From the NCBI RefSeq assembly GCF_000203795.2, contig NW_006281102.1, forward strand, positions 910,567 through 974,566: a stretch of 64,000 nt of DNA, written 5' to 3'. The position numbers and the translations under genes are program-made. Source of the DNA: Batrachochytrium dendrobatidis JAM81 (lineage: Eukaryota > Chytridiomycota > Chytridiomycetes > Rhizophydiales). Shown here piece by piece: positions 1 to 64,000 of the stretch. The stretch's first letter is position 1. Every line of letters starts with the position of its first letter. The notes below the pieces were generated by a model. The model had not been told where the DNA came from, made no database searches, and saw nothing but the letters and a program-made list of their open reading frames with translations.

Positions 1-1152
1 ATACTTTCAAGTTGCTGATGACAAGGGATATTGACAAGCACATGCGTTGCTGTTTGAATGATATCCTCTAGCTCCTTGGCAATCTTATCTAAATCCGCGC
101 GTGATTGCTGTCGACTTTCTTTAGTATCAGCCAAAACACTTTGCATTTCATGGATACGATGCTCCATATATAAAATTTCATTGCGAGTCTGTTGAATTTC
201 TGATTTAAGCTCGAGTTTGGATTTCATGGCTTGCATTTGATCCTTTCCTTTGAAAATGGACAAGGCACCATGCCTGTAGTATTTTTCAAGAATTTGAGCT
301 TCTTGAATAGGATCTATTTCCGGGTTTAGTTGATCTAGAGTACTGGACGATAAGTCTGCTGCATTGATGGCATACATATCATTGTCTGACGCATTAAAAT
401 TATATCCTTGAAAGATTTCTGAATCAGATATATCGGACAAGTCGTCGTCTGACTTGGAATCGGTTAGCAAGTCGCTATTGTCTAATTCTTGGTCTGAACC
501 ATTTTTGTCTAATAGATCTATTTTACCGAGACTGGTACTTTCATCCCCTGCCAATTCAATAAAATCTTGCTCGTGAGGTGGTTGAACTTGATCACTACTG
601 AAGTCTATGTGTTGGTCAAATAAATTTTGATTATGCTCTTCTAAAGAAATTGATTTTTCCTCAGTAGCGAGATTTTGATTGACGACTTTTTCAGGACTCG
701 ATGAAAGAGCCTGTGATGAATTTAGTGCCATGGATGAATGATGCTGGCTTTGGGTTTCATAAGTAATGGATGATCTAGCGCTAGACTCTTTTGTTTCAGA
801 TAAAGCTGTATCGGTTGTATAAAGTATTATAGTGGTTACAAAGTCAGTTGCCATTAGTGTGTAGACTGACCCACTTAAAAATCGTAGCATGAAATATAAC
901 TGCTATATTGTGCCAGTTTATACCTTCTGCATCATTTGGCATGATAGACTCTTCTATACAACGAATAGCCGACTCTATAGGCCTTGCAGTCTTCGCGTCT
1001 TTTGGCTCTGACGATATGGATGTGGTGACGGTCGTAGAAATAGCGGGTGTTGGTTCACCTACAGGTATAGCACACACATTGACACTACGAGGAAGTGCAG
1101 GGAGTGAGCCTGGCTTTGGATTATCGAGCAAGGTTGCATGAGTATTATTCAT
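1..1152 (-). CDS. Coiled-coil protein, C-terminus off the left edge
   Basis: I do not recognise a family. The model has two exons, 1152-924 and 805-1 (running off the window), joined across a 118-nt GT-AG intron with a CTAAT-like branch site; the codon GCT is completed exactly across the junction and the frame then stays open to base 1. The N-terminal third is Ser/Thr/Pro-rich, the middle is acidic with many SD/DD pairs, and the visible C-terminal part (bases ~300-1) is rich in Glu, Lys, Gln and Leu with heptad-like spacing, so a coiled coil is likely. At least 344 residues are visible. The start is the ATG at 1152. An ATG at 854 lies in the second reading frame but inside the proposed intron, so a shorter product from there is an alternative. 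Confidence 0.6.
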
Positions 1153-2220
1153 ATATATTAGCGTTTAGAATCTATCTTTTGAGCTAAGCGGAGTCTGGCT
1201 TAATCGAGTGTCTTGGAGTCCAAGTTGTGACAAGCTACGCGAAATATCTAATCTGGATCGACTACAATTTCAACATATGAACCAATGGGTCAGAATATTA
1301 GTATTCTTGAGTTGAATGTATAATTTAGTAAGCAGAGCGACTGAAATGCTACAAACTGAATCAAAGTTCATTTACCATATAGAGGCTGTACATTTGTATC
1401 GAGTGCATCGTATACTACATTAATTGCAGCTCTATTCATGTAAAATGTAGTACTGAATAGGGGTGCCAGTGTGATACTAAAGCTAATTCATGGTTTAATA
1501 CCATCTAGCGGCATACATGCTATTGTTTATGTATCTCAAAGCTCTCACATTGCAATAAAATGTATCGATTGCTTTTATCAGCTGTACAAGCAGTCTTTCA
1601 AACTCGTTTTGGGCAATCGGATTGAACAGGGTCACGAACCTGGTGCAATCAGTTTACAAGTACTTTACATCTGACAAAGAATGCATTATTTCATATATAC
1701 AGTAGATCATGTTGATTGTTCATTTTCAGCTTTCTGGATGTTTCCCTGTACTAGAAACATCAGAATCAACACATTGGCACAAGCAATATAGGATAGTAAT
1801 GGGTTGAACTTAGAGGTCATGGTGTATGGTATAATAGCAAATCGGCGGGTTTGGTGGCTTAGTTTCAAGTATAAGGGGTATTAGTATGGCTCGAGGCTAG
1901 CCATGCATAGTATTGACAGGGTGCATGATAAATTGGATGTTAGCACATCACGAGGATAGCTTGATAAAAGGAGAGTTGAACAGACAGGTTGCATGATGAT
2001 CATGCGGGCAACGAAACCGCGTTCCACGAAGACTGAAGCATACTTGCTAGTATTTCGTAGTGGTCACGCAGACTAATGTTATAGAATCACATGCTCAATT
2101 ATAAAGCAATGGCTAATCCAGTTATAAGCTTGACTAGGTTTCTACAAAACAATCCAGTTTGTCAGTATTTTGAAAGATATTTGTTTAAACGTTGGTTTAT
2201 CTGGCTCAAATTTGAACATC
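1153..2220. other. Intergenic, no gene recognised
   Basis: About 1.07 kb between two divergently oriented genes. Only short open frames without recognisable content occur. A GCTCTATTCATGTAAAATG-like string near 1430 resembles the terminal repeat of the dispersed family described elsewhere, but no body of that repeat is obvious. Confidence 0.4.
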
Positions 2221-2691
2221 ATGTCCAGCCATCATCACTATAGCAGGATGAACAGCATTGCTAGTCTTGACCACGAAAATGACGATCATCTGTGTTGCAT
2301 GAGTGTTGGTACTTCCCAGCACACTCCAACAAGTCCTGCCGCTTTGAGTCCTATCCTCGCTGGAGATGTAAATATCGCGGGAGCAGCCATTGTGGGTAGA
2401 TCCAAGCATTCAGCCTCCACTCTCCAAGCTGCCAGTGGTCATGCACCTTCACCGGCTGCTTCTTTGTCAATGGGTTCTGGTCATAATCGAACTTGGTCTA
2501 CGGATACAGGAGTGGGCAGTCAGGTTGACAGCACCACTGACAGTATAATTGGACAGAACAGCGACCGAGTAACAACTCACCCTAACCCTACTACTGTTTC
2601 TACCCGTAGTCGCACATTGTCCATGTATGCCAACCACAGCTATCCCAGTACCATGGTGCCTTATTCTGAACTAGCAGAGTCTTGCATTTAA
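2221..2691 (+). CDS. Small Ser/Thr/His-rich hypothetical protein
   Basis: A single open frame of 156 codons starting at the first ATG; the frame is open slightly upstream without another ATG. The protein is low complexity: a His-rich start (SSHHHYS), then long Ser/Thr/Ala/Gly/Pro stretches. No signal peptide, membrane segment or domain is visible. Codon use looks like that of the neighbouring genes. It may be a complete small gene or the last exon of a larger one. A hairpin follows the stop codon. Function is unknown. Confidence 0.4.
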   Translation: MSSHHHYSRMNSIASLDHENDDHLCCMSVGTSQHTPTSPAALSPILAGDVNIAGAAIVGRSKHSASTLQAASGHAPSPAASLSMGSGHNRTWSTDTGVGSQVDSTTDSIIGQNSDRVTTHPNPTTVSTRSRTLSMYANHSYPSTMVPYSELAESCI

Positions 2692-2707
2692 ATACATTCA
2701 ATTAGTG

Positions 2708-2745
2708 CATTGACAGAAAGGACTGCGCCTTTCTCACTGTCAATG
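2708..2745. other. Hairpin just downstream of a stop codon
   Basis: The arms CATTGACAG (2708-2716) and CTGTCAATG (2737-2745) are perfect complements. Inside them AAAGG (2717-2721) can pair with CCTTT (2728-2732). The structure begins 17 bases after the stop codon at 2691, so it would lie in that gene's 3' untranslated region. Confidence 0.5.
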
Positions 2746-3370
2746 TACATAAACCATGGCTGATCCTACTAGTTTTTGTTGGCCCAATCTCTCCATTCAT
2801 TACTCTATTTCATCAATGAAAGCACATATTTTTTTGTCAGTTTTTCATTGGCAATAGGAGTAAGCTGTTGATGGTGAGTTGATTTGCAGATGATCCTATT
2901 CTGTGCAGATTTGACACATTCCAGCAAGACATGAGTATGAATGCAAACTAGTCCTTTAACCCATAAGAAAGCTTGCTGCATATGCATTGCCTGTATTTTC
3001 AATCTGGTCGCTAGCAGGCTTTGGGACTACCAAACTAATACTTTATGTATACATACACATCTGTATCTTGCAGATACAAAGCATTAGAAACAGTGCACTA
3101 ACAGTCTGCCCGAGTATTAAGCTGGTGTGGAACCAACGACGGACATATGTACAGAATGCGAAAGAGTGGAGAAGCAGACATGGATCAAGTCAATGGACCA
3201 CCAGTTTCAACTGCCATTATCAGTCACTAAACTTCATAGCAGATGATCCGCAAAATAGCTTTTGTATTGCTGCACCAGGAAACAAGGGATCGTTATTGCG
3301 GTCGATTTGTATAAATATAAATCCGAATAGATTTTATTCAATCCATCATTCATCATCAATAGCTACCATT

Positions 3371-5902
3371 ATGCCAGTCACTACTTCCTTTGTACCCGTC
3401 AGTCCTACTTCTGACTTTCCTATTCAAAACATTCCATTTGGTATCATCACTACTGCTGCTAATGTATGTTATTAATCCTGATTGCTGCAGTTGATCTGTC
3501 ATCATTGGTATTCAATCATCATGCTGATCTATAATATGTTTATCTACTGAAGCCTACTCCTCGTCCTGCCACTGCCATTGGTGACTATGCCGTTGATCTG
3601 AGTGTCCTTGCCAATGCTGGTCTGTTCACTGGTCCTTTGCTGGCTCATCATGCCAAATCTGTTTTTTCCCAGGTAAAGCATTATTATGATTTTACAGCTG
3701 TAGCTCGTTGCTATTCGCCTTTGGCAATCAATGTCTAAATTGTATCGACTCGATTCATAACCATCCATTTTCAATTATCAACAGACCAGCCTTAATGCTT
3801 TTATGGGAATGGGACGTCCAGTCTGGCGTGAGGCCCGTCAAACCTTGCAGACTCTTTTAGCTGCTACTGGCGAAGCTGGTGCTGCTCTGAGAGATAACAA
3901 GGCTCTCTGCGATCAAGCGCTTATTCCTCTTTCATCTGTTCAGTCACACATGCCTGCTACTATTGGCGACTACACTGACTTTTATGCATCCAAGGAACAT
4001 GCTACAAACGTTGGCGTCATGTTCCGTGGCAAGGAAAATGCTCTTATGCCCAACTGGTAATTCTATTTAAACGAGATCATATAGAATGGAATTCCTGTCC
4101 TATCTTGCAGTCATTCCCCTATTTTGCTTTGAATAGCCAATGGCAAGATAGTCGTTGCACTTTTCTATTACAAATTGATTGAACTGCTTCTTTAATGCAT
4201 CCTCAATCCTTTTTTCAAACACAACGTCCATCATATGATGCACGCACTATAGTTTTGAACCTGTTCCTTCCCCTGTGGTATAGCGATACGTTGTACAATT
4301 GCCAAGTTTGAAACCGTATTTATGTATTGCAATCCAGATATTGGTTACTGTTGTCAAACTATAAACTTTTCTTTGTATCCTAAAATCTCATGCATTCGCG
4401 TTCTAGTGAACAATCATTGCAGTCTTGAACGCAACTGTTGTTTGCGTGCCAGTCACCCAATGCTTACTCGTAATACTCAGTCTGAGAACACAATATCTAG
4501 TATATTTGGTATCCCTATCAGTGCTTCATTTTACATGAATATGGCTGTAAATGAGATCTTTCAACTGATGATTTGCCATGCTATTTACCATTTTAATTTC
4601 CACTAATAATTTTACATTTTTCCGTCGCTGACTGTTGTTTCTATTCAGGCTGCATCTTCCCGTTGGCTATCATGGCCGTGCTTCATCCGTTGTTATCAGC
4701 GGCACTCCTCTTCGTCGTCCATGTGGTCTTGTTCTCAACCAGGCGACCAAAGTTCCCGAGTTTACTCCTTCCAAGAAGATGGATATTGAACTTGAAGTTG
4801 TAAGTGATTTAATCTTGAACATTGAACACTGTCAATTATTTTGGTTGTTTTGTACCAACATAGTGTATATCTTTCTATCAAAAGGCCTTTTTTGTTGGTG
4901 TTGGAAACACTCTTGGCGATCGAGTTGAGATTGCACAAGCCGATGAGCATATTTTCGGCATGGTTCTTATGAACGACTGGAGTGGTAAGTCCTGATTTTA
5001 TTCAATTTCTGATTTGTTTCTTGCCATTTCTAACCAGTATCGTCGACTTTGCAGCTCGTGATATTCAAGTGTTTGAATATGTTCCACTGGGTCCTTTCCT
5101 TGGAAAGGTAGCTTGCTCAGATGACTTGCTAGACTCTAAATTTGTCCGTCTTGTATTTTAATATGCATTGTTTTGAATGTGCTTGTAAATATAGAACTTT
5201 GGCACCACCATTTCTCCATGGATCGTGACTCTTGATGCTCTTGAAGAAGCTCGTGTTGAGCAACCTCTTCAGGTACAATTTGCTTTTTAAATATTAGACT
5301 CTTGCAATATAAATATGCATTTTGACCATTTGTATTTAATCATGTAGGAACCTGTCCCATCTCAATACCTTTTGGACAATCCAAAAAGCAAGAACGCTTT
5401 TGATATTGCCTTGGAAGTTGAACTTAAGCGTGAGTTGTATGGGTTGGTGACTATTTGATGCTTGTTATACTCGATCTTTGCCCAGTTGACCCATTCCATA
5501 TGAAAACAACTTTTTTTGATCACCATAGCCAAGGGTGAAAAAGAGTCGACTGTTATCTGCAAATCCAACCTCAAGTACATGTACTGGACATTCAAGCAAC
5601 AGCTTGCTCATCACACTGTCAATGGTTGCAATATGAGGTCTGGCGATCTTTGCGGTAGTGGTACCATTAGTGGACAGACCACTGACAGCTATGGAAGTCT
5701 GCTCGAACTCACCTATAATGGTACAAAACCAATGACACTCAAGAATGGTGTTGTCCGTTCCTTCCTAGAGGACGGCGATGAAGTCATTATCCGTGGATCT
5801 GCTCATGCTGGTACTGTTGACGGCAAGCCTGTTCGTCTTGGATTCGGTCAGACTGCTGGCGTTCTTCTTCCTACCTCTTACGGCACCAGTGGACCTGTTT
5901 AA
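3371..5902 (+). CDS. FAH: Fumarylacetoacetase
   Basis: Hydrolyses fumarylacetoacetate to fumarate and acetoacetate, the last step of tyrosine catabolism, in the cytosol. Nine exons keep frame: 3371-3463, 3553-3672, 3785-4056, 4649-4799, 4885-4984, 5055-5107, 5195-5272, 5348-5429 and 5529-5902, giving 440 residues (family about 420). Seen directly: an N-terminal SH3-like part, then [12 protein letters not shown] with the metal Asp and catalytic His, [17 protein letters not shown] with the paired Glu ligands, MNDWSARDIQ, KYMYWT, and a C-terminal [14 protein letters not shown]. All expected active-site motifs are present. The third intron (592 nt) is far longer than the others because it holds a copy of the dispersed repeat. 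Identification is very secure; exon ends rest on GT-AG sites and phase. Confidence 0.95.
4190..4610 (-). repeat. Dispersed TIR-family copy inside FAH intron 3
   Basis: The stretch around 4300-4485 follows, with substitutions, the right arm of the palindrome at 62755-63243: both run through an AAGTTTGAAA block, a TTTGTATCCTAA/TTGTATCCTAA block, CTCATATTCGCG/CTCATGCATTCGCG and GTCACCCAATG. This is an old, degenerate copy. The intron still has its GT and AG ends, so splicing need not be affected. Confidence 0.6.
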
Positions 5903-5949
5903 ACTAGCAACAAAAGGGCATGAAGATGGAAAGATAAAATGAAAAATTG

Positions 5950-6365
5950 TCAATCATCAATGTGTATCATGCTTTTAGAAACTGATCAAGAGAACTGTGA
6001 GTACTGTAACATTTCAGGACTTTCCAAACACGCATCTTATTCCAGACAGCACTCTTGCTCAGAGTAGCAGTCTGATTAAACATGGCTTACCAATCTTTCA
6101 ACACATGTCGCGCAGATTGGAACGAGACTAAACTACTCCACATTGTCCATTCTTGAACCCTGCATAAAATGGTTTGGATAGAATAAAGAATGGGTTCGTT
6201 TCTCGAGCAATTTCAGACACTGAGGGATTGAGATGTCGATTGAAAAGGCCATCCATTTGTATTGGAAAAGCAACACACATTCAACTATTGTTTATTCCAG
6301 AGCAAAATGGTCGATTCAAGATAAATACGTGCTTTATTTTACGTGAATATGGATTTAAATTTGAT
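5950..6365 (+). repeat. Dispersed TIR-family copy upstream of an unrecognised gene
   Basis: Its centre (around 6015-6230) follows the spacer of the 62-kb palindrome: TTCAGGACTTTCCAAACA versus TTCAGGATTTTCCAAACA, GATTAAACATG versus AATTAAACATG, and AATGGGTT(C/T)GT. It ends near 6335-6360 with the family's right terminus TTTTACGTGAATATGG followed by ATTTAAAT. That end lies about 15 bases before the ATG at 6378. Confidence 0.6.
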
Positions 6366-6377
6366 TACTGTAAAAAC

Positions 6378-7316
6378 ATGCCAACCTATTCATCGTATCA
6401 GCCCGTAAACAGGTCTCATCAACCCAAATCTCAAAAGCTTCTAGTAAGTGACAAACAAAAGAGGGTTGAGGTAGTGAGAGGTACATGCCAAACTGTGTCC
6501 AAGCCAACATCACATCACCAATGCCATTGTAAATCGACACAAGAGCAACATATGAACGAAGCACGACTGTTGCAAATACCAAAACATCAACTGCATATCT
6601 CAAAGGCCCAGAACTGTAGAGGTATACTTGCTTTACCTTTAAATAACACGCACCAAAGATTAGAGAATATAGGCGAGGATAGAAATGGTACTAGCAAACC
6701 ATATCAAAAGTGTGGTCTACTACAGCTATCGCGCTCTGACAAGTTTGTTTACAAGCCTAGAGACAAGAGTCAGAATACATACACATTAGATACCAGTCCA
6801 CCTCTTGTTCAGATCGATACCAACACTCATACTAAATCAAATCAGCTCATCAGACATCGATCCCCACGAGAAGCTTACCGACTAAAGCAATCTCATGGCC
6901 CTAATTTGCTTGACAAGCCACCCTGTAGAAATGTGCAATCATTGGCTCAAGAAAATATACAAAGTGCACAGACTTTGTTTGATCCAGACGCCTGGAAACG
7001 ATTCAAGATGCTTTCTCGGATGGAATCTAATCCGTCACGTACATTATCTATAGTGCCTATTACACAGCCTGCCTTTCCAGCCAATCCTTCATACTTACTG
7101 CCAATTGAATCTAATAACGAGAAAAAAACACTGGAGCAACATGTAGGTTTATTACAAGACCGCGATGCATTCATGAGCACAACTGTCCATAATTTAATCT
7201 ACGCGACGGGTTGGGAAGTCGAGGCCGCACGTCAAAGATACATATATTTAAACAGTACAGCCAGAGGAATAATGGGGTCTTTGTCCAAAGTCCAGCTTGA
7301 ACAGTGTATAAAATAA
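6378..7316 (+). CDS. Hypothetical protein, basic and low complexity N-terminus
   Basis: Single-exon open frame of 312 codons from the ATG at 6378. The frame is open further upstream, but that part lies in the dispersed repeat and has no ATG in frame. The N-terminal two thirds are rich in Gln, Ser, Lys, Asn and His. The C-terminal ~110 residues look more ordered: FDPDAWKRFKMLSR, then a charged helix (LEQHVGLLQDRDAF) and a Trp/Arg/Tyr-rich end (GWEVEAARQRYIYLN). No family was recognised. It is convergent with the uracil-DNA glycosylase gene, 122 bases between stops. The repeat terminus abutting the start suggests that its 5' untranslated region or promoter is repeat-derived (inference). Confidence 0.55.
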   Translation: MPTYSSYQPVNRSHQPKSQKLLVSDKQKRVEVVRGTCQTVSKPTSHHQCHCKSTQEQHMNEARLLQIPKHQLHISKAQNCRGILALPLNNTHQRLENIGEDRNGTSKPYQKCGLLQLSRSDKFVYKPRDKSQNTYTLDTSPPLVQIDTNTHTKSNQLIRHRSPREAYRLKQSHGPNLLDKPPCRNVQSLAQENIQSAQTLFDPDAWKRFKMLSRMESNPSRTLSIVPITQPAFPANPSYLLPIESNNEKKTLEQHVGLLQDRDAFMSTTVHNLIYATGWEVEAARQRYIYLNSTARGIMGSLSKVQLEQCIK

Positions 7317-7438
7317 AAATCAAGGCAGTCAAGCTTAAATACGTTTATTTTGAAAATGTGATGTTTCATTCGTTTTAGATGGCTAATTTGCTAGATGTAA
7401 AGAGCTGGTCTACACAATACATCAGAGTCATAAATTAA

Positions 7439-8638
7439 TCAATCTCTAGTAATACTTGCCCAATCCACCACTCCACGCCCTTTGGATTTTAAATACTCAT
7501 TTGCCTTTGAGAAATGTTTGCATCCAAACCATCCGCCTTTGTTTGCACCCAGCGGTGATGGATGAGTAGCCTTTAATACCAAGTGTTTCTTCTTATCAAC
7601 AACAGTTCCCTTTTTTTGAGCGAATCCTCCCCATAGCATAAACACCACTCCCTGATTGTTCTTGTTGATGTAGGCAATAATGGCATCGGTAAATTTTAAC
7701 CAGCCGCATTTTGCATGCGAGTTTGGTTCAGATTGACGAACGGTTAGCGAGGCATTAAGAAGAAGAACGCCTTGCTGACACCACGAATTGAGGTAGCCAT
7801 GAGATGGACGTTTGAATACATCGAGACCAAGATCAGATTCAAGCTCTTTGTAAATATTTATGAGTGATGGGGGGATTGAAACACCTTTTTGAACAGAAAA
7901 GCACTGTCCATGAGCTTGATGGAGACCATGGTACGGATCTAAATGATTTAGTTTTGAAAAAATTGGAGCATGGTTTGAAACCCACAATCAGCCATGGTCA
8001 ATTCACAAGGCTGGTTTAAAATATTGTAACGAGTAAATCAATTGACTTGCCTTGTCCGATAATCACAACTTTAATCTTTTTGAGTGGACACTGAGTGAAG
8101 CTGTAAATATTCTCAAGTAGAGGAAATATTACCTTTTTGGCATCTCTTTCAGCTTGTAAAAACCTTTTTATCTAATTAAAAGAGCAGTTATGGAATGCAA
8201 AGTCATATTTCAACCATTAGTGTCTGAATCTATAAGTTTGGCACCTGAGATGCTTGTCCAATAAAGGATTGAGATGAAAGTTTGTGATCTTACATTCAAG
8301 AAATAGGCAGACTCCATTTCAGAGCGAAAGGCATTGAACCAGTCGTCTGGCATAGTAGTTATTTCCAATTGTAACAATGGTTGAGTTTCAGACAACTTGT
8401 TTGCCAGGACTGTATCATCAGCAGTCACTTTTTCAGTATCGGACGGATTGATGTTTTCCGAGTCGGTCAGTCGTCGGATTTTCGCATCCGACTCAAGCCT
8501 GGGAGGGTCTGTGCGTTTTTTGGTGATCGTCATGCTAGTATTTGGTTTAGTGTCGACAGAGTCAACTCCAGCATCCAACTTTGTTTCTGTGTTCAAGGGC
8601 TTTGCAGGATCTTTCTTGAAGTAGTCTGTGATGTACAT
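7439..8638 (-). CDS. UNG1: Uracil-DNA glycosylase (family 1)
   Basis: Removes uracil from DNA to start base-excision repair. Three exons: 8638-8294, 8171-8051 and 7938-7439, giving 321 residues. The water-activating motif GQDPYHG is split by the second intron, whose donor is GC rather than GT (G|GCAAGT ... TTTAG). Also seen are LLLNASLTVR (uracil-binding Asn region), WGGFAQKK, and the HPSPL loop followed by an FGCKHFS-like stretch. The first ~95 residues are a Ser/Thr/Asp/Lys-rich extension as in nuclear UNG forms. It opens with MYITDYFKK, which resembles a PCNA-interacting box (Ile, then Tyr-Phe) but lacks the usual Gln. The start is the only ATG before the conserved part of exon 1. Confidence 0.95.
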
Positions 8639-8752
8639 GTTTGGTCAGAAGAGTTTGTAACAGCAGATTTGTGGTTACAAACCGAATCAGTTTTGGTGAT
8701 TGTGGCGGTTGAAACGTGCACTGAAATTTTACACTTTGTTACAATACATTAG

Positions 8753-10657
8753 ATGAGTCTTGCTCAGAATCATGATGGTGACAATACACTCTGTAAATTA
8801 GATACTAGACTGAGCATTTCTCCAGAGACTCTGCTTACTACTGTTGAAGTTCAAGACAGCTCTAAACCGAGCTTTTTTACTAAACCCGCTGAAAAATTGG
8901 CTCACTTGGATGGCTTACGAGGTATTGCTGCTCTCTGGGTTTGGTTCATCCATTTTGTTCCCTACATCTCCAAATCATTGCTTCCAGTAAGTCTACATTT
9001 CTGCTATCGATCGTTGACACTCTTGTGGTTTCAATCCTGTTTGTATGCTTTATATTTTTGCGCTTTAAAGCATGGTTAAATCCAATATTTTGTGGCTAAA
9101 TTTGATTGTGGTTCCGACTGATTGTAGTCGAGTGTTGGCAAGGTTGACTAAACCGTTATTTTTTATTGGTATAGTTTCTATTAGGCTATCAAAAGTGGAA
9201 TGCCAGGTAATTGGCTTTAATGACCTGTGTTGAAATTTACTATTCATGTCATATATTGCATTGCACCCTAAAAACAGTATTTACACCATTTGGAATCGAT
9301 ATCACTGATTTTTAGTATTTTTACACATCAATATTACATTTAGTGTTTCCATTTTTTTTATCCTTAGTGGGCGAGTCATCAGTCTTTCAGTACTAAAATC
9401 AGGCAACGTTCGACAGCTGGTATCCTGCGTGATCCGTCGCCCGTTTCGACTTGGACTTCCAGTCATTAGCATAATGATGATGGATTACTTTGTTTTTAAA
9501 AATTGTAAGTTTTACCAATATCTCATTCTATGAGTGTAGTAGCTAATCCTATATTATTTTGAATATTCAATGCATTTAGATAAAATCAGTTCTTTTAGCG
9601 AGACGATACTGACTCCTATTTGGTTTCTGGTATGTTTTTCAAACGTGTTGTGTAGTTGCAGATATTCAAAACTAATCTGCTTTAAACCTAAACACTTTTA
9701 ATCTAGTTTGATAATTCTATGCGTCCAAGCAACATCACATACTCTGTCTGGACAATTTCTTACGAATATCAATATTCCAACATGCTTTACGCACTCACAC
9801 TTGTGATTATGCAATTTCCTCAAGCTGACTCGACTAGATATGTTATTCTCGGATTGGCTTATTTGTGGTTTCAGATCACACACAACTGGATGTCACATTT
9901 TGTAGCTGGATTATTTCTGGCAGATTTATCACTTCATGGATATTTGAATCGATTTCGTCAGTGGAAATTTTCTACACTGGTTCAGATTGGAGCGTTTCTG
10001 CTTAGTGTAGTGATTGCCTTTGACTACTCATTTCTTCCATACTCGGTACTTATTGATAAGTTTGTTTGCGCCAATCTCTATCAAAATGGAAAGCAAGGCG
10101 TTACTAATAGTGGATGGAAAGAGAGTTTTGTGGTATTCGTATTCTGCTTTACAGTCATGTTCTGCATTGAAACCTCTACATGGCTTCAGCGATTCTTCTC
10201 TCATCGCATATTCGTCTTTCTCGGACGCATTTCTTTCACATTGTATCTGCTGCACGTGTACTGGTTGAATGTTTTTGCACTCAAGTTTAACAACTACATC
10301 AAAGTGGTTTTTGTTGACTGTCCCGAGCTGGGAGTCTGTGTGTCTTTTGTAACATCGACTTGCTTGTTGACTTTGGTTTCCTACTTGCTTATACCAATCA
10401 TTGATACACCTAGTATATGGGCTGGAAAATGGGTTGAGCGGGCTTTAACCGAGGAATGGACTGTTGCTGGTATATTAACGTGGTGGAAGCAACTGCCCAG
10501 ATCTCTGCTGGGCTATGTACAGTTTGTTTTGAAAGAATGGTATACTGTGATTATGTGGGCTGTTGGATTATTTACTTGGATGGCTGAAGTTCAAAAAGTG
10601 TACATTTTTAAATATTTTTTTACAACTTCAAAGTATTCCAAAGTAGATGCTTCTTGA
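8753..10657 (+). CDS. Acyltransferase 3 family integral membrane protein
   Basis: Predicted O-acyltransferase of the OafA/YrhL-type superfamily, acting in a membrane; the substrate is unknown. Five exons: 8753-8986, 9185-9206, 9316-9504, 9580-9629 and 9707-10657, giving 481 residues. The second exon is only 22 nt and is required to keep frame. Seen: HLDGLRGIAALWVWFIHF (family start with Arg and the catalytic-type His), FFILSGRVIS, RRPFRLGLPV, SVWTISYE, then many hydrophobic segments, including GRISFTLYLLHVYWL near the end as in the family's last core helices. Length is normal for eukaryotic members. It starts 115 bp from the UNG start on the opposite strand, so the two may share a promoter region. 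Confidence 0.85.
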
Positions 10658-10967
10658 TTTGCCGCCAATCTATAAGCCATTCACTTCAAAAATCCTACTT
10701 CCTATCCGCTTTTAAATGAATAAATCATTAAACCCACCTGATTTTGTACTTTGAATGTACAATACTCGAAAAGAGCCTGATGACCGGTTACGTTATCAAC
10801 ATATCCTAGTGATAAAGCTTATTCAAACCAATGGTTTTAAGCACTGCCACTTTTTAAAAATTCTTTATTTCAGCCATTCCACAAACATGATCGCATTAAT
10901 GTCGTAACCGTTTTTTGTATCAAACAGTCTTATACATTGATTTTATCATTACTAGATACATGTTTCA
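10658..10967. other. Short convergent intergenic stretch
   Basis: AT-rich sequence between the 3' ends of the acyltransferase and coiled-coil genes. Nothing beyond possible polyadenylation-like AATAAA-type words is visible. Confidence 0.4.
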
Positions 10968-12665
10968 TCATTTAGATATACTACAGGATGAGATTGGGTC
11001 TAATGCTGTGACAAATAGACGCACTAGTTTTAGATTATGAGTGTATAGTTCTATAAAATTGAAATAAAGATTTAGCAGGATATCACAAATGTAGTTTATA
11101 ACAAAACATGACATACTATCAAGTTCTACTGCCAGTTTTGTGTCCATATCTAGTTCGGTCAGTTCATTGGCAAGTAAAGTGGTAGTATGCACAGATGAAG
11201 ATGGTGATTTCAGCTGATTGAGCTTGGTTGGTTTCAAAGTTTCATTATAATGGACATTGGACGTGTTAAAAATACTCAAAGGAGTTTTCGATTCAATTGA
11301 TCCAGAGGTGAGTTTAAAATCAGAAAGTTCAGCATCCATATCATGCGATTCAATAGTAGCTGCTAAAGTCTCGTGCTGTTCTTGAAGTGCACTCACTTGA
11401 CGTGTCATGATATCCAAGTGCTCTCGCAGTTGATGGTTGGCTTGCTCCTTCAATGTAAGTTGCTCAGTAAGCTCATCGATTTTCTCATCTCTGTCCTCTA
11501 CTTGAATAATTGCCTCGTGCGTAGCATTTATTGCCTGCAGCGAACACCCACCCAAAATAGATCATTGGGTTAATAGTTGGTCAAATGATATCAATGGAAA
11601 TACACTTGAGCAACTATACCTCGTTCAAATGTTTCCGCAACTCTTCTATCATTTCATCTGACTGGTGCGAATGTTCGACTTGGAAATCTTCCGCGGACTC
11701 GTGCAGAAACCCGTTGGTGTTATTCATAGAGTCTATAAAAAGTATCAAACATAGCAGCAAGCACAGTATGAGACTTTGAAACAGATCAGTTTTAAAAATA
11801 CAAATTACCTTTGTTTTCAGCAAGTAACAAAGCCAGATCGATAACTTTAGCTTCCAGGTCCTGTTTTGCTGCTGCCGCAGAAGCCTGTTCAGACATCAGC
11901 ATCATATTACTGTTATCCAAGTCGGTTGTCAAATTAGATACAGTTCTTTGGTAATGCAATAACTGGATTTCCAGATCCGACAATTGATCTTGCAGCTCAA
12001 ACTTGTGGAGTTCGGCAGCATCTGCTTGCAGTTTGAGTCGTTCAATTTCGACATCTTTATCATTCGACAACTATAGTTTAGAGATAAATTTTTAGTAAAT
12101 CAGGTCAATGGCTTCAATATCTGATTTATACTGACCTTTTGAAGTCTAGCATAAGCATCGATTATTTGGAGATTCTGCTCTTCCAGCATTGCATATTTAG
12201 ATGTCTGAATTCAAGCATCGACCAATGCATTATAAAACAGTCAGAGTTAAAGATGTTCAAGATTGACACTTTTAGCCTAGCTCATTGCTTTACCAATTCC
12301 ATTTCCTTGACATTGCTATCCAGTTTCGATGGTGGCGAATATTGCTCGGTACCAAAATTGTTAGCTTGAGGCTTTGCCGTTGATTCAAGTCGTTTAGGAG
12401 TACGATTTGGAGTTGGTGGTTTCTGTTTATACCCAGACATGTGTCAGTTCTTTTTAATCGATATCAACTGCAAGTAGGCAATAGAGAATAAATGGTCGAC
12501 TGCAATCTGGTTTCCATTCACCTTGAAGACATCAGAATGGCTGCCAGATTGACTTCTGGGAGAACCAAAAGACGAAGCCGAGCCTGGAAATGCCTTGTAT
12601 GAGTTTCCCAGCGAAGTGGACAGTCTCTTTGACGCTGTTGTAGAAATCGGTCTTGCAGATTTCAT
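10968..12665 (-). CDS. Coiled-coil protein of unknown function (intact copy)
   Basis: Seven exons keep frame: 12665-12522, 12422-12294, 12204-12136, 12070-11809, 11732-11620, 11534-11117 and 11050-10968, giving 405 residues. The first ~90 residues are basic and Ser/Thr/Pro-rich (KPPTPNRTPKR). The rest is almost entirely heptad-like: LEEQNLQIIDAYARLQKL, VEIERLKLQADAAELHKF, a long Gln/Leu/Glu helix, and IDELTEQLTLKEQ. No domain name can be given. The last intron (11116-11051) is 66 nt, a multiple of three with no stop codon, so retaining it would insert 22 residues in frame. A shorter model could start at the ATG at 12440, but the upstream exon splices cleanly into it. The 5' half lies in the duplicated segment and recurs at 29,089-29,600. 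Confidence 0.7.
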
Positions 12666-13393
12666 ATTGAAGGTCTACCAATTCGGTGACAAGTGTGCTG
12701 AATGGACGAAAACTTGACAACAAAATCTTACTCTGCAGTCAACCATCCGTGGTGAGGGTCGAATGAAGGCATGTGTTGGATTTGTAGCTTCCAGTTCAAC
12801 CGATACGTTGGGTTGTGAATCTAAACCATGCATTCGTAACTACTTTGTAGGGTGCAGATGGCCGTAAAAGAGCCGAGCGCAGACATGCATTCATGGCTTC
12901 ACAGACAGCAGACCAACACTCTCTTTTGAGAATAGGTGGAACCAAATGTGTGTTGGTGAAAGGCTGTCCGTTCTAACGAGTGCATTCTATGGCTTAGAAT
13001 CGTACTGGCTTTTGATTGGAGTCGCTAACTGTATTGATACTGTATCACCTTGCAGATCCCTTGATTGCTGATAACAGCATGCACCAATATATTGAGAGTG
13101 AAAACAGTCTGTAAGCCGTCATTGATAGGCTTTCTTGTTGGATAATCGATTTGTGGTCGAACCCATTTTTTGAAAATGACAACCTGACATTTAATCTACC
13201 ATTGAAAGCGTGCAATTACCAGGAACCTGCGATTTACTGGTCGATCGGTTTGACGGTCGAATGCTATTGGATGTAATACCATCACAGCAACCAACGGCTG
13301 ATTTGGAACAAAAGAAAGTCAATGCCGAACATGACGAATCAGAGCTTAATTTTGAGCGATATGCTGAACTGATTGATCAGGCTCGCCAGCAAT
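12154..13393. repeat. 1,240-bp segmental duplication, left copy
   Basis: Bases 12154-13393 match 29089-30328 at a constant offset of 16,935 with no insertion or deletion seen. I saw only two substitutions, both near the right end (CAGAGC/CGGAGC and GAACTG/GATCTG). The segment carries the first two exons and part of the third of the coiled-coil gene, the short divergent promoter region, and the first exons of the CLASRP-like gene. The right border coincides exactly with the left end of a hAT element at 13394. Confidence 0.95.
12666..12738. promoter_or_regulatory. Probable bidirectional promoter, coiled-coil gene / CLASRP
   Basis: Fewer than 75 bp separate the coiled-coil start codon (12665) from the first exon I can support for the CLASRP-like gene (12739), which reads the other way. 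Any core promoter for the two must lie here or overlap their 5' exons. It recurs unchanged at 29601-29673. No TATA box is obvious. Confidence 0.4.
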
Positions 13394-13440
13394 TAGGGTT
13401 CCGCAAAAATTCGCAAATGCGAAATGCGCTTGCGAAATGA
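12739..13440 (+). pseudogene. 5' fragment of CLASRP-like gene, cut by a hAT element
   Basis: This is the left copy of the first exons of the CLASRP-like gene (see 29674). It contains the RKRAERR stretch, the DRFDGRMLLDVIP motif and LNFERYAELIDQARQQ, then ends at 13393 where the hAT element begins. If transcribed, the frame runs on into the transposon and stops at 13438-13440 after about 15 foreign residues. The C-terminal two thirds of the gene are missing here. It is one substitution away from the intact copy in the DRY/EERY region (Glu versus Asp). Confidence 0.85.
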
Positions 13441-16222
13441 AATGGATTTTTGGATTGCGAAATAATCATTATTTCGTATTCCTATTCCTGAGATCACCTT
13501 AAACTACCACGCTATAACATAATGTAACTTCCTCTATGGGTGTGTATGAACTGTCGTCAATGTCCATCGATGGACACAAGAATGCAAGCAAAGGAAAAAG
13601 GAGACTCAATGACAGTCATGACCATGCATCGTCCTCCTTACCCTCAATCACATGCTCTATTCCTTTAACAACCACACGTTTGTCTAAAGTCTCAAAGGCC
13701 AGTTTGGTGTGGCAGTTTTTTGACAAGCTTGATGATATAAAAGACCTTGACAAGGCGAGAATTCCCTGTAAAGTTTGTCAGCAGCTCGTCAAGACAAATT
13801 CAAGAACCAACTTCAATCTTGTTGCCCATTTGGTGACCAAACACCGCGACGCTCTATCAGATGCAATGGATCGGTATTCCAAAGACTCCACAAGTATAAG
13901 TTTGAAGGGTACAAAACTACAAAGTAAGACTCGAGACTGCTTTGAAAAAGGTAATCATTACATACTCGTATGATGCGTCATTATTTCTGCTGTCTGGAAT
14001 ATTAATATTGTATTTTTTGATGTAATCTATTTTCTTGTACTGACAGGGTTTACCCAAACAGAATTTCAAAACAAGCTACAGCGGTGGATCGTTGGTGACC
14101 AGCAATCGCTTTTGGTTGTTGAGAATCCCTATTTTCAACAAATGATGTTGTACATCAACAAGCATATCATTTTCAAGTCCGCCGATACTGTATCACGAAC
14201 TGTGAATCGTGATTTCGAAATTGCAAAAGCTGACGTTTATGCTCTTATCAAAGAAAACACATCCAAGATCTCGTTTACGACCGACATATGGACATCGCCA
14301 GACAATGTTGCTTACACGGCCGTCACTGCCCATTTTATTGACAAAAATTGGAAACTGAAATGCATTCTTGTCGACTTTCTTGTATTTAATGACAGCCACA
14401 GCGGCCAGAACATTGCGGCATTATTCAAGCAGATTGTGGAACCCATATGCGGTGATAGAAAATCGCTCATTTTAGGAATCTGCACTGACAATGCGTCCAA
14501 CAATGAGGTTTTCATTCAAGAGCTCATCAATTCTGGTTATTTGGAATCTCCCGAATGTCATCATCGTTGCTTTGCACATGTCCTTGATCTTGCCGCCCAA
14601 GATGCACATCAAGAGATCAAGACATCAATCGAGACACTGAGGGAAGGGATTAAATTGCTACAATGTTGCCCCGCATCGATGGAACAACTGAAAATGATAG
14701 TGGGAGAATCTTAAAGCCAATCCTTGATGTTTCCACGAGATGGAACTCTACATTCGATATGCTGGTCACATCTTTGAAAATGCGAGGTATGTCAAGGATC
14801 TAGAGCTGAACTTCAAGAGCACTTTATGTATGCCAACCTGCAGTTAAATTTGCAATAACATGTTGTCTTTAAATTTGTTAATTAGGACCACTCATTCAAA
14901 TCTTGGATCAATTGTACATGGAAAAGAAGATCCCTGACGTGCCGTCAGCGAGAGATTGGGACGACTTGACTGAATTAGTGCATTTTTTTCAACCATTTAA
15001 ACAAGCCACAATGGAATGCAGCAGCAACAAGTATCAAACGTTGTCATACGTTATACCATGGTACAACGTGTTATTGGACCATTGTGAAAATGCCGTCAAT
15101 GATTATGGACAATGATTAGACGCTTCGATTTCTGGAACTCCAGCAAGTTGTCGGATAATTGCCAATGGATCGCTTGCAATTGATACATTGGAAATTTGAA
15201 AGGCGCAGCAAATGCATCCCAAATGCATCTCAAACGAGGCTTGACAAGTATTTTAATGTTTCCAATAACCATTGTGTGATCGCTGTGGTACTTGATCCTC
15301 AACACAAACTTGAGTTTTACGACGACGAAAATCAGAATGTCCAAGAAAATGCTTTTCAGAAAGAAAAAATCAAAAAGGCAAATCCAAAGCGTCTATGCCG
15401 AGTACCACAATCAAAGTGGCTTGATGCAATTAGAGGTATTCAAAACGGCATTGGACTTGTCAGATAATCACATGCGTAATTACTTGTATTTAAACTTTGT
15501 TACGCTCATTTCATTAGAATTCGAATGCACCTACTCCAGCAAGTAGGGTTTTTTAAAAGAAAAAGTTGGCTTCTACTTTGCAACTCGAAGAATATTTGAA
15601 TACTCAAGTGGTGGATCCTAGGCAAGACCCATTGGAGTGGTGGAAACATCATGGATTGGATTTCCCCTTGCTTGCAAAAATGGCAAGGGATTATCTAGCA
15701 ATTCCAGCCACATCTGCGTCCTCGGAGCACGCCTTTTCAAAGGCAAGGCATTTAATTACTGATTCGCGGACCAGACTGAGCGATCAGACAATCAGAGCTA
15801 GTATCTGCTTGGGAAATTGGCAGCGAGGTGGAATTTGGTGATTTGAGTTATTCAATGGTAGAAAACTTACATATGCAGATGGATTGAAAGGAGAAATGCT
15901 GGGTTACATATGAATTTATTATAATTGCAGGAGACGGTTTCCAAAGGATGGAGATCTGGAATAGGATACTTGTCTCGTTTTTAAAGCAACGATATACGTG
16001 CGTAGTTTTTGCACGCATCCCATAGATGTGGTCGTTGTTGATATTGTTTTTACCTCGGACTGTCGAAATATAGTATGATACATGTATTGTTTATCATATT
16101 ATTAAGCAAAATTTTATGTGAATTTCACAAATTTGCAGCGAAATGTGCGAAATAAATCCAGAGGTCCATTTCGCATTGCAAAAGATATTGACAGGGACAG
16201 ATAGCGCAAATGTGGAACTCTT
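13394..16222 (+). mobile_element. hAT DNA transposon, copy 1 (defective)
   Basis: About 2.83 kb. The left end reads TAGGGTTCCGCA; the right end is a decayed inverted version (AAATGTGGAACTCTT ending near 16222). Repeated GCGAAAT/ATTTCGC words crowd both subterminal regions, as expected for hAT transposase-binding sites. It encodes a BED-finger transposase with breaks. No 8-bp target duplication is seen: the left flank is CCAGCAAT, the right flank GGTACAAC. The left flank is an exon of the CLASRP-like gene, whose continuation is not found on the right. Confidence 0.9.
13536..15841 (+). pseudogene. hAT transposase with BED zinc finger, inactivated
   Basis: The pieces in order are: a BED finger (WQFFDKLDD, CKVCQQ, HLVTKH); an intron at about 13951-14045; the catalytic core with TTDIWTSPDN and CTDNASNN (probable acidic residues) and CHHRCFAHVLDLA; then, after a break near 14712, LDVSTRWNSTFDML in another frame; a further exon from about 14885; and the C-terminal dimerisation region (PLEWWKHH, SSEHAFSKARHL, with the third acidic residue). 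The frame is broken at the TCTTAAAGCC site and again near 15110-15240. Copy 2 carries the same breaks, so the lesions predate the copies' separation. Confidence 0.85.
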
Positions 16223-16299
16223 GGTACAACACATGTCAACATACATGTACTGTAGTGTATTGTACACTAGTAGTGATGATTCAACCAACGACATGCGTG

Positions 16300-16870
16300 G
16301 TTTTAATACTATACGTGAAACTGCATGTTCATGGTTATGGTGACATGTCGGTGTTTGATACATGCAGTGTTACAATGATGTGTCAGCAACAATGTGATGT
16401 AACTGGATGTGCAATATTAAAACCATGTCCAAAATATGTGATGTAACAACAACTTGCAGCCATATCGATGCAAATGAACCACTAAATAACAGTGTTGGTG
16501 TCTGATAAACAGTTGCATTACTGACATGTGTCATCATTGTTGTTGAACTAGATTGCGATTGTATCCGTGATTCAGAATACAACAAATGTACAGAGTTGTA
16601 TTGACAATATCGACAGTCAAACACAATACATGAATGTGAGTTCAAACTTGGTGATCGTACAATGCATGATTACTAAGAGTGCACAAAGTGTAGATTCAAC
16701 ACTATATTCTGATTGTGTCATATGATGATGGTTGTGTTTATTGAACAATCAATTCCTAATATAAATGTGAATATTTAATCATTGTTTATCCCAAAATAAA
16801 ATAGTGACAATCACCAAGATAAATGTGTTCCATTTTACTGAATACTGCTGTAAATGTATTCAAAACTAGA
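16300..16870 (+). repeat. Degenerate copy of the dispersed TIR family
   Basis: The stretch 16620-16860 follows the same order of blocks as the copy at 42530-42948: ATACATGAATGTGAGTTCAAACTTGGTGATCGTACAATG-like core, GTTTATTGAACAATCAATT, AATATTTAATCATTGTTTATC, CAAAATAAAATAG, and a right end near GTGTTCCATTTTACTGAATAC. Divergence is high and the left border is unclear. Confidence 0.4.
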
Positions 16871-19800
16871 GTCCATATTCTCACACATAACAAGAACTGA
16901 AAAATGCCATCATAGATACTAATCACAAGAAATCTAAAACCCAAGTTGCACAACTACTATGCTTTAATTCGAGTAGATAAACAACCATCAATGTGACAAC
17001 CTAAAAAACAACCGTCATGTTTTAGCATTTACACTGTAAGCCATTTGTTACAATGCGTAAACCAAAATCATGTCTAGTGTCTGACCAACTGGTTGTTTGG
17101 ATCAAAACCGTGTCTGTCCAAGTTGATGATGCGATAAACCAAGAAATACATCAAATCTCGGTAAGTGCTGTCACACTTTCCAGGTTGCTGAAACTCACAT
17201 TACGCACAACTTGACATGAATGGCAATGTTGATGTCGAGACTATCAATGTATTACAATGTATTGGTCAACAGTGACTGCGATCAATGACAATGTTGCAGT
17301 CAATTCAATCCATGTGTTAACGCACATGAATGTCGATACTCGAATCAATGTGTTGACTGGAACAATCACCATCCACTTGTCAGATTCAGCATGCAAATGC
17401 ATTACTGCTGACACTGATTGACACCATAAATACAGTCAGGCAGCACAACAAATCACCAGCATGTCATTAACCGTATTGCAATACAGTTGATTAATATATC
17501 ATGCTCATCAAGTCACGACATACAACAACATTATTGACTGAACACAAGTCACAACTGCAAGTATTCATGTGGTAATAGACTGAAATTGGTGTTGATATCC
17601 AATTGATTGACTAATCGATCATCATCAATTGCATCAGTGGTTGGTATATGCAATTGATATACACCATGTCCGAGTCTGATACATGTCGATATATGCGTGT
17701 CAATCAACAATGCATATTTGTGGCCATTACAGTCGAATGTGAGTCGAGTCGATCATTGAATCAACGAATCAATGATTGCAGTCTAAATGTGGTACGATTT
17801 GATGCGTCATGACAATATATTGTCCAACAGGTTCAACATACACAACACCGATATCCAATACATCACACATGAATACACTGCATATACAAGCAGTAGCAAT
17901 GATCGATCCAAACCAACAATGACAGAGTTACTCATCAACATATACTCGATCATCAGTCGAGTCTGCATATATCAACTAGTTGCAACACGTCATAATGTGG
18001 ATTATATTGTCCACCAATCGATCATGACAGCTAATCAATACCAATCATGTAGTCAATACAATCACCAACATATCGATGATTGTTGACTTGTGGTTACAAC
18101 TCGTCAATTGCATCCAATGTTACAGGTGATGCACATCTGATTACTGCAAATCAACAACTTGTCAATCATATCATAGTGTGTATTACCAACAGACCATGCA
18201 ATTACAAATCAATGTATACGTGATCAACATTTGATATTTGATGGTGATGAACCAACCATGATTGATTATATCATGCAACTAATGCAGTTGTATTGTCTGG
18301 TATTTATGATCAACCCAATCATGTCAAACAATAACTAATGTGTGTATATCGAGTTTGTGTTGCATGGACACATCAAGGTGTTTGATAACGAGTCCAACGT
18401 GATGATACAAACCCAATATTATATGAATATCCAAATTGATGAATCAAGTCGAGGTTTGCAAAGTGTCAATGTCAGGTCAATCAAACGAATCAGTCAACCA
18501 TTATATTGTGACTAGTGATGGCACGGTTTGAATATCAACGAGTTAGACAGTCGATAATATGTGATGATTGTGATTTGGTCAAACTGCAACACTCGCATAC
18601 CACTGGGTCGGTTTGATGTGTGTGATGTATTCAGTGATCGTATACTGGTTGATTGGTGCAATATGATCATGTCACATACTATTGTATTGGTGACAAATGT
18701 TTTTGCATGACAATGGTATGTATGTATAACTGGGCCATCATGCACCAGTTGTGTGTGGTTGACATTGATCATCATGACATGTATTCAAATACAACATTAT
18801 CAACATGTATCATGTCGTTTGTGATCAACTATAACTGGCGTGGATTGTGCACTGTAGCTATATGGTATTGATTGCAGTTGTTGATTAATACTCGGACTAC
18901 TGTGGTGCTGAGCGACTGAATCCAATTGCAGTGTATATGCAACTGAGCTGATATTCGGTTGTTGGATGGTCATCAATATGTGTTGTGGTTGACATGATTC
19001 AAACATGTCGTGGTTTGGTGATGCTCTGCATTCAACTCGACACGATCAATCATCACTGCATATTACTCAGTAATTCAATCAATCAACTGAATCAATACAA
19101 TCCAGTTCATGTTGCAATCACAGCATCACATTGATGATCAATGACTTGCAACCGTTGTGTTGGCATTTCATGTTGTGTGATGCTATATCAACATTGATTG
19201 TCACTATATAGTTGTATCAACCACACATTATGATCATATGTCATGGTTGACTCGTATTCTGGATTGATGCACTCATTCCACTCCATTCCATTCCATCACT
19301 CGAAGACAAACATCGTATGACTTGTTGATTGCTAATACCCATATTGATCGAATACACACTACATGACACATGTCAGGTTAGCGTATACATTCCACTATAT
19401 ATCACATCATGTTGCTGATACCACGCATTGTGATTCAACAGTCAATCTGTATTCGAGTTCGACTACAATTGTTCGTGTCAATCATAATATACACGACCAA
19501 TTGTAGTCGAGTTAATCCGACTGAATAGAGTCCGAGTCATCATGTTCATATCAAGCCATTGTAAACCATGACAAGTCTATTACACAACTCCACTCGTGTT
19601 GATTCCAACATGCTATTCATAAATGTATCATATTGTCCTGTAATGACTGTACATGATTGTACATGATTGTTTGAAACCAGTAACTCCGTCAATTGATATC
19701 CACAATATGATCCAGTAGTCGTCTAGATTGTGTGTTGTATTTGGTGTGTTGGGTGATGATATCAACCTGTAGTCAAGGTTTGACTATCTGAACATGTCGG

Positions 19801-20667
19801 TGACTTTTTACCAACTGTGTGCAACTCGATGTCCAATATCGAGTCATGTCATTGGTCAATTGATTGGTTCAATTCATCAGTGGGTTTGCTGGATTCATGT
19901 GGTGTGCAGCACTTTCAAGAGTATGTTGAATCTGTTGCAGTATTGGAACTTTGTAAACGGATCAACATACTAACCTGACCATGATTGTGGTGGTTATTGC
20001 AGTCGAGTCGTAAAGCTTATTCTGGCAATCATTGATGGTTTCAACAGTCATTTAAATAATCGTTTGGATGTCAGGTTACGATATCCTGATTGACAACTCG
20101 ACTCGGATACAGCTTATTTGGACAATTACTGATCAATGGATTGATCAATGGACTAGCAACCAATCAACACATTGACAGATTTGTCATTCCAAATGGAAAC
20201 AACGACAATCCAGTTGTAATCCATATTGAGCCTTGAATTCAAACAGTCGTGAATCAAATCATTAATAAACTACAAAAACAGTCCAATATGCCAACTCGCA
20301 TTTATCCACAACTCGATACGTGATGTTCAAATGTCTAATATTCAGACTGTGCTGATTGCAATTGTGGTTGTAATTGTGGTTGTGTGTAAATATCAATCCA
20401 ATACTCGATTCAATACTTGATTCAACTTGAGCATGTACAGTTTTGTAGTAATCCATTTGATCACATTGACAGAATCAAGCAATGATCTGATTCAACAACA
20501 CCAAATAACGTATCCATATCACTTGTATCAATCAATTGTACACAATCAGTCAATATAATCAACAATCACTGTCATGATTGACATGATTGATTCAATTCAT
20601 TCAATTGCATAGATCTGACTGACATTGCAACTCATTATTGTATAAATCACAACCTCATAATCCATCA
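16871..20667. other. ORF-poor tract of unusual word composition
   Basis: About 3.8 kb with no open frame worth calling on either strand and no recognisable repeat body. By eye it is dominated by short words such as TGAT/ATCA, CAAT/ATTG, GTTG/CAAC and TCGAGT/ACTCGA on both strands, and its texture is unlike the other intergenic DNA here. Small local repeats occur (CCATTCCATTCCAT near 19280; two GTACATGATT units near 19650). It merges without a sharp border into the DUF4246 pseudogene. I cannot say what it was. Confidence 0.5.
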
Positions 20668-22699
20668 TCAACGATCAAGATTATACACCCACTCATATCT
20701 GTATTTGTTGTATGCTGCTGTGATTCGAGTTCGGTCACTTGTCAATTCATCTCGATAGTGTTTGGCTTCAGCTGGTGATTGAACACCTTGAATATACTGC
20801 GTGGCATCATTCCACAGTTCAGGCGGTATGTGTGTCTTGTCAAAACTCGAGTTGTACCATTGTGGTTGTTGTGGAGCCACATGCGCAGTCGAAACAATCC
20901 GACGAGATGGATTCACTACAAAAAATGTCAGAATCTTGCAGTGTCCTGGTTGAGTTGGATCTGCAAGTTCAAATGATTGTTCTTTGTGTTGGTATCGATT
21001 GGGATAAACTACACATCGACCATTTGGTAATTCAAGCGATCCTATATACTGATTGCGTGGTGATTCTAGATCAATGTCGTACACATCTTTCCAATACATA
21101 TCAGATGCCATTTCATCAAACCGATCGACAGCCTCGCGGTAATCGAGTTTGGGTGTGGTGATATTTTCCACGTCGTAGTAATACAGTCCAGTTGCAACAA
21201 TCGATTCGTTAATTGGACATTCATTGTGCCAGTTTCCCTCGTCGTATTTAGATTTGGATGGTGTCAGTTGAATGTTGGTGAGTTTGACAATGACTTGTAG
21301 ATTACGACCACGCAGTGACACTGGCTTTGCTGATTCATATTTGGATTCAAAATGTTCCGGAAGTGTTGGTACATACACGGGACGAATGACTCGAGTGTCC
21401 GGTTCCATACCACCACGATCTGATCGGTTTGGTGGCTCATATCCCTTTGTGCCATTGCGAATATCAATATACTTGAACATTGGATGTATCGTTCTGAACA
21501 GACTTTCAAACATTGGGACAAAACATTTGAATATTTTGGCAATGCATTTGTACATGTCTCGATGCCATATCGGATTCAGATTGTTGATGTATGAGTTGAT
21601 GGTCACACTGCCATCCTGTTCGACACGGAATTCACTCGGAAGCCATTGGAACTTGCGTGATATAAACTCGGGACTGCTGTCAATGATGGGCACATTTGAA
21701 ACAAGTCGAGTCGATAACAATATATCGCATGGTACCATTGTGGTGTATTTGAGTCGTATATCCAGTGGTGCAATTATCGTTTGTCCATATACAACACTGT
21801 ACATTGATGCATCAATCAGATTGTGCACCATTTGACCAGTGTTGTGATTTGATCCATGTTCAATATCCGATACATTTGTCATCAATCGCGTGTATACATT
21901 GTCAGGTATGCCATTGTCCAGTATATACGTCAGTTCAACAGGTCCTGGGACAATTGTACCAAATCCATCACTGCCACTACAAACAAGCTGTTTGACAAAA
22001 CCCCGAGTTGTTCCAATGCAAGATTAAATGTTGATGGCAATATATTCTGATCGAGTGAGTCAGCCCTCCATTGCTCCACAATATGCTGGTTTGTGATATC
22101 GATCCACCACATGGGTTTGCAAAGTATAGATTGCAGATATTGGATATATTGCATTTCGACAAGTGTGCGTACCTCTCCATGTACATATCCGGCCATTCCA
22201 GAACTCATATCAATTTTGGCATTGTCGTTGTATGGCTGAATGTCCGGACTAGCAACGTGAACCCGATGCTGGAAACACGTTTCAATGATCTGGCCAGCAA
22301 CCCTCTTGTTCATGTATTCAGCAGTGTCCGATTTTACAATAGCCGTTAGATTTTCAAGTATCCCGCCTTGATCCAACTCGGTACGTATTGAATTGTCGGG
22401 ATGATTGTCGGCAAAATCAACAAATATTTTGAGTAGTTTTACAATACCATCATAGTCACACAAACGTATATCTCTACGTGAAAGAACAGTGTTGAGTTGC
22501 TGCACAATTTCATATTCTTGAAACACCTTAGTAGTATAGATTGGGCACCGAATGATACCAGTTTTTTTAGCAGACACTTAGTAAATTCTGTACAATGTTG
22601 CTCAAATGAAAAATTGCCTGTGGCCTTCACTTCAGATAAAATTATGGCAGCAAGTATATGGGCAAATATTTGTGAGGAATAGTTTTGTGCGAGACTCAT
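20668..22699 (-). pseudogene. DUF4246-family protein gene with two frameshifts
   Basis: The C-terminal 400 residues (frame 21885-20668) match the fungal DUF4246 family: RPVYVPTLPEHFE, VSLRGRNLQVIVKLTNIQLT, NWHNECPINESIVATG, GLYYYDVENIT, FELADPTQPGHCKIL and VNPRRIVSTAHV-like text. Family function is not established. Upstream, the frame must shift near 22000 (a run of C/G and T) to join the N-terminal piece containing KPMWWIDITNQHIVEQWRA, and again at a seven-base homopolymer near 22565 to join a start at 22699. The first ~150 residues are unrecognised. Two frame breaks make it a pseudogene unless they are sequence errors. Confidence 0.75.
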
Positions 22700-22886
22700 A
22701 TTAGATGCTTATTACTTACAAGAGCATTGAGTATTCGATTAAACCTATATGCCCACTAGATCGACACGAAAAATACGGTTTCAACATCAGCAAGGGAAGC
22801 AGACTGTTTTATTCAGTCGAAAATAAGGTTCCATATATCGACATTGAGCTACTCTATTTTCATTACTGACCCACAGGTGAGCAGAT

Positions 22887-23380
22887 CTAGACAATGAATC
22901 CGTTAGTATCTTTCAGATAGGCAACACTTGTCCCCAAGGCTTTGTTTTCGGCGTGGCCATGGCAACAGCGACATTATCAACCGCATATTGAAAGTCTTGA
23001 TTAACATTGTTAGAGACGAATGAGATCTGAAAAGCAGGGGGATTGTTGGAATCATGTCCTTGATAAGAAACGCCATTTGAGGTAGCAAGTTGGTGGTCGC
23101 AGAAGGCCAGGGTTGTTTCCCCAGTTTCCGCCTCCGCATATCCACTTTCATGGATAAAGCGTCTCTTCAGACCGAAGGCTTTTTCGTAAAACTGAACAGT
23201 CTCTTCAACTTGATCAACGTATAAGATGGTGTAGTGCCAAACTTCATTGTGTTTACTTGAATTGCGGAAACTCTGCTGTTTATAAACTTTTCCGCCGATA
23301 AGTGAAAAAACTCGACCCAAAACCAAAAGGTGGACAGACCAGCGATGACCCTTCACAACCACAGCGACAGCAGTGGACAC
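22887..23380 (-). pseudogene. Glyoxalase/VOC-domain gene remnant
   Basis: Reading from about 23250 down there is a clear vicinal-oxygen-chelate (glyoxalase-like) domain: HYTILYVDQVEETVQFYEKAFGL, with FIHESGYAEAETG, LAFCDHQLA, FQISFVSNNV and KTKPWGQ following. After WGQ the frame is lost. The expected ending (SVAYLKDTNGFIV) is present in another frame and stops at 22887, so one base is missing or extra near 22915-22930. Upstream of 23250 the open frame continues but has no domain similarity, so the true start is uncertain. Its 5' part overlaps the start of the retropepsin-like gene on the other strand. Confidence 0.65.
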
Positions 23381-23869
23381 TTACTCATGGACGCTCCTGG
23401 ATACATCAAACCGGACCTCCAAGACTTGCTGTTGACCGACATAACTGCCAAAGAACTACGAGTCATTGCTGAGGCTATGGAAGTTGACTATTTGGGACCA
23501 GCAGCGTTTCCAGGGATGTTTCCGGCAGCAGGAAGAATTTGGGTTCCAAATCATCGACTTATGGTGACATTGGTTTGTCGACGCCAAACAACAAAGGAGG
23601 CTTCTGCTTGCAACATCATCTTTTTGATTGATACAGGCTCTCCAACCACGTTCCTATGCCAGGAAGCCATGGAAGCATTGATCGGGAAGGACTCTCATCT
23701 ACCGCAATCACTCTGGGTTGAAATCCAGAGTGAAGAAGCCATCCTGACTCACATTTCCCCCAAGGGCAGCCATTTTGCTGATGTAAACGTGTTGGGAATG
23801 GATTTTCTTGCCCAGAACAGAGTATTTCCAATTCCCAATTGGATGAAAAGAACATTCATCCTTCAATAA
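23345..23869 (+). CDS. Single-domain retropepsin-like aspartic protease
   Basis: 174 residues from the first ATG. The N-terminal half is unrecognised (IKPDLQDLLLTDITAKELRV). The C-terminal half has the retropepsin layout: a beta-rich lead (HRLMVTLVC), the catalytic IIFLIDTGSPTTFL with Asp-Thr-Gly-Ser, and about 70 residues later the hydrophobic-hydrophobic-Gly signature in VLGMDFL. Only one DTG is present, so the active form would be a dimer. No integrase or reverse transcriptase follows, so this is either a domesticated stand-alone protease or a retroelement remnant. A further small gene with a TATA box follows at 24029. Activity is unproven. Confidence 0.55.
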   Translation: MTLHNHSDSSGHLLMDAPGYIKPDLQDLLLTDITAKELRVIAEAMEVDYLGPAAFPGMFPAAGRIWVPNHRLMVTLVCRRQTTKEASACNIIFLIDTGSPTTFLCQEAMEALIGKDSHLPQSLWVEIQSEEAILTHISPKGSHFADVNVLGMDFLAQNRVFPIPNWMKRTFILQ

Positions 23870-23993
23870 ACATTTCTCAATGAATCAGTCTCAATTCACA
23901 CGAATTCTAAATTCTAGTTGAACAATCAGTGCTTAGTGGGGAGATTTGTGTGATTCGCTGGAAAGCTCCGCAACATTCCAGTGGTGTCTCGAT

Positions 23994-24000
23994 TATAAAA
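23994..24000 (+). promoter_or_regulatory. TATA box for the small gene at 24029
   Basis: TATAAAA lies 29 bases upstream of the ATG at 24029, a plausible core-promoter distance if the leader is very short. This is one of few clear TATA boxes in the window. Confidence 0.35.
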
Positions 24001-24028
24001 AGACGCAGGAGCTTAATTCACCCTTCAA

Positions 24029-24263
24029 ATGAGTGACTACGACCGCTTTGCCGACTGGATCAAGGAGCAACGGAGGTGTCCAGAAGATGCTTTGGAGACA
24101 AAAATCACAAATTGACATCAAATTTGTGCTCTATATTAAAGGGAATTGACCAGTCAAAGGGAATGCCAGCAGCTGCCAAGAAAACAGACTCTGAAAAGGC
24201 AAAAGCATTTTTATTGAAATGCTACATGACGGCATCAGTGTCGCTTGAAGTGCTGGATGAGTC
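24029..24263 (+). pseudogene. Truncated small gene interrupted by hAT copy 2
   Basis: It starts MSDYDRFADWIKEQRR, shifts frame near 24100, and continues as KGIDQSKGMPAAAKKTDSE, AKAFLLKCYMTASVSLEVL and DES to the exact left end of the hAT element at 24264. The LLKCYMTASVSLEVLDES part vaguely resembles the helical gag (UBN2-type) region of copia-like elements, which would fit the neighbouring protease, but I cannot confirm that. The 3' part is not found right of the hAT element. Confidence 0.4.
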
Positions 24264-27089
24264 TAATGTTCCGCAAAAAATTCGCAAATGCGAAATGAAA
24301 TGGATTTTTGGATTGCGAAATAATCATTATTTCGTATTCCTGTTCCTGAGATCACCTTAAACTACCACGCTATAACATAATGTAACTTCCTCTATGGGTG
24401 TGTATGAACTGTCGTCAATGTCCATCGATCGACACGAGAATGCAAGCAAAGGAAAAAGGAAGACCGACGACAGTCATGACCATGCGTCGTCCTCCTTACC
24501 CTCAATCCCATGCTCTATTCCTTTAACAACCACACGTTTGTCTAAAGTCTCAAAGGCCAGTTTGGTGTGGCAGTTTTTTGACAAGCTTGATGATATAAAT
24601 GACCTTGACAAGGCGAGAATTCCCTGTAAAGTTTGTCAGCAGCTCGTCAAGACAAATTCAAGAACCAACTTCAATCTTGTTGCCCATTTGGTGACCAAAC
24701 ACTGCGACGCTCTATCAGATGCAATGGATCGGTATTCCAAAGACTCCACAAGTATAAGTTTGAAGGGTACAAAACTACAAAGTAAGATTCAAGACTGCTT
24801 TGAAAAAGGTAATCATTGCATACTCGTATGATGCGTCATTATTTCTGCTGTCTGGAATATTAATATTGTATTTTTTGATGTAATCTATTTTCTTGTACTG
24901 ACAGGGTTTACCCAGACAGAATTTCAAAACAAGCTACAGCGGTGGATCGTTGGTGACCAGCAATCGTTTTTGGTTGTTGGGAATCCGTATTTTCAACAAA
25001 TGATGTTGTACATCAATAGGCATATCATTTTCAAGTCCGCCGATACTGTATCACAAATTGTGAATCGTGATTTCGAAATTGCAAAAGCTGACGTTTATGC
25101 TCTTATCAAAGAAAACACATCCAAGATCTCGTTTACGACCGACATATGGACATCGCCAGACAATGTTGCTTACACGGCTGTCACTGCCCATTTTATTGAC
25201 AAAAATTGGAAACTGAAATGCATTCTTGTCGACTTTCTTGTGTTTAATGACAGCCACAGCAGTCAGAACATTGCGGCATTATTCAAGCAGATTGTGGAAC
25301 CCATATGCGGTGATAGGAAATCGCTCATTTTAGGAATCTGCACTGACAATGCGTCCAACAATGAGGTTTTCATTCAAGAGCTCATCAATTCTGGTTATTT
25401 GGAATCTCCCGAATGTCATCATCGTTGCTTTGCACATGTCCTTGATCTTGCCGCCCAAGATGCACATCAAGAGATCAAGACATCAATCGAGACACTGAGG
25501 GAAGGGATTAAATTGCTACGATGTTGCCCCGCATCGATGGAACAACTGAAAATGATAGTGGGAGAATCTTAAAGCCAATCCTTGATGTCGCCACGAGATG
25601 GAACTCTACATTCGATATGCTGGTCACAGCTTTGAAAATGCGAGGTACGTCAAGGATCTAGAGCTGAACTTCAAGAGCACTTTATGTATGCCAACCTGCA
25701 GTTAAATTTGCAATAACATGTTGTCTTTAAATTTGTTAATTAGGACCACTCGTTCAAATCTTGGATCAATTGTACATGGAAAAGAAGATCCCTGACGTGC
25801 CGTCAGCGAGAGATTGGGACGACTTGACTGAATTAGTGCATTTCTTTCAACCATTTAAACAAGCCACAATGGAATGCAGCAGCAACAAGTATCAAACGTT
25901 GTCATACGTTATACCATGGTACAACGTGTTATTGGACCATTGTGAAAATGCCGTCAGTGATTATGGACAATGATTAGACGCTTCGATTTCTGGAACTCCA
26001 GCAAGTCGTCGGATAATAATTGCCAATGAATCGCTTGCAATTGATACATTGGAAATTTGAAAGGCGCAGCAAATGCATCCCAAATGCATCTCAAACGAGG
26101 CTTGACAAGTATTTTAATGTTTCCAATAACCATTGTGTGATCGCTGTGGTACTTGATCCTCAACACAAACTTGAGTTTTACGACGACGAAAATCAGAATG
26201 TCCAAGAAAATGCTTTTCAGAAAGAAAAAATCAAAAAGGCAAATCCAGAGCGTTTATGCCGAGTACGACGATCAAAGTGGCTTGATGCAATTAGAGGTAT
26301 TCAAAACGGCATTGGACTTGTCAGATAATCACATGCGTAATTACTTGTATTTAAACTTTGTCACGCTCATTTCATTAGAATTCGAATGCACCTACTCCAG
26401 CAAGTAGGGTTTTTTAAAAGAAAAAGTTGGCTTCTACTTTGCAACTCGAAGAATATTTGAATACTCAAGTGGTGGATCCTAGGCAAGACCCATTGGAGTG
26501 GTGGAAACATCATGGATTGGATTTCCCCTTGCTTACAAAAATGGCAAGGGATTATCTAGCAATTCCAGTCACATCTGCGTCCTCGGAGCACGCCTTTTCA
26601 AAGGCAAGGCATTTAATTACTGATTCGCGGACCAGACTGAGCGATCAGACAATCAGGGCTATTATCTGCTTGGGAAATTGGCAGCGAGGTGGAATTTGGT
26701 GATTTGAGTTATTCAATGGTAGAAAACTTACATATGCAGATGGATTGAAAGGAGAAATGCTGGGTTACATATGAATTTATTATAATTGCAGGAGACGGTT
26801 TCCAAAGGATGGAGATCTGGAATAGGATACTTGTCTCGTTTTTAAAGCAACGATATACATGCGTAGTTTTTGCACGCATTCCGTAGATGTGGTCGTTGTT
26901 GATATTGTTTTTACCTCGGACTGTCGAAATATAGTATGATACATGTATTGTTTAGCATATTATTAAGCGAATTTTATGTGAATTTCGCAAATTTGCAGTG
27001 AAATGTGCGAAATAAATCCAGAGGTCCATTTCGCATTGCAAAAGATATTGACGAGTCAAATAACAAAATTTTGCAAATGCGGAACCCTA
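24264..27089 (+). mobile_element. hAT DNA transposon, copy 2 (defective)
   Basis: About 2.83 kb, same orientation as copy 1 and nearly identical to it over the whole length; differences are scattered substitutions and a 3-base indel near 26015. The right terminal repeat is well preserved (GCGGAACCCTA ending at 27089); the left one reads TAATGTTCCGCA instead of TAGGGTTCCGCA. Flanks GATGAGTC (left) and GACCAAAC (right) do not form a target duplication. Confidence 0.9.
24394..26702 (+). pseudogene. hAT transposase with BED zinc finger, inactivated
   Basis: Second copy of the transposase described at 13536, with the same exon layout: BED finger from 24394, intron at about 24809-24904, core to 25572, exon from about 25745, C-terminal dimerisation piece to 26702. 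It has the same frame break at TCTTAAAGCC (near 25567) and the same disrupted region near 25970-26100. Residue differences are few, e.g. HRDAL/HCDAL in the finger region. Neither copy can make a full transposase as read. Confidence 0.85.
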
Positions 27090-27290
27090 GACCAAACAGC
27101 TCAAGAGGTTTGAAAAAGTATCTTTCCCAACCAAAGATGGTTTGTTTCCATTACGAAGATTTCTAATGTGTTCAACCCATCGCACATGAGGACTTGTGGT
27201 TGCCATTCCCAGTGTAAATGCTTTTTGAGCCATCTTTCCTAGTACTCTCACCAACGTAAACCCATCCAGCAGTGATTCAGATTTTGAAAA
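27090..27290 (-). pseudogene. Coding-like fragment abutting hAT copy 2
   Basis: On the minus strand a frame is open from about 27296 to a TAG next to the hAT end, reading LLDGFTLVRVLGKMAQKAF, then ATTSPHVRWVEHIRNLRNG and SLVGKDTFSNLLSCL. It looks like protein rather than random sequence but has no start codon in a sensible place and no recognised family. It is probably the remnant of a gene split by the insertion. Confidence 0.3.
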
Positions 27291-27327
27291 AATCGTAGAA
27301 TTTTTGTTTACATTTCAGCTCAAGACT

Positions 27328-28737
27328 ATGGAAAATCAACCTACGCTTGATATTCAGTCATTAAAGCAAGAATGCCCAGGAGTGGATTTCGATGCTCCTT
27401 TTCAATTCAATAAGGAATTCACCGTCGGTCACTATGTCCTGGAATTCCTCCCAACCACTTTGGAAATTATCAAGAATTCACCAAACATCAAAAACGACAC
27501 CATTCTCAAGTTTGTCAAAGCAGACTTTAAAGACTTTCGCTTGCCAATCACTCGCACTCAGTTTATGAGATACCTCCAATGTACGGAAGCATTCGCTGAC
27601 GACTTTATGGAAGCTCAGTCGTCTCATTTCGCAGTCACCTTTAAACCGAAAGAACACAAAATACTTCAAAAGTATGAAACTGTACCCTTCAAAATCAACC
27701 CACAATCAAAAACAAGCACATGTAATTACGGTATCGTACAGCAAGTTCAAATGGAAGGTCAAAAATTCGCACGAAAGGAGCAAAACATTACTAATGATGC
27801 TGTGATTAATTCTGAACTTGAAATTTTGCTAAAGGCGCCAGAGAATCCTCACCTAATCTCCTATCATGCATCTTACGAACAAGGTGGTAAATTCTATTTC
27901 ATCCTCTCCCCTTGGTGTGATTTGGATTTGGATTCATTCTTAAAAGCTCCAATGAAGTATGAATTTTGAAAAACAAGTACCCGCCCCATGCGTTTGGCTC
28001 TCATTACTGGTTGGATGGCATGCCTTGCTGCTGGCCTATCTTTCCTTCATAAATCAAGGATGAAGCATAGGGATTTAAAGCCTGCTAATATTCTTCTACA
28101 AATTGGCGATAGTCATATCAGCCCTGTGATTTGTGATTTCGGGCTTTCAAAAATTTTCAACTCAGAGTCAAAATCAATGAAGATAGGAGGTACAACTTAC
28201 TACATATCACCGGAACAAGCCAGAGGAGAAAAAGTAGGACGTTCGGCAGACATTTTTGCTTTGGGGGCTATCTATCTCGAATTAGGGATGCTGCTATTTG
28301 GGATTAAACGGTATGTAAATTTTAAGCTAATGTGTAGGAAAAAAATGAAAAAACTAATTGAAATCTTTAGGCATATTTCTAAACTAATCGCTAGGAAAGG
28401 GAGAAAAGCGATTGGTTTTAATGGATTTTATACAATAGCTGAAAGTGACTCTGTTGGTGAATTACTGCTCTTGTTCGAAAAGGAAGGATACGAAGACTTT
28501 TGTGCTTTGTTTCGTAGTCTGCTTGAAAAGATGCTTGATAAAAAACCTGACAAGAGACCCACTGCGTTTGAAGTTTGGGAAATGACCCAAGACATTTTGG
28601 CGATACTCAAGCTGGAGCATCATTGTGATGGTGTATCCGGAAGTCCAGTTGATTCCGAACCAAGTCAAAAAGAGGTTGAAGGTTCTTCATCTGATAGCGA
28701 CGAGGAAGAAGATTGTTTTTTGTATAAACCCATTTGA
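27328..28737 (+). pseudogene. Serine/threonine protein kinase with one in-frame TGA
   Basis: The kinase core is clear: YGIVQQVQMEG in the position of the glycine loop, FARKEQ with the expected Lys, HRDLKPANILL, ICDFGLSK, YYISPEQARG and a C-lobe ending in DKKPDKRPTAFEVW. The first ~130 residues are unrecognised, and the tail is acidic (SSSDSDEEED). The frame is open from 27328 to 28737 except for TGA at 27967-27969, between the hinge region and the HRD helix; the frame resumes at once. A GTATGT...TTTAG intron of 60 nt (28311-28370), a multiple of three without stops, removes an insertion in the C-lobe. The TGA could be a recent nonsense mutation, a sequencing error, or rarely readthrough. Without it the protein would be 449 residues. 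Confidence 0.7.
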
Positions 28738-29088
28738 TCCTGGATTAAATAAAGCACAGGCGTGGATCTCGCATATACAAATGATCTCACATTTTTCATC
28801 AACTGGTGAGATTATACTACTAAGGTGATTGTAAGGGAATTAGAACATGGACAATATTACATTTGTAATTGTGTGGGGTAGTTGTAATTAACGTTAAATC
28901 TGTTTTCGATATTCCTGCCTTAAATTATGAGGAACTATGGTACCATTCAACGGTTTCATTGAAGACATCAAGTATGAGTCTGGCAGAGACCTCCTAATAT
29001 TTCAAACTAACAAACTTCCCATTATTCTTTCTACTCTTTTTGGCCCAGATTTCCTATCTCAGATAAATTGTGTTTTTGATCTTAATTT
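28738..29088. other. Spacer between kinase and right duplication copy
   Basis: Mostly non-coding. A frame opening at 28937 (MVPFNGFIEDIKYESGRD) runs into the duplicated segment and looks weakly protein-like, but no family or start context supports it. The island's right border is at 29088/29089. Confidence 0.3.
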
Positions 29089-29600
29089 AGCATCGATTAT
29101 TTGGAGATTCTGCTCTTCCAGCATTGCATATTTAGATGTCTGAATTCAAGCATCGACCAATGCATTATAAAACAGTCAGAGTTAAAGATGTTCAAGATTG
29201 ACACTTTTAGCCTAGCTCATTGCTTTACCAATTCCATTTCCTTGACATTGCTATCCAGTTTCGATGGTGGCGAATATTGCTCGGTACCAAAATTGTTAGC
29301 TTGAGGCTTTGCCGTTGATTCAAGTCGTTTAGGAGTACGATTTGGAGTTGGTGGTTTCTGTTTATACCCAGACATGTGTCAGTTCTTTTTAATCGATATC
29401 AACTGCAAGTAGGCAATAGAGAATAAATGGTCGACTGCAATCTGGTTTCCATTCACCTTGAAGACATCAGAATGGCTGCCAGATTGACTTCTGGGAGAAC
29501 CAAAAGACGAAGCCGAGCCTGGAAATGCCTTGTATGAGTTTCCCAGCGAAGTGGACAGTCTCTTTGACGCTGTTGTAGAAATCGGTCTTGCAGATTTCAT
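29089..29600 (-). pseudogene. 5' fragment of the coiled-coil gene
   Basis: Copy of the first exons of the gene at 10968-12665: exon 1 at 29600-29457, exon 2 at 29357-29229, and the first 51 bases of exon 3 (29139-29089). After that the sequence is unrelated. The start codon and promoter are intact, so a short N-terminal product could be made. Confidence 0.85.
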
Positions 29601-30328
29601 ATTGAAGGTCTACCAATTCGGTGACAAGTGTGCTGAATGGACGAAAACTTGACAACAAAATCTTACTCTGCAGTCAACCATCCGTGGTGAGGGTCGAATG
29701 AAGGCATGTGTTGGATTTGTAGCTTCCAGTTCAACCGATACGTTGGGTTGTGAATCTAAACCATGCATTCGTAACTACTTTGTAGGGTGCAGATGGCCGT
29801 AAAAGAGCCGAGCGCAGACATGCATTCATGGCTTCACAGACAGCAGACCAACACTCTCTTTTGAGAATAGGTGGAACCAAATGTGTGTTGGTGAAAGGCT
29901 GTCCGTTCTAACGAGTGCATTCTATGGCTTAGAATCGTACTGGCTTTTGATTGGAGTCGCTAACTGTATTGATACTGTATCACCTTGCAGATCCCTTGAT
30001 TGCTGATAACAGCATGCACCAATATATTGAGAGTGAAAACAGTCTGTAAGCCGTCATTGATAGGCTTTCTTGTTGGATAATCGATTTGTGGTCGAACCCA
30101 TTTTTTGAAAATGACAACCTGACATTTAATCTACCATTGAAAGCGTGCAATTACCAGGAACCTGCGATTTACTGGTCGATCGGTTTGACGGTCGAATGCT
30201 ATTGGATGTAATACCATCACAGCAACCAACGGCTGATTTGGAACAAAAGAAAGTCAATGCCGAACATGACGAATCGGAGCTTAATTTTGAGCGATATGCT
30301 GATCTGATTGATCAGGCTCGCCAGCAAT
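29089..30328. repeat. 1,240-bp segmental duplication, right copy
   Basis: Partner of 12154-13393 (offset 16,935, no indels seen, two substitutions seen). Here the right end continues naturally into the rest of the CLASRP-like gene. The left end breaks off inside the third exon of the coiled-coil gene and is joined to unrelated island sequence. Confidence 0.95.
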
Positions 30329-31624
30329 GCAAGTGTTTGATATCTACAATTTTAAACCCATCATGCATTTAACAGGTCAAATTTACTATATTTAGGTGAT
30401 GAAGAAGACTGCATTGATGATGTTGACTACTATTGGAATACAAGCATTCAGAATGGATATTCAAGTCGCTCTGTAAAGTTAGTTGATTTGATGTGTTCAG
30501 ATTTTAAGCTTTCATTACTTTATAATATCATACCTATTTAATGCATATAGATTCAATATTGAAATTCTTGCAATAATTTGTCTTTTATTAACTCGAGTGT
30601 TTATTTTGTAATTGGTGTATATACAGACCACTCAAAGGAGTAAACATTGGATATGATTATTCAAGTAAAACCAAAGCCAGCCCGTCATCAGAGGATTTAT
30701 CCAACACAAACACTCAAGAAAAGTTTGAAGATATATTATCAAATATCCTTTTTCAAGTCTATCCATGGTGTTCTATTTTTGCGTATTTTCATGCCAGTAC
30801 TAATATGGCCGAGTTGACTTGACATTAATTGCTTGCTCATTTTTACCTACTAAAAATATTCATGAAATTCTAGGAAAGCTTGATAAGCCAGAAATAGATC
30901 GCCTAAATGATCTTGCAATAGAGTATGGCGTATCAAATTATACACGGTTGCTCTCTCGATCTGGAAATAACAAACCTTCACCCTCAAAAAACTATCGTCA
31001 GCCACATCACACACAAAAAAATCAGTCTAGGCAATCAAAATATAACTCCGATTTTGCCACTAATGAGTTTGGCCGACTTAGAGAAAGACAAGATCAGTCA
31101 AGCTTGGCTATATCTGCGTGTCATTCTAGTCCAAATGCATCCGACTTGGAAACATTGGACCAAATCAGTTTTGTATCGGAATTCAACAATAACGATGTGC
31201 AGTTGGCCCATAATGATGCTACTATTGCTGTGGAAAATGCACAGCCGGCTATTTTGAGCAACGATGTTACATCCTTATCGCCCTCGTTAGATATAAATAA
31301 TATTTTCAATGCAGCTTCAAACCCTTCATCTACGCCTTTAACATTACACCCGATCCAAGCGGCTTCTACCCTTATCAGTGAACATGTTCTTATGCTCAAA
31401 ACCACCATCAATCAGGATGAATCTGTGAGCATTTCACCAAAAATCGATTCGACCGATGTAGATGATTCTCCTGTCAAAATAAGTACGACTTTGATGAGTA
31501 TTTTGAAAATATGTGTATTTGTTTAAATAACCAATCTTGTTTCTAATCCAAACCAATGTTTTTAGAATTTAAACGCAAAAATACATCAAAAATAGAAAAG
31601 AAATATCGCCAGCGACTAGACTGA
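29674..31624 (+). CDS. CLASRP: CLASRP-like SR-related splicing regulator (intact copy)
   Basis: Predicted nuclear splicing regulator related to CLASRP/SWAP proteins. In order: a basic RKRAERR stretch, DRFDGRMLLDVIP (the DRY motif), LNFERYADLIDQ (the EERY motif), a YYWNTSIQNGY segment where CLASRP has its tyrosine-rich helix, VNIGYDYS, and PEIDRLNDLAIEYGVSNYTRLLSR matching the CLASRP segment before its RS region. A Ser/Asn-rich tail follows in place of a long RS domain, and the protein ends KIEKKYRQRLD. Exons I can support are 29674-29703, 29786 to ~29900, 29991-30045, 30144-30322, 30396-30477, 30627 to ~30750, ~30876-31482 and 31566-31624. The intron after base 30322 has donor GCAAGT; the first intron also appears to use GC. 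The first exon and start codon are unresolved. Confidence 0.8.
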
Positions 31625-31944
31625 GTATTCGAGTTATTACATTTACATATTGACTTTTAAGCCTGTTTGCAGTTGTCTCGGTCATATAGAAAGGGCACCG
31701 TTTTATTTGAACGGCATTTTTTTAAAAAATCGTTCAAAATAAAAACTACATACTATCTATCATTGTCTACATTTTCTGTTTACCGCTTAGTCGTGTGCAA
31801 TGGTTGATGTCAGTTTACTGGACGATGCTGTGTTTTTGAATCACGACTCGAGATAAGGGATAAGAATGGAGATATAGGTACTCAAGGTACAATCAATGAG
31901 AGAGTGATTAAATGAATGTGGTTTATTTTATATAAGCCATTGTT
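31625..31944. other. Convergent intergenic stretch with repeat remnant
   Basis: No gene. Bases 31795-31850 (GATGTCAGTTTACTGGACGATG, then CTGTGTTTT) resemble the GATGCCAGTTTACTGG block of the 62-kb palindrome, so a small old fragment of the dispersed repeat is likely. Confidence 0.35.
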
Positions 31945-33697
31945 TCATTTATTTTCAAGAGTGTGATTTTGACCAAGTGCATCCACCTGCATAGACAGGG
32001 CTCGAATTAGCAAATCCTTTGATTCTAGCTGATGCTTTAGCATGACAACATCTTTTGATGATGATAATCGTACATCATGACCGGAAAGCGGGGGAAGTTC
32101 ATGCAGCATCATTGAAGATGGCGGTGATACTCCTTTCAAAGATGCAGTCGATTCGGTTGGCAAGAGCATTGGCGACTTGGATACCAACAAACGTGACTTT
32201 AAAGCTAAAAGTAAAAACATGAGCACAATTATATAAAAATAATGCAATACTAGCTCAAAACAGTATTTATACTTGAATAGTTCAATACGTTACCATTTAA
32301 TTGGGTCTCTAATTCAAATATTCGTACTGTGGATTCTGTTTTTTGCTTTGTGAGAAACATTTTAAGTCTTTCACAGCGTCTCTCGTATATTTTGGTTGTT
32401 TCTGTGAGCTTATCACTTGTTTGCGCTAATAATGTTTCCAGAAAATCAATGTGTTGGGTATGAAATGGGCAAAATAGGGTTGCATCAGACACACTGGAAC
32501 CCAATTCATTTTGTGTTGGAGTTGGATCGTTCAGAATTTGTTTTTGAATTGTCGAAATTGATGAACACAGTGTTTGAGAAGACGATGAATCTGATAACCC
32601 TTTTGCGACTTGATTTGGACTAACTGGGATCAATGGTGGTTTGGATCTCTAGTCATTGTATTGAGTTTGAATAAAAATAAAATCATTTGCGATTCAAAAC
32701 TACATCCTAAGATATTAAAGCACATTCAAATCAATTCTAAAGCAAATAGATTTACCAACATTGAATGAATAGTGGGGCGTGGTGGAATGCCATTGTTCTC
32801 TTTTACCGGATCTCGACTTCTTATTGCCGATACAGGCACTCGTTGCTAAATAATTGATGATGTGAGTATCCGACTATTTTAAGCAATACCATGTATATTG
32901 GTAGCATATTTTTCAACTACATCAAGTCATCAGAGTACTTACTGCAGATAAAGCATCCGCCAAACAGCGTTTTAATTCAAGTATTTGATTTCTGGACAAC
33001 TCCAATTGTTTTTCTAGTTGCATATTCTATATTTTAAAAAATTAAATCAGTTTACAAGAAATTCCATGTAATGGTAAGCAGTCCATCACAGGACATGCAA
33101 ATCATGAAATATCAAGACACATCTTGGTACAGGACATTAGCAGTGAAATCATACTTCCATAAAACACATATTTTGCACTTCTTGATCGCATTCTTTGATT
33201 TGAGTTAAATTGTTACATGTATCCGCAACCATTTCATTCGTCGCAATATTGTTTTCCAACTCAATAAAAGTCTGTGATTGAATAGAAGGTGGAGGAATTG
33301 TTGCGCATGGATATTGGTTTATATTGTTTGTAATTGTAATAGGTTCATCCACAGTTTCTGTTGTGCTATGAGATGCAGATATTTTAACAGACAAGCGTGG
33401 TTGAACATCATATGCCTCAGTATTGGTGCCCATTGAAGTATCATATTCTGGTTGGGTAGTTTGGATTTCGTTTGATATATCATCGATGCTTATCATTTCC
33501 AAATCAACGGCGACTTTTTCTAGATTAGTGTTTTCATGGGCTTGTTTAGAAACAGTGTCAACACCTTTGGATTCTGCTGGGTATTCTATGTTGGGTCGAG
33601 GAATGTTGGTCATTTCACTTTTGGCTTGAGCAAGAACGGGTGCGCTAGTTGCGCTTGTTTTTTTAAAAAGAGATAGCGTAGACATACCAGATCCCAT
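31945..33697 (-). CDS. Hypothetical protein with C-terminal coiled-coil segments
   Basis: Five exons keep frame: 33697-33155, 33026-32943, 32845-32756, 32648-32294 and 32204-31945, giving 443 residues. The first ~180 residues are Ser/Thr/Asn-rich and unstructured in appearance. The second exon is a short amphipathic helix (MQLEKQLELSRNQILELK) and the fourth ends in a longer one (HIDFLETLLAQTSDKLTE to RIFELETQLN). The last exon adds KDVVMLKHQLESKDLLIRAL. No domain was recognised. The start at 33697 is the first ATG after an upstream stop-rich stretch; the frame stays open to 33751 without a better candidate. Confidence 0.6.
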
Positions 33698-34396
33698 ACT
33701 AAAATGTTGAAAGGTTAGACAATAGGCTGATGCGACTAGAAAGTAAGCCAAGTTTGAATAAAAATACGCGTAGATATCAATATTGGTGTTTTTAGGCTTT
33801 TACATGTCCTGTGAAATAAAGGCCAAATTTGTGTTATAATATGCCAGTAGAGTTTGGTTGAAAGCATCACATTTGTAATTTAAAAAGCAGAATGCAACAG
33901 TAATGTAGTGAATTTTAGATTCGGGTGTAGAACAGTTACAAAATAGGAATCGATTCAAGTTTCGAATAAAATCCAAACTGCCAAAATTGCTGTACAGCAT
34001 CTGATCCCACAGCTAATATAAAGTATGCAACACCTATGAATGATATAATATAATGAAACGGTCTAATAAATGTGGTTTATTTGAATATCCAACATGACCA
34101 TTCTCACGAATATGCAATAGCAGCAATGAGTGGCAATAAGCTGCATATCTGCGGCCCACAAATGTTTGGATGCAGTAATTTCTGGTCAATGAAAAATAGA
34201 CTTGCGTTGGAATAAGGGATGAACAAAGGATGTTTGTGAGGTAGTAGTAACAAATAATAACGGGCAAGTAAGCAAAAGCAGCACAGGGAAGTGCGACGGC
34301 AGAAGGAAATCGTCAAGATCTAGAATTAGGATCAAAGGTCTTTAAACTGAAGCCAAGGACGGCATTTGACTATAGATTCCAACCAAGCCGACCTCA
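33698..34396. other. Intergenic, no gene recognised
   Basis: About 700 bp of AT-rich DNA between two minus-strand genes. It would hold the promoter of the 31945-33697 gene and the 3' region of the WOPR gene. A GTGGTTTATTTGAATATCC string near 34070 is weakly like the dispersed repeat's terminus. Confidence 0.35.
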
Positions 34397-36808
34397 CTAG
34401 AGTACAGAGGTTGATGCAAGCGCTCCATGGGAAACAGGATTAGGTTGCCAGTTCATGGAGCTGGAATCACCCGAAGCACCCGACAGAGTAGCCAGTGCAA
34501 GTGCTGCCTGGGTGGTAGCCTCGGACAAGTCACTCATATCGTTCAAGCCTGCTACCATACCTCCTACTTCAGGAGTAATACGAGGTTCAGAGCGTGGTTC
34601 GGCCTTGATGACAGGCAAAAGTGTCTCACACTTGTACGCAAGTAATGGTGATGTCCTGAGTGTAACATTCAACACATCACCAGAGTGAATCAAAGAAAAT
34701 GTTTCAATATCACATATTTCTCCTAATCCTGCAAGAGTGATGCACAGACTCTTGGCATTAGAAACCGCAAACAGCTGTGAAATCTGCTCGTGAAGATCCT
34801 GAAATTCTAGTGGAAGAGGTACATCGTAAAGCGTTGCTTCTGCAAGAGTGATTGTCACAAGGCGCTCACTGCGTAAACGACTACGAATGGATCTTTTGCT
34901 AATTGGTTGGGCGTTGCTGGATTTGCTTGATGGTGGCGGAGTTGGAAGTGAATATGGGGATATCCATGGCTGATCGGTGCATACAGTGTCCATATGATTG
35001 GCATGATCCATTTCGTTAAAGTGTATTGATTCAGCAGCTGCAATAATGCATGAAAGGAAGGATTGAGGCGGAGGAGTAGAAAAAAGATCATTGCCATTGC
35101 CCAACAACGACTTTTTCTTGGAAGACAATGATGACGATGAAGATGATCGTGGTAGTCTAGTGCTTGATGATGCTGGTGCAATTGATCGCGGTCGTGAGGT
35201 GATTTCTGGATTAGCAGATACATCACCAAACTGGTTGACAACAGACGCAACCTTTACATCCGACGACATAGAGGGTGTTGCTGATACTGAACCAAAAGTA
35301 GAGCCTTTAGGATGGAGACGAAAGTTTCCTGGATCGAGATATTCGCGAGGTACAACCAAGTCTGCAAACCCTTTACAGCTGGCAGGAATGGGCAAAATAC
35401 CAGATGCAACATCCATGCGCGTGAAATAACAAATCACATGCGACACAACACCTCGGATCTTGACAGAAAATGTCTTTTTAGACAACGTATCGTCCGTGTA
35501 CGGAGATCCTCCTGCACTTCCAAACGAGGTTGTAGATATAGTCGATTCAGTCGAAGTTTGACGGCGCATGATTGGTGCAGAATGCAGACGTGTTGGCATA
35601 GAGTTTTCCAAGGTGCGTTGGCGTTTCATCACTGGATTTGAAGCCATAAAACCTGAATATTCAACATCCTCGATTGCACCCTTGTCATAATCGTCTGTAG
35701 CTGCTGGACTACTTGCAGGTGCGGAATTGTATGACATGGCACTGGAAGGTCGAGTTGGTAGGGGTAGATGATGAACCGAAGATCGGGTAGGAGAGTGAGA
35801 TCGCTTTCCTAGTGCATAAAATTGTTGAGAGTCTGGGGCCCATGCAAGACAGGCTGCGTTGGATGAAGCAAGAGCTGTTGAAGAGAGAGGCTCGCCAACA
35901 TGACTGCCAGTAACGGTAGCGGCGTTGCTATTGCTAGCCACTGTAATATAATCATGTACGTGGTCTTCATTGTCCATACTAGATGCACTACAGGGCATGT
36001 TTTGATCAACACATAACTGGGAATTAGATGCGTCGACCGCATCAAGCCAAAAAGCGGTTCGTGGTTGAACAGTAACGGAAGTCGTATTGGTACCATTTGG
36101 AGTAGTGTAGCCAGAAGCAGGCGCAGAGTCAAGAGAAGATGCAGGCTTTGGTCCAGATGGTGTCACCGCACCAGTAGAAGCTACAAATCCACTACTAGGA
36201 CGCTTAGGATCAACACGACGATATACCAAAAACTGTCCTTCAACACGCGACTTTGACCAGCGCATGCCATCCGTCCATCTTTTCATACCCGAGTCAGACT
36301 CGGTAAAAACAAAAATGGATCCTGACCGAATGAGGTCACGCTCGACAGATAGCAATCGACGTTTGATGGGCGTAACAATGTCAGATTGAGAGCAAGCGGC
36401 ATGAATAAGAATGGCAGCATCCAAAGGAGTCGACACAAAACCAAAAAAGCTTTCTAATCGCTTTGAAGAGTCAGGAGCGGTAGGATTATTTCCAGAAGTG
36501 CCGTATTCAGAGTCTACATAAGCAAGTGGAAATGAGGCAGATGGAGAGCTAGTTTCTGAACTGCATGGACCTTCGGCCCAGCTCGAAGGTTTGATTCTCA
36601 TTGAGGGCACAAGATTGCTGTTAGAATCGTCACGATATTGATCAAAAGTGGATGACATATGCAGCGTTTCTTGCGAATCCGTCTTTACGATGTCCGCAGT
36701 GGAATCAATGGCTGTTGGGGCTACATCAGCAGCTGGAGGAGAAGTCATGGCAGTGGTCATCATACAAGCTAGCTTATTAGGATGAATTCGTGGCAGTACG
36801 TTGCACAA
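34397..36808 (-). CDS. Gti1/Pac2 (WOPR-domain) transcription factor
   Basis: Fungal-specific DNA-binding regulator of the Gti1/Pac2/Wor1/Ryp1 family, known in other fungi for controlling nutrient response, dimorphism or virulence programmes. It is one uninterrupted frame of 803 codons. The first WOPR half is at residues ~119-200 (ESFFGFVSTPLDAAILIHAA, RSGSIFVFTESDSGMKRWTD, RWSKSRVEGQFLVYRR). The second half is at about 440-490 (KKTFSVKIRGVVSHVICYF). They are separated by a ~240-residue Ser/Thr/Pro linker, which is unusually long. The C-terminal ~180 residues hold another ordered stretch (DLHEQISQLFAVSNAKSLCI) without a known name. The start could be the first ATG or the MMTTAM pair 15 codons later. 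Confidence 0.9.
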   Translation of the reverse strand: MCNVLPRIHPNKLACMMTTAMTSPPAADVAPTAIDSTADIVKTDSQETLHMSSTFDQYRDDSNSNLVPSMRIKPSSWAEGPCSSETSSPSASFPLAYVDSEYGTSGNNPTAPDSSKRLESFFGFVSTPLDAAILIHAACSQSDIVTPIKRRLLSVERDLIRSGSIFVFTESDSGMKRWTDGMRWSKSRVEGQFLVYRRVDPKRPSSGFVASTGAVTPSGPKPASSLDSAPASGYTTPNGTNTTSVTVQPRTAFWLDAVDASNSQLCVDQNMPCSASSMDNEDHVHDYITVASNSNAATVTGSHVGEPLSSTALASSNAACLAWAPDSQQFYALGKRSHSPTRSSVHHLPLPTRPSSAMSYNSAPASSPAATDDYDKGAIEDVEYSGFMASNPVMKRQRTLENSMPTRLHSAPIMRRQTSTESTISTTSFGSAGGSPYTDDTLSKKTFSVKIRGVVSHVICYFTRMDVASGILPIPASCKGFADLVVPREYLDPGNFRLHPKGSTFGSVSATPSMSSDVKVASVVNQFGDVSANPEITSRPRSIAPASSSTRLPRSSSSSSLSSKKKSLLGNGNDLFSTPPPQSFLSCIIAAAESIHFNEMDHANHMDTVCTDQPWISPYSLPTPPPSSKSSNAQPISKRSIRSRLRSERLVTITLAEATLYDVPLPLEFQDLHEQISQLFAVSNAKSLCITLAGLGEICDIETFSLIHSGDVLNVTLRTSPLLAYKCETLLPVIKAEPRSEPRITPEVGGMVAGLNDMSDLSEATTQAALALATLSGASGDSSSMNWQPNPVSHGALASTSVL

Positions 36809-37827
36809 AACCGTTCTAGGTTGGATAAATTCGCACGTAAACTGCTATAAACTATAGCAGTCCTTTCTACTTGCAGTGAAAACGGGATTTACCAGAATGG
36901 ACAATTGACTGGATTGTAGCGATGGTGAGAAACAATCCACGGGATTCAAGTCGGTGAGTGCAGTTGGTTGAGTACACTAGCAAGTGAAATGTGAGTTTGG
37001 CTCCTACAAAACCACTAATGCAATCGACCGTCACGTTGACAATCGAATAGGCAAAAAGAAAAAGTTGGAAAGCAAAAAAGACAAATTAGACTCTAGTCGC
37101 CATAATTTAGAGAATCAAATAGGGTACGCAGTCCAACCCCCAAATTAAGCAGTTTCAAATCTGGCAGCAAAGGAAAGCATATACATAATGAAACTATAAA
37201 TGCACTGCTTGAACATTCATCCGCCAATTACAGGCTAGGCATTGTACCCTCACAATATTCAAACATACTTGAATATATGGTTTGAATTGGGTGCAAGTAG
37301 ATGACCACTTTTGCCAGAGCATAAGCTATGGTATGGAAGAAAGGCGGGTTCCATGATTTGCAACCATCTTGAAAAACTTACATTGACTTGTAAGCTTAAA
37401 CTTGAATACAAAACAACTGATATAGGGTATATACACTGCAAAGGGAATTTGCTGGTGGAAAGTAGTCGAGTCGGAGAAGAAAAGAAGCTAGGAAGCGCTC
37501 GAGCAAAAGGAAGATAAGATGCTGATCCAACTGCAAGAAAAGAGAAAAATGCCAAATTAACCCTCGAATGGATGCAGCAGAAAGAACCTTTTCGCTGATG
37601 TTGTGTTCGCTTGTTTTGCTTTAGAAGAAAAAAGCTTTCCTCCAATCATATCTCTTCACCAATCACATCAGTCGCTGCACACACCAATCATTCCTTGCCT
37701 GATCCACACTCGACCAAGTAACTACTCTTCACACACGGGCCAAGTCGTTGCTTGCAGGTTTACTCTGGTAAGCAGAGCCCATGTACCTAACTCTAATTCG
37801 CCATATCACACTAGTACTCAATAGCTA
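36809..37827. other. Long 5' region of the WOPR gene
   Basis: About 1 kb with no supported gene; open frames here look random. The length fits a long regulatory region for the WOPR gene, as is common in this family in other fungi (inference). Confidence 0.35.
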
Positions 37828-38480
37828 CCACCGCCGTATTCATTTAAAATAAACCACTAATAAAAGTCTCGAAATATATAATAAACAAGTTTCATGAAAT
37901 AATAATTCAAACTAGACTTGAACAATATTGTCCACTAAACTCTTTAGTTCACTGGTCTCCTCTGTGCTTATTTTATAAAAACAACCGAGTAAATATTTAA
38001 AGCAGTATTCATATTACAGTTCTGGTGCACTCATCACTTGTTCAACCTCCAGCCCTTCTTTCATTCAAACCAAGCATTATGATGTTGAGTGACTGGCATG
38101 AGAACAACAGTTGCATTACCGAGTTGTGCAATCATTATTTCCTTGAATGCGAATATATTTGCGAGGCTGGGATACTCTGACAATATTCAGTCAAGCCTAA
38201 TATTCGAATTGCAATGCATGAATCTGATTTTAAACTTGTCGATCATGCAGTGTATGGCTATTCCAAAAGAAAAAAAAGGGAGACTCAAAAAGAGCATTTC
38301 AGTTCAAAACTATAGACTATATTATATGATGAATGTTGTGTTTACTAAAGAGTCGAGTCTATTGAACAGTCAATTTGTAGTAAGAATACGACGAATATTC
38401 AACTGTTTTCTATTTCAAAACATAATACAGCAACAGCAGGATGAATACAAATATTTCACTTTACGAGTACAATAACGAGT
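37828..38480 (+). repeat. Dispersed TIR-family copy, near full length
   Basis: It begins GCCGTATTCATTTAAAATA and ends near TTTCACTTTACGAGTAC, which are inverted versions of each other. The interior follows the left arm of the 62-kb palindrome block by block: TAGTTCACTGGTCTCC, TGTGCTTATTTTATA, CACTTGTTCAACCTCCA, AAGCATTATG, GAGTTGTGCAATC and ATGAATCTGATTTTAAACTT. It is degenerate. It ends about 105 bases before the ATG of the mitochondrial-protein gene. Confidence 0.65.
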
Positions 38481-38585
38481 TTGAAGCTACACTAATTCAA
38501 TGATCGTAGTCGTTCACATCAACGCCATTTTATCAATTTTTTAGATCAGTTTTATCAATTTGATCCTCAAGCACCAGCTTATACT

Positions 38586-40418
38586 ATGTTTGCCTGCAAG
38601 ACTCGAGCACTATTCAGGATTGCTGCATCCTCTTATTCTTCAACTACGCAGCGTAGTTTTTCCTACAATTTGAACCGTACACTTATCAAGCTTTACTCTA
38701 CTGATTCTACTCAAGCTGCAGTTTCCACTGAATCTGCTAGTCCACCCATTGAATCTGCTAGTACACCCATTGAATCTGCTAGTACACCCATTGAATCTGC
38801 TAGTACACCCACTGAATCTGCTAGTACACCCACTGAATCTGCTAGTCCATCCATTGAATCTGCTAGTACATCCACTGAGTCTGCTAGTCCATCCACTGAG
38901 CCCAATGCAAAGTTAGATCTCAGTGAGATTATTTTACAAGCTGAATTTATTCAGAAAAAAGCGATTGCAAATAGCACTCGCCCCAAGACTATATTCAGTC
39001 TTTTTCGACCCGCTACTCCAACTCCAACCTACTCTGGTCTACTTAAAGCTCTTAAAAACCAGAATTTTTCTCGTGCATATACACTATATCTTGAGTTGCA
39101 GAACAACTATCCCGAATTGCTCAAATCAGCTAATGCTACGCTATATGACGATATACTTGGCATCATCAATCTCCCACAAAAAAACGTAGTTAGTGACCCC
39201 ACAATTATCACTCGTGCGTCCAGAACCAATAACGTTTATCGATTCATGCAAAAACAAAAAGTTGATCCTAAAATGTCTAGCTTTGAAACCATTACTTATG
39301 TAAATTCCAAAACGAAGAACAGGATAATGCTGGATAATGCTCTGGAACATATTGAACGTCTTGGTTTGACGGAGAAAATGAGTATTAAAGCTCGTGCAAA
39401 CTTTGTTTATGGTTATATTACTATTGGCGATGAAGCACAAGGTATCCACCATTTTAAGAAAATGTGCGAAATTTCTCGCAACACATTCCCATACAAGGTT
39501 TTGATTGATGCGTATGCTCACACCAACCAACCTGAAAGGCTATTCAAGATTATTGATGCCATGAAAAGATCGGATCATACGAAACCCAACATACATTGCT
39601 ACTTTCCTGCACTCTTATGCTATTATCGTAAAAAGGATTTTGCTAAGATGCAGGAGTTAATCGATGATTACATGGCAGTGGATGGTACTTTATGTGAGCC
39701 ATTGCTGTATGCTCAGCTGCTGATTTCCAATCACTCTGAAACTCCACAAAAGGGATTTGATTATCTGTCTGATATACGCAACACTCCATTCCGCAACACA
39801 TCTAGAGTCGAACAAGAGGAAATTATTTGCCATGCACTTTGCAATCAAACAGATGACATGTGGAGACAGTATGCTGATCAATCAGCTCACTCAATTCGGG
39901 CGGTGAATAGATTATGTTCTGCCATGGTCAAAGCCATTGGATCTTGTGCTCCTTCAGAATCGAGCGAGACCAGTAATGATACTCTGGATGCTATTAAACA
40001 AAAAATCAAAGAACATCGTATCCGACCTCGAGCTGTATATACAGATCTTCTCGCTGGATATACTTCCCAGTTTGATCATGCCTCTGTGAAAGCTCTTATC
40101 CCTGCTCTTACTACTTACCAGATTCTCTCGCATAAAAATATTGTCAGCCTGATATTACAGTCCTGTGATGCTGCCAAGGACTTTGCTTTCGAGTTTCAAC
40201 TTTTCCAGGATATTATTGGCAATGGACATTCTGTTTCATTTAACCATGTAGTAAAACTTTTGAGAAACTGTGAACAGTCGGATGATCCTGCTCACGCAAA
40301 AATGGTACAGGACATTTATAAATTTGCTGCTCGTCAGTATCCCAACCAAAAGATCCACAAACTTAAAAAAGATGTCAAGTCTGAGAGCATCAAGGCTGAC
40401 CACAGCGATTCCGAGTAA
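38586..40418 (+). CDS. Probable mitochondrial helical-repeat (PPR-like) protein
   Basis: A single frame of 610 codons. The N-terminus (ACKTRALFRIAASSYSS, then RSFSYNLNRTLIKLYS) is basic, Ser-rich and free of acidic residues, a typical mitochondrial presequence. A 21-bp minisatellite follows. From residue ~120 onward the protein is a series of helix pairs such as TYSGLLKALKNQNFSRAYTL, TFPYKVLIDAYAHTNQPERL and CYFPALLCYYRKKDFAKMQE. Their spacing of about 35 residues resembles degenerate pentatricopeptide repeats, suggesting mitochondrial RNA handling. The C-terminus is charged. The family call is an inference; no catalytic motif is seen. Confidence 0.6.
   Translation: MFACKTRALFRIAASSYSSTTQRSFSYNLNRTLIKLYSTDSTQAAVSTESASPPIESASTPIESASTPIESASTPTESASTPTESASPSIESASTSTESASPSTEPNAKLDLSEIILQAEFIQKKAIANSTRPKTIFSLFRPATPTPTYSGLLKALKNQNFSRAYTLYLELQNNYPELLKSANATLYDDILGIINLPQKNVVSDPTIITRASRTNNVYRFMQKQKVDPKMSSFETITYVNSKTKNRIMLDNALEHIERLGLTEKMSIKARANFVYGYITIGDEAQGIHHFKKMCEISRNTFPYKVLIDAYAHTNQPERLFKIIDAMKRSDHTKPNIHCYFPALLCYYRKKDFAKMQELIDDYMAVDGTLCEPLLYAQLLISNHSETPQKGFDYLSDIRNTPFRNTSRVEQEEIICHALCNQTDDMWRQYADQSAHSIRAVNRLCSAMVKAIGSCAPSESSETSNDTLDAIKQKIKEHRIRPRAVYTDLLAGYTSQFDHASVKALIPALTTYQILSHKNIVSLILQSCDAAKDFAFEFQLFQDIIGNGHSVSFNHVVKLLRNCEQSDDPAHAKMVQDIYKFAARQYPNQKIHKLKKDVKSESIKADHSDSE
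38730..38897 (+). repeat. In-frame 21-bp minisatellite, eight units
   Basis: Eight tandem units of GAATCTGCTAGTACACCCA plus two bases encode ESAS(T/P)(P/S)(I/T). Units 2 and 3 are identical, as are 4 and 5; the outer ones vary, the usual pattern of expansion by slippage or unequal exchange. It sits just after the presequence. Confidence 0.95.
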
Positions 40419-40762
40419 ATATGGACAAGCTCATTATTTAGTGCTTGAACGCATCGGTTTTCTGTGACGCCAACTCTTTAATAAAATGGTTTCAAATATG
40501 TTGGAATAGACTTTAAAGATGGATTAGAGTGAAAAGCATAAATTATAACAAGCACGGGTCCAAAGCCTGACTAAAAATACAAAACACTCGAGACATGGAG
40601 AGATCAAACTTATTTTAATTCGCTATTGAAATAAAAAGTGGAAACTGTAAATAGTATCAGATGGAAATAGGCTGCAGGGTTTGATTAAAATGAGAAAGCT
40701 TAAGCACATGTTTGTATATAGAAATCAAAGAGCCTTGACCAACTAGCCTTAAATCGTATGAT
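40419..40762. other. Convergent intergenic stretch
   Basis: 344 bases between two stop codons. I see nothing beyond AT-rich sequence suitable for 3' ends. Confidence 0.4.
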
Positions 40763-42263
40763 TTAACGAGAAGCAGCAGGCGCTGGCTTCGCCTCACACA
40801 CACCAAAGAACTGGCATCGTTGCACATAACATACAATTGCCAATGCCACGAGAATCACAAAAATAATACCCGTCAAGATCCACCACTTTTTGCGCGATGC
40901 TTCTCTATGCCGGATCGCCTGTGTCAATTCCTTGTCTCCCTCTTGTACATATGTAACTGCATTCTCCACATGTGTGTCAATCGTGTCAATGGTAGTTTGC
41001 TGAGCAGTTAGCAGAACCTGCATGTCTTGGAAAAGCTGTGCAAGTTCTTCAATCGACTCTTCCATTTTGCGCAGCTCGACATGCCGACCCTGAACCTCTT
41101 GGAGAGCCCGACGCTGCTCGCCAACACGGCTGGACAGCATTTCCTGTGAAAAAACTGGTCCATTACGAGAGTCCAATGCCTGTTCGATTTGATCACGTGT
41201 GGCATCTGGACGAGCAATACGAATCTCTCGTTCCATGCGCTGACGATACTTTTGCTTGTATGTTACCTGAATGTTCTGGTATCGCTGGGCTGCATCCATG
41301 AGTTTCTGTGCCAGCACAGATTGCTGATTTTGTCTAGAACGAGAGTCACCGCCACCTTTCATGGACTTGGTTTCATTGGAAATGCGCTGTAAACGACGTC
41401 GTGCATCTGCAATAAGATTACTGGTCTCTGTCTGTGTTGAATCAAGCTCTCTGTTGATACGAGACGATTCATCTTGGCTTACACCAACAAGTGCACGCTT
41501 ATGTAGCTGCTCAATACTTGCAACGGAGCGATTGATTGCATCGATAGATGCTTGAATTTCATCAACCTAACAAAAGACTAAACGTTAATACTCTGCATAC
41601 CAACACTTTCCCTATCAGCAATAAAAGACTTGGCAATCACCTCGCTATAGAAATCACCGCCGCCATTGCGAGGAGCGCTTCTGGGAGGATTGGTTCTACC
41701 TGACATCTCATAGCTGTTTTCATTTCGGGACTGTGTCAGGTTAGTGCCACGAGCATAGTTGCGGTCGGCATAAGGAGACGAACGACCACTATCTCCCCGC
41801 TGAGAATACTGCTGCTGGCCCTGTGGAATACTGCGGGATGATGACAAACCTCCAAGGTTTTCACGACTGTTACCATTCTGAAACGTCAAAAGGTTAGAAA
41901 TACAAATGCAAGGTCAGCATTCTTGTAAACGGTGGTTTCAACAAAATAAGCTAGTGTATGCTACATAATTAGTAGTATTTAGGGAGGGTTTGGAGCAGGA
42001 TTGACTTTAGACACAGTGTGTCCTTGAAAACCCCCACAATAAGCTAGCTGGTAGTTATTGGTAGATGAATGCAGTACTGAAAGCCAGTAGAATAGTCAAT
42101 CACCATGAAACGCAAGCAATAGCTATAGTGGTATACTTGTAAAGCAATAGACTTGCAAGGCTTTGCAGTTGCTCCAAAATACCCACTGCCTCAACCATTC
42201 CAACAAAGCACTCGATATCCTAGTAGTGCTTACCCTAACTTCGTTCAAACGATCTCTAGACAT
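40763..42263 (-). CDS. SSO1: Plasma-membrane-type syntaxin (Qa-SNARE)
   Basis: A t-SNARE for fusion of secretory vesicles with the plasma membrane. Three exons: 42263-42234 (MSRDRLNEVR), 41877-41641 and 41566-40763, giving 356 residues. The second exon is a disordered Ser/Gly/Gln/Arg-rich linker. The Habc domain starts at FYSEV|DEIQASIDAINRSVA, formed exactly across the second intron. The SNARE helix runs through RKMEESIEELAQLFQDMQV with the central-layer Gln in LFQDM, then TIDTHVENA and a C-terminal anchor (WWILTGIIFVILVALAIV) followed by about 20 lumenal/exoplasmic residues, longer than in yeast Sso1. The disordered N-terminal linker is also longer than usual. Confidence 0.92.
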
Positions 42264-42529
42264 ACGAAATAATAACTGCAGCAGTCAATCGACCTGGATG
42301 TCAAATGGTTTCAGGAAGAGAAGTTGCCGTCATCCACACCCCAAACTTAAAACTGTGTGGATATCCAAATTTAATGGCCAGTCGCTATATTCTTGGTGGC
42401 TGTTTGGCAACTATTGCACTTTGTGTTTAATGCACAAACCTGTCCCTGAAATCAACACAAGGCTTGTTGAGCCAGTCTGCAGATTACAAGCCACATCCAC
42501 GATGACTTGATATGTGCCAAAAACATCAC

Positions 42530-42948
42530 AAGTGAATCTTTACAGTTTGGTCAGCCTCATCAAATGATGGGTGCCAATTTACTGATCTTTCCATTGTGAC
42601 TGACATGAAAACAATTGTTGCATTCCCGAGACATGCAATCTTGTTTTCAACCAGAGCACAAACAAAACTTTAAAATACAACAAATATAAATCTGAGTTTG
42701 ACAACAATCGAGTCCAACATCTGGGCTGTAATACATGAATCTGGTTCCAAATTTAGTGATCCTACAATGAGAATCATTTTAGTTTGAAACTATAGTTTGT
42801 GTTTTGAAGAATTAAGAATGTTTACTAGAGGTAATCAATTTCTAGTAAAAGGGCAGATAAATATTTAATTATTGCTTATTCTGAAGCAAAATAGGAGCTC
42901 TGACCGTGGGGTAAATACGGTGTTTTATTTTACGTGAATACGAATTTA
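42530..42948 (+). repeat. Dispersed TIR-family copy reaching into a stop codon
   Basis: Interior blocks match the 62-kb palindrome and the 37.8-kb copy (GAGACATGCAATC, ATACATGAATCTG, AGTTTGAAACTATAG, AATATTTAATTATTGCTTATT). The right end is GTGTTTTATTTTACGTGAA plus TACGAATTTAAAT. The last bases supply the TAA of the GPR107-type gene on the other strand. The left end is not clear and may be truncated. Confidence 0.65.
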
Positions 42949-45645
42949 AATAAGCTTATCCGAGGAATGCGCATCAGGCAATCCAACATCCTCCGATTGC
43001 AATCGTACATGTGTGCTAGTCAACTGGACTGGAGTAAAAGCATTTGAATGTCGTGATCTCACCTCAGTTTCACCCAATCCAACCCCTGTTGCAGACCCAA
43101 CTACCACTCCATTTGCCTCTGCTTGTGTGCTCCCGACATTCTGCTCAACCCATTTTAAAACATCTTCGGCACTTTCCAGCTCATCATCATGAAATTGCCC
43201 AAACTCGTCGTCAAATTCGCCAAACTCATCCACATTGTGCAATACTTCGTGTAGTTTGATTCCATTTATGTCCTCGTCAGGATCGTCTTGCGCTAGTTGG
43301 TCCAGACCATAGCGTTGATTGTTTTCTGTTGGTCGCCAAAGAATTAGAATGCTCACAAACACAAGAAAGTAAATCGTATTCATCCTAAAATCATGGCATA
43401 TTGTATTGAAATGAGTAATCTGCAGGTATGGATACCATGCATTGTGTAAATATAAACTTACGCGCCGTCCAGCAGCATCCAATGCCATTTCCATTGTACA
43501 GCAATCCACTTCGGATCATTGCGATGTGTAAGATTCACCTAAATATAGAAACACATGGTTTGTAAAACTGGTCTCTTTTATCCACAAATGACTCGGCAGT
43601 ATCAACACTCAACACTTACTGAATTGGCTGCCGCAATCACAATAATTGCAACAGCAGAACCAGTAAGAATGTATCCCAGTCCTAGTAATCCATTAATATT
43701 GCATCACCCAACACGAATAAAATATAAATTTTGATTAATACCCCAAAGTGGCCAGCAAATTGATTGTATATCTTGCTAATCGCATGATGGAATCCACACA
43801 TTTGTATAGATTGATAAACTCCAAATCAAAGTGACTGATACTCACGGTTATACATACGCAGCTTGACACTCTGTCGACGGGCTTCAAGTCGAGCCATAGT
43901 CTCTGTAATTGCTGTTATTGATGGCACAATAATGAATACAATCAATAACAGATGAAAAACAATGCAATCCTATTCCAACATTTCAAAGACAAATCAAACT
44001 TGAATGCATACCAGTAAATGTCCAAACGTAGAATGCCATCATGGTCAATGAAAGGGGAATAACTAATATGATGATCGTAAAGTTATTTTTTTCTGCCGAT
44101 ACCAACGATGCTGTCGCGTATGAGACTCCAAACACAAAGTGCACCACAGTCAAAATGATGCATCGCTTCATAGTATCTCCAAGAGTGGGTCTGATCAGCC
44201 AAACATCAATATATCAGTAAATCTCACATATAAACTGTCAAGCAATGATTGCTTCTAAACCTCATACTATAGTAGATATTCAGCTGCGCTACTTACTTGA
44301 CAACCCCATATCCAAGCGCTACAATCAAAAGCATGAAAAAGGATAAACTGATTCGTCCAGAATTGAAAATAACCACAAATATCATCAATGGAATGGATAC
44401 GACTCCCGTATTATTGTAATTATCATACATTCCCTAAAATTCACCAAAACAAGATTAGTGCACATAACACCGCCCATAAAATCGTACAAAATATTCATCG
44501 GCCAAAGATAAATGCATGCAATAAACTTACAAAATTAAATGCCATTTCAATAATCAAAAACGCAATCACTCCAGATACAAAATGTTGAATAGGCAATATA
44601 TCTTTCCAGTATTTGAACGACAAAGACATCCACACAATCCCCAGAATCAAGTAGGCCATAGAAATCACGCCATAAAACTAATTCATCGACTCAACAGTTA
44701 GTTTGAATGGCCAACTCTTGTAGATCTGTCATTGCTTGAACAAGAGTTCAATTTCAACTTACAATCCACGCTGGATAAAACATGCCTGGAAGCAGCCCAT
44801 AAGGACCATTCATGACAACTGATAGGTAATAATCCTGATCTTTTTTCTGCTCAGTCAGCATCAACACACAATACATGCCCGACTCGGCAACATTATACAC
44901 AATATCTGTTGTGGAATTTATAATATAAACGGGTGGTGCTGGTATTGTTGGAGACGGAGATGCTGCTGGTAATGAAGTTGACAATGTTGGTATAGTTGTA
45001 GATCCACTCACCACTGATGACGTTGGTACAGTGGTTTGTGAAGTAACAGTAGTATTGGTAGTGGTAGTAGCAGATATAGTGGGTGCTTGATCTTGTCGTT
45101 TTCTTAGCCCAATGCCATCCTGGTCATTCAAAGTAATTGCATCACCATCAATAGTATTTGGCGGAGCCCACAAAATACGCTCACTTAGAATAGGATACAT
45201 AGGCCGAGTATATCCCGACGAAGAGGGTTGAACTATATGCAGCTTTCCCAACTCAGTTTTTGAACAAATGCCGTTAAGAATATATTGTTTTGTGCATATA
45301 AACTCATGTCCGCTAAATGGGTCGATGACGAATTGATTAGTGTCAAGCAGGTTGATGATGGTAATTGCAATGCTACCGTATGACAAGATTGGAGTAATAG
45401 AAACTGAGATGAATCCGCTCGTTTTACTATGCACTTCCTGTGGACCATAGAAACCTCTGCATTCCGATACTCTGTACTAAGATCAGAAACACATTCAACA
45501 TTAGAAGATTTGAACAGCCCGAGTCAAGTTTCAACTATGTCTATAAAAACAGAACTATAGAGTAGGAATGGATTACCAATAGCTGAGCATGCACTGATTT
45601 AATAGCAGTAACCAGAACCGTCAGAACCAGCCAGTCTAGTCGCAT
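42946..45645 (-). CDS. GPR107/108-type seven-transmembrane protein
   Basis: Lung seven-transmembrane receptor (GOST) family, thought to act in Golgi/endosome trafficking. About ten exons. A signal peptide (MRLDWLVLTVLVTAIKSVHA) lies in exon 1 (45645-45577). A lumenal domain occupies 45476-44763, including CRGFYGPQEVHSK and a Thr/Ser/Pro-rich insertion. Membrane helices follow from 44677 on: FYGVISMAYLILGIVWMSL, SGVIAFLIIEMAFNF, GMYDNYNNTG, ISLSFFMLLIVALGYGVVK, CIILTVVHFVFGVSYAT and LGYILTGSAVAIIVIAAANS. The final exon carries YFLVFVSILILWRP and NNQRYGLDQLAQDD, a family hallmark, then an acidic tail. The stop codon lies within the end of a dispersed repeat. Small exons between 43830 and 43600 are approximate. 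Confidence 0.85.
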
Positions 45646-45886
45646 GTTGTAAATGTCAAAAGTTCAAAATATGTTTGCAGCACTGATTTGGTTTTAGAAA
45701 TGCACTCAATTATGCACTGATTTATCCAACCACGCCAAGAGGGAATCCTTGGATTCACTATTGTTATGAACTTTATTTCCCAGCCAATTTAAACTTTGCA
45801 ACTCAATCCAAATCAACTTGAATTGCATCTCAATTGATAGTCTCGTTGATTCCAATGCCATGCATCCGACAGCTAGAGTCAAATAC

Positions 45887-46520
45887 TTATGATCGCAGTG
45901 GTCCATTGTCTGTGGTTAATCCAACTGCTTCCTCTGCTTCCTTTTGAGTATATGCCTTTCCAGTTGCCAAAACCTTGACTCTTCACATGTTTTAAAGTTA
46001 ATTGTGGGTACGCAAGATTTGTATTCGATGGAGCACAGATTAAACTACCTTTTCTTGTGCAATTTTGTTGTCTGATGGTCTAAAAGTGCTGAGCTATTGA
46101 TGAAATGGCGAGCACACTAATCAAGCATATTTCAAATAGAAGCACATGTTATGTCACTTTTGGCCAGCATCAAATCAAAATCAAACATTCATCCATCAAT
46201 ATGTACAAGAACAAGAATTCTACCTCGATGCAGTAGTTTTGACCCATTCCAGGCAAGTCTGTATCTTGTGGAACATTCTTGAATACTTCAACTGGTTTAG
46301 CCATATCCTCAAATATCTGGTCTAAATCTCTTGTACGTGCTCTAGTCCTGGTGGCTCGCTTGACATCTCGAATACTAGATGGGTTGAATATCATTAATAA
46401 AGTCAATAATCATATCCAGACTAGGTGTTCAAACATATGGTATTTTAAATAGAATAGATGCATTAAACATGACCAAGCTACTTACCAGTGATGTTGTCGT
46501 TTCCTTCCTACTCGGGTCAT
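45887..46520 (-). CDS. BUD20: Bud20/ZNF593-type zinc-finger ribosome export factor
   Basis: A shuttling factor that helps export the pre-60S ribosomal subunit. Four exons: 46520-46486, 46374-46224, 46116-46049 and 45980-45887, giving 115 residues. The text MTRVGRKRQHH, RDVKRATRTRARTRDLDQIF, LPGMGQNYCIEC and RHFINSSALLDHQTTKLHKK shows the family's basic N-terminus and its single C2H2 finger (C-x2-C, H-x5-H); the finger's first Cys pair is split by the second intron (ATC GAG|TGT). It ends RVKVLATGKAYTQKEAEEAV, also diagnostic. It lies 242 bases upstream of the GPR107-type gene on the same strand. Confidence 0.92.
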
Positions 46521-46619
46521 TTGCTTCAAAGTGGATAGATGGGTGCTATTATATTCGATACTGAATATAAACTCGATAAAAAAAAGTTTTACAAAACAGT
46601 TATAAAACATGAAATCAGC

Positions 46620-46820
46620 TCACGTGATTATATGCATTGCCAAATTCAATGGTTGATGCATTGATATAGAATGGACGCTAGATAGGAGTGTCAAAATGCA
46701 TAATAGACAGTGTCTAATAGGAAACCACAAGGAATATTTGACGACTGTTTATTTCAAAGTAGAATAAAGTCATTGCAAATACAAGTGTTTTATTTTACGT
46801 GAATACGACTGTAAATCAAT
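46620..46820 (+). repeat. Right-end fragment of the dispersed TIR family
   Basis: Contains TGTTTATTTCAAAGTAGAAT and then GTGTTTTATTTTACGTGAATACG at about 46783-46806, matching the right terminus of the copies at 42.9 kb and, inverted, at 58.35 kb. The sequence left of 46740 is only doubtfully related. Confidence 0.5.
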
Positions 46821-46996
46821 ACCGTTGAAATTCTTTCAGTTTAATAATGTAGCATTCTTTATAGGAAAAAAGGTTTATAAATAGTTCAAGTAAGCCTGAT
46901 TATGCAGCTGTTTAATGGTTTGAATCAACTACACTTGATGTCTAAACAGGTATAGCACTGCAGACCAACATAGCCCACTGGCTAAGTTGAGCCGAA

Positions 46997-49900
46997 ATGG
47001 TAAAGCAAAGCGCGACTTTCCCGTGTTCAATCAAACTGATGAGAGCTATAACTATCAAGTGTAAAGGTATGGTAGTGTATGCTGTCACATAGATACTGAC
47101 TACCCATTCAGTATTTTTAGCCAGCTATATTATTCTTTGATTTGTACTTACAAAACTTTTAATCCATGCGTAGTGCTTTCTGCCAGAGACCTGCTTGCTA
47201 AAGATAGGGGTGGAACCAGCGATCCATATGTAGTAGTAAGATTGGGTGACCAGCAGCAAAAGACCCCTGTCATCAACCGCTCACTCAATCCTGTTTGGAA
47301 TACTGAAATGGTTTTGTAAGTTATTACTTTGCTCATTAAAAATTGACATCAGTATGTCATTCAATGAATACCTTACGAGTCAACTGAAGCTGATGTGGCG
47401 CAAACTATGGTGTACTTGAACAGTATGCTCCTGGCTTGTTATATTATCATCACATCTTCAAGTTGTTAAACTGAATTTCAAGGCTCGATTATGATTTTCA
47501 TGAATAGTCTTTTCATGCATACTAATTTGAACACGTTCATGATTCATAGCACAATTACTACCTCGCACGCCCAAGGTAGCTAAATGGACCATCAAACTCT
47601 ATCAAACATGCTCTTTTCTAATGACTAATTCCAACTTCATCTATCTTTTAGAATCACTAGAGCTCACAGTATGGGACAAGGATTTTATTGGACGAGATTT
47701 TCTTGGCCAGCTTTCTATACCGGTGGCATCCATCATTAACTTTACTGGAGACTACGAGGATCCAAAAAATATTGGGTCGTGGCACATTCTTAATCCGCGA
47801 AAATCAGACGAGACTGTCAAGGGAGATATCAATATCCGTATAGGGATTGTTGGCGAACTAGATAAAGACCTCAAGGATATTTTCAAGCAGTATGTTCCAA
47901 GGTCTTGGGATCGTGCCACTATGGTTACCAGTGATGATCCCGCCGATGGTAATGCCTTTATCTGAATTCATTTGGCTTGTTTACGAACCGGGGGTTCATT
48001 AAACCAGCCCTTCCCATTCACCCAATATGCGCTTTAAAGTATACTGACAGTTTCATAGATGTTTACTTCAACAACTTCACGCAGCCTGAAAAGGAAGATG
48101 CTTCTTTTTTGGAAGCAGGGATTTCTGCTTTAGACAGCAACACAAGTACTTTGGAGTTGACAGAAAAACCATCACTAAACCATTCAGAACTTCTTGGATT
48201 GCTTACTCTTGAAAGTATGATTTGTATGTGAAACTCTTGTAGTAAATATAAAGCAGATGCTTACGAGTGTACGGTTTTGGGATGCATAGTTGTTGGTGCG
48301 CGCAATCTACCATTTGAAGCGAGTCACATCAGATCGTTCAATTGTGATCCTTTTGCAGTGATATCGTTTGGGTACGTTGTTGATATGAAAGCTAGACACG
48401 TTCATCTTAATCTGCTACCATCTAATTCGCAGACTTTACTATTGACACTAGAAAACGCACATTTCGAACCAAAGTCATTCGAAATTCGCTAAGTCCCAAC
48501 TGGAACCAGCGTGTATTTTTGTAAGTTATATTTGAATATATGACACATCAGTATATCACAAGCATCATAGATTGCAGATTCTTTTATTCAAATCTGACGG
48601 CTTGTAAAATAGGCACATCAAGTCGCATGAAATCGAAGCCGATTGGACAGTTTTTACATACATCTACGACTATGAAGACTTTACAAACAACCATTGTATT
48701 GGATGTGCTGAGATCAAAATACAATCTTTGATGGATGCTGCCTCCAAAGCACCGCAATTAACCACGAAACAAGGTGAATTTCCGCTAGTAGATATGACGC
48801 TTCCAATCAAGGTTAAAAGACAGACGATTGGTGAACCAGACCCTACCATCATAATCAAAGTTGGATTCGTATCCTACTCTACCATTCGTGGTAATTTTTT
48901 TAAAATGCTTCTGGATAGTTTTGGTTCTACCACTACCAACACAATTGACAAGGTGGCTCTTCTTACTCTACTGGACAGTATTGGCTCAACTTATTCGGAC
49001 GAAACTGTGGATAGCATATTCTATGACGTGGGAAAAAATCCTACCGACACTCTTACTTTTGACGAAGTAACAACACAGTTGGAATTGCGATTGCATCCTG
49101 AAAAATATCACGATGCTGCTACTGGAAAAATAAAACAACCAAATAGTCTTTCTACCCATCAAGAAATTCGTCCTGGTGAACGCATGGTTGACATCAGAGT
49201 TTGCCCCATTTGCGAAAAGAAAATCACCAAGACTGTCGATCTAGATGCAATTTCTCATGTGGCTCTTTGTTCTCATGTTGATTTTGGAAAAGCTGAAAAC
49301 TTTGGTAGGCTTATTGAGCTCCATTCATTTTTGATGGGAATTGGAATGTATATTTGGATGAACCAGCATACTCACCAACTGTAATCAAATATATAGTTCT
49401 TGGTGGTTTAGTAACCCATTCGCATGCGTCTCGAAAGTGGTATTCAAAGATTATGTCCTACGTGACATTTGGTGAATATGGCATAGGTAAAAACTCGGGA
49501 AATATTCTCTATCAAGACCGAGCTACAGGCCAACTATGCGAAGAAAAAATTCCAACATACATCAGACTAGGTATTCGCCTTCTTTACCAAAGTCGAGGAT
49601 CTCAATCACGAGCAGAAAAAGCATCTATTCGTAACTTGCTTACAAGCATGTCTGTCAAACAGGGCAAAAAGTTTGATGATCCATCGAGCAAAAGTCACAT
49701 TGCTTCATTTGTTGCTTTTCACAACCTGGACTTGGATGAGGTACTTGATCCAATAGTCTCCTTCAAAAATTTCAACGAATTCTTTTATCGCAAACTTAAA
49801 AGTTCTGCACGTTTGCTTGCTTCTCCAAATCCTGTAAGTAGCCTTGACTATGATATAAATGTGAATGGTCTATTGATTTACAGGGAAAAGTACACATTTA

Positions 49901-50619
49901 TGCTTGAATGGATTTGGCTAAACAATATATATTTTGACTGAATAACGACAGCACGTTGTTGTTTCACCAGCGGATGCAAGATGTAGCGTGTTTCCAACAA
50001 TCAATGCCGCAACGCAGCTGTGGATCAAAGGACTTAACTTTTCCATTGCACGTCTTTTAGATAGCCCTGAAGAGGGAAAACGATTTGAATCAGGCTCGCT
50101 AGCCATTTTTCGTCTTGCTCCTCAAGACTATCATCGTTTCCATATTCCTGTAGATGGTACTTTAGGGGAAACCAAGCATATTGAAGGCACCTTGTTTACC
50201 GTCAATCCTATGGCTATTCGATCTACCATTGATATATATACGGAGAATATACGGACGATTACGTATATTGATTCGACGCACTTTGGCCGTGTTGCGTATA
50301 TATGTGTTGGTGCAATGCTTGTTGGAAGTATTGTGTTGACTTCAGAAGCTGGACAGGAAGTGAAGCGAATGGATGAACATGGGTAAGTTTGGTTATCCAT
50401 TTGTCAACTTGACTCAAGTCTTGCATAATTACCATTATATTTTTGCTGATCATTTGATGCAATAGATATTTTAAATTTGGTGGATCAACAGTTATTTTAC
50501 TGTTTGAAGAGGGTAAAGTTGAGTTTGATCGAGATTTGCTAGTCAACTCGGAGCAATCATTGGAAACGTTGCTTAAATATGGACAATCTATTGGCGTACT
50601 TTCTCAATCACAATCTTGA
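46997..50619 (+). CDS. PSD2: C2-domain phosphatidylserine decarboxylase (type II, Psd2-like)
   Basis: Makes phosphatidylethanolamine from phosphatidylserine in Golgi/endosomal membranes. First exons: 46997-47066, 47174-47315, 47550-47575 (a 26-nt microexon), 47652-47948, then from 48008; later ones run to 50619, giving roughly 1,000 residues. The first C2 domain has [30 protein letters not shown] and [18 protein letters not shown] with calcium-binding Asp residues. The second has [20 protein letters not shown] and VIYDYEDF-like text. An EF-hand-like stretch and a CPICEKKI zinc-type motif follow. The catalytic part includes [28 protein letters not shown] and [12 protein letters not shown], the GGST site of self-cleavage and pyruvoyl formation. 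It is convergent with a Sec14 gene. Confidence 0.9.
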
Positions 50620-50735
50620 TTTCACCTACACATTGTGATGCAACCAGTTCATGATAAAAATAAACCCCGTCAAACTCGACAGATTTTAAAAAAGGCTTGG
50701 TATATCTTTAATGAGAAAAAAGCAGTCGGTTGACT

Positions 50736-51596
50736 TTATTTCTGCTGCTGTAAATCACGATCTTTGAACGATTCCCAAAATTCAATGGGAAATCCAGCGA
50801 CTGAGCCGTCATTCCAAGGTCCAACATCAGCATTGTCACACCCACCAGGACAATTACAGTCACCGCCAAGAAATTTTGGCAAGTTTTCAGGCTCAATATC
50901 CTCCAGCAACGTCTTGGCGTAATTCGATCCAATTACACTAATCTTGGCAACGGTGTTTTCATCCAACATACTCTTGATAATTCCCCAAATGGTGGTAAAT
51001 AGCGTTGGAGCATTAATGATGTACATGCGACCGAGTGTTTCTGGATAGTAGTTTTGAGCCACAGCAGAGAGGGATTGCAGTACTTTTCTCACCTGATTAA
51101 ACGAGGATAGCGGTACACCTTTAAGATCAATGATGCTACATCCTTGTTCAAGTGGGTGTCCCACTTTTGCTGAGCAGGCAGGCAATCGATATCGCATAAG
51201 CTTTTCATATTCTCGAACATGCTTCATGACAACACGATCCTGATTTGTAACTTCAAATAATCGTTTAACATCCAGAGTGTGTAGTCGTTCGATATACACT
51301 GGTCGACCGAGCCTATCGGTTTTGTGATAAAACCTGGGATACACTTGATTCACCTGAAAAGACTCTGTGTATGCGAATGTTTGGACGACAGATTCGACGT
51401 TGTAAGAAGCACGCCATTGTTCACAGTCTAGAAACATGCGTTCCGTTTTTTGAAGGTCGTATTTGCGAGCTCGGAGAAACCGCAAGAGAAGGGCATCATC
51501 ATGACGGACAGGATCGAGCTTGATTGATTTTCCAAGAAGAGTACGGAAAGCTTCTAAATCAGTTTGATGATTGTTGGATGGAGCGATTTGAGTCAT
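50736..51596 (-). CDS. SEC14: Sec14-type phosphatidylinositol transfer protein
   Basis: Exchanges phosphatidylinositol and another lipid between membranes and supports Golgi secretion. Single exon, 286 residues (yeast Sec14 is 304). The CRAL-TRIO N-terminal helices include DDALLLRFLRARKYDLQKTE. The lipid-binding fold shows GRPVYIERL, CSIIDLKGVPLSSFNQV, YYPETLGRMYIINAPTLFTT, and LPKFLGGDCNCPGGC, where Sec14 proteins have a Gly-Gly-Cys element. Everything expected is present. The stop is 116 bases from the stop of the Psd2-like gene. In yeast a Sec14 homologue, Pdr17/PstB2, is needed for Psd2 function, so the pairing may be meaningful; this protein could be the Sec14 or Pdr17 type. Confidence 0.93.
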   Translation of the reverse strand: MTQIAPSNNHQTDLEAFRTLLGKSIKLDPVRHDDALLLRFLRARKYDLQKTERMFLDCEQWRASYNVESVVQTFAYTESFQVNQVYPRFYHKTDRLGRPVYIERLHTLDVKRLFEVTNQDRVVMKHVREYEKLMRYRLPACSAKVGHPLEQGCSIIDLKGVPLSSFNQVRKVLQSLSAVAQNYYPETLGRMYIINAPTLFTTIWGIIKSMLDENTVAKISVIGSNYAKTLLEDIEPENLPKFLGGDCNCPGGCDNADVGPWNDGSVAGFPIEFWESFKDRDLQQQK

Positions 51597-51779
51597 TTCA
51601 TGAATTTTCTAGTGGAATATGTCGCAAATAAATGGTTTGAATGAAGCCAGTAGGATAAAAATATATGGATGATATACAGTATGCTTTTTAGTGTGTAAAG
51701 GTTGCCTCATCCATGACAAGATAAAACCAAGTGTAGCTTTTTGAATTTGGTTTGACGTCATGTTGCAGCGCACCTGCAG

Positions 51780-52030
51780 GTTAATTAACAGAGAGTGGAT
51801 GTAGCTGTTTGAGATTGAGCAGGTGTCAAAGATATGGAATGTACTCGAGTTGATGTGAATCCTCGTTGGTTTATACAAAATAGGATGGAGAAGGACCAGT
51901 AAACTTTGTTATAGTTCAATAGCAATGGTGTCCAGTAACCTGATACAATCATTTCATAATATCGACTATTTATCACGCATTTTGACGCCCTTATTCAGCG
52001 ATTTATTTCACGAGCACAGCGATAGGAGTG
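51780..52030 (-). repeat. Half copy of the dispersed TIR family
   Basis: It follows the right arm of the 62-kb palindrome: CAGGTGTCAAAGATATGGAATGT versus CAAGTGCCAAGGATATGGGATGT-type text, GTTTATACAAAATAGGA, GACCAGTAAACTTTG, CAATGGTGTCCAGTAACCTG, and a terminus near TTATTTCACGAGCACAGCG. It lies in the 5' flank of the Sec14 gene. The remaining ~300 bases up to 52330 show nothing else. Confidence 0.55.
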
Positions 52031-52330
52031 ATTAAATGATTGATTTGAAACAAGCGTGAAGAAAGTCTATTTGGCTGCAACGGATTGGGTTCAAACGATC
52101 AAGTATGCTTGCTTTGAACACTCAATTAGATTTGCATATTTTATGAGCCATCAAGTGCTGGTGTGCTAGTCAACAGCACAGTAAGACACAAAATCATTAT
52201 TTCCGCTTTGTACCATAAAATATCCACTCCTGATAACTGCACAGCTATGCGAATCCCATCCTTACTTCATTTGCAGTATTTTTTAAGATATTCTAGTTCG
52301 CTATTATATCGATATCACAATCCTTGACTG

Positions 52331-53863
52331 ATGCCGCAACCTGGTATGCCAGTATACCATAAGACTGCATCTCAAAAATCACTCCTTCATCATCGCAATC
52401 TAGTCGACCATAGTCCATCGCATCCCAATTCATCCATAAACCCGTTACCCGCTCAAGACCTAAATCTCCAGTCTACAACAACTTTAAACTTGCCTAAACA
52501 AAAAGTATCGCCAGTTCCTAATATGAGCGATACTGATTCTTCATATGTAGCTTATGGATCCAGGTCAGCGTCGAATGCAGGTGGATGGTTGCTACTTGAC
52601 CCAGAAAACACTCAGGATGCAACCTCGACAAATATTTTCAATTCAAAACTCCCACTTGCAAACGACCAAGACCAAGACAGCAATCACCCGCAGGAAGATG
52701 CTCAGAACCTAGGCAATGAGCGAGACAAGCACTTGGAAGACGAACCCATTATTACTCGGGCTCTACTAATCAACATTGCTATTGTGGCGTGCATTGTTGG
52801 CATAGGTACATGTTACTGCATATTGGTTGATGGTTATTTCTAGACAGCGAGCTTGCCATCTCAATATTGTATATTCATTCATTACCGCTTTGATGTACTA
52901 ATAATACCATTGTCTATTCTAATAGCTGCACTTATTGTTTGGCAACTTCGGCTTACAAGATACATGCATGTCATTCTGCTTTGGGCAAAAGAACATCCAA
53001 CTCCTGGCCTTGTTGTGCTCATGATGCTTATTGCCATTCTTACGGTTACATCCATTCCTGGTGTGGGGATTCTACAAGTCGCTATTGGGTTCCTATATCA
53101 ACCATTCCCACTTGCTCTACTCTTCAGTTTTATCTCCATCAATGTCGGTGCTGCTGTAGCAACCATCATTGGAAAGGGGTTCTTGCGGAGCAGAGTCGAA
53201 AGCAAAATTAAATCCAACTCGAGATTGAGAAATGCAAAAATTGCCATCGAGTCGGATGGACCACTCATGACAATAATGCTAAGGTGTGCACTGCCTTTTT
53301 CTATTGGCAGCTACATGTTTGCGACAATCGATGCCAATGTAAGATACGCTTGTTCTAATCGATGCTTGGAATGAGAAGCTTGATTCATGCTAATTATTTT
53401 TTCAACTTACTTCTTGCCTTTGGTCTGGGACTCGATGTTTTAGCCCAGGGCATACATCATCGGGACTATTTTCAGCGGACTGTTGCACGCAATTCCAGAC
53501 ACGTTCATTGGCACTATATTAAATGATTTCCTTGATCCAGCAGGCTCAGAAAATGAGGACAAACGACCCAAATATCTAGTTTTTCTCGTCATGGGAGTCT
53601 TTGACATTCTCATCATCACATTTGTAGCTTGCTTCGCCAGCAGAGCTATCCGACGAGTCGACGATGAACAGCGTAAAGGCACATTGGGTGTAAAAATAGA
53701 TGACATAGAGCAGTCGGATACAGATGTGCTGGTAGTTGAGCAGGATTTGAATCCAGGATTTTCCAGATTTGAAAAATGGTGTATGGTTGCAGCATGCGTA
53801 GTAAGCGTATTGGCTTTGTCGTGTGGTGTTCCTTTCATATGGCTCTACTTGGGAAACCCGTGA
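52331..53863 (+). CDS. VTT/SNARE-associated Golgi family membrane protein
   Basis: Related to TMEM41/Tvp38/DedA proteins, several of which are membrane scramblases or autophagy/Golgi factors. Three exons: 52331-52805, 52926-53338 and 53444-53863, giving 435 residues. The first 135 residues are disordered and Ser/Pro/Asn-rich. A first membrane helix is formed across intron 1 (LLINIAIVACIVGIAALIVW). The conserved VTT core follows: TPGLVVLMMLIAILTVTSIP, GVGILQVAIGFLYQPF, NVGAAVATIIGKGFLRSRV, LRCALPFSIGSYMFATIDAN and IIGTIFSGLLHAIPDTFIGT with its re-entrant loop Pro/Gly residues. Two more helices close the protein. Intron 2's acceptor is chosen to keep frame (TTTTAG|CCCAGG). Confidence 0.85.
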
Positions 53864-54004
53864 TGGAGATCTCAAACATCTATTTATTTCTTGCATAATG
53901 AATTCATAGCATCTACTAGCTTTTAGTAGCTATTTGATTTCCGATTATTTGAACCCAATTAGGGTTTATCAAATGGATTCTAGTTTGAAAATGTAGAGAT
54001 AGGT

Positions 54005-55891
54005 TTATTCTTTCAATGTACCTGGATGATCTGCCTGTGCATACCAAATAACGACTGACAAGCCTATAATAGCTGACAGCACGGTTCCGGCAAATGCCCC
54101 ATTTGCTTTGGTAGTAAATCCGCTTGGGAACAACTCTAAAGGTGAAAATCCATCAAAGGATGTTGAATCATTGTGTCCAAATGCATTTCCTGTGGTGCTC
54201 ATTCCCAAGTGAGCGCATTGATCCAATGTGGCTTGCGGAACATGGATTGTCTGCTTCATTACATCGGGTGCTTCAACAATAAGAGCTACAAGTCCAGCTT
54301 CCAAATGCCATTCAACGTGACAGTGGAAAAGCCATGCACCAGGATTGTCAGAAATAAAACGAATAACAGCAAATCCTTCTGGGGGGATAACCACGGTATC
54401 TCTTCGGATAGGATTAATGTGGGCAGATTCAGGAATAGAGTAGGCTTGACCTTCTGGTGTATCTCCCACGATACCTTTGTGGACAATCTGAAACTTGTGG
54501 CCATGCAAATGGAAAGGATGCTGTCCTGGATCATTATTAAACACGACAAGTTGAACTCCTTTCATATGATCGACAACAATGGCTGGATTATTGAGTCCAT
54601 AGGCTGAAGGCGTAATCGCATGTTCATTAGGCAAGGTAAGCGCAGTAAATATAGCAGGCGTCTTGTGCATATGGAAAACAGATTTGTTGAACGCGCCGTG
54701 ATTCACACCATCCTCATAGAGCTCGAATTCCACATCAAGCTGTATAGATTGATCGGCTTGGAAAATGCCTTGTGGATCCAGTGGAACCAGCTTGGTTTCA
54801 TCAAATAGCGATGCATCCAACTCCTCTGCATTTTCATCCTCAAACATGGGAGCGTCTGGACTGTATTGAAGAGTGGCATTGACAAAGCCATTGAGTGTAT
54901 CTGGAGGATTGTCAAACATGGACATGTCCATATCGGCACGAATACGGAAATTAAAATCGGTTGTATTTTTAGTAGTGAACAAGAATGCATATCTCTGAGC
55001 AGCTGCAATGGGAATTACGGGAGCAGGGTAAGGCTCGACATCTTCCCCATCAACTTCTATGATAGAGAGTTCATGGTCCTCTATAGAAAACTCAAACATG
55101 GCTAGTGCAGACATGGTAACGACGCGTAGCTTGTATGTTGTGTCTGGTTTCACCTTGATGATGGTGTTGGCATCATGGTTGATCAGACCGGACTCGGGGA
55201 TAGGCTCCATTCCAGTTGGATTAAAAATGGACAAGAAATGATCGTTGAGCGGCTTGTGTTCTTGATGGTACCAATCTATTCAAAAAGTCAGAAAGTTGCC
55301 AATTCAAAGTATAAAATTCAAGCATGGCTTACCCGAAAGAGAGAGAACAATCTCATCGTCGTACTTGATTTTGGAAGCTGCCTTTTGTGCAGCAGTTGGG
55401 TGTAAAATCAAAGGGGTACGGAAACCATCAACGTACTGTCCTAGATGATGTCCATGCAGCCAATACGTGCCTGTCTGCTGAATTGGAATATTGTAGGTGT
55501 AAGTCATTCCTGGTGCGATGCCGCACTCGGTCACGCCAAATGCTCCATCGTAGTAGTTTGTACCATTCTGATACAGACCATGAGCATGCAGAGAGGTTGG
55601 CATATCCAAATGGTTGGTAGCATGGATTACCAACGTATCCCCAATTGTTGCATGAATCTCGTCGATGGGCCATTTTCCATTCACACCAATTGCTCGGCGA
55701 GGAAATAATCCGTCTGGATTGACATTGTCAATCCAAGAAATAGTCCAATTAAGAGAGACTGTAGCAGCAGAAACGGTCGGCAGTGGAAATGCCCAAACTG
55801 CTGCCATCCAAGCCGCAGTAGTCAATCTGCCAGCACTAGCAATTCTACCTACTATAGAGATCGAGTTATCATTAACCTTTGATGGTTTCAT
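54005..55891 (-). CDS. FET3: Fet3-like multicopper ferroxidase
   Basis: Oxidises Fe(II) at the cell surface so that the Ftr1 permease can import it. Two exons, 55891-55333 and 55275-54005, giving 609 residues. An N-terminal hydrophobic segment ends in AFPLPTVSAA (signal peptide). All four copper motifs are present: SLHAHGLYQNG, TYWLHGHHLGQ, GQHPFHLHGHKF and WLFHCHVEWHLEAG, with the Cys of the blue copper site in the last. A C-terminal helix (GTVLSAIIGLSVVIWYA) anchors it to the membrane, with a short cytosolic tail, as in Fet3. It is divergent from FTR1 across 1.16 kb, the classic arrangement for a co-regulated iron-uptake pair. Confidence 0.93.
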
Positions 55892-57047
55892 TGTAAAGTT
55901 AATCAGCCCGTGAATGTACGTTTAAAAAATCAAAGTTTTGATGCTGTTTTATGAAGCAATATAGCTGAATGCTTCCGATCGGAATGAGCTAAAATTCTCA
56001 AGATAGGAAGCTAGAGGGCTTGTTATGCTTTGTATTTACTATGGCTATTGAATTTATAACACGCCTTTTTTTTATGGCGGCATGAAAGTGCTGGATAAGG
56101 GATGCCTGTGCCGCATTTGTCCATACTGAATATAGGCTACATAGCGGTTTTTGCGTATACATATTTATAAGAAACCCATTTCAGTTTTGCCGATGGATTC
56201 AATTCATTCCGGTAAATTTTTCCAATTATATTTTGAAGTTTATCTGCGTTTTCATCCAAAATAGTTGAATTTAAAAACACAAGGTTCAAACAAATTACAG
56301 CACTGTTTTGAGTTGGGCGGTCCGAGTTACCTATCAAACAAGCAAGGGTATATAAAATATAATTGGCTTTATTTTCAAAGCCTGCCGCCTTTACCACGTC
56401 CTATTATTAATAATAGCAGCAATGTGTTCCGAAATATTAGGGAGGCCATACAACTGTGCATTCCTAAACAATCCCTTTTCCAATACTAAAAATAATTAAT
56501 GCAACCCATGTAAAGCCGCACATGAATGCCCCTACTTTGTGCACCAAACTCGACTGATTGCTAGTTTTCAATACATGGATTTTCGAGATTGATACAAGAC
56601 AAACACAATTGCTCCACGAAAAAAAACAAGATTTATAGTTACCAATGTTAACCACGTCGATTCTTGGTTGATTATGATTGCTGAGTATACATGTCTTGTA
56701 AAAGCCGCTTGATATTGACAAAGCAAAAGTTAAGGGACTTGTCTACTGTATATTGCAAATTGACTTCCGATCCGACAAGTTTTTTGTTCAGCCGTTATCT
56801 ACTCCCTTATATTTGCAGAAGCATCAAAGACAAGTTAATATTTGAATACCAAAATGCCCCTTCTCAGATGTACCATTATATCTTTACTACAACTACAGTT
56901 GCATTTATTGGCGGGAAATTAAAAAAGTATCATTACAACAAGGTATTTCAAAGTTACCCGTCACGCTCTTGCTATACCAGACATCCTATGCCATCATCCT
57001 GATTGTATTTCTTGCTAACCTCTGTAGCATTCACTCTAGCAGCAACA
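55892..57047. promoter_or_regulatory. FET3-FTR1 divergent intergenic region
   Basis: The 5' flanks of both iron genes meet here. GATA-type words occur at 56001-56006 (AGATAG), 56240-56245 and 56795-56800 (both AGATAA on the minus strand). Fungal iron genes are commonly repressed by GATA factors, but this number of sites is about what chance gives. A coding-like remnant (next entry) occupies part of the interval. Confidence 0.4.
56137..56450 (-). pseudogene. Coding-like remnant between FET3 and FTR1
   Basis: The frame from 56397 reads DVVKAAGFENKANYILYTLA, then SDRPTQNSAVICLNLVFLNS and LQNIIGKIYRNELNPSAKLK to a TAG at 56137. An upstream piece in another frame (LYGLPNISEHIAAIINN, to ~56450) would join it with a two-base shift. 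The amphipathic helices look like an ARM/HEAT-type protein. There is no good start and the frame is broken, so it is probably a relic, or an exon whose partners I missed. Confidence 0.3.
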
Positions 57048-58187
57048 ATGCCGGACCTTTTTTCGATTCCTATTTTTTTCATTCTCTTTCGTGAGACGAT
57101 CGAAGCAGCAATTATTGTGTCTGTCATGATTGCTCTCATTGATAAGATTTCTGCATCATCTCCACAGTTCAAGGCCATGTCACGCCAATTGAAGCGACAG
57201 GTCTGGGTCGGTACACTCTCAGGATTATTAATCTCCTTGACCATTGGAGTTATTTTTCTTGTTATTCTATTCAAGTATGCAGTTGATATCTGGGCCCAAG
57301 CCGAGGCTTTGTGGGAAGGTGTGTTTAGTTTGCTCGCTTCCATCATGGTGGCCGTCACTGCCATTTCTATGCTCAAGGGATCTCGCATGTATGAAAGATA
57401 TTCGATTAAACTGGCCAAAAAGCTTGGAACTATTTCACATACAGATGATGGAATTACACATGCAACATATACCAATGTTTCTGGGTCAGACATTGTCGAT
57501 CGAACTAATGACATTGACAACTCGCCTTTCAAATCCAGTAGTGTGCCAGCTGGCTTGGATGGTCAAAAGCAGCATGTTGCTCAGATGGATGGTGCCCTTC
57601 AAGTAATCCATGAATCTACACCTCAAGAGGATCAGGTCGATGCACTCAGACAGCCGCTCAGAGCTTTGTTCTGGCTTCCGTTTATTACTATGCTACGCGA
57701 GGGTCTTGAATCGGTGGTTTTTATTGGAGGTGTAGCCATGTCTGAAGATGGTAGGTCAATTCCGCTTGCTGTAATCTGCGGTATACTGGTCGGTGTTGGC
57801 ATCGGGTTCCTGCTACATACTGGTGGCTCGCGACTTACTCTGCATTGGTTTTTTGTCATCTCTGCCTGTTTCCTTTTGCTCATTGCCAACGGCCTTTTCG
57901 TCAAGTCCATTGGCCACTTTGAAGACTACACGTGGAGCAAGGCCATTAATCTTGAAGCTGATGATGTGGGCACTGGCGCATTTGATCCAAGAATCAATGT
58001 GTGGCATTTTGATTGCTGTAGTCCCGAAGACAAGACACAAGGATGGGGTATCTTCAACTCTATTCTAGGATGGCTTAATAATGCATCAGTATTCACTGTA
58101 ACATTCTACTGCTTGTTTTGGATCATCAGCTCATGCCTATTGATCTTTATGCGATTCCGCGAAAACAAGCTCCGTGCCAACAAATAA
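57048..58187 (+). CDS. FTR1: High-affinity iron permease Ftr1
   Basis: Plasma-membrane iron channel that takes Fe(III) from the ferroxidase. Single exon, 379 residues from the ATG at 57048; the frame is open upstream but only without an ATG. Seven hydrophobic segments are visible. Both REXXE iron-translocation motifs are present: RETIE in the first helix (FFILFRETIEAAIIVSVMI) and REGLE in LREGLESVVFIGGVAMS. A ~95-residue hydrophilic loop follows KGSRMYERY. The C-terminus is short and basic (RFRENKLRANK). The partner ferroxidase gene is divergent and adjacent. Confidence 0.95.
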   Translation: MPDLFSIPIFFILFRETIEAAIIVSVMIALIDKISASSPQFKAMSRQLKRQVWVGTLSGLLISLTIGVIFLVILFKYAVDIWAQAEALWEGVFSLLASIMVAVTAISMLKGSRMYERYSIKLAKKLGTISHTDDGITHATYTNVSGSDIVDRTNDIDNSPFKSSSVPAGLDGQKQHVAQMDGALQVIHESTPQEDQVDALRQPLRALFWLPFITMLREGLESVVFIGGVAMSEDGRSIPLAVICGILVGVGIGFLLHTGGSRLTLHWFFVISACFLLLIANGLFVKSIGHFEDYTWSKAINLEADDVGTGAFDPRINVWHFDCCSPEDKTQGWGIFNSILGWLNNASVFTVTFYCLFWIISSCLLIFMRFRENKLRANK

Positions 58188-58349
58188 GAACGTGAAAGTT
58201 TATCCAGTCTATCAAATAGTTTTAACTACTGAAGATTTGATTGGATATCTTGCTATTGTGATAACTCTACATTTAGACCAGTGATAGTTCACACCTTTGT
58301 CTAAGCCACTGCATTGCCAAGGTGATAATCTTGCTTCTTTCCACTTCAT

Positions 58350-58880
58350 TGCCGTATTCATATAAAATGGAACACCTGCATTCAACTTGCATTGACTAGC
58401 TTTATTTTGCTTTGAAATAAACAATGATTGAATCTTTGCGTTTTATACTACAAATTGACTGCTTCAATAGATATTCTCAATATCAGGAATCACATGTACA
58501 AACCCATTTTTAGATTGTCATCTGTGCCAAGAATGAACAGTATAGAGCTTTATACCTCGCAAGATTGCTGTTGGACGATTAAAAGACACAATGTTGTTTA
58601 GTAAACTAGCATCAATCGTTTGATGAGACTGACAGTTTATATGTGACACTGGAATAGAGTATACAATTACATGGGAAAACGGCTGGCGGTATCATGCTAT
58701 GTTCAAATCTCAAAATAACTGTATAACAGAGTGTGGGTCATATCTGGCATTTTTCCCTAATCCAACTGCTCTGCCTGTATGATATTCAAGGCTCAGTTGA
58801 ACATATTCATACTATGCCAGTCTAAAGCCATATCAGAGCTACAGGAAATTGAAAATAAGTTTTATTTATATGGTATGTTG
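58350..58880 (-). repeat. Dispersed TIR-family copy, opposite orientation
   Basis: It starts GCCGTATTCATATAAAATGG near 58351. The interior (58470-58620) is the reverse complement of the palindrome's spacer: TATTCTCAATATCAGGAATC, ACAAACCCATTTTTAG, TATAGAGCTTTATACCTCG and CAAGATTGCTGTT. An inverted terminus TTTTATTTATATGGTATG lies near 58860. It lies between the 3' ends of FTR1 and the C2H2 gene. The bases 58188-58349 hold nothing notable. Confidence 0.6.
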
Positions 58881-58983
58881 TAATGCAACAGTGAAATGGC
58901 AAGAGTAAAAAAGATTGTGCATCAAGTAAACCTGTTAAAATGAGGATTAGGTTTAAAATCATCACCCAGACCCAAAAACAATG

Positions 58984-61621
58984 CTACTTTAGTGTAAGCT
59001 CATTTGAATATAGAAAGTGCGGGGTGGAATGATCGGACTTGCTCTTTTTGTAATTATTTCCATGAACAGATTCAAAAGGAAACGTATCAAATGTCCGTTT
59101 AAATTGGCGTGCTTGATATTGCGCAAGCATCGATTGCTCGTGATGTTGGTTAGGTGATGATTGGTTTTGAGAAACAGCATGATGCTGATAATGATGCTGT
59201 TGGTGGTGGGAAGATGGGTAGTAGTGGGGTGGGTAGTGATGTGGCTGCGTCGATGGAGGTAGAGTGATGGAGTGATGTCTACTATCAGGACGAGTAGAAA
59301 TTGAAGGCAGAACTGGGTATTCTAAACTTGGAGAGTGTGAAGAATGATTCCTACGACCATCAAAAGCAGCTGGAGCATTGCCATAGTATTCGCGGTGATG
59401 CAAATAGCGAGGTTGTTGCTGGAATGCCGAGATCGCTTCCTGCTTTGTCTGCACAATTGTCGGCTTGAAATTCATGGAGTGATTGGGGCTATTATGCACA
59501 CGGGTGTCGTCTGAATCAGACTTTTGAAACGGTTTATAGTTTGAAAGATAATCATGCTCGCTGTGGCGATACCTATTGTAAGTGGATGGGTAAGGATGCG
59601 AATTGCCACTATTTGAGCAAGCCAAGAGCTGTGGATCACTATCCGTGCGCGATGAGTAAAGGACAGGTTTGACCGATAAATCTGGATTCGCCTTATCTTG
59701 AATGATATCCTGTGTGGCTGTTGGAGGAGGCTCTTGTGAGCAACTGGTACCTGCTATACCAGACACAGTTGATGGCTTTTTGATCCTACGCAAAGCAGCG
59801 GTATGGGATTTGAAATGAGCAGCCAAGTTGTCCGTTCGCGTAAATGTCTTGTGACATCCATGAAAGGTACATAGAAACGGACGTTCGCCTGTATGCATTC
59901 TCAAATGACGCGTCAAGTGCTCTTGTCGGTTGAACATACTGGTGCTAAAATAACCCGTGATTGGCAAATTAAAGATCAAAACCAAAGGAGAAAGTAAAAA
60001 CACATGGTTAGCTGTCATAGCCAGCATAAAACTGCGTTTTAAAGGAGCCTGGACAAAGCAGAGTGATCATAGTTGGAGATTCAACGGGATTTGAGGGCAT
60101 AAACCATTAAAAGCATAACCAAAGAACAAAACATCGACATCACATGATGACAATAAAGAGACAAGGTGGAAAAACCAACGGGGTTGATTGAATTAGATTG
60201 GAAAGTAAATAGCTCGCACTGCCAGACATTAATGAGTAGATCATTCCAAACAGATGTTTGATGTTTTCAAGCACATGAACCTGTTCATCAAATAAGCAAT
60301 AAAAATCCAAACCAATGGAAACATACCATAAAGAATAGGTGCATTTGATGGTTTTGGGTAACTGCTCTTGTCTCTTGGCTGGACCCCTTTGCTTTCGAGG
60401 GCGGACTCTTGCTGCTTCCAGACCAGTGTCTGGTACAACACTGGCATGAGATGATTTTCCTCCTTTGATATCTCCATCATTGACCGTCTGTGATTCGTCA
60501 GCCTCCATACTTTTTGCACCAAGCACAAGCCTAGGGGTTGCACTTAAAAGTCTAGGGGTAGCGAGGGACATTGGTGTGGTTGAACTAGGGTCGGAGAGAG
60601 GAGAGGCAGTTATTTTTTGAATATACGTTGATGGATTCTGTAGCATATCGCCTTGTTCCCGCTGCCTCTCATGATGATGGCTGTAGTCCTGCTCTATATG
60701 GTACCTCCTGATTTGGCCATTGCTGACGGTGATATGGTTAGTAGCGCTTACAACGCCTCTGCTGCCAGACGTAATTCTGTTGGGGTGGGGTTCGAAAAGA
60801 TGTGGTGCAGTATATGATAGTGATGGCTTAGATCCAACCAACCGTCTGGATAAACCCAAGGCATTGTCCGCTAGATTGCCACAATTAGGAGAAATGTTTG
60901 ACCGAGTGCTGACAGCAATGGCACTGCACGGTGCCAACACACAAGTGGATGCGAGCAAATGGGTGCCATCTGATACAAAGGGAACTGTGCTGGCAGGATG
61001 ACTGCTATTTGTCCGAGTTATAGGGGTGGTACAATATTGAGCAGGATTACCCGATGTGGCTCTCCGAATCAATGTTGAATCAGTGGTTGCTGCAAATGTT
61101 GAAGGGTCGGCTCTGTCCAGCACGGTAGACTCAAAGGGCGTTGCTGCCTGTGCTTGTTGGGTTGCTGCTTTGGAAATAAATGTGGGCAACAATGCAGGGT
61201 GCTTGCTTTCGTATGCATAAGATGTTGTAGATAGTGAAGGAGCTGGATGGGATACAGATAGGGAGGAGTGCGGATACGATGGCTGTTGCTGGTAAATTAA
61301 AGGGGTGTTGAATCTTGCACCATCTGAGATGCAAGCTTTACCATCCGAAATTGCATCATCTTTTTCAGCCTTTTTGGATGCATTATCTGTACAATTTGGT
61401 GATTGATGATGCTGAACAGATAGTACATTGTCTGCTGAAGTACATTGAGGTGAAGTTTGCATGTTGGGTTTTGAAAACCCACTACTTGACTTGGCATCTT
61501 CTCTGTCATGGAAAGATTGCAAACTATTGTCTGTGTCAATGGCTGTATCATGGCTACCAAAATCAATGACTGCAGCCAAAGACATGGGGTTGAGCACGGA
61601 GAATGAGCGCCGATGGAGCAT
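58984..61621 (-). CDS. Two-finger C2H2 transcription factor
   Basis: Two exons: 61621-60327 and 59944-58984, joined by an unusually long 382-nt intron that falls inside the first zinc finger; together 751 residues. The long N-terminal part is Ser/Thr/Pro/Gln-rich with no domain, ending in [19 protein letters not shown]. The fingers read [20 protein letters not shown] (C-x4-C, then H-x3-H) and [20 protein letters not shown] with its His pair, linked by the TGERPF element. The C-terminal ~270 residues are His/Ser/Pro/Tyr-rich, with a [24 protein letters not shown] tract. The finger text is like that of fungal stress or development regulators; no target can be named. Confidence 0.88.
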
Positions 61622-61984
61622 GGCGAATGACCTGCAGCAAATTGTGGTGTACTATACAATTAAAGACGGAAACAAACAGGAGAACTTTTGACGGCTATTT
61701 TTATGGGTTGCTGAATGCCGAAAATACAAAAGGTAGTTGCGGCTATATTATATAGCGAAAAAGAATTCTCGCCATCTGATTTGAGGAAATCAAATAGCCC
61801 TTGACTACAGTCGTGAATCCTGGACTAGACAAAATTCACAAGTTTGGCTACAAAAAGAGCTATATACCCAATGGATTGGACGTTGTTTTGCTTCCAACCT
61901 GATACCACAGCTGTTGAACCAATTATTATATTTGGTTTGAACTACTATTTTCAACGCACTCTTCATGGCTAGTTTCATTCACTG

Positions 61985-63243
61985 CTGTATTCATGGAAAA
62001 TAGATCACTAAATCAAGTGACAGTAATAAATATTGTCTCATGACACAATTGATGCCAGTTTACTGGTCAACATTGTGTTTTGCAAACTCCCTGATAGGTT
62101 TACTGGCCTTTCTTGGTGCTTATTTTGTATAGAAAACTGACCGAGTGCTTACATCAGTTTCAATACATCCCATATCCTTGGCACTTGTTTAATTTCCAAC
62201 TCTTCTTTCTTATAAACTAAACATTATGTCATTGGGTGATTGATATGGAAACAAGTTGTATTAGAGACATGCAATCTGTTTTTTGAACTAGAGCGCGAAT
62301 ATGAGATTAGAATACAATAAATACGAGGTTATCAAGTTTGAAGTATCAGAGCAGTCAAACCAAATATTTGGGCTACAATATATGAATCTGATTTCAAACT
62401 TGTCGACTGTACAATGTATAACTCCTAAAGATGGAGAATGCCGATTCAAAAATATAGCTTGGTTGTATTGTATAATGGCTGTTGTTTGAAGGCTGATTAA
62501 AGGAATTGTAAATGCTTTAATATTTCAGGATTTTCCAAACAATGATAGTGAAGCATTCCCTGATGCTTATTCGACTCGAAACAACATACTATTTCACAAA
62601 ACTGGACTCACTAATTAAACATGATCTGTCAATCATTCAACAAACAGCAAACTTGCAAGATATCGAGCTCTATATTGTCTAGTCTTGGAAAAGCTGACAA
62701 TTTAATAAAAAATGGGTTTGTAGATGCAATTCCCGACATTCTCAATTTCTCAATAAATACAAAAACCAAGCTATATTTTTGAATCGGCATTCTCCATCTT
62801 TAGGAGTTATACATTGTATAGTCGACAAGTTTGAAATCATATTTATATATTGTAGCCCAAATATTTGGTTTGACTGCTCTGATACTTCAAACTTGATAAC
62901 CTCGTATTTATTGTATCCTAATCTCATATTCGCGCTCTAGTTCAAAAAACAGATTGCATGTCTCTAATACAACTTGTTTCCATATCAATCACCCAATGAC
63001 ATAATGTTTAGTTTATAAGAAAGAAGAGTTGGAAATTAAACAAGTGCCAAGGATATGGGATGTATTGAAACTGATGTAAGCACTCGGTCAGTTTTCTATA
63101 CAAAATAAGCACCAGGAAAAGCCAGTAAACCTATCAGGGAGTTTGCAAAACACAATGCTGACCAGTAAACTGGCATCAATTGTGTCATGAGACAATATTT
63201 ATTACTGTCACTTGATTTAGTGATCTATTTTCCATGAATACGG
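61985..63243. repeat. 1.26-kb palindromic TIR element (youngest family member)
   Basis: The left arm (61985-~62473) and right arm (~62755-63243) are reverse complements of about 489 bases with only scattered mismatches; mirrored positions sum to about 125,228. The spacer is about 280 bases. Outer ends read TGTATTCATGGAAAATAG and its complement. A pair of mirror-image open frames (62301-62489 plus, 62742-62927 minus) is a by-product of the symmetry. No transposase is encoded, so it would be a non-autonomous foldback or long-TIR MITE-type element. Other copies in the window are older and mostly partial. Confidence 0.85.
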
Positions 63244-63843
63244 ATGTCAAGGGTTGGTTTATTGTTTAGACTATTAAAAAACATCAAAGTGCAACCAGGC
63301 ATTTCAGCATGGCACAGCCCATAGCCGTCTGCGGTATACATGATTGTACTCTAGCCCTGATTGTCATGTAGATAGTCACTGTGCACAAGAAGCTGCTTTG
63401 AAAGGAAAACATGTCAAATAAAGGGATGGCTAAGGATAGTCTGTGGCTCTAAACCCTCCAATATCTAGCAGCACAACAAACACAGGCTGCTTCTGACAAG
63501 TGAGCTACGCGTTAGGCCAGACACAACCAACTCATTCCAATTCTCTGATTCTTTGTGTATTGTCACTGTATCTCCCTTTTCAATACACAGTGGATACTTG
63601 CCCTCCCCTATCAATGTAAACCCTAAAAATATTGTGTTCATGTTACCTGTAAGTAGGGTTTTGTGATCTCCCTTAATCGGCGTCTAAACTATATAATCGT
63701 CGAATATTGTCCTTATTTTAACATACAGTCTGAGTAGTCTCCATCTGCAGTTAAACCGACTTTACTTGAACAGCTAGATTGTTTGAAATCCAATACCAAC
63801 CCATCGCTAATCAATACATTTATTACAAAGAGCGCCACTGATC
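63244..63843 (+). promoter_or_regulatory. 5' region of the secreted-protein gene
   Basis: No gene. TATATAA at 63690-63696 lies 148 bases before the ATG at 63844 and CT-rich stretches follow (CTCCCTTTTCAA, CTCCCCTATC), a plausible promoter and leader. Confidence 0.35.
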
Positions 63844-64000
63844 ATGAAGTTTATTTCGGCTGCTCTTGTTGCTGTTATGGCTGTCGCGGTTGTTGCCAGA
63901 CCTTCTCCATGTATTGGAAATAGTTGCTCTGCCACACCACAGTCTACTACCCCTCAGTCTACACCATCCCCATCTCCATCTCCAGTAACAGTACCGTCTC
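63844..64000 (+). CDS. Secreted Thr/Pro/Ser-rich protein, cut by right edge
   Basis: 52 codons are visible before the window ends. It opens with a clear signal peptide (MKFISAALVAVMAVAVVA, probable cleavage before RPSP), then a short Cys-containing piece (CIGNSCSA), then PQSTTPQST and PSPSPSPVTV repeats. This layout, signal peptide plus low-complexity Thr/Pro/Ser, is common among chytrid secreted or cell-wall proteins, often in lineage-specific families. No function can be stated from this fragment. Confidence 0.7.
   Translation, partial: MKFISAALVAVMAVAVVARPSPCIGNSCSATPQSTTPQSTPSPSPSPVTVPS

What the first reader, a model, noticed from the sequence alone, without database searches (positions are those of the whole stretch)
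12154..30328. 15.7-kb accessory island between 1,240-bp direct repeats that preserve both split genes
The coiled-coil gene and the CLASRP-like gene were evidently adjacent and divergent. They are now separated by 13394-29088, flanked by near-identical 1,240-bp copies of their shared 5' region. The left copy completes the coiled-coil gene and the right copy completes CLASRP. Insertion with so large a duplication lets an island enter between two genes without destroying either. The near identity implies a recent event, or a collapsed repeat in assembly.
Basis: partly seen in the sequence, partly recalled or inferred. Interest (0 to 1): 0.85.

Follow-up and report, generated by a model that had tools for sequence, protein, structure and literature searches.

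The report
Gene pair duplicated around transposon-rich block
In a frog-infecting chytrid fungus, two neighbouring genes were pushed 15.7 kb apart by a block of mobile and repeated DNA, yet each still has one uninterrupted copy because their shared 1,240-bp start region is present on both sides, and one edge of that repeat falls exactly on the end of a transposon.

Summary
Database proteins cross both breakpoints: the CLASRP-like gene is whole only on the right, the coiled-coil gene only on the left. A second assembly (tag prefix BDV3, which I read as JEL423 V3) lists the island's kinase seven gene numbers from the coiled-coil gene, which argues against an artefact.

The interpretation needs changing. 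The repeat is not a target-site duplication of the island. Its right edge is exactly the 5' terminus of a hAT transposon (hAT1, 13394), beside an 8-mer that is unbroken in the right copy; the other hAT1 end lacks that 8-mer. The block is a mosaic: two hAT copies, a repeat common near contig ends, a DUF4246 repeat, a single-copy kinase gene. Best reading: a joining at a hAT end, then end-joining to a second copy of the locus broken inside the coiled-coil gene, overlapping by 1,240 bp. Maize Ac/Ds makes related structures. The pathway is not proven; a longer duplication trimmed by hAT insertion and hAT-hAT deletion remains possible.

The parts
12154..13393 (.). Left copy (A) of the 1,240-bp repeat: 5' part of the coiled-coil gene (-), shared 5' region, 5' part of the CLASRP-like gene (+)
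29089..30328 (.). Right copy (A') of the 1,240-bp repeat
10968..12665 (-). Coiled-coil gene, complete with the left copy (spliced)
   Evidence: Residues 92-405 of P0005 placed by tblastn; residues 1-91 placed only by reading frames
29698..31624 (+). CLASRP-like (PF09750) gene, complete with the right copy (spliced)
   Evidence: Residues 54-392 of P0001 (RTP6_002044) placed by tblastn (residue 181 not covered); both ends placed only by reading frames
12763..13393 (+). Truncated 5' part of the CLASRP-like gene in the left copy, runs into hAT1 after ...QARQQ
   Evidence: start placed by analogy with the right copy
29089..29600 (-). Truncated 5' part of the coiled-coil gene in the right copy, leaves homology after ...LQIIDA
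   Evidence: start placed by analogy with the left copy
13386..13393 (+). Putative 8-bp hAT target CCAGCAAT; unbroken in the right copy (30321-30328), not repeated after hAT1
13394..16222 (+). hAT1: hAT transposon copy, 5' terminus exactly at the repeat edge; 3' terminus degenerate
   Evidence: BED zinc finger and hAT dimerisation domains; end comparison
16223..16740 (+). Flank shared with hAT copies on C33 and C6, whose left flanks differ
16575..18933 (.). Repeat enriched near contig ends (core 17391-18653)
18934..22529 (-). Copy of a DUF4246 gene repeat (38 other long matches listed), cut at 22529
22530..24263 (.). Further repeated DNA with a sharp edge at 22530, a glyoxalase-like reading frame (22913-23380, -) and a reading frame 23306-23869 (+)
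24264..27089 (+). hAT2: second hAT copy, 97.9% identical to hAT1 over 2,766 aligned positions; 5' terminus degenerate, 3' terminus matches the hAT1 5' terminus 12 of 12
27328..28737 (+). Protein kinase gene, single copy in this genome, with an in-frame stop in the simple reading
28967..29077 (+). Fragment of a dispersed, apparently non-coding repeat, the last recognisable piece before the right junction
29088..29089 (.). Right junction: island joined to coiled-coil exon; the last island base (T) differs from the ancestral base (A), no microhomology seen

Best explanation
This is an overlapping re-joining of two copies of one locus around a transposon-rich block, started at a hAT end. Shown: the left copy stops exactly at the 5' terminus of hAT1; the right copy stops inside an exon of the coiled-coil gene; the filler is a mosaic of hAT copies, a repeat common near contig ends, a DUF4246 repeat and a single-copy kinase gene. 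Inferred: (1) in one copy of the locus (sister or homologous chromosome) a hAT 5' end became joined to the target CCAGCAAT in the CLASRP-like gene, by insertion or by alternative transposition using ends of two hAT copies; (2) DNA lying beyond that hAT end came with it; (3) its free end at 29088 was joined without clear homology to a second copy of the locus broken at 12154 in the coiled-coil gene. The left arm comes from one copy and the right arm from another, overlapping by 1,240 bp, so each gene keeps one whole copy.
For: The homology ends at 13393 and hAT1 starts at 13394; a chance breakpoint would fall on one of four hAT termini in about 4 of 15,696 cases. CCAGCAAT before hAT1 is unbroken in the right copy, and the 8 bases after the hAT1 3' end are GGTACAAC. 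hAT1 5' and hAT2 3' ends match each other 12 of 12; the inner ends (hAT1 3', hAT2 5') match 9 and 10 of 12, and six ends of other copies 9 to 11 of 12. The remainder of the CLASRP-like gene occurs once, so no reciprocal product is in this assembly. The right junction lies in an exon. In maize, endpoints of nine Ac-induced duplications coincide exactly with Ac termini, and repeats of 1,262 and 1,257 bp lie at hAT ends in B73 (PMC3744419, passages and one section); three composite insertions quoted in PMC4270019 are 14.3, 19.3 and 23.2 kb (passages).
Against: The classical maize product repeats the hAT together with the duplicated segment; here only the 1,240 bp is repeated and no hAT lies left of the first copy. 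No 8-bp target duplication was found for the 4 of 8 long hAT copies tested (hAT1, hAT2, C33, C6); the other 4 were not tested, so hAT mobility is not shown. The 12-of-12 match is measured against a consensus equal to those two ends. hAT1 shows patchy similarity to other copies, and three copies with different left flanks share one right flank, which also suits ordinary recombination between hAT copies. Empty sites in other strains could not be fetched.
Confidence: 0.5

Rival explanations
1. Ordinary two-step history: a longer segment was first duplicated with the block between the copies; later a hAT inserted at CCAGCAAT in the left copy, and recombination between that hAT and another hAT in the block deleted the rest of the left copy. 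The 1,240-bp length is then only what is left.
For: hAT1 has mismatched flanks, as expected after recombination between hAT copies; three hAT copies with different left flanks share the same right flank; hAT1 is patchily similar to different copies.
Against: Needs an insertion and a deletion after a duplication that is only 0.16% diverged, while hAT1 and hAT2 differ by about 2% and none of the 4 copies tested has a target duplication.
Confidence: 0.26
2. The island entered as one unit at a break whose two strands were cut 1,240 bp apart (or at two broken replication forks), and fill-in made the direct repeats.
For: Two near-identical direct repeats flank one block. Paired nicks around an origin are reported to cause segmental duplications (PMC11406185, start of abstract in a search listing only).
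Against: The island's ends do not match each other; the exact hAT edge is unexplained; Ac/Ds target duplications are 8 bp (PMC4270019, passages).
Confidence: 0.09
3. A DNA circle holding the 1,240-bp segment plus the block was integrated by homologous recombination in the intact locus, giving direct repeats of the shared segment.
For: Explains direct repeats of any length and intact genes; the right junction would be the circle closure. Rolling circles are part of the maize model.
Against: Needs a prior allele with the block already joined to the segment; no trace of it in the assembly.
Confidence: 0.07
4. Assembly artefact: haplotypes of a heterozygous locus joined wrongly.
For: The RTP6 authors describe earlier BdGPL assemblies as pseudohaploid and Sanger-based (PMC6284735, whole text); the 0.16% difference could be allelic. 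The position of the CLASRP-like gene in the second assembly was not seen.
Against: A record named JEL423 (BDEG_22151, P0013) also has the kinase. A misjoin would still need a read with the 29088/29089 junction.
Confidence: 0.06

Closest known systems
Tandem direct duplications by reversed-ends transposition of maize Ac/Ds (PMC3744419)
   Same: Duplication edge exactly at a hAT terminus; middle hAT with a mismatched flank; natural examples with repeats of about 1.26 kb
   Different: There each repeat starts with a hAT copy; here the hAT and a 15.7-kb block occur once, between the repeats
Composite insertions by transposition-mediated re-replication in maize (PMC4270019)
   Same: hAT end at a border, block of similar size (14.3-23.2 kb in three quoted cases), a join that looks like end-joining
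   Different: There both borders are hAT ends with 8-bp target duplications and the end-join is internal; here only the left border is a hAT end
Ordinary recombination between dispersed transposon copies
   Same: Patchy hAT similarity and mismatched flanks
   Different: Does not by itself duplicate 1,240 bp of unrelated unique sequence
Transposon target-site duplication
   Same: Direct repeats on both sides of inserted DNA
   Different: Over a hundred times longer than the 8 bp of Ac/Ds, and no common element ends

Membership tests
hAT superfamily (hAT1, hAT2) | Transposase with hAT C-terminal dimerisation region and BED zinc finger | tested here: met
   PF05699 E 3.3e-24 and PF02892 E 2.5e-05 on two of three hAT1 reading frames scanned; the third had no match; hAT2 frames not scanned
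hAT superfamily (hAT1, hAT2) | Short terminal inverted repeats | tested here: met
   hAT1 5' and hAT2 3' ends match 12 of 12; the inner ends 9 and 10 of 12
hAT superfamily (hAT1, hAT2) | 8-bp target-site duplication | tested here: not met
   hAT1 flanks CCAGCAAT and GGTACAAC; hAT2 flanks GATGAGTC and GACCAAAC; filed as hAT-derived copies by domains and ends, not as intact insertions
Reversed-ends tandem direct duplication | Duplication endpoint exactly at a hAT terminus | tested here: met
   13393/13394
Reversed-ends tandem direct duplication | Each repeat copy starts with the hAT element | tested here: not met
   Left of 12154 lies single-copy coiled-coil gene sequence, and hAT copies in the window lie only at 13394 and 24264. 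It works like it at one edge but is not filed as a member
Composite insertion | hAT termini at both borders with 8-bp target duplications | tested here: not met
   Right border 29088/29089 is a join to an exon, no hAT end
Insertion with target-site duplication | Inserted unit with recognisable matching ends | tested here: not met
   Ends match at 3 of 12 bases as an inverted repeat
Starship-type giant element | Tyrosine recombinase (captain) gene at one end (recalled) | tested here: inconclusive
   None among 9 island reading frames scanned with Pfam; not every frame was scanned

The most novel reading that the evidence does not exclude
hAT transposon ends in a chytrid carried out alternative transposition between two copies of a chromosome, dragging a 15.7-kb mosaic block into a divergent gene pair and duplicating its shared start region so that both genes survived: a gene-preserving way for repeat-rich DNA to enter chromosome interiors. 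In the papers seen here the related processes are described for maize.
Probability: 0.3. Interest if true: 0.62.

Novelty: new variant of a known kind. Interest (0 to 1): 0.42.

Why it matters
B. dendrobatidis genomes differ in repeat and gene content, and how repeat-rich DNA gets into chromosome interiors without breaking genes is unclear. Here the anatomy gives a testable case: one edge is a transposon end, the other a join without homology, and the overlap keeps both genes whole. If hAT ends cause such events, the same signature should be found by a simple scan for direct repeats that end at hAT termini. No chytrid case appeared in the rows listed by seven literature searches; several listings were capped well below the number of papers found, and the library lacks most subscription journals.

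Tried and rejected
A target-site duplication of a giant transposon: rejected because the block's ends do not match. A macrotransposon from the hAT1 5' end to the hAT2 3' end (13394-27089): attractive because those two ends match 12 of 12, but the sequence after 27089 is GACCAAAC and not CCAGCAAT, so simple macrotransposition does not explain it. The kinase as viral cargo: a scan of viral contigs matched 5 stretches, none encoding a relative. A clean mosaic breakpoint in hAT1: only patchy similarity was seen. A genome scan for the hAT1 5' terminus with up to 3 mismatches found only hAT1 itself, uninformative because the pattern was drawn from hAT1. The clustering of both differences within 53 bp of hAT1 (chance about 0.004 for either end) may mark limits of gene conversion, but two sites are too few. 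A shared right limit of the DUF4246 repeat first looked like an element end; it is only where the window's copy is cut, since other copies run on.

Relatives' DNA could not be read: the tools hold no other B. dendrobatidis assembly that I could reach, so presence in a second assembly rests on protein records, their locus-tag numbers and contig lengths.
Full report
OBSERVATION. 12154-13393 and 29089-30328 align over 1,240 bp without gaps and with 2 mismatches, at 13341 and 13368; bases just outside differ. The first 1,187 positions are identical. In the whole genome (23,491,484 bases, 33 contigs) the block occurs twice, both times here; the flanks 10900-12153 and 30329-31600 occur once each. 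0 of 200 shuffles of the surroundings shared a 20-mer.

ORGANISM. The best database matches for both genes are Batrachochytrium dendrobatidis. A JAM81 protein record (BATDEDRAFT_87872, P0009) sits on a contig of 1,600,105 bp, the exact length of the window's contig C21, so the window is taken to be from strain JAM81.

GENES. P0001 (RTP6_002044, 411 aa, PF09750) is the CLASRP-like protein. Its residues 54-115 lie at 30145-30330 with 100% identity and residues 54-114 at 13210-13392 with 98%; residues 116-392 lie only to the right. P0005 is the coiled-coil protein: residues 92-116 lie at 12204-12130 and 115-405 further left; in the right copy the match stops at residue 111, at about 29080. Residues 1-53 and 393-411 of P0001 and 1-91 of P0005 did not appear in that tblastn table; they were placed by reading frames only. 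Frames run into foreign sequence after ...QARQQ (left copy, CLASRP-like) and after ...LQIIDA (right copy, coiled coil). The left copy encodes E where the right copy and P0001 have D. The genes were therefore adjacent and divergent, and each is whole once.

THE BLOCK. It is a mosaic. hAT1 (13394-16222) and hAT2 (24264-27089) are 97.9% identical over 2,766 aligned positions; BED and hAT dimerisation domains were found in hAT1 frames. The genome search returned 17 matches, 8 of them long, these two included. 16223-16740 is a flank that hAT1 shares with the C33 and C6 copies, whose left flanks differ from it and from each other. 16575-18933 is a repeat. Of 67 listed matches I took the 40 long ones outside the window (26 short ones and the window itself dropped); 33 of the 40 lie on 16 contigs of known length, and 16 of these 33 lie within 50 kb of a contig end against 7.5% expected (contigs need not be whole chromosomes, and only the best candidates were scored). 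18934-22529 is a copy of a DUF4246 gene repeat; the five other copies compared at this point run on past 22529, whereas here another repeat begins at 22530. Of 71 listed matches I took 38 long ones outside the window; 34 lie on contigs of known length, 4 of 34 within 50 kb of an end (no enrichment) and 12 of 34 within 100 kb against 15% expected. For hAT it is 1 of 6 within 50 kb and 2 of 6 within 100 kb. 27090-28952 has no other match in the genome and holds a protein kinase gene. 28967-29077 is a fragment of a dispersed, apparently non-coding repeat.

THE LEFT EDGE. The homology ends at 13393 and hAT1 begins at 13394 with TAGGGTTCCGCA. The 8 bases before it, CCAGCAAT, are followed in the right copy by the uninterrupted gene; the 8 bases after hAT1 are GGTACAAC. 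A chance coincidence with one of four hAT termini is about 4 in 15,696. The left edge of the block is thus a hAT insertion or a hAT-end joining whose other side is missing here; the remainder of the CLASRP-like gene occurs once in the assembly. No target duplication was found for the 4 of 8 long hAT copies tested.

THE RIGHT EDGE. 29088/29089 joins island DNA, 11 bases past a repeat fragment, to a coiled-coil exon; the base before the join is T where the ancestral base is A, so I see no microhomology. There is no hAT end there; the outer ends of the island match at 3 of 12 bases as an inverted repeat.

REALITY AND AGE. The two copies differ by 0.16%, the two hAT copies by about 2%, so the hAT copies look older than the duplication. 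Records with prefix BDV3 list kinase 003759 and coiled-coil gene 003766, both with a longest contig of 2,390,478 bp. I read BDV3 as the third JEL423 assembly, made from nanopore and Hi-C data (PMC11797018, abstract and passages); its main text does not contain the prefix. A record named JEL423 (BDEG_22151) also has the kinase, on a contig of 2,313,122 bp. If so, the arrangement predates the split of the two strains and is unlikely to be an assembly fault. Order from tag numbers is an inference, and the tag of the CLASRP-like gene in that assembly was not seen.

HOW IT WORKS. The simplest account of both edges is that the left arm comes from a copy of the locus cut or joined at a hAT end in the CLASRP-like gene, and the right arm from another copy broken in the coiled-coil gene, with hAT-linked DNA between. 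The maize Ac/Ds system shows that hAT ends make duplications whose endpoints coincide exactly with transposon termini, including natural repeats of 1,262 and 1,257 bp (PMC3744419, passages and one section), and composite insertions, three of them quoted at 14.3, 19.3 and 23.2 kb (PMC4270019, passages). Two defining features of those products were tested and not met here: a hAT at the start of each repeat, and hAT ends at both borders. I therefore say it works like them at one edge and do not file it as a member. The main rival, a longer duplication trimmed by a later hAT insertion and hAT-hAT deletion, is the next most likely.

VERDICT. Observation confirmed; interpretation partly supported. 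A probably real rearrangement of a known general kind with an unusual combination of parts. No description of it appeared in the listings of the searches made.

Noticed in passing
27328-28737: Kinase gene with an in-frame stop in the simple reading; the JAM81 and BDV3 models differ around it. Relatives from environmental contigs (P0010, P0011, P0012) have no stop there. A 224-aa protein of Globomyces pollinis-pini (family Globomycetaceae) is 80% identical over 94% of the query piece, surprisingly close for another genus.
   Followed up: partly
18934-22529: DUF4246 gene repeat with 38 other long matches in the genome at about 92-95% identity and varied left limits; what spreads it is unclear.
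   Followed up: partly
22530-22710 and 28967-29077: Two dispersed pieces that lie next to each other, in opposite orientation, at other places in the genome (C1, C12, C26, C27); at one place read (L025) the second piece lies upstream of a long reading frame.
   Followed up: partly
61987-62473 and 62757-63241: 487-bp inverted repeat, 98% identical, a possible fold-back element.
   Followed up: no
38725-38899: 21-bp tandem repeat, 8.3 copies, inside a pentatricopeptide-repeat reading frame.
   Followed up: no
54005-58187: Multicopper oxidase and FTR1 iron permease reading frames near each other on opposite strands, which looks like an iron-uptake pair.
   Followed up: no
L049 and L050: hAT copies on C31 and C10 lie in a shared segment of 6 kb at 96.5% identity.
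   Followed up: no
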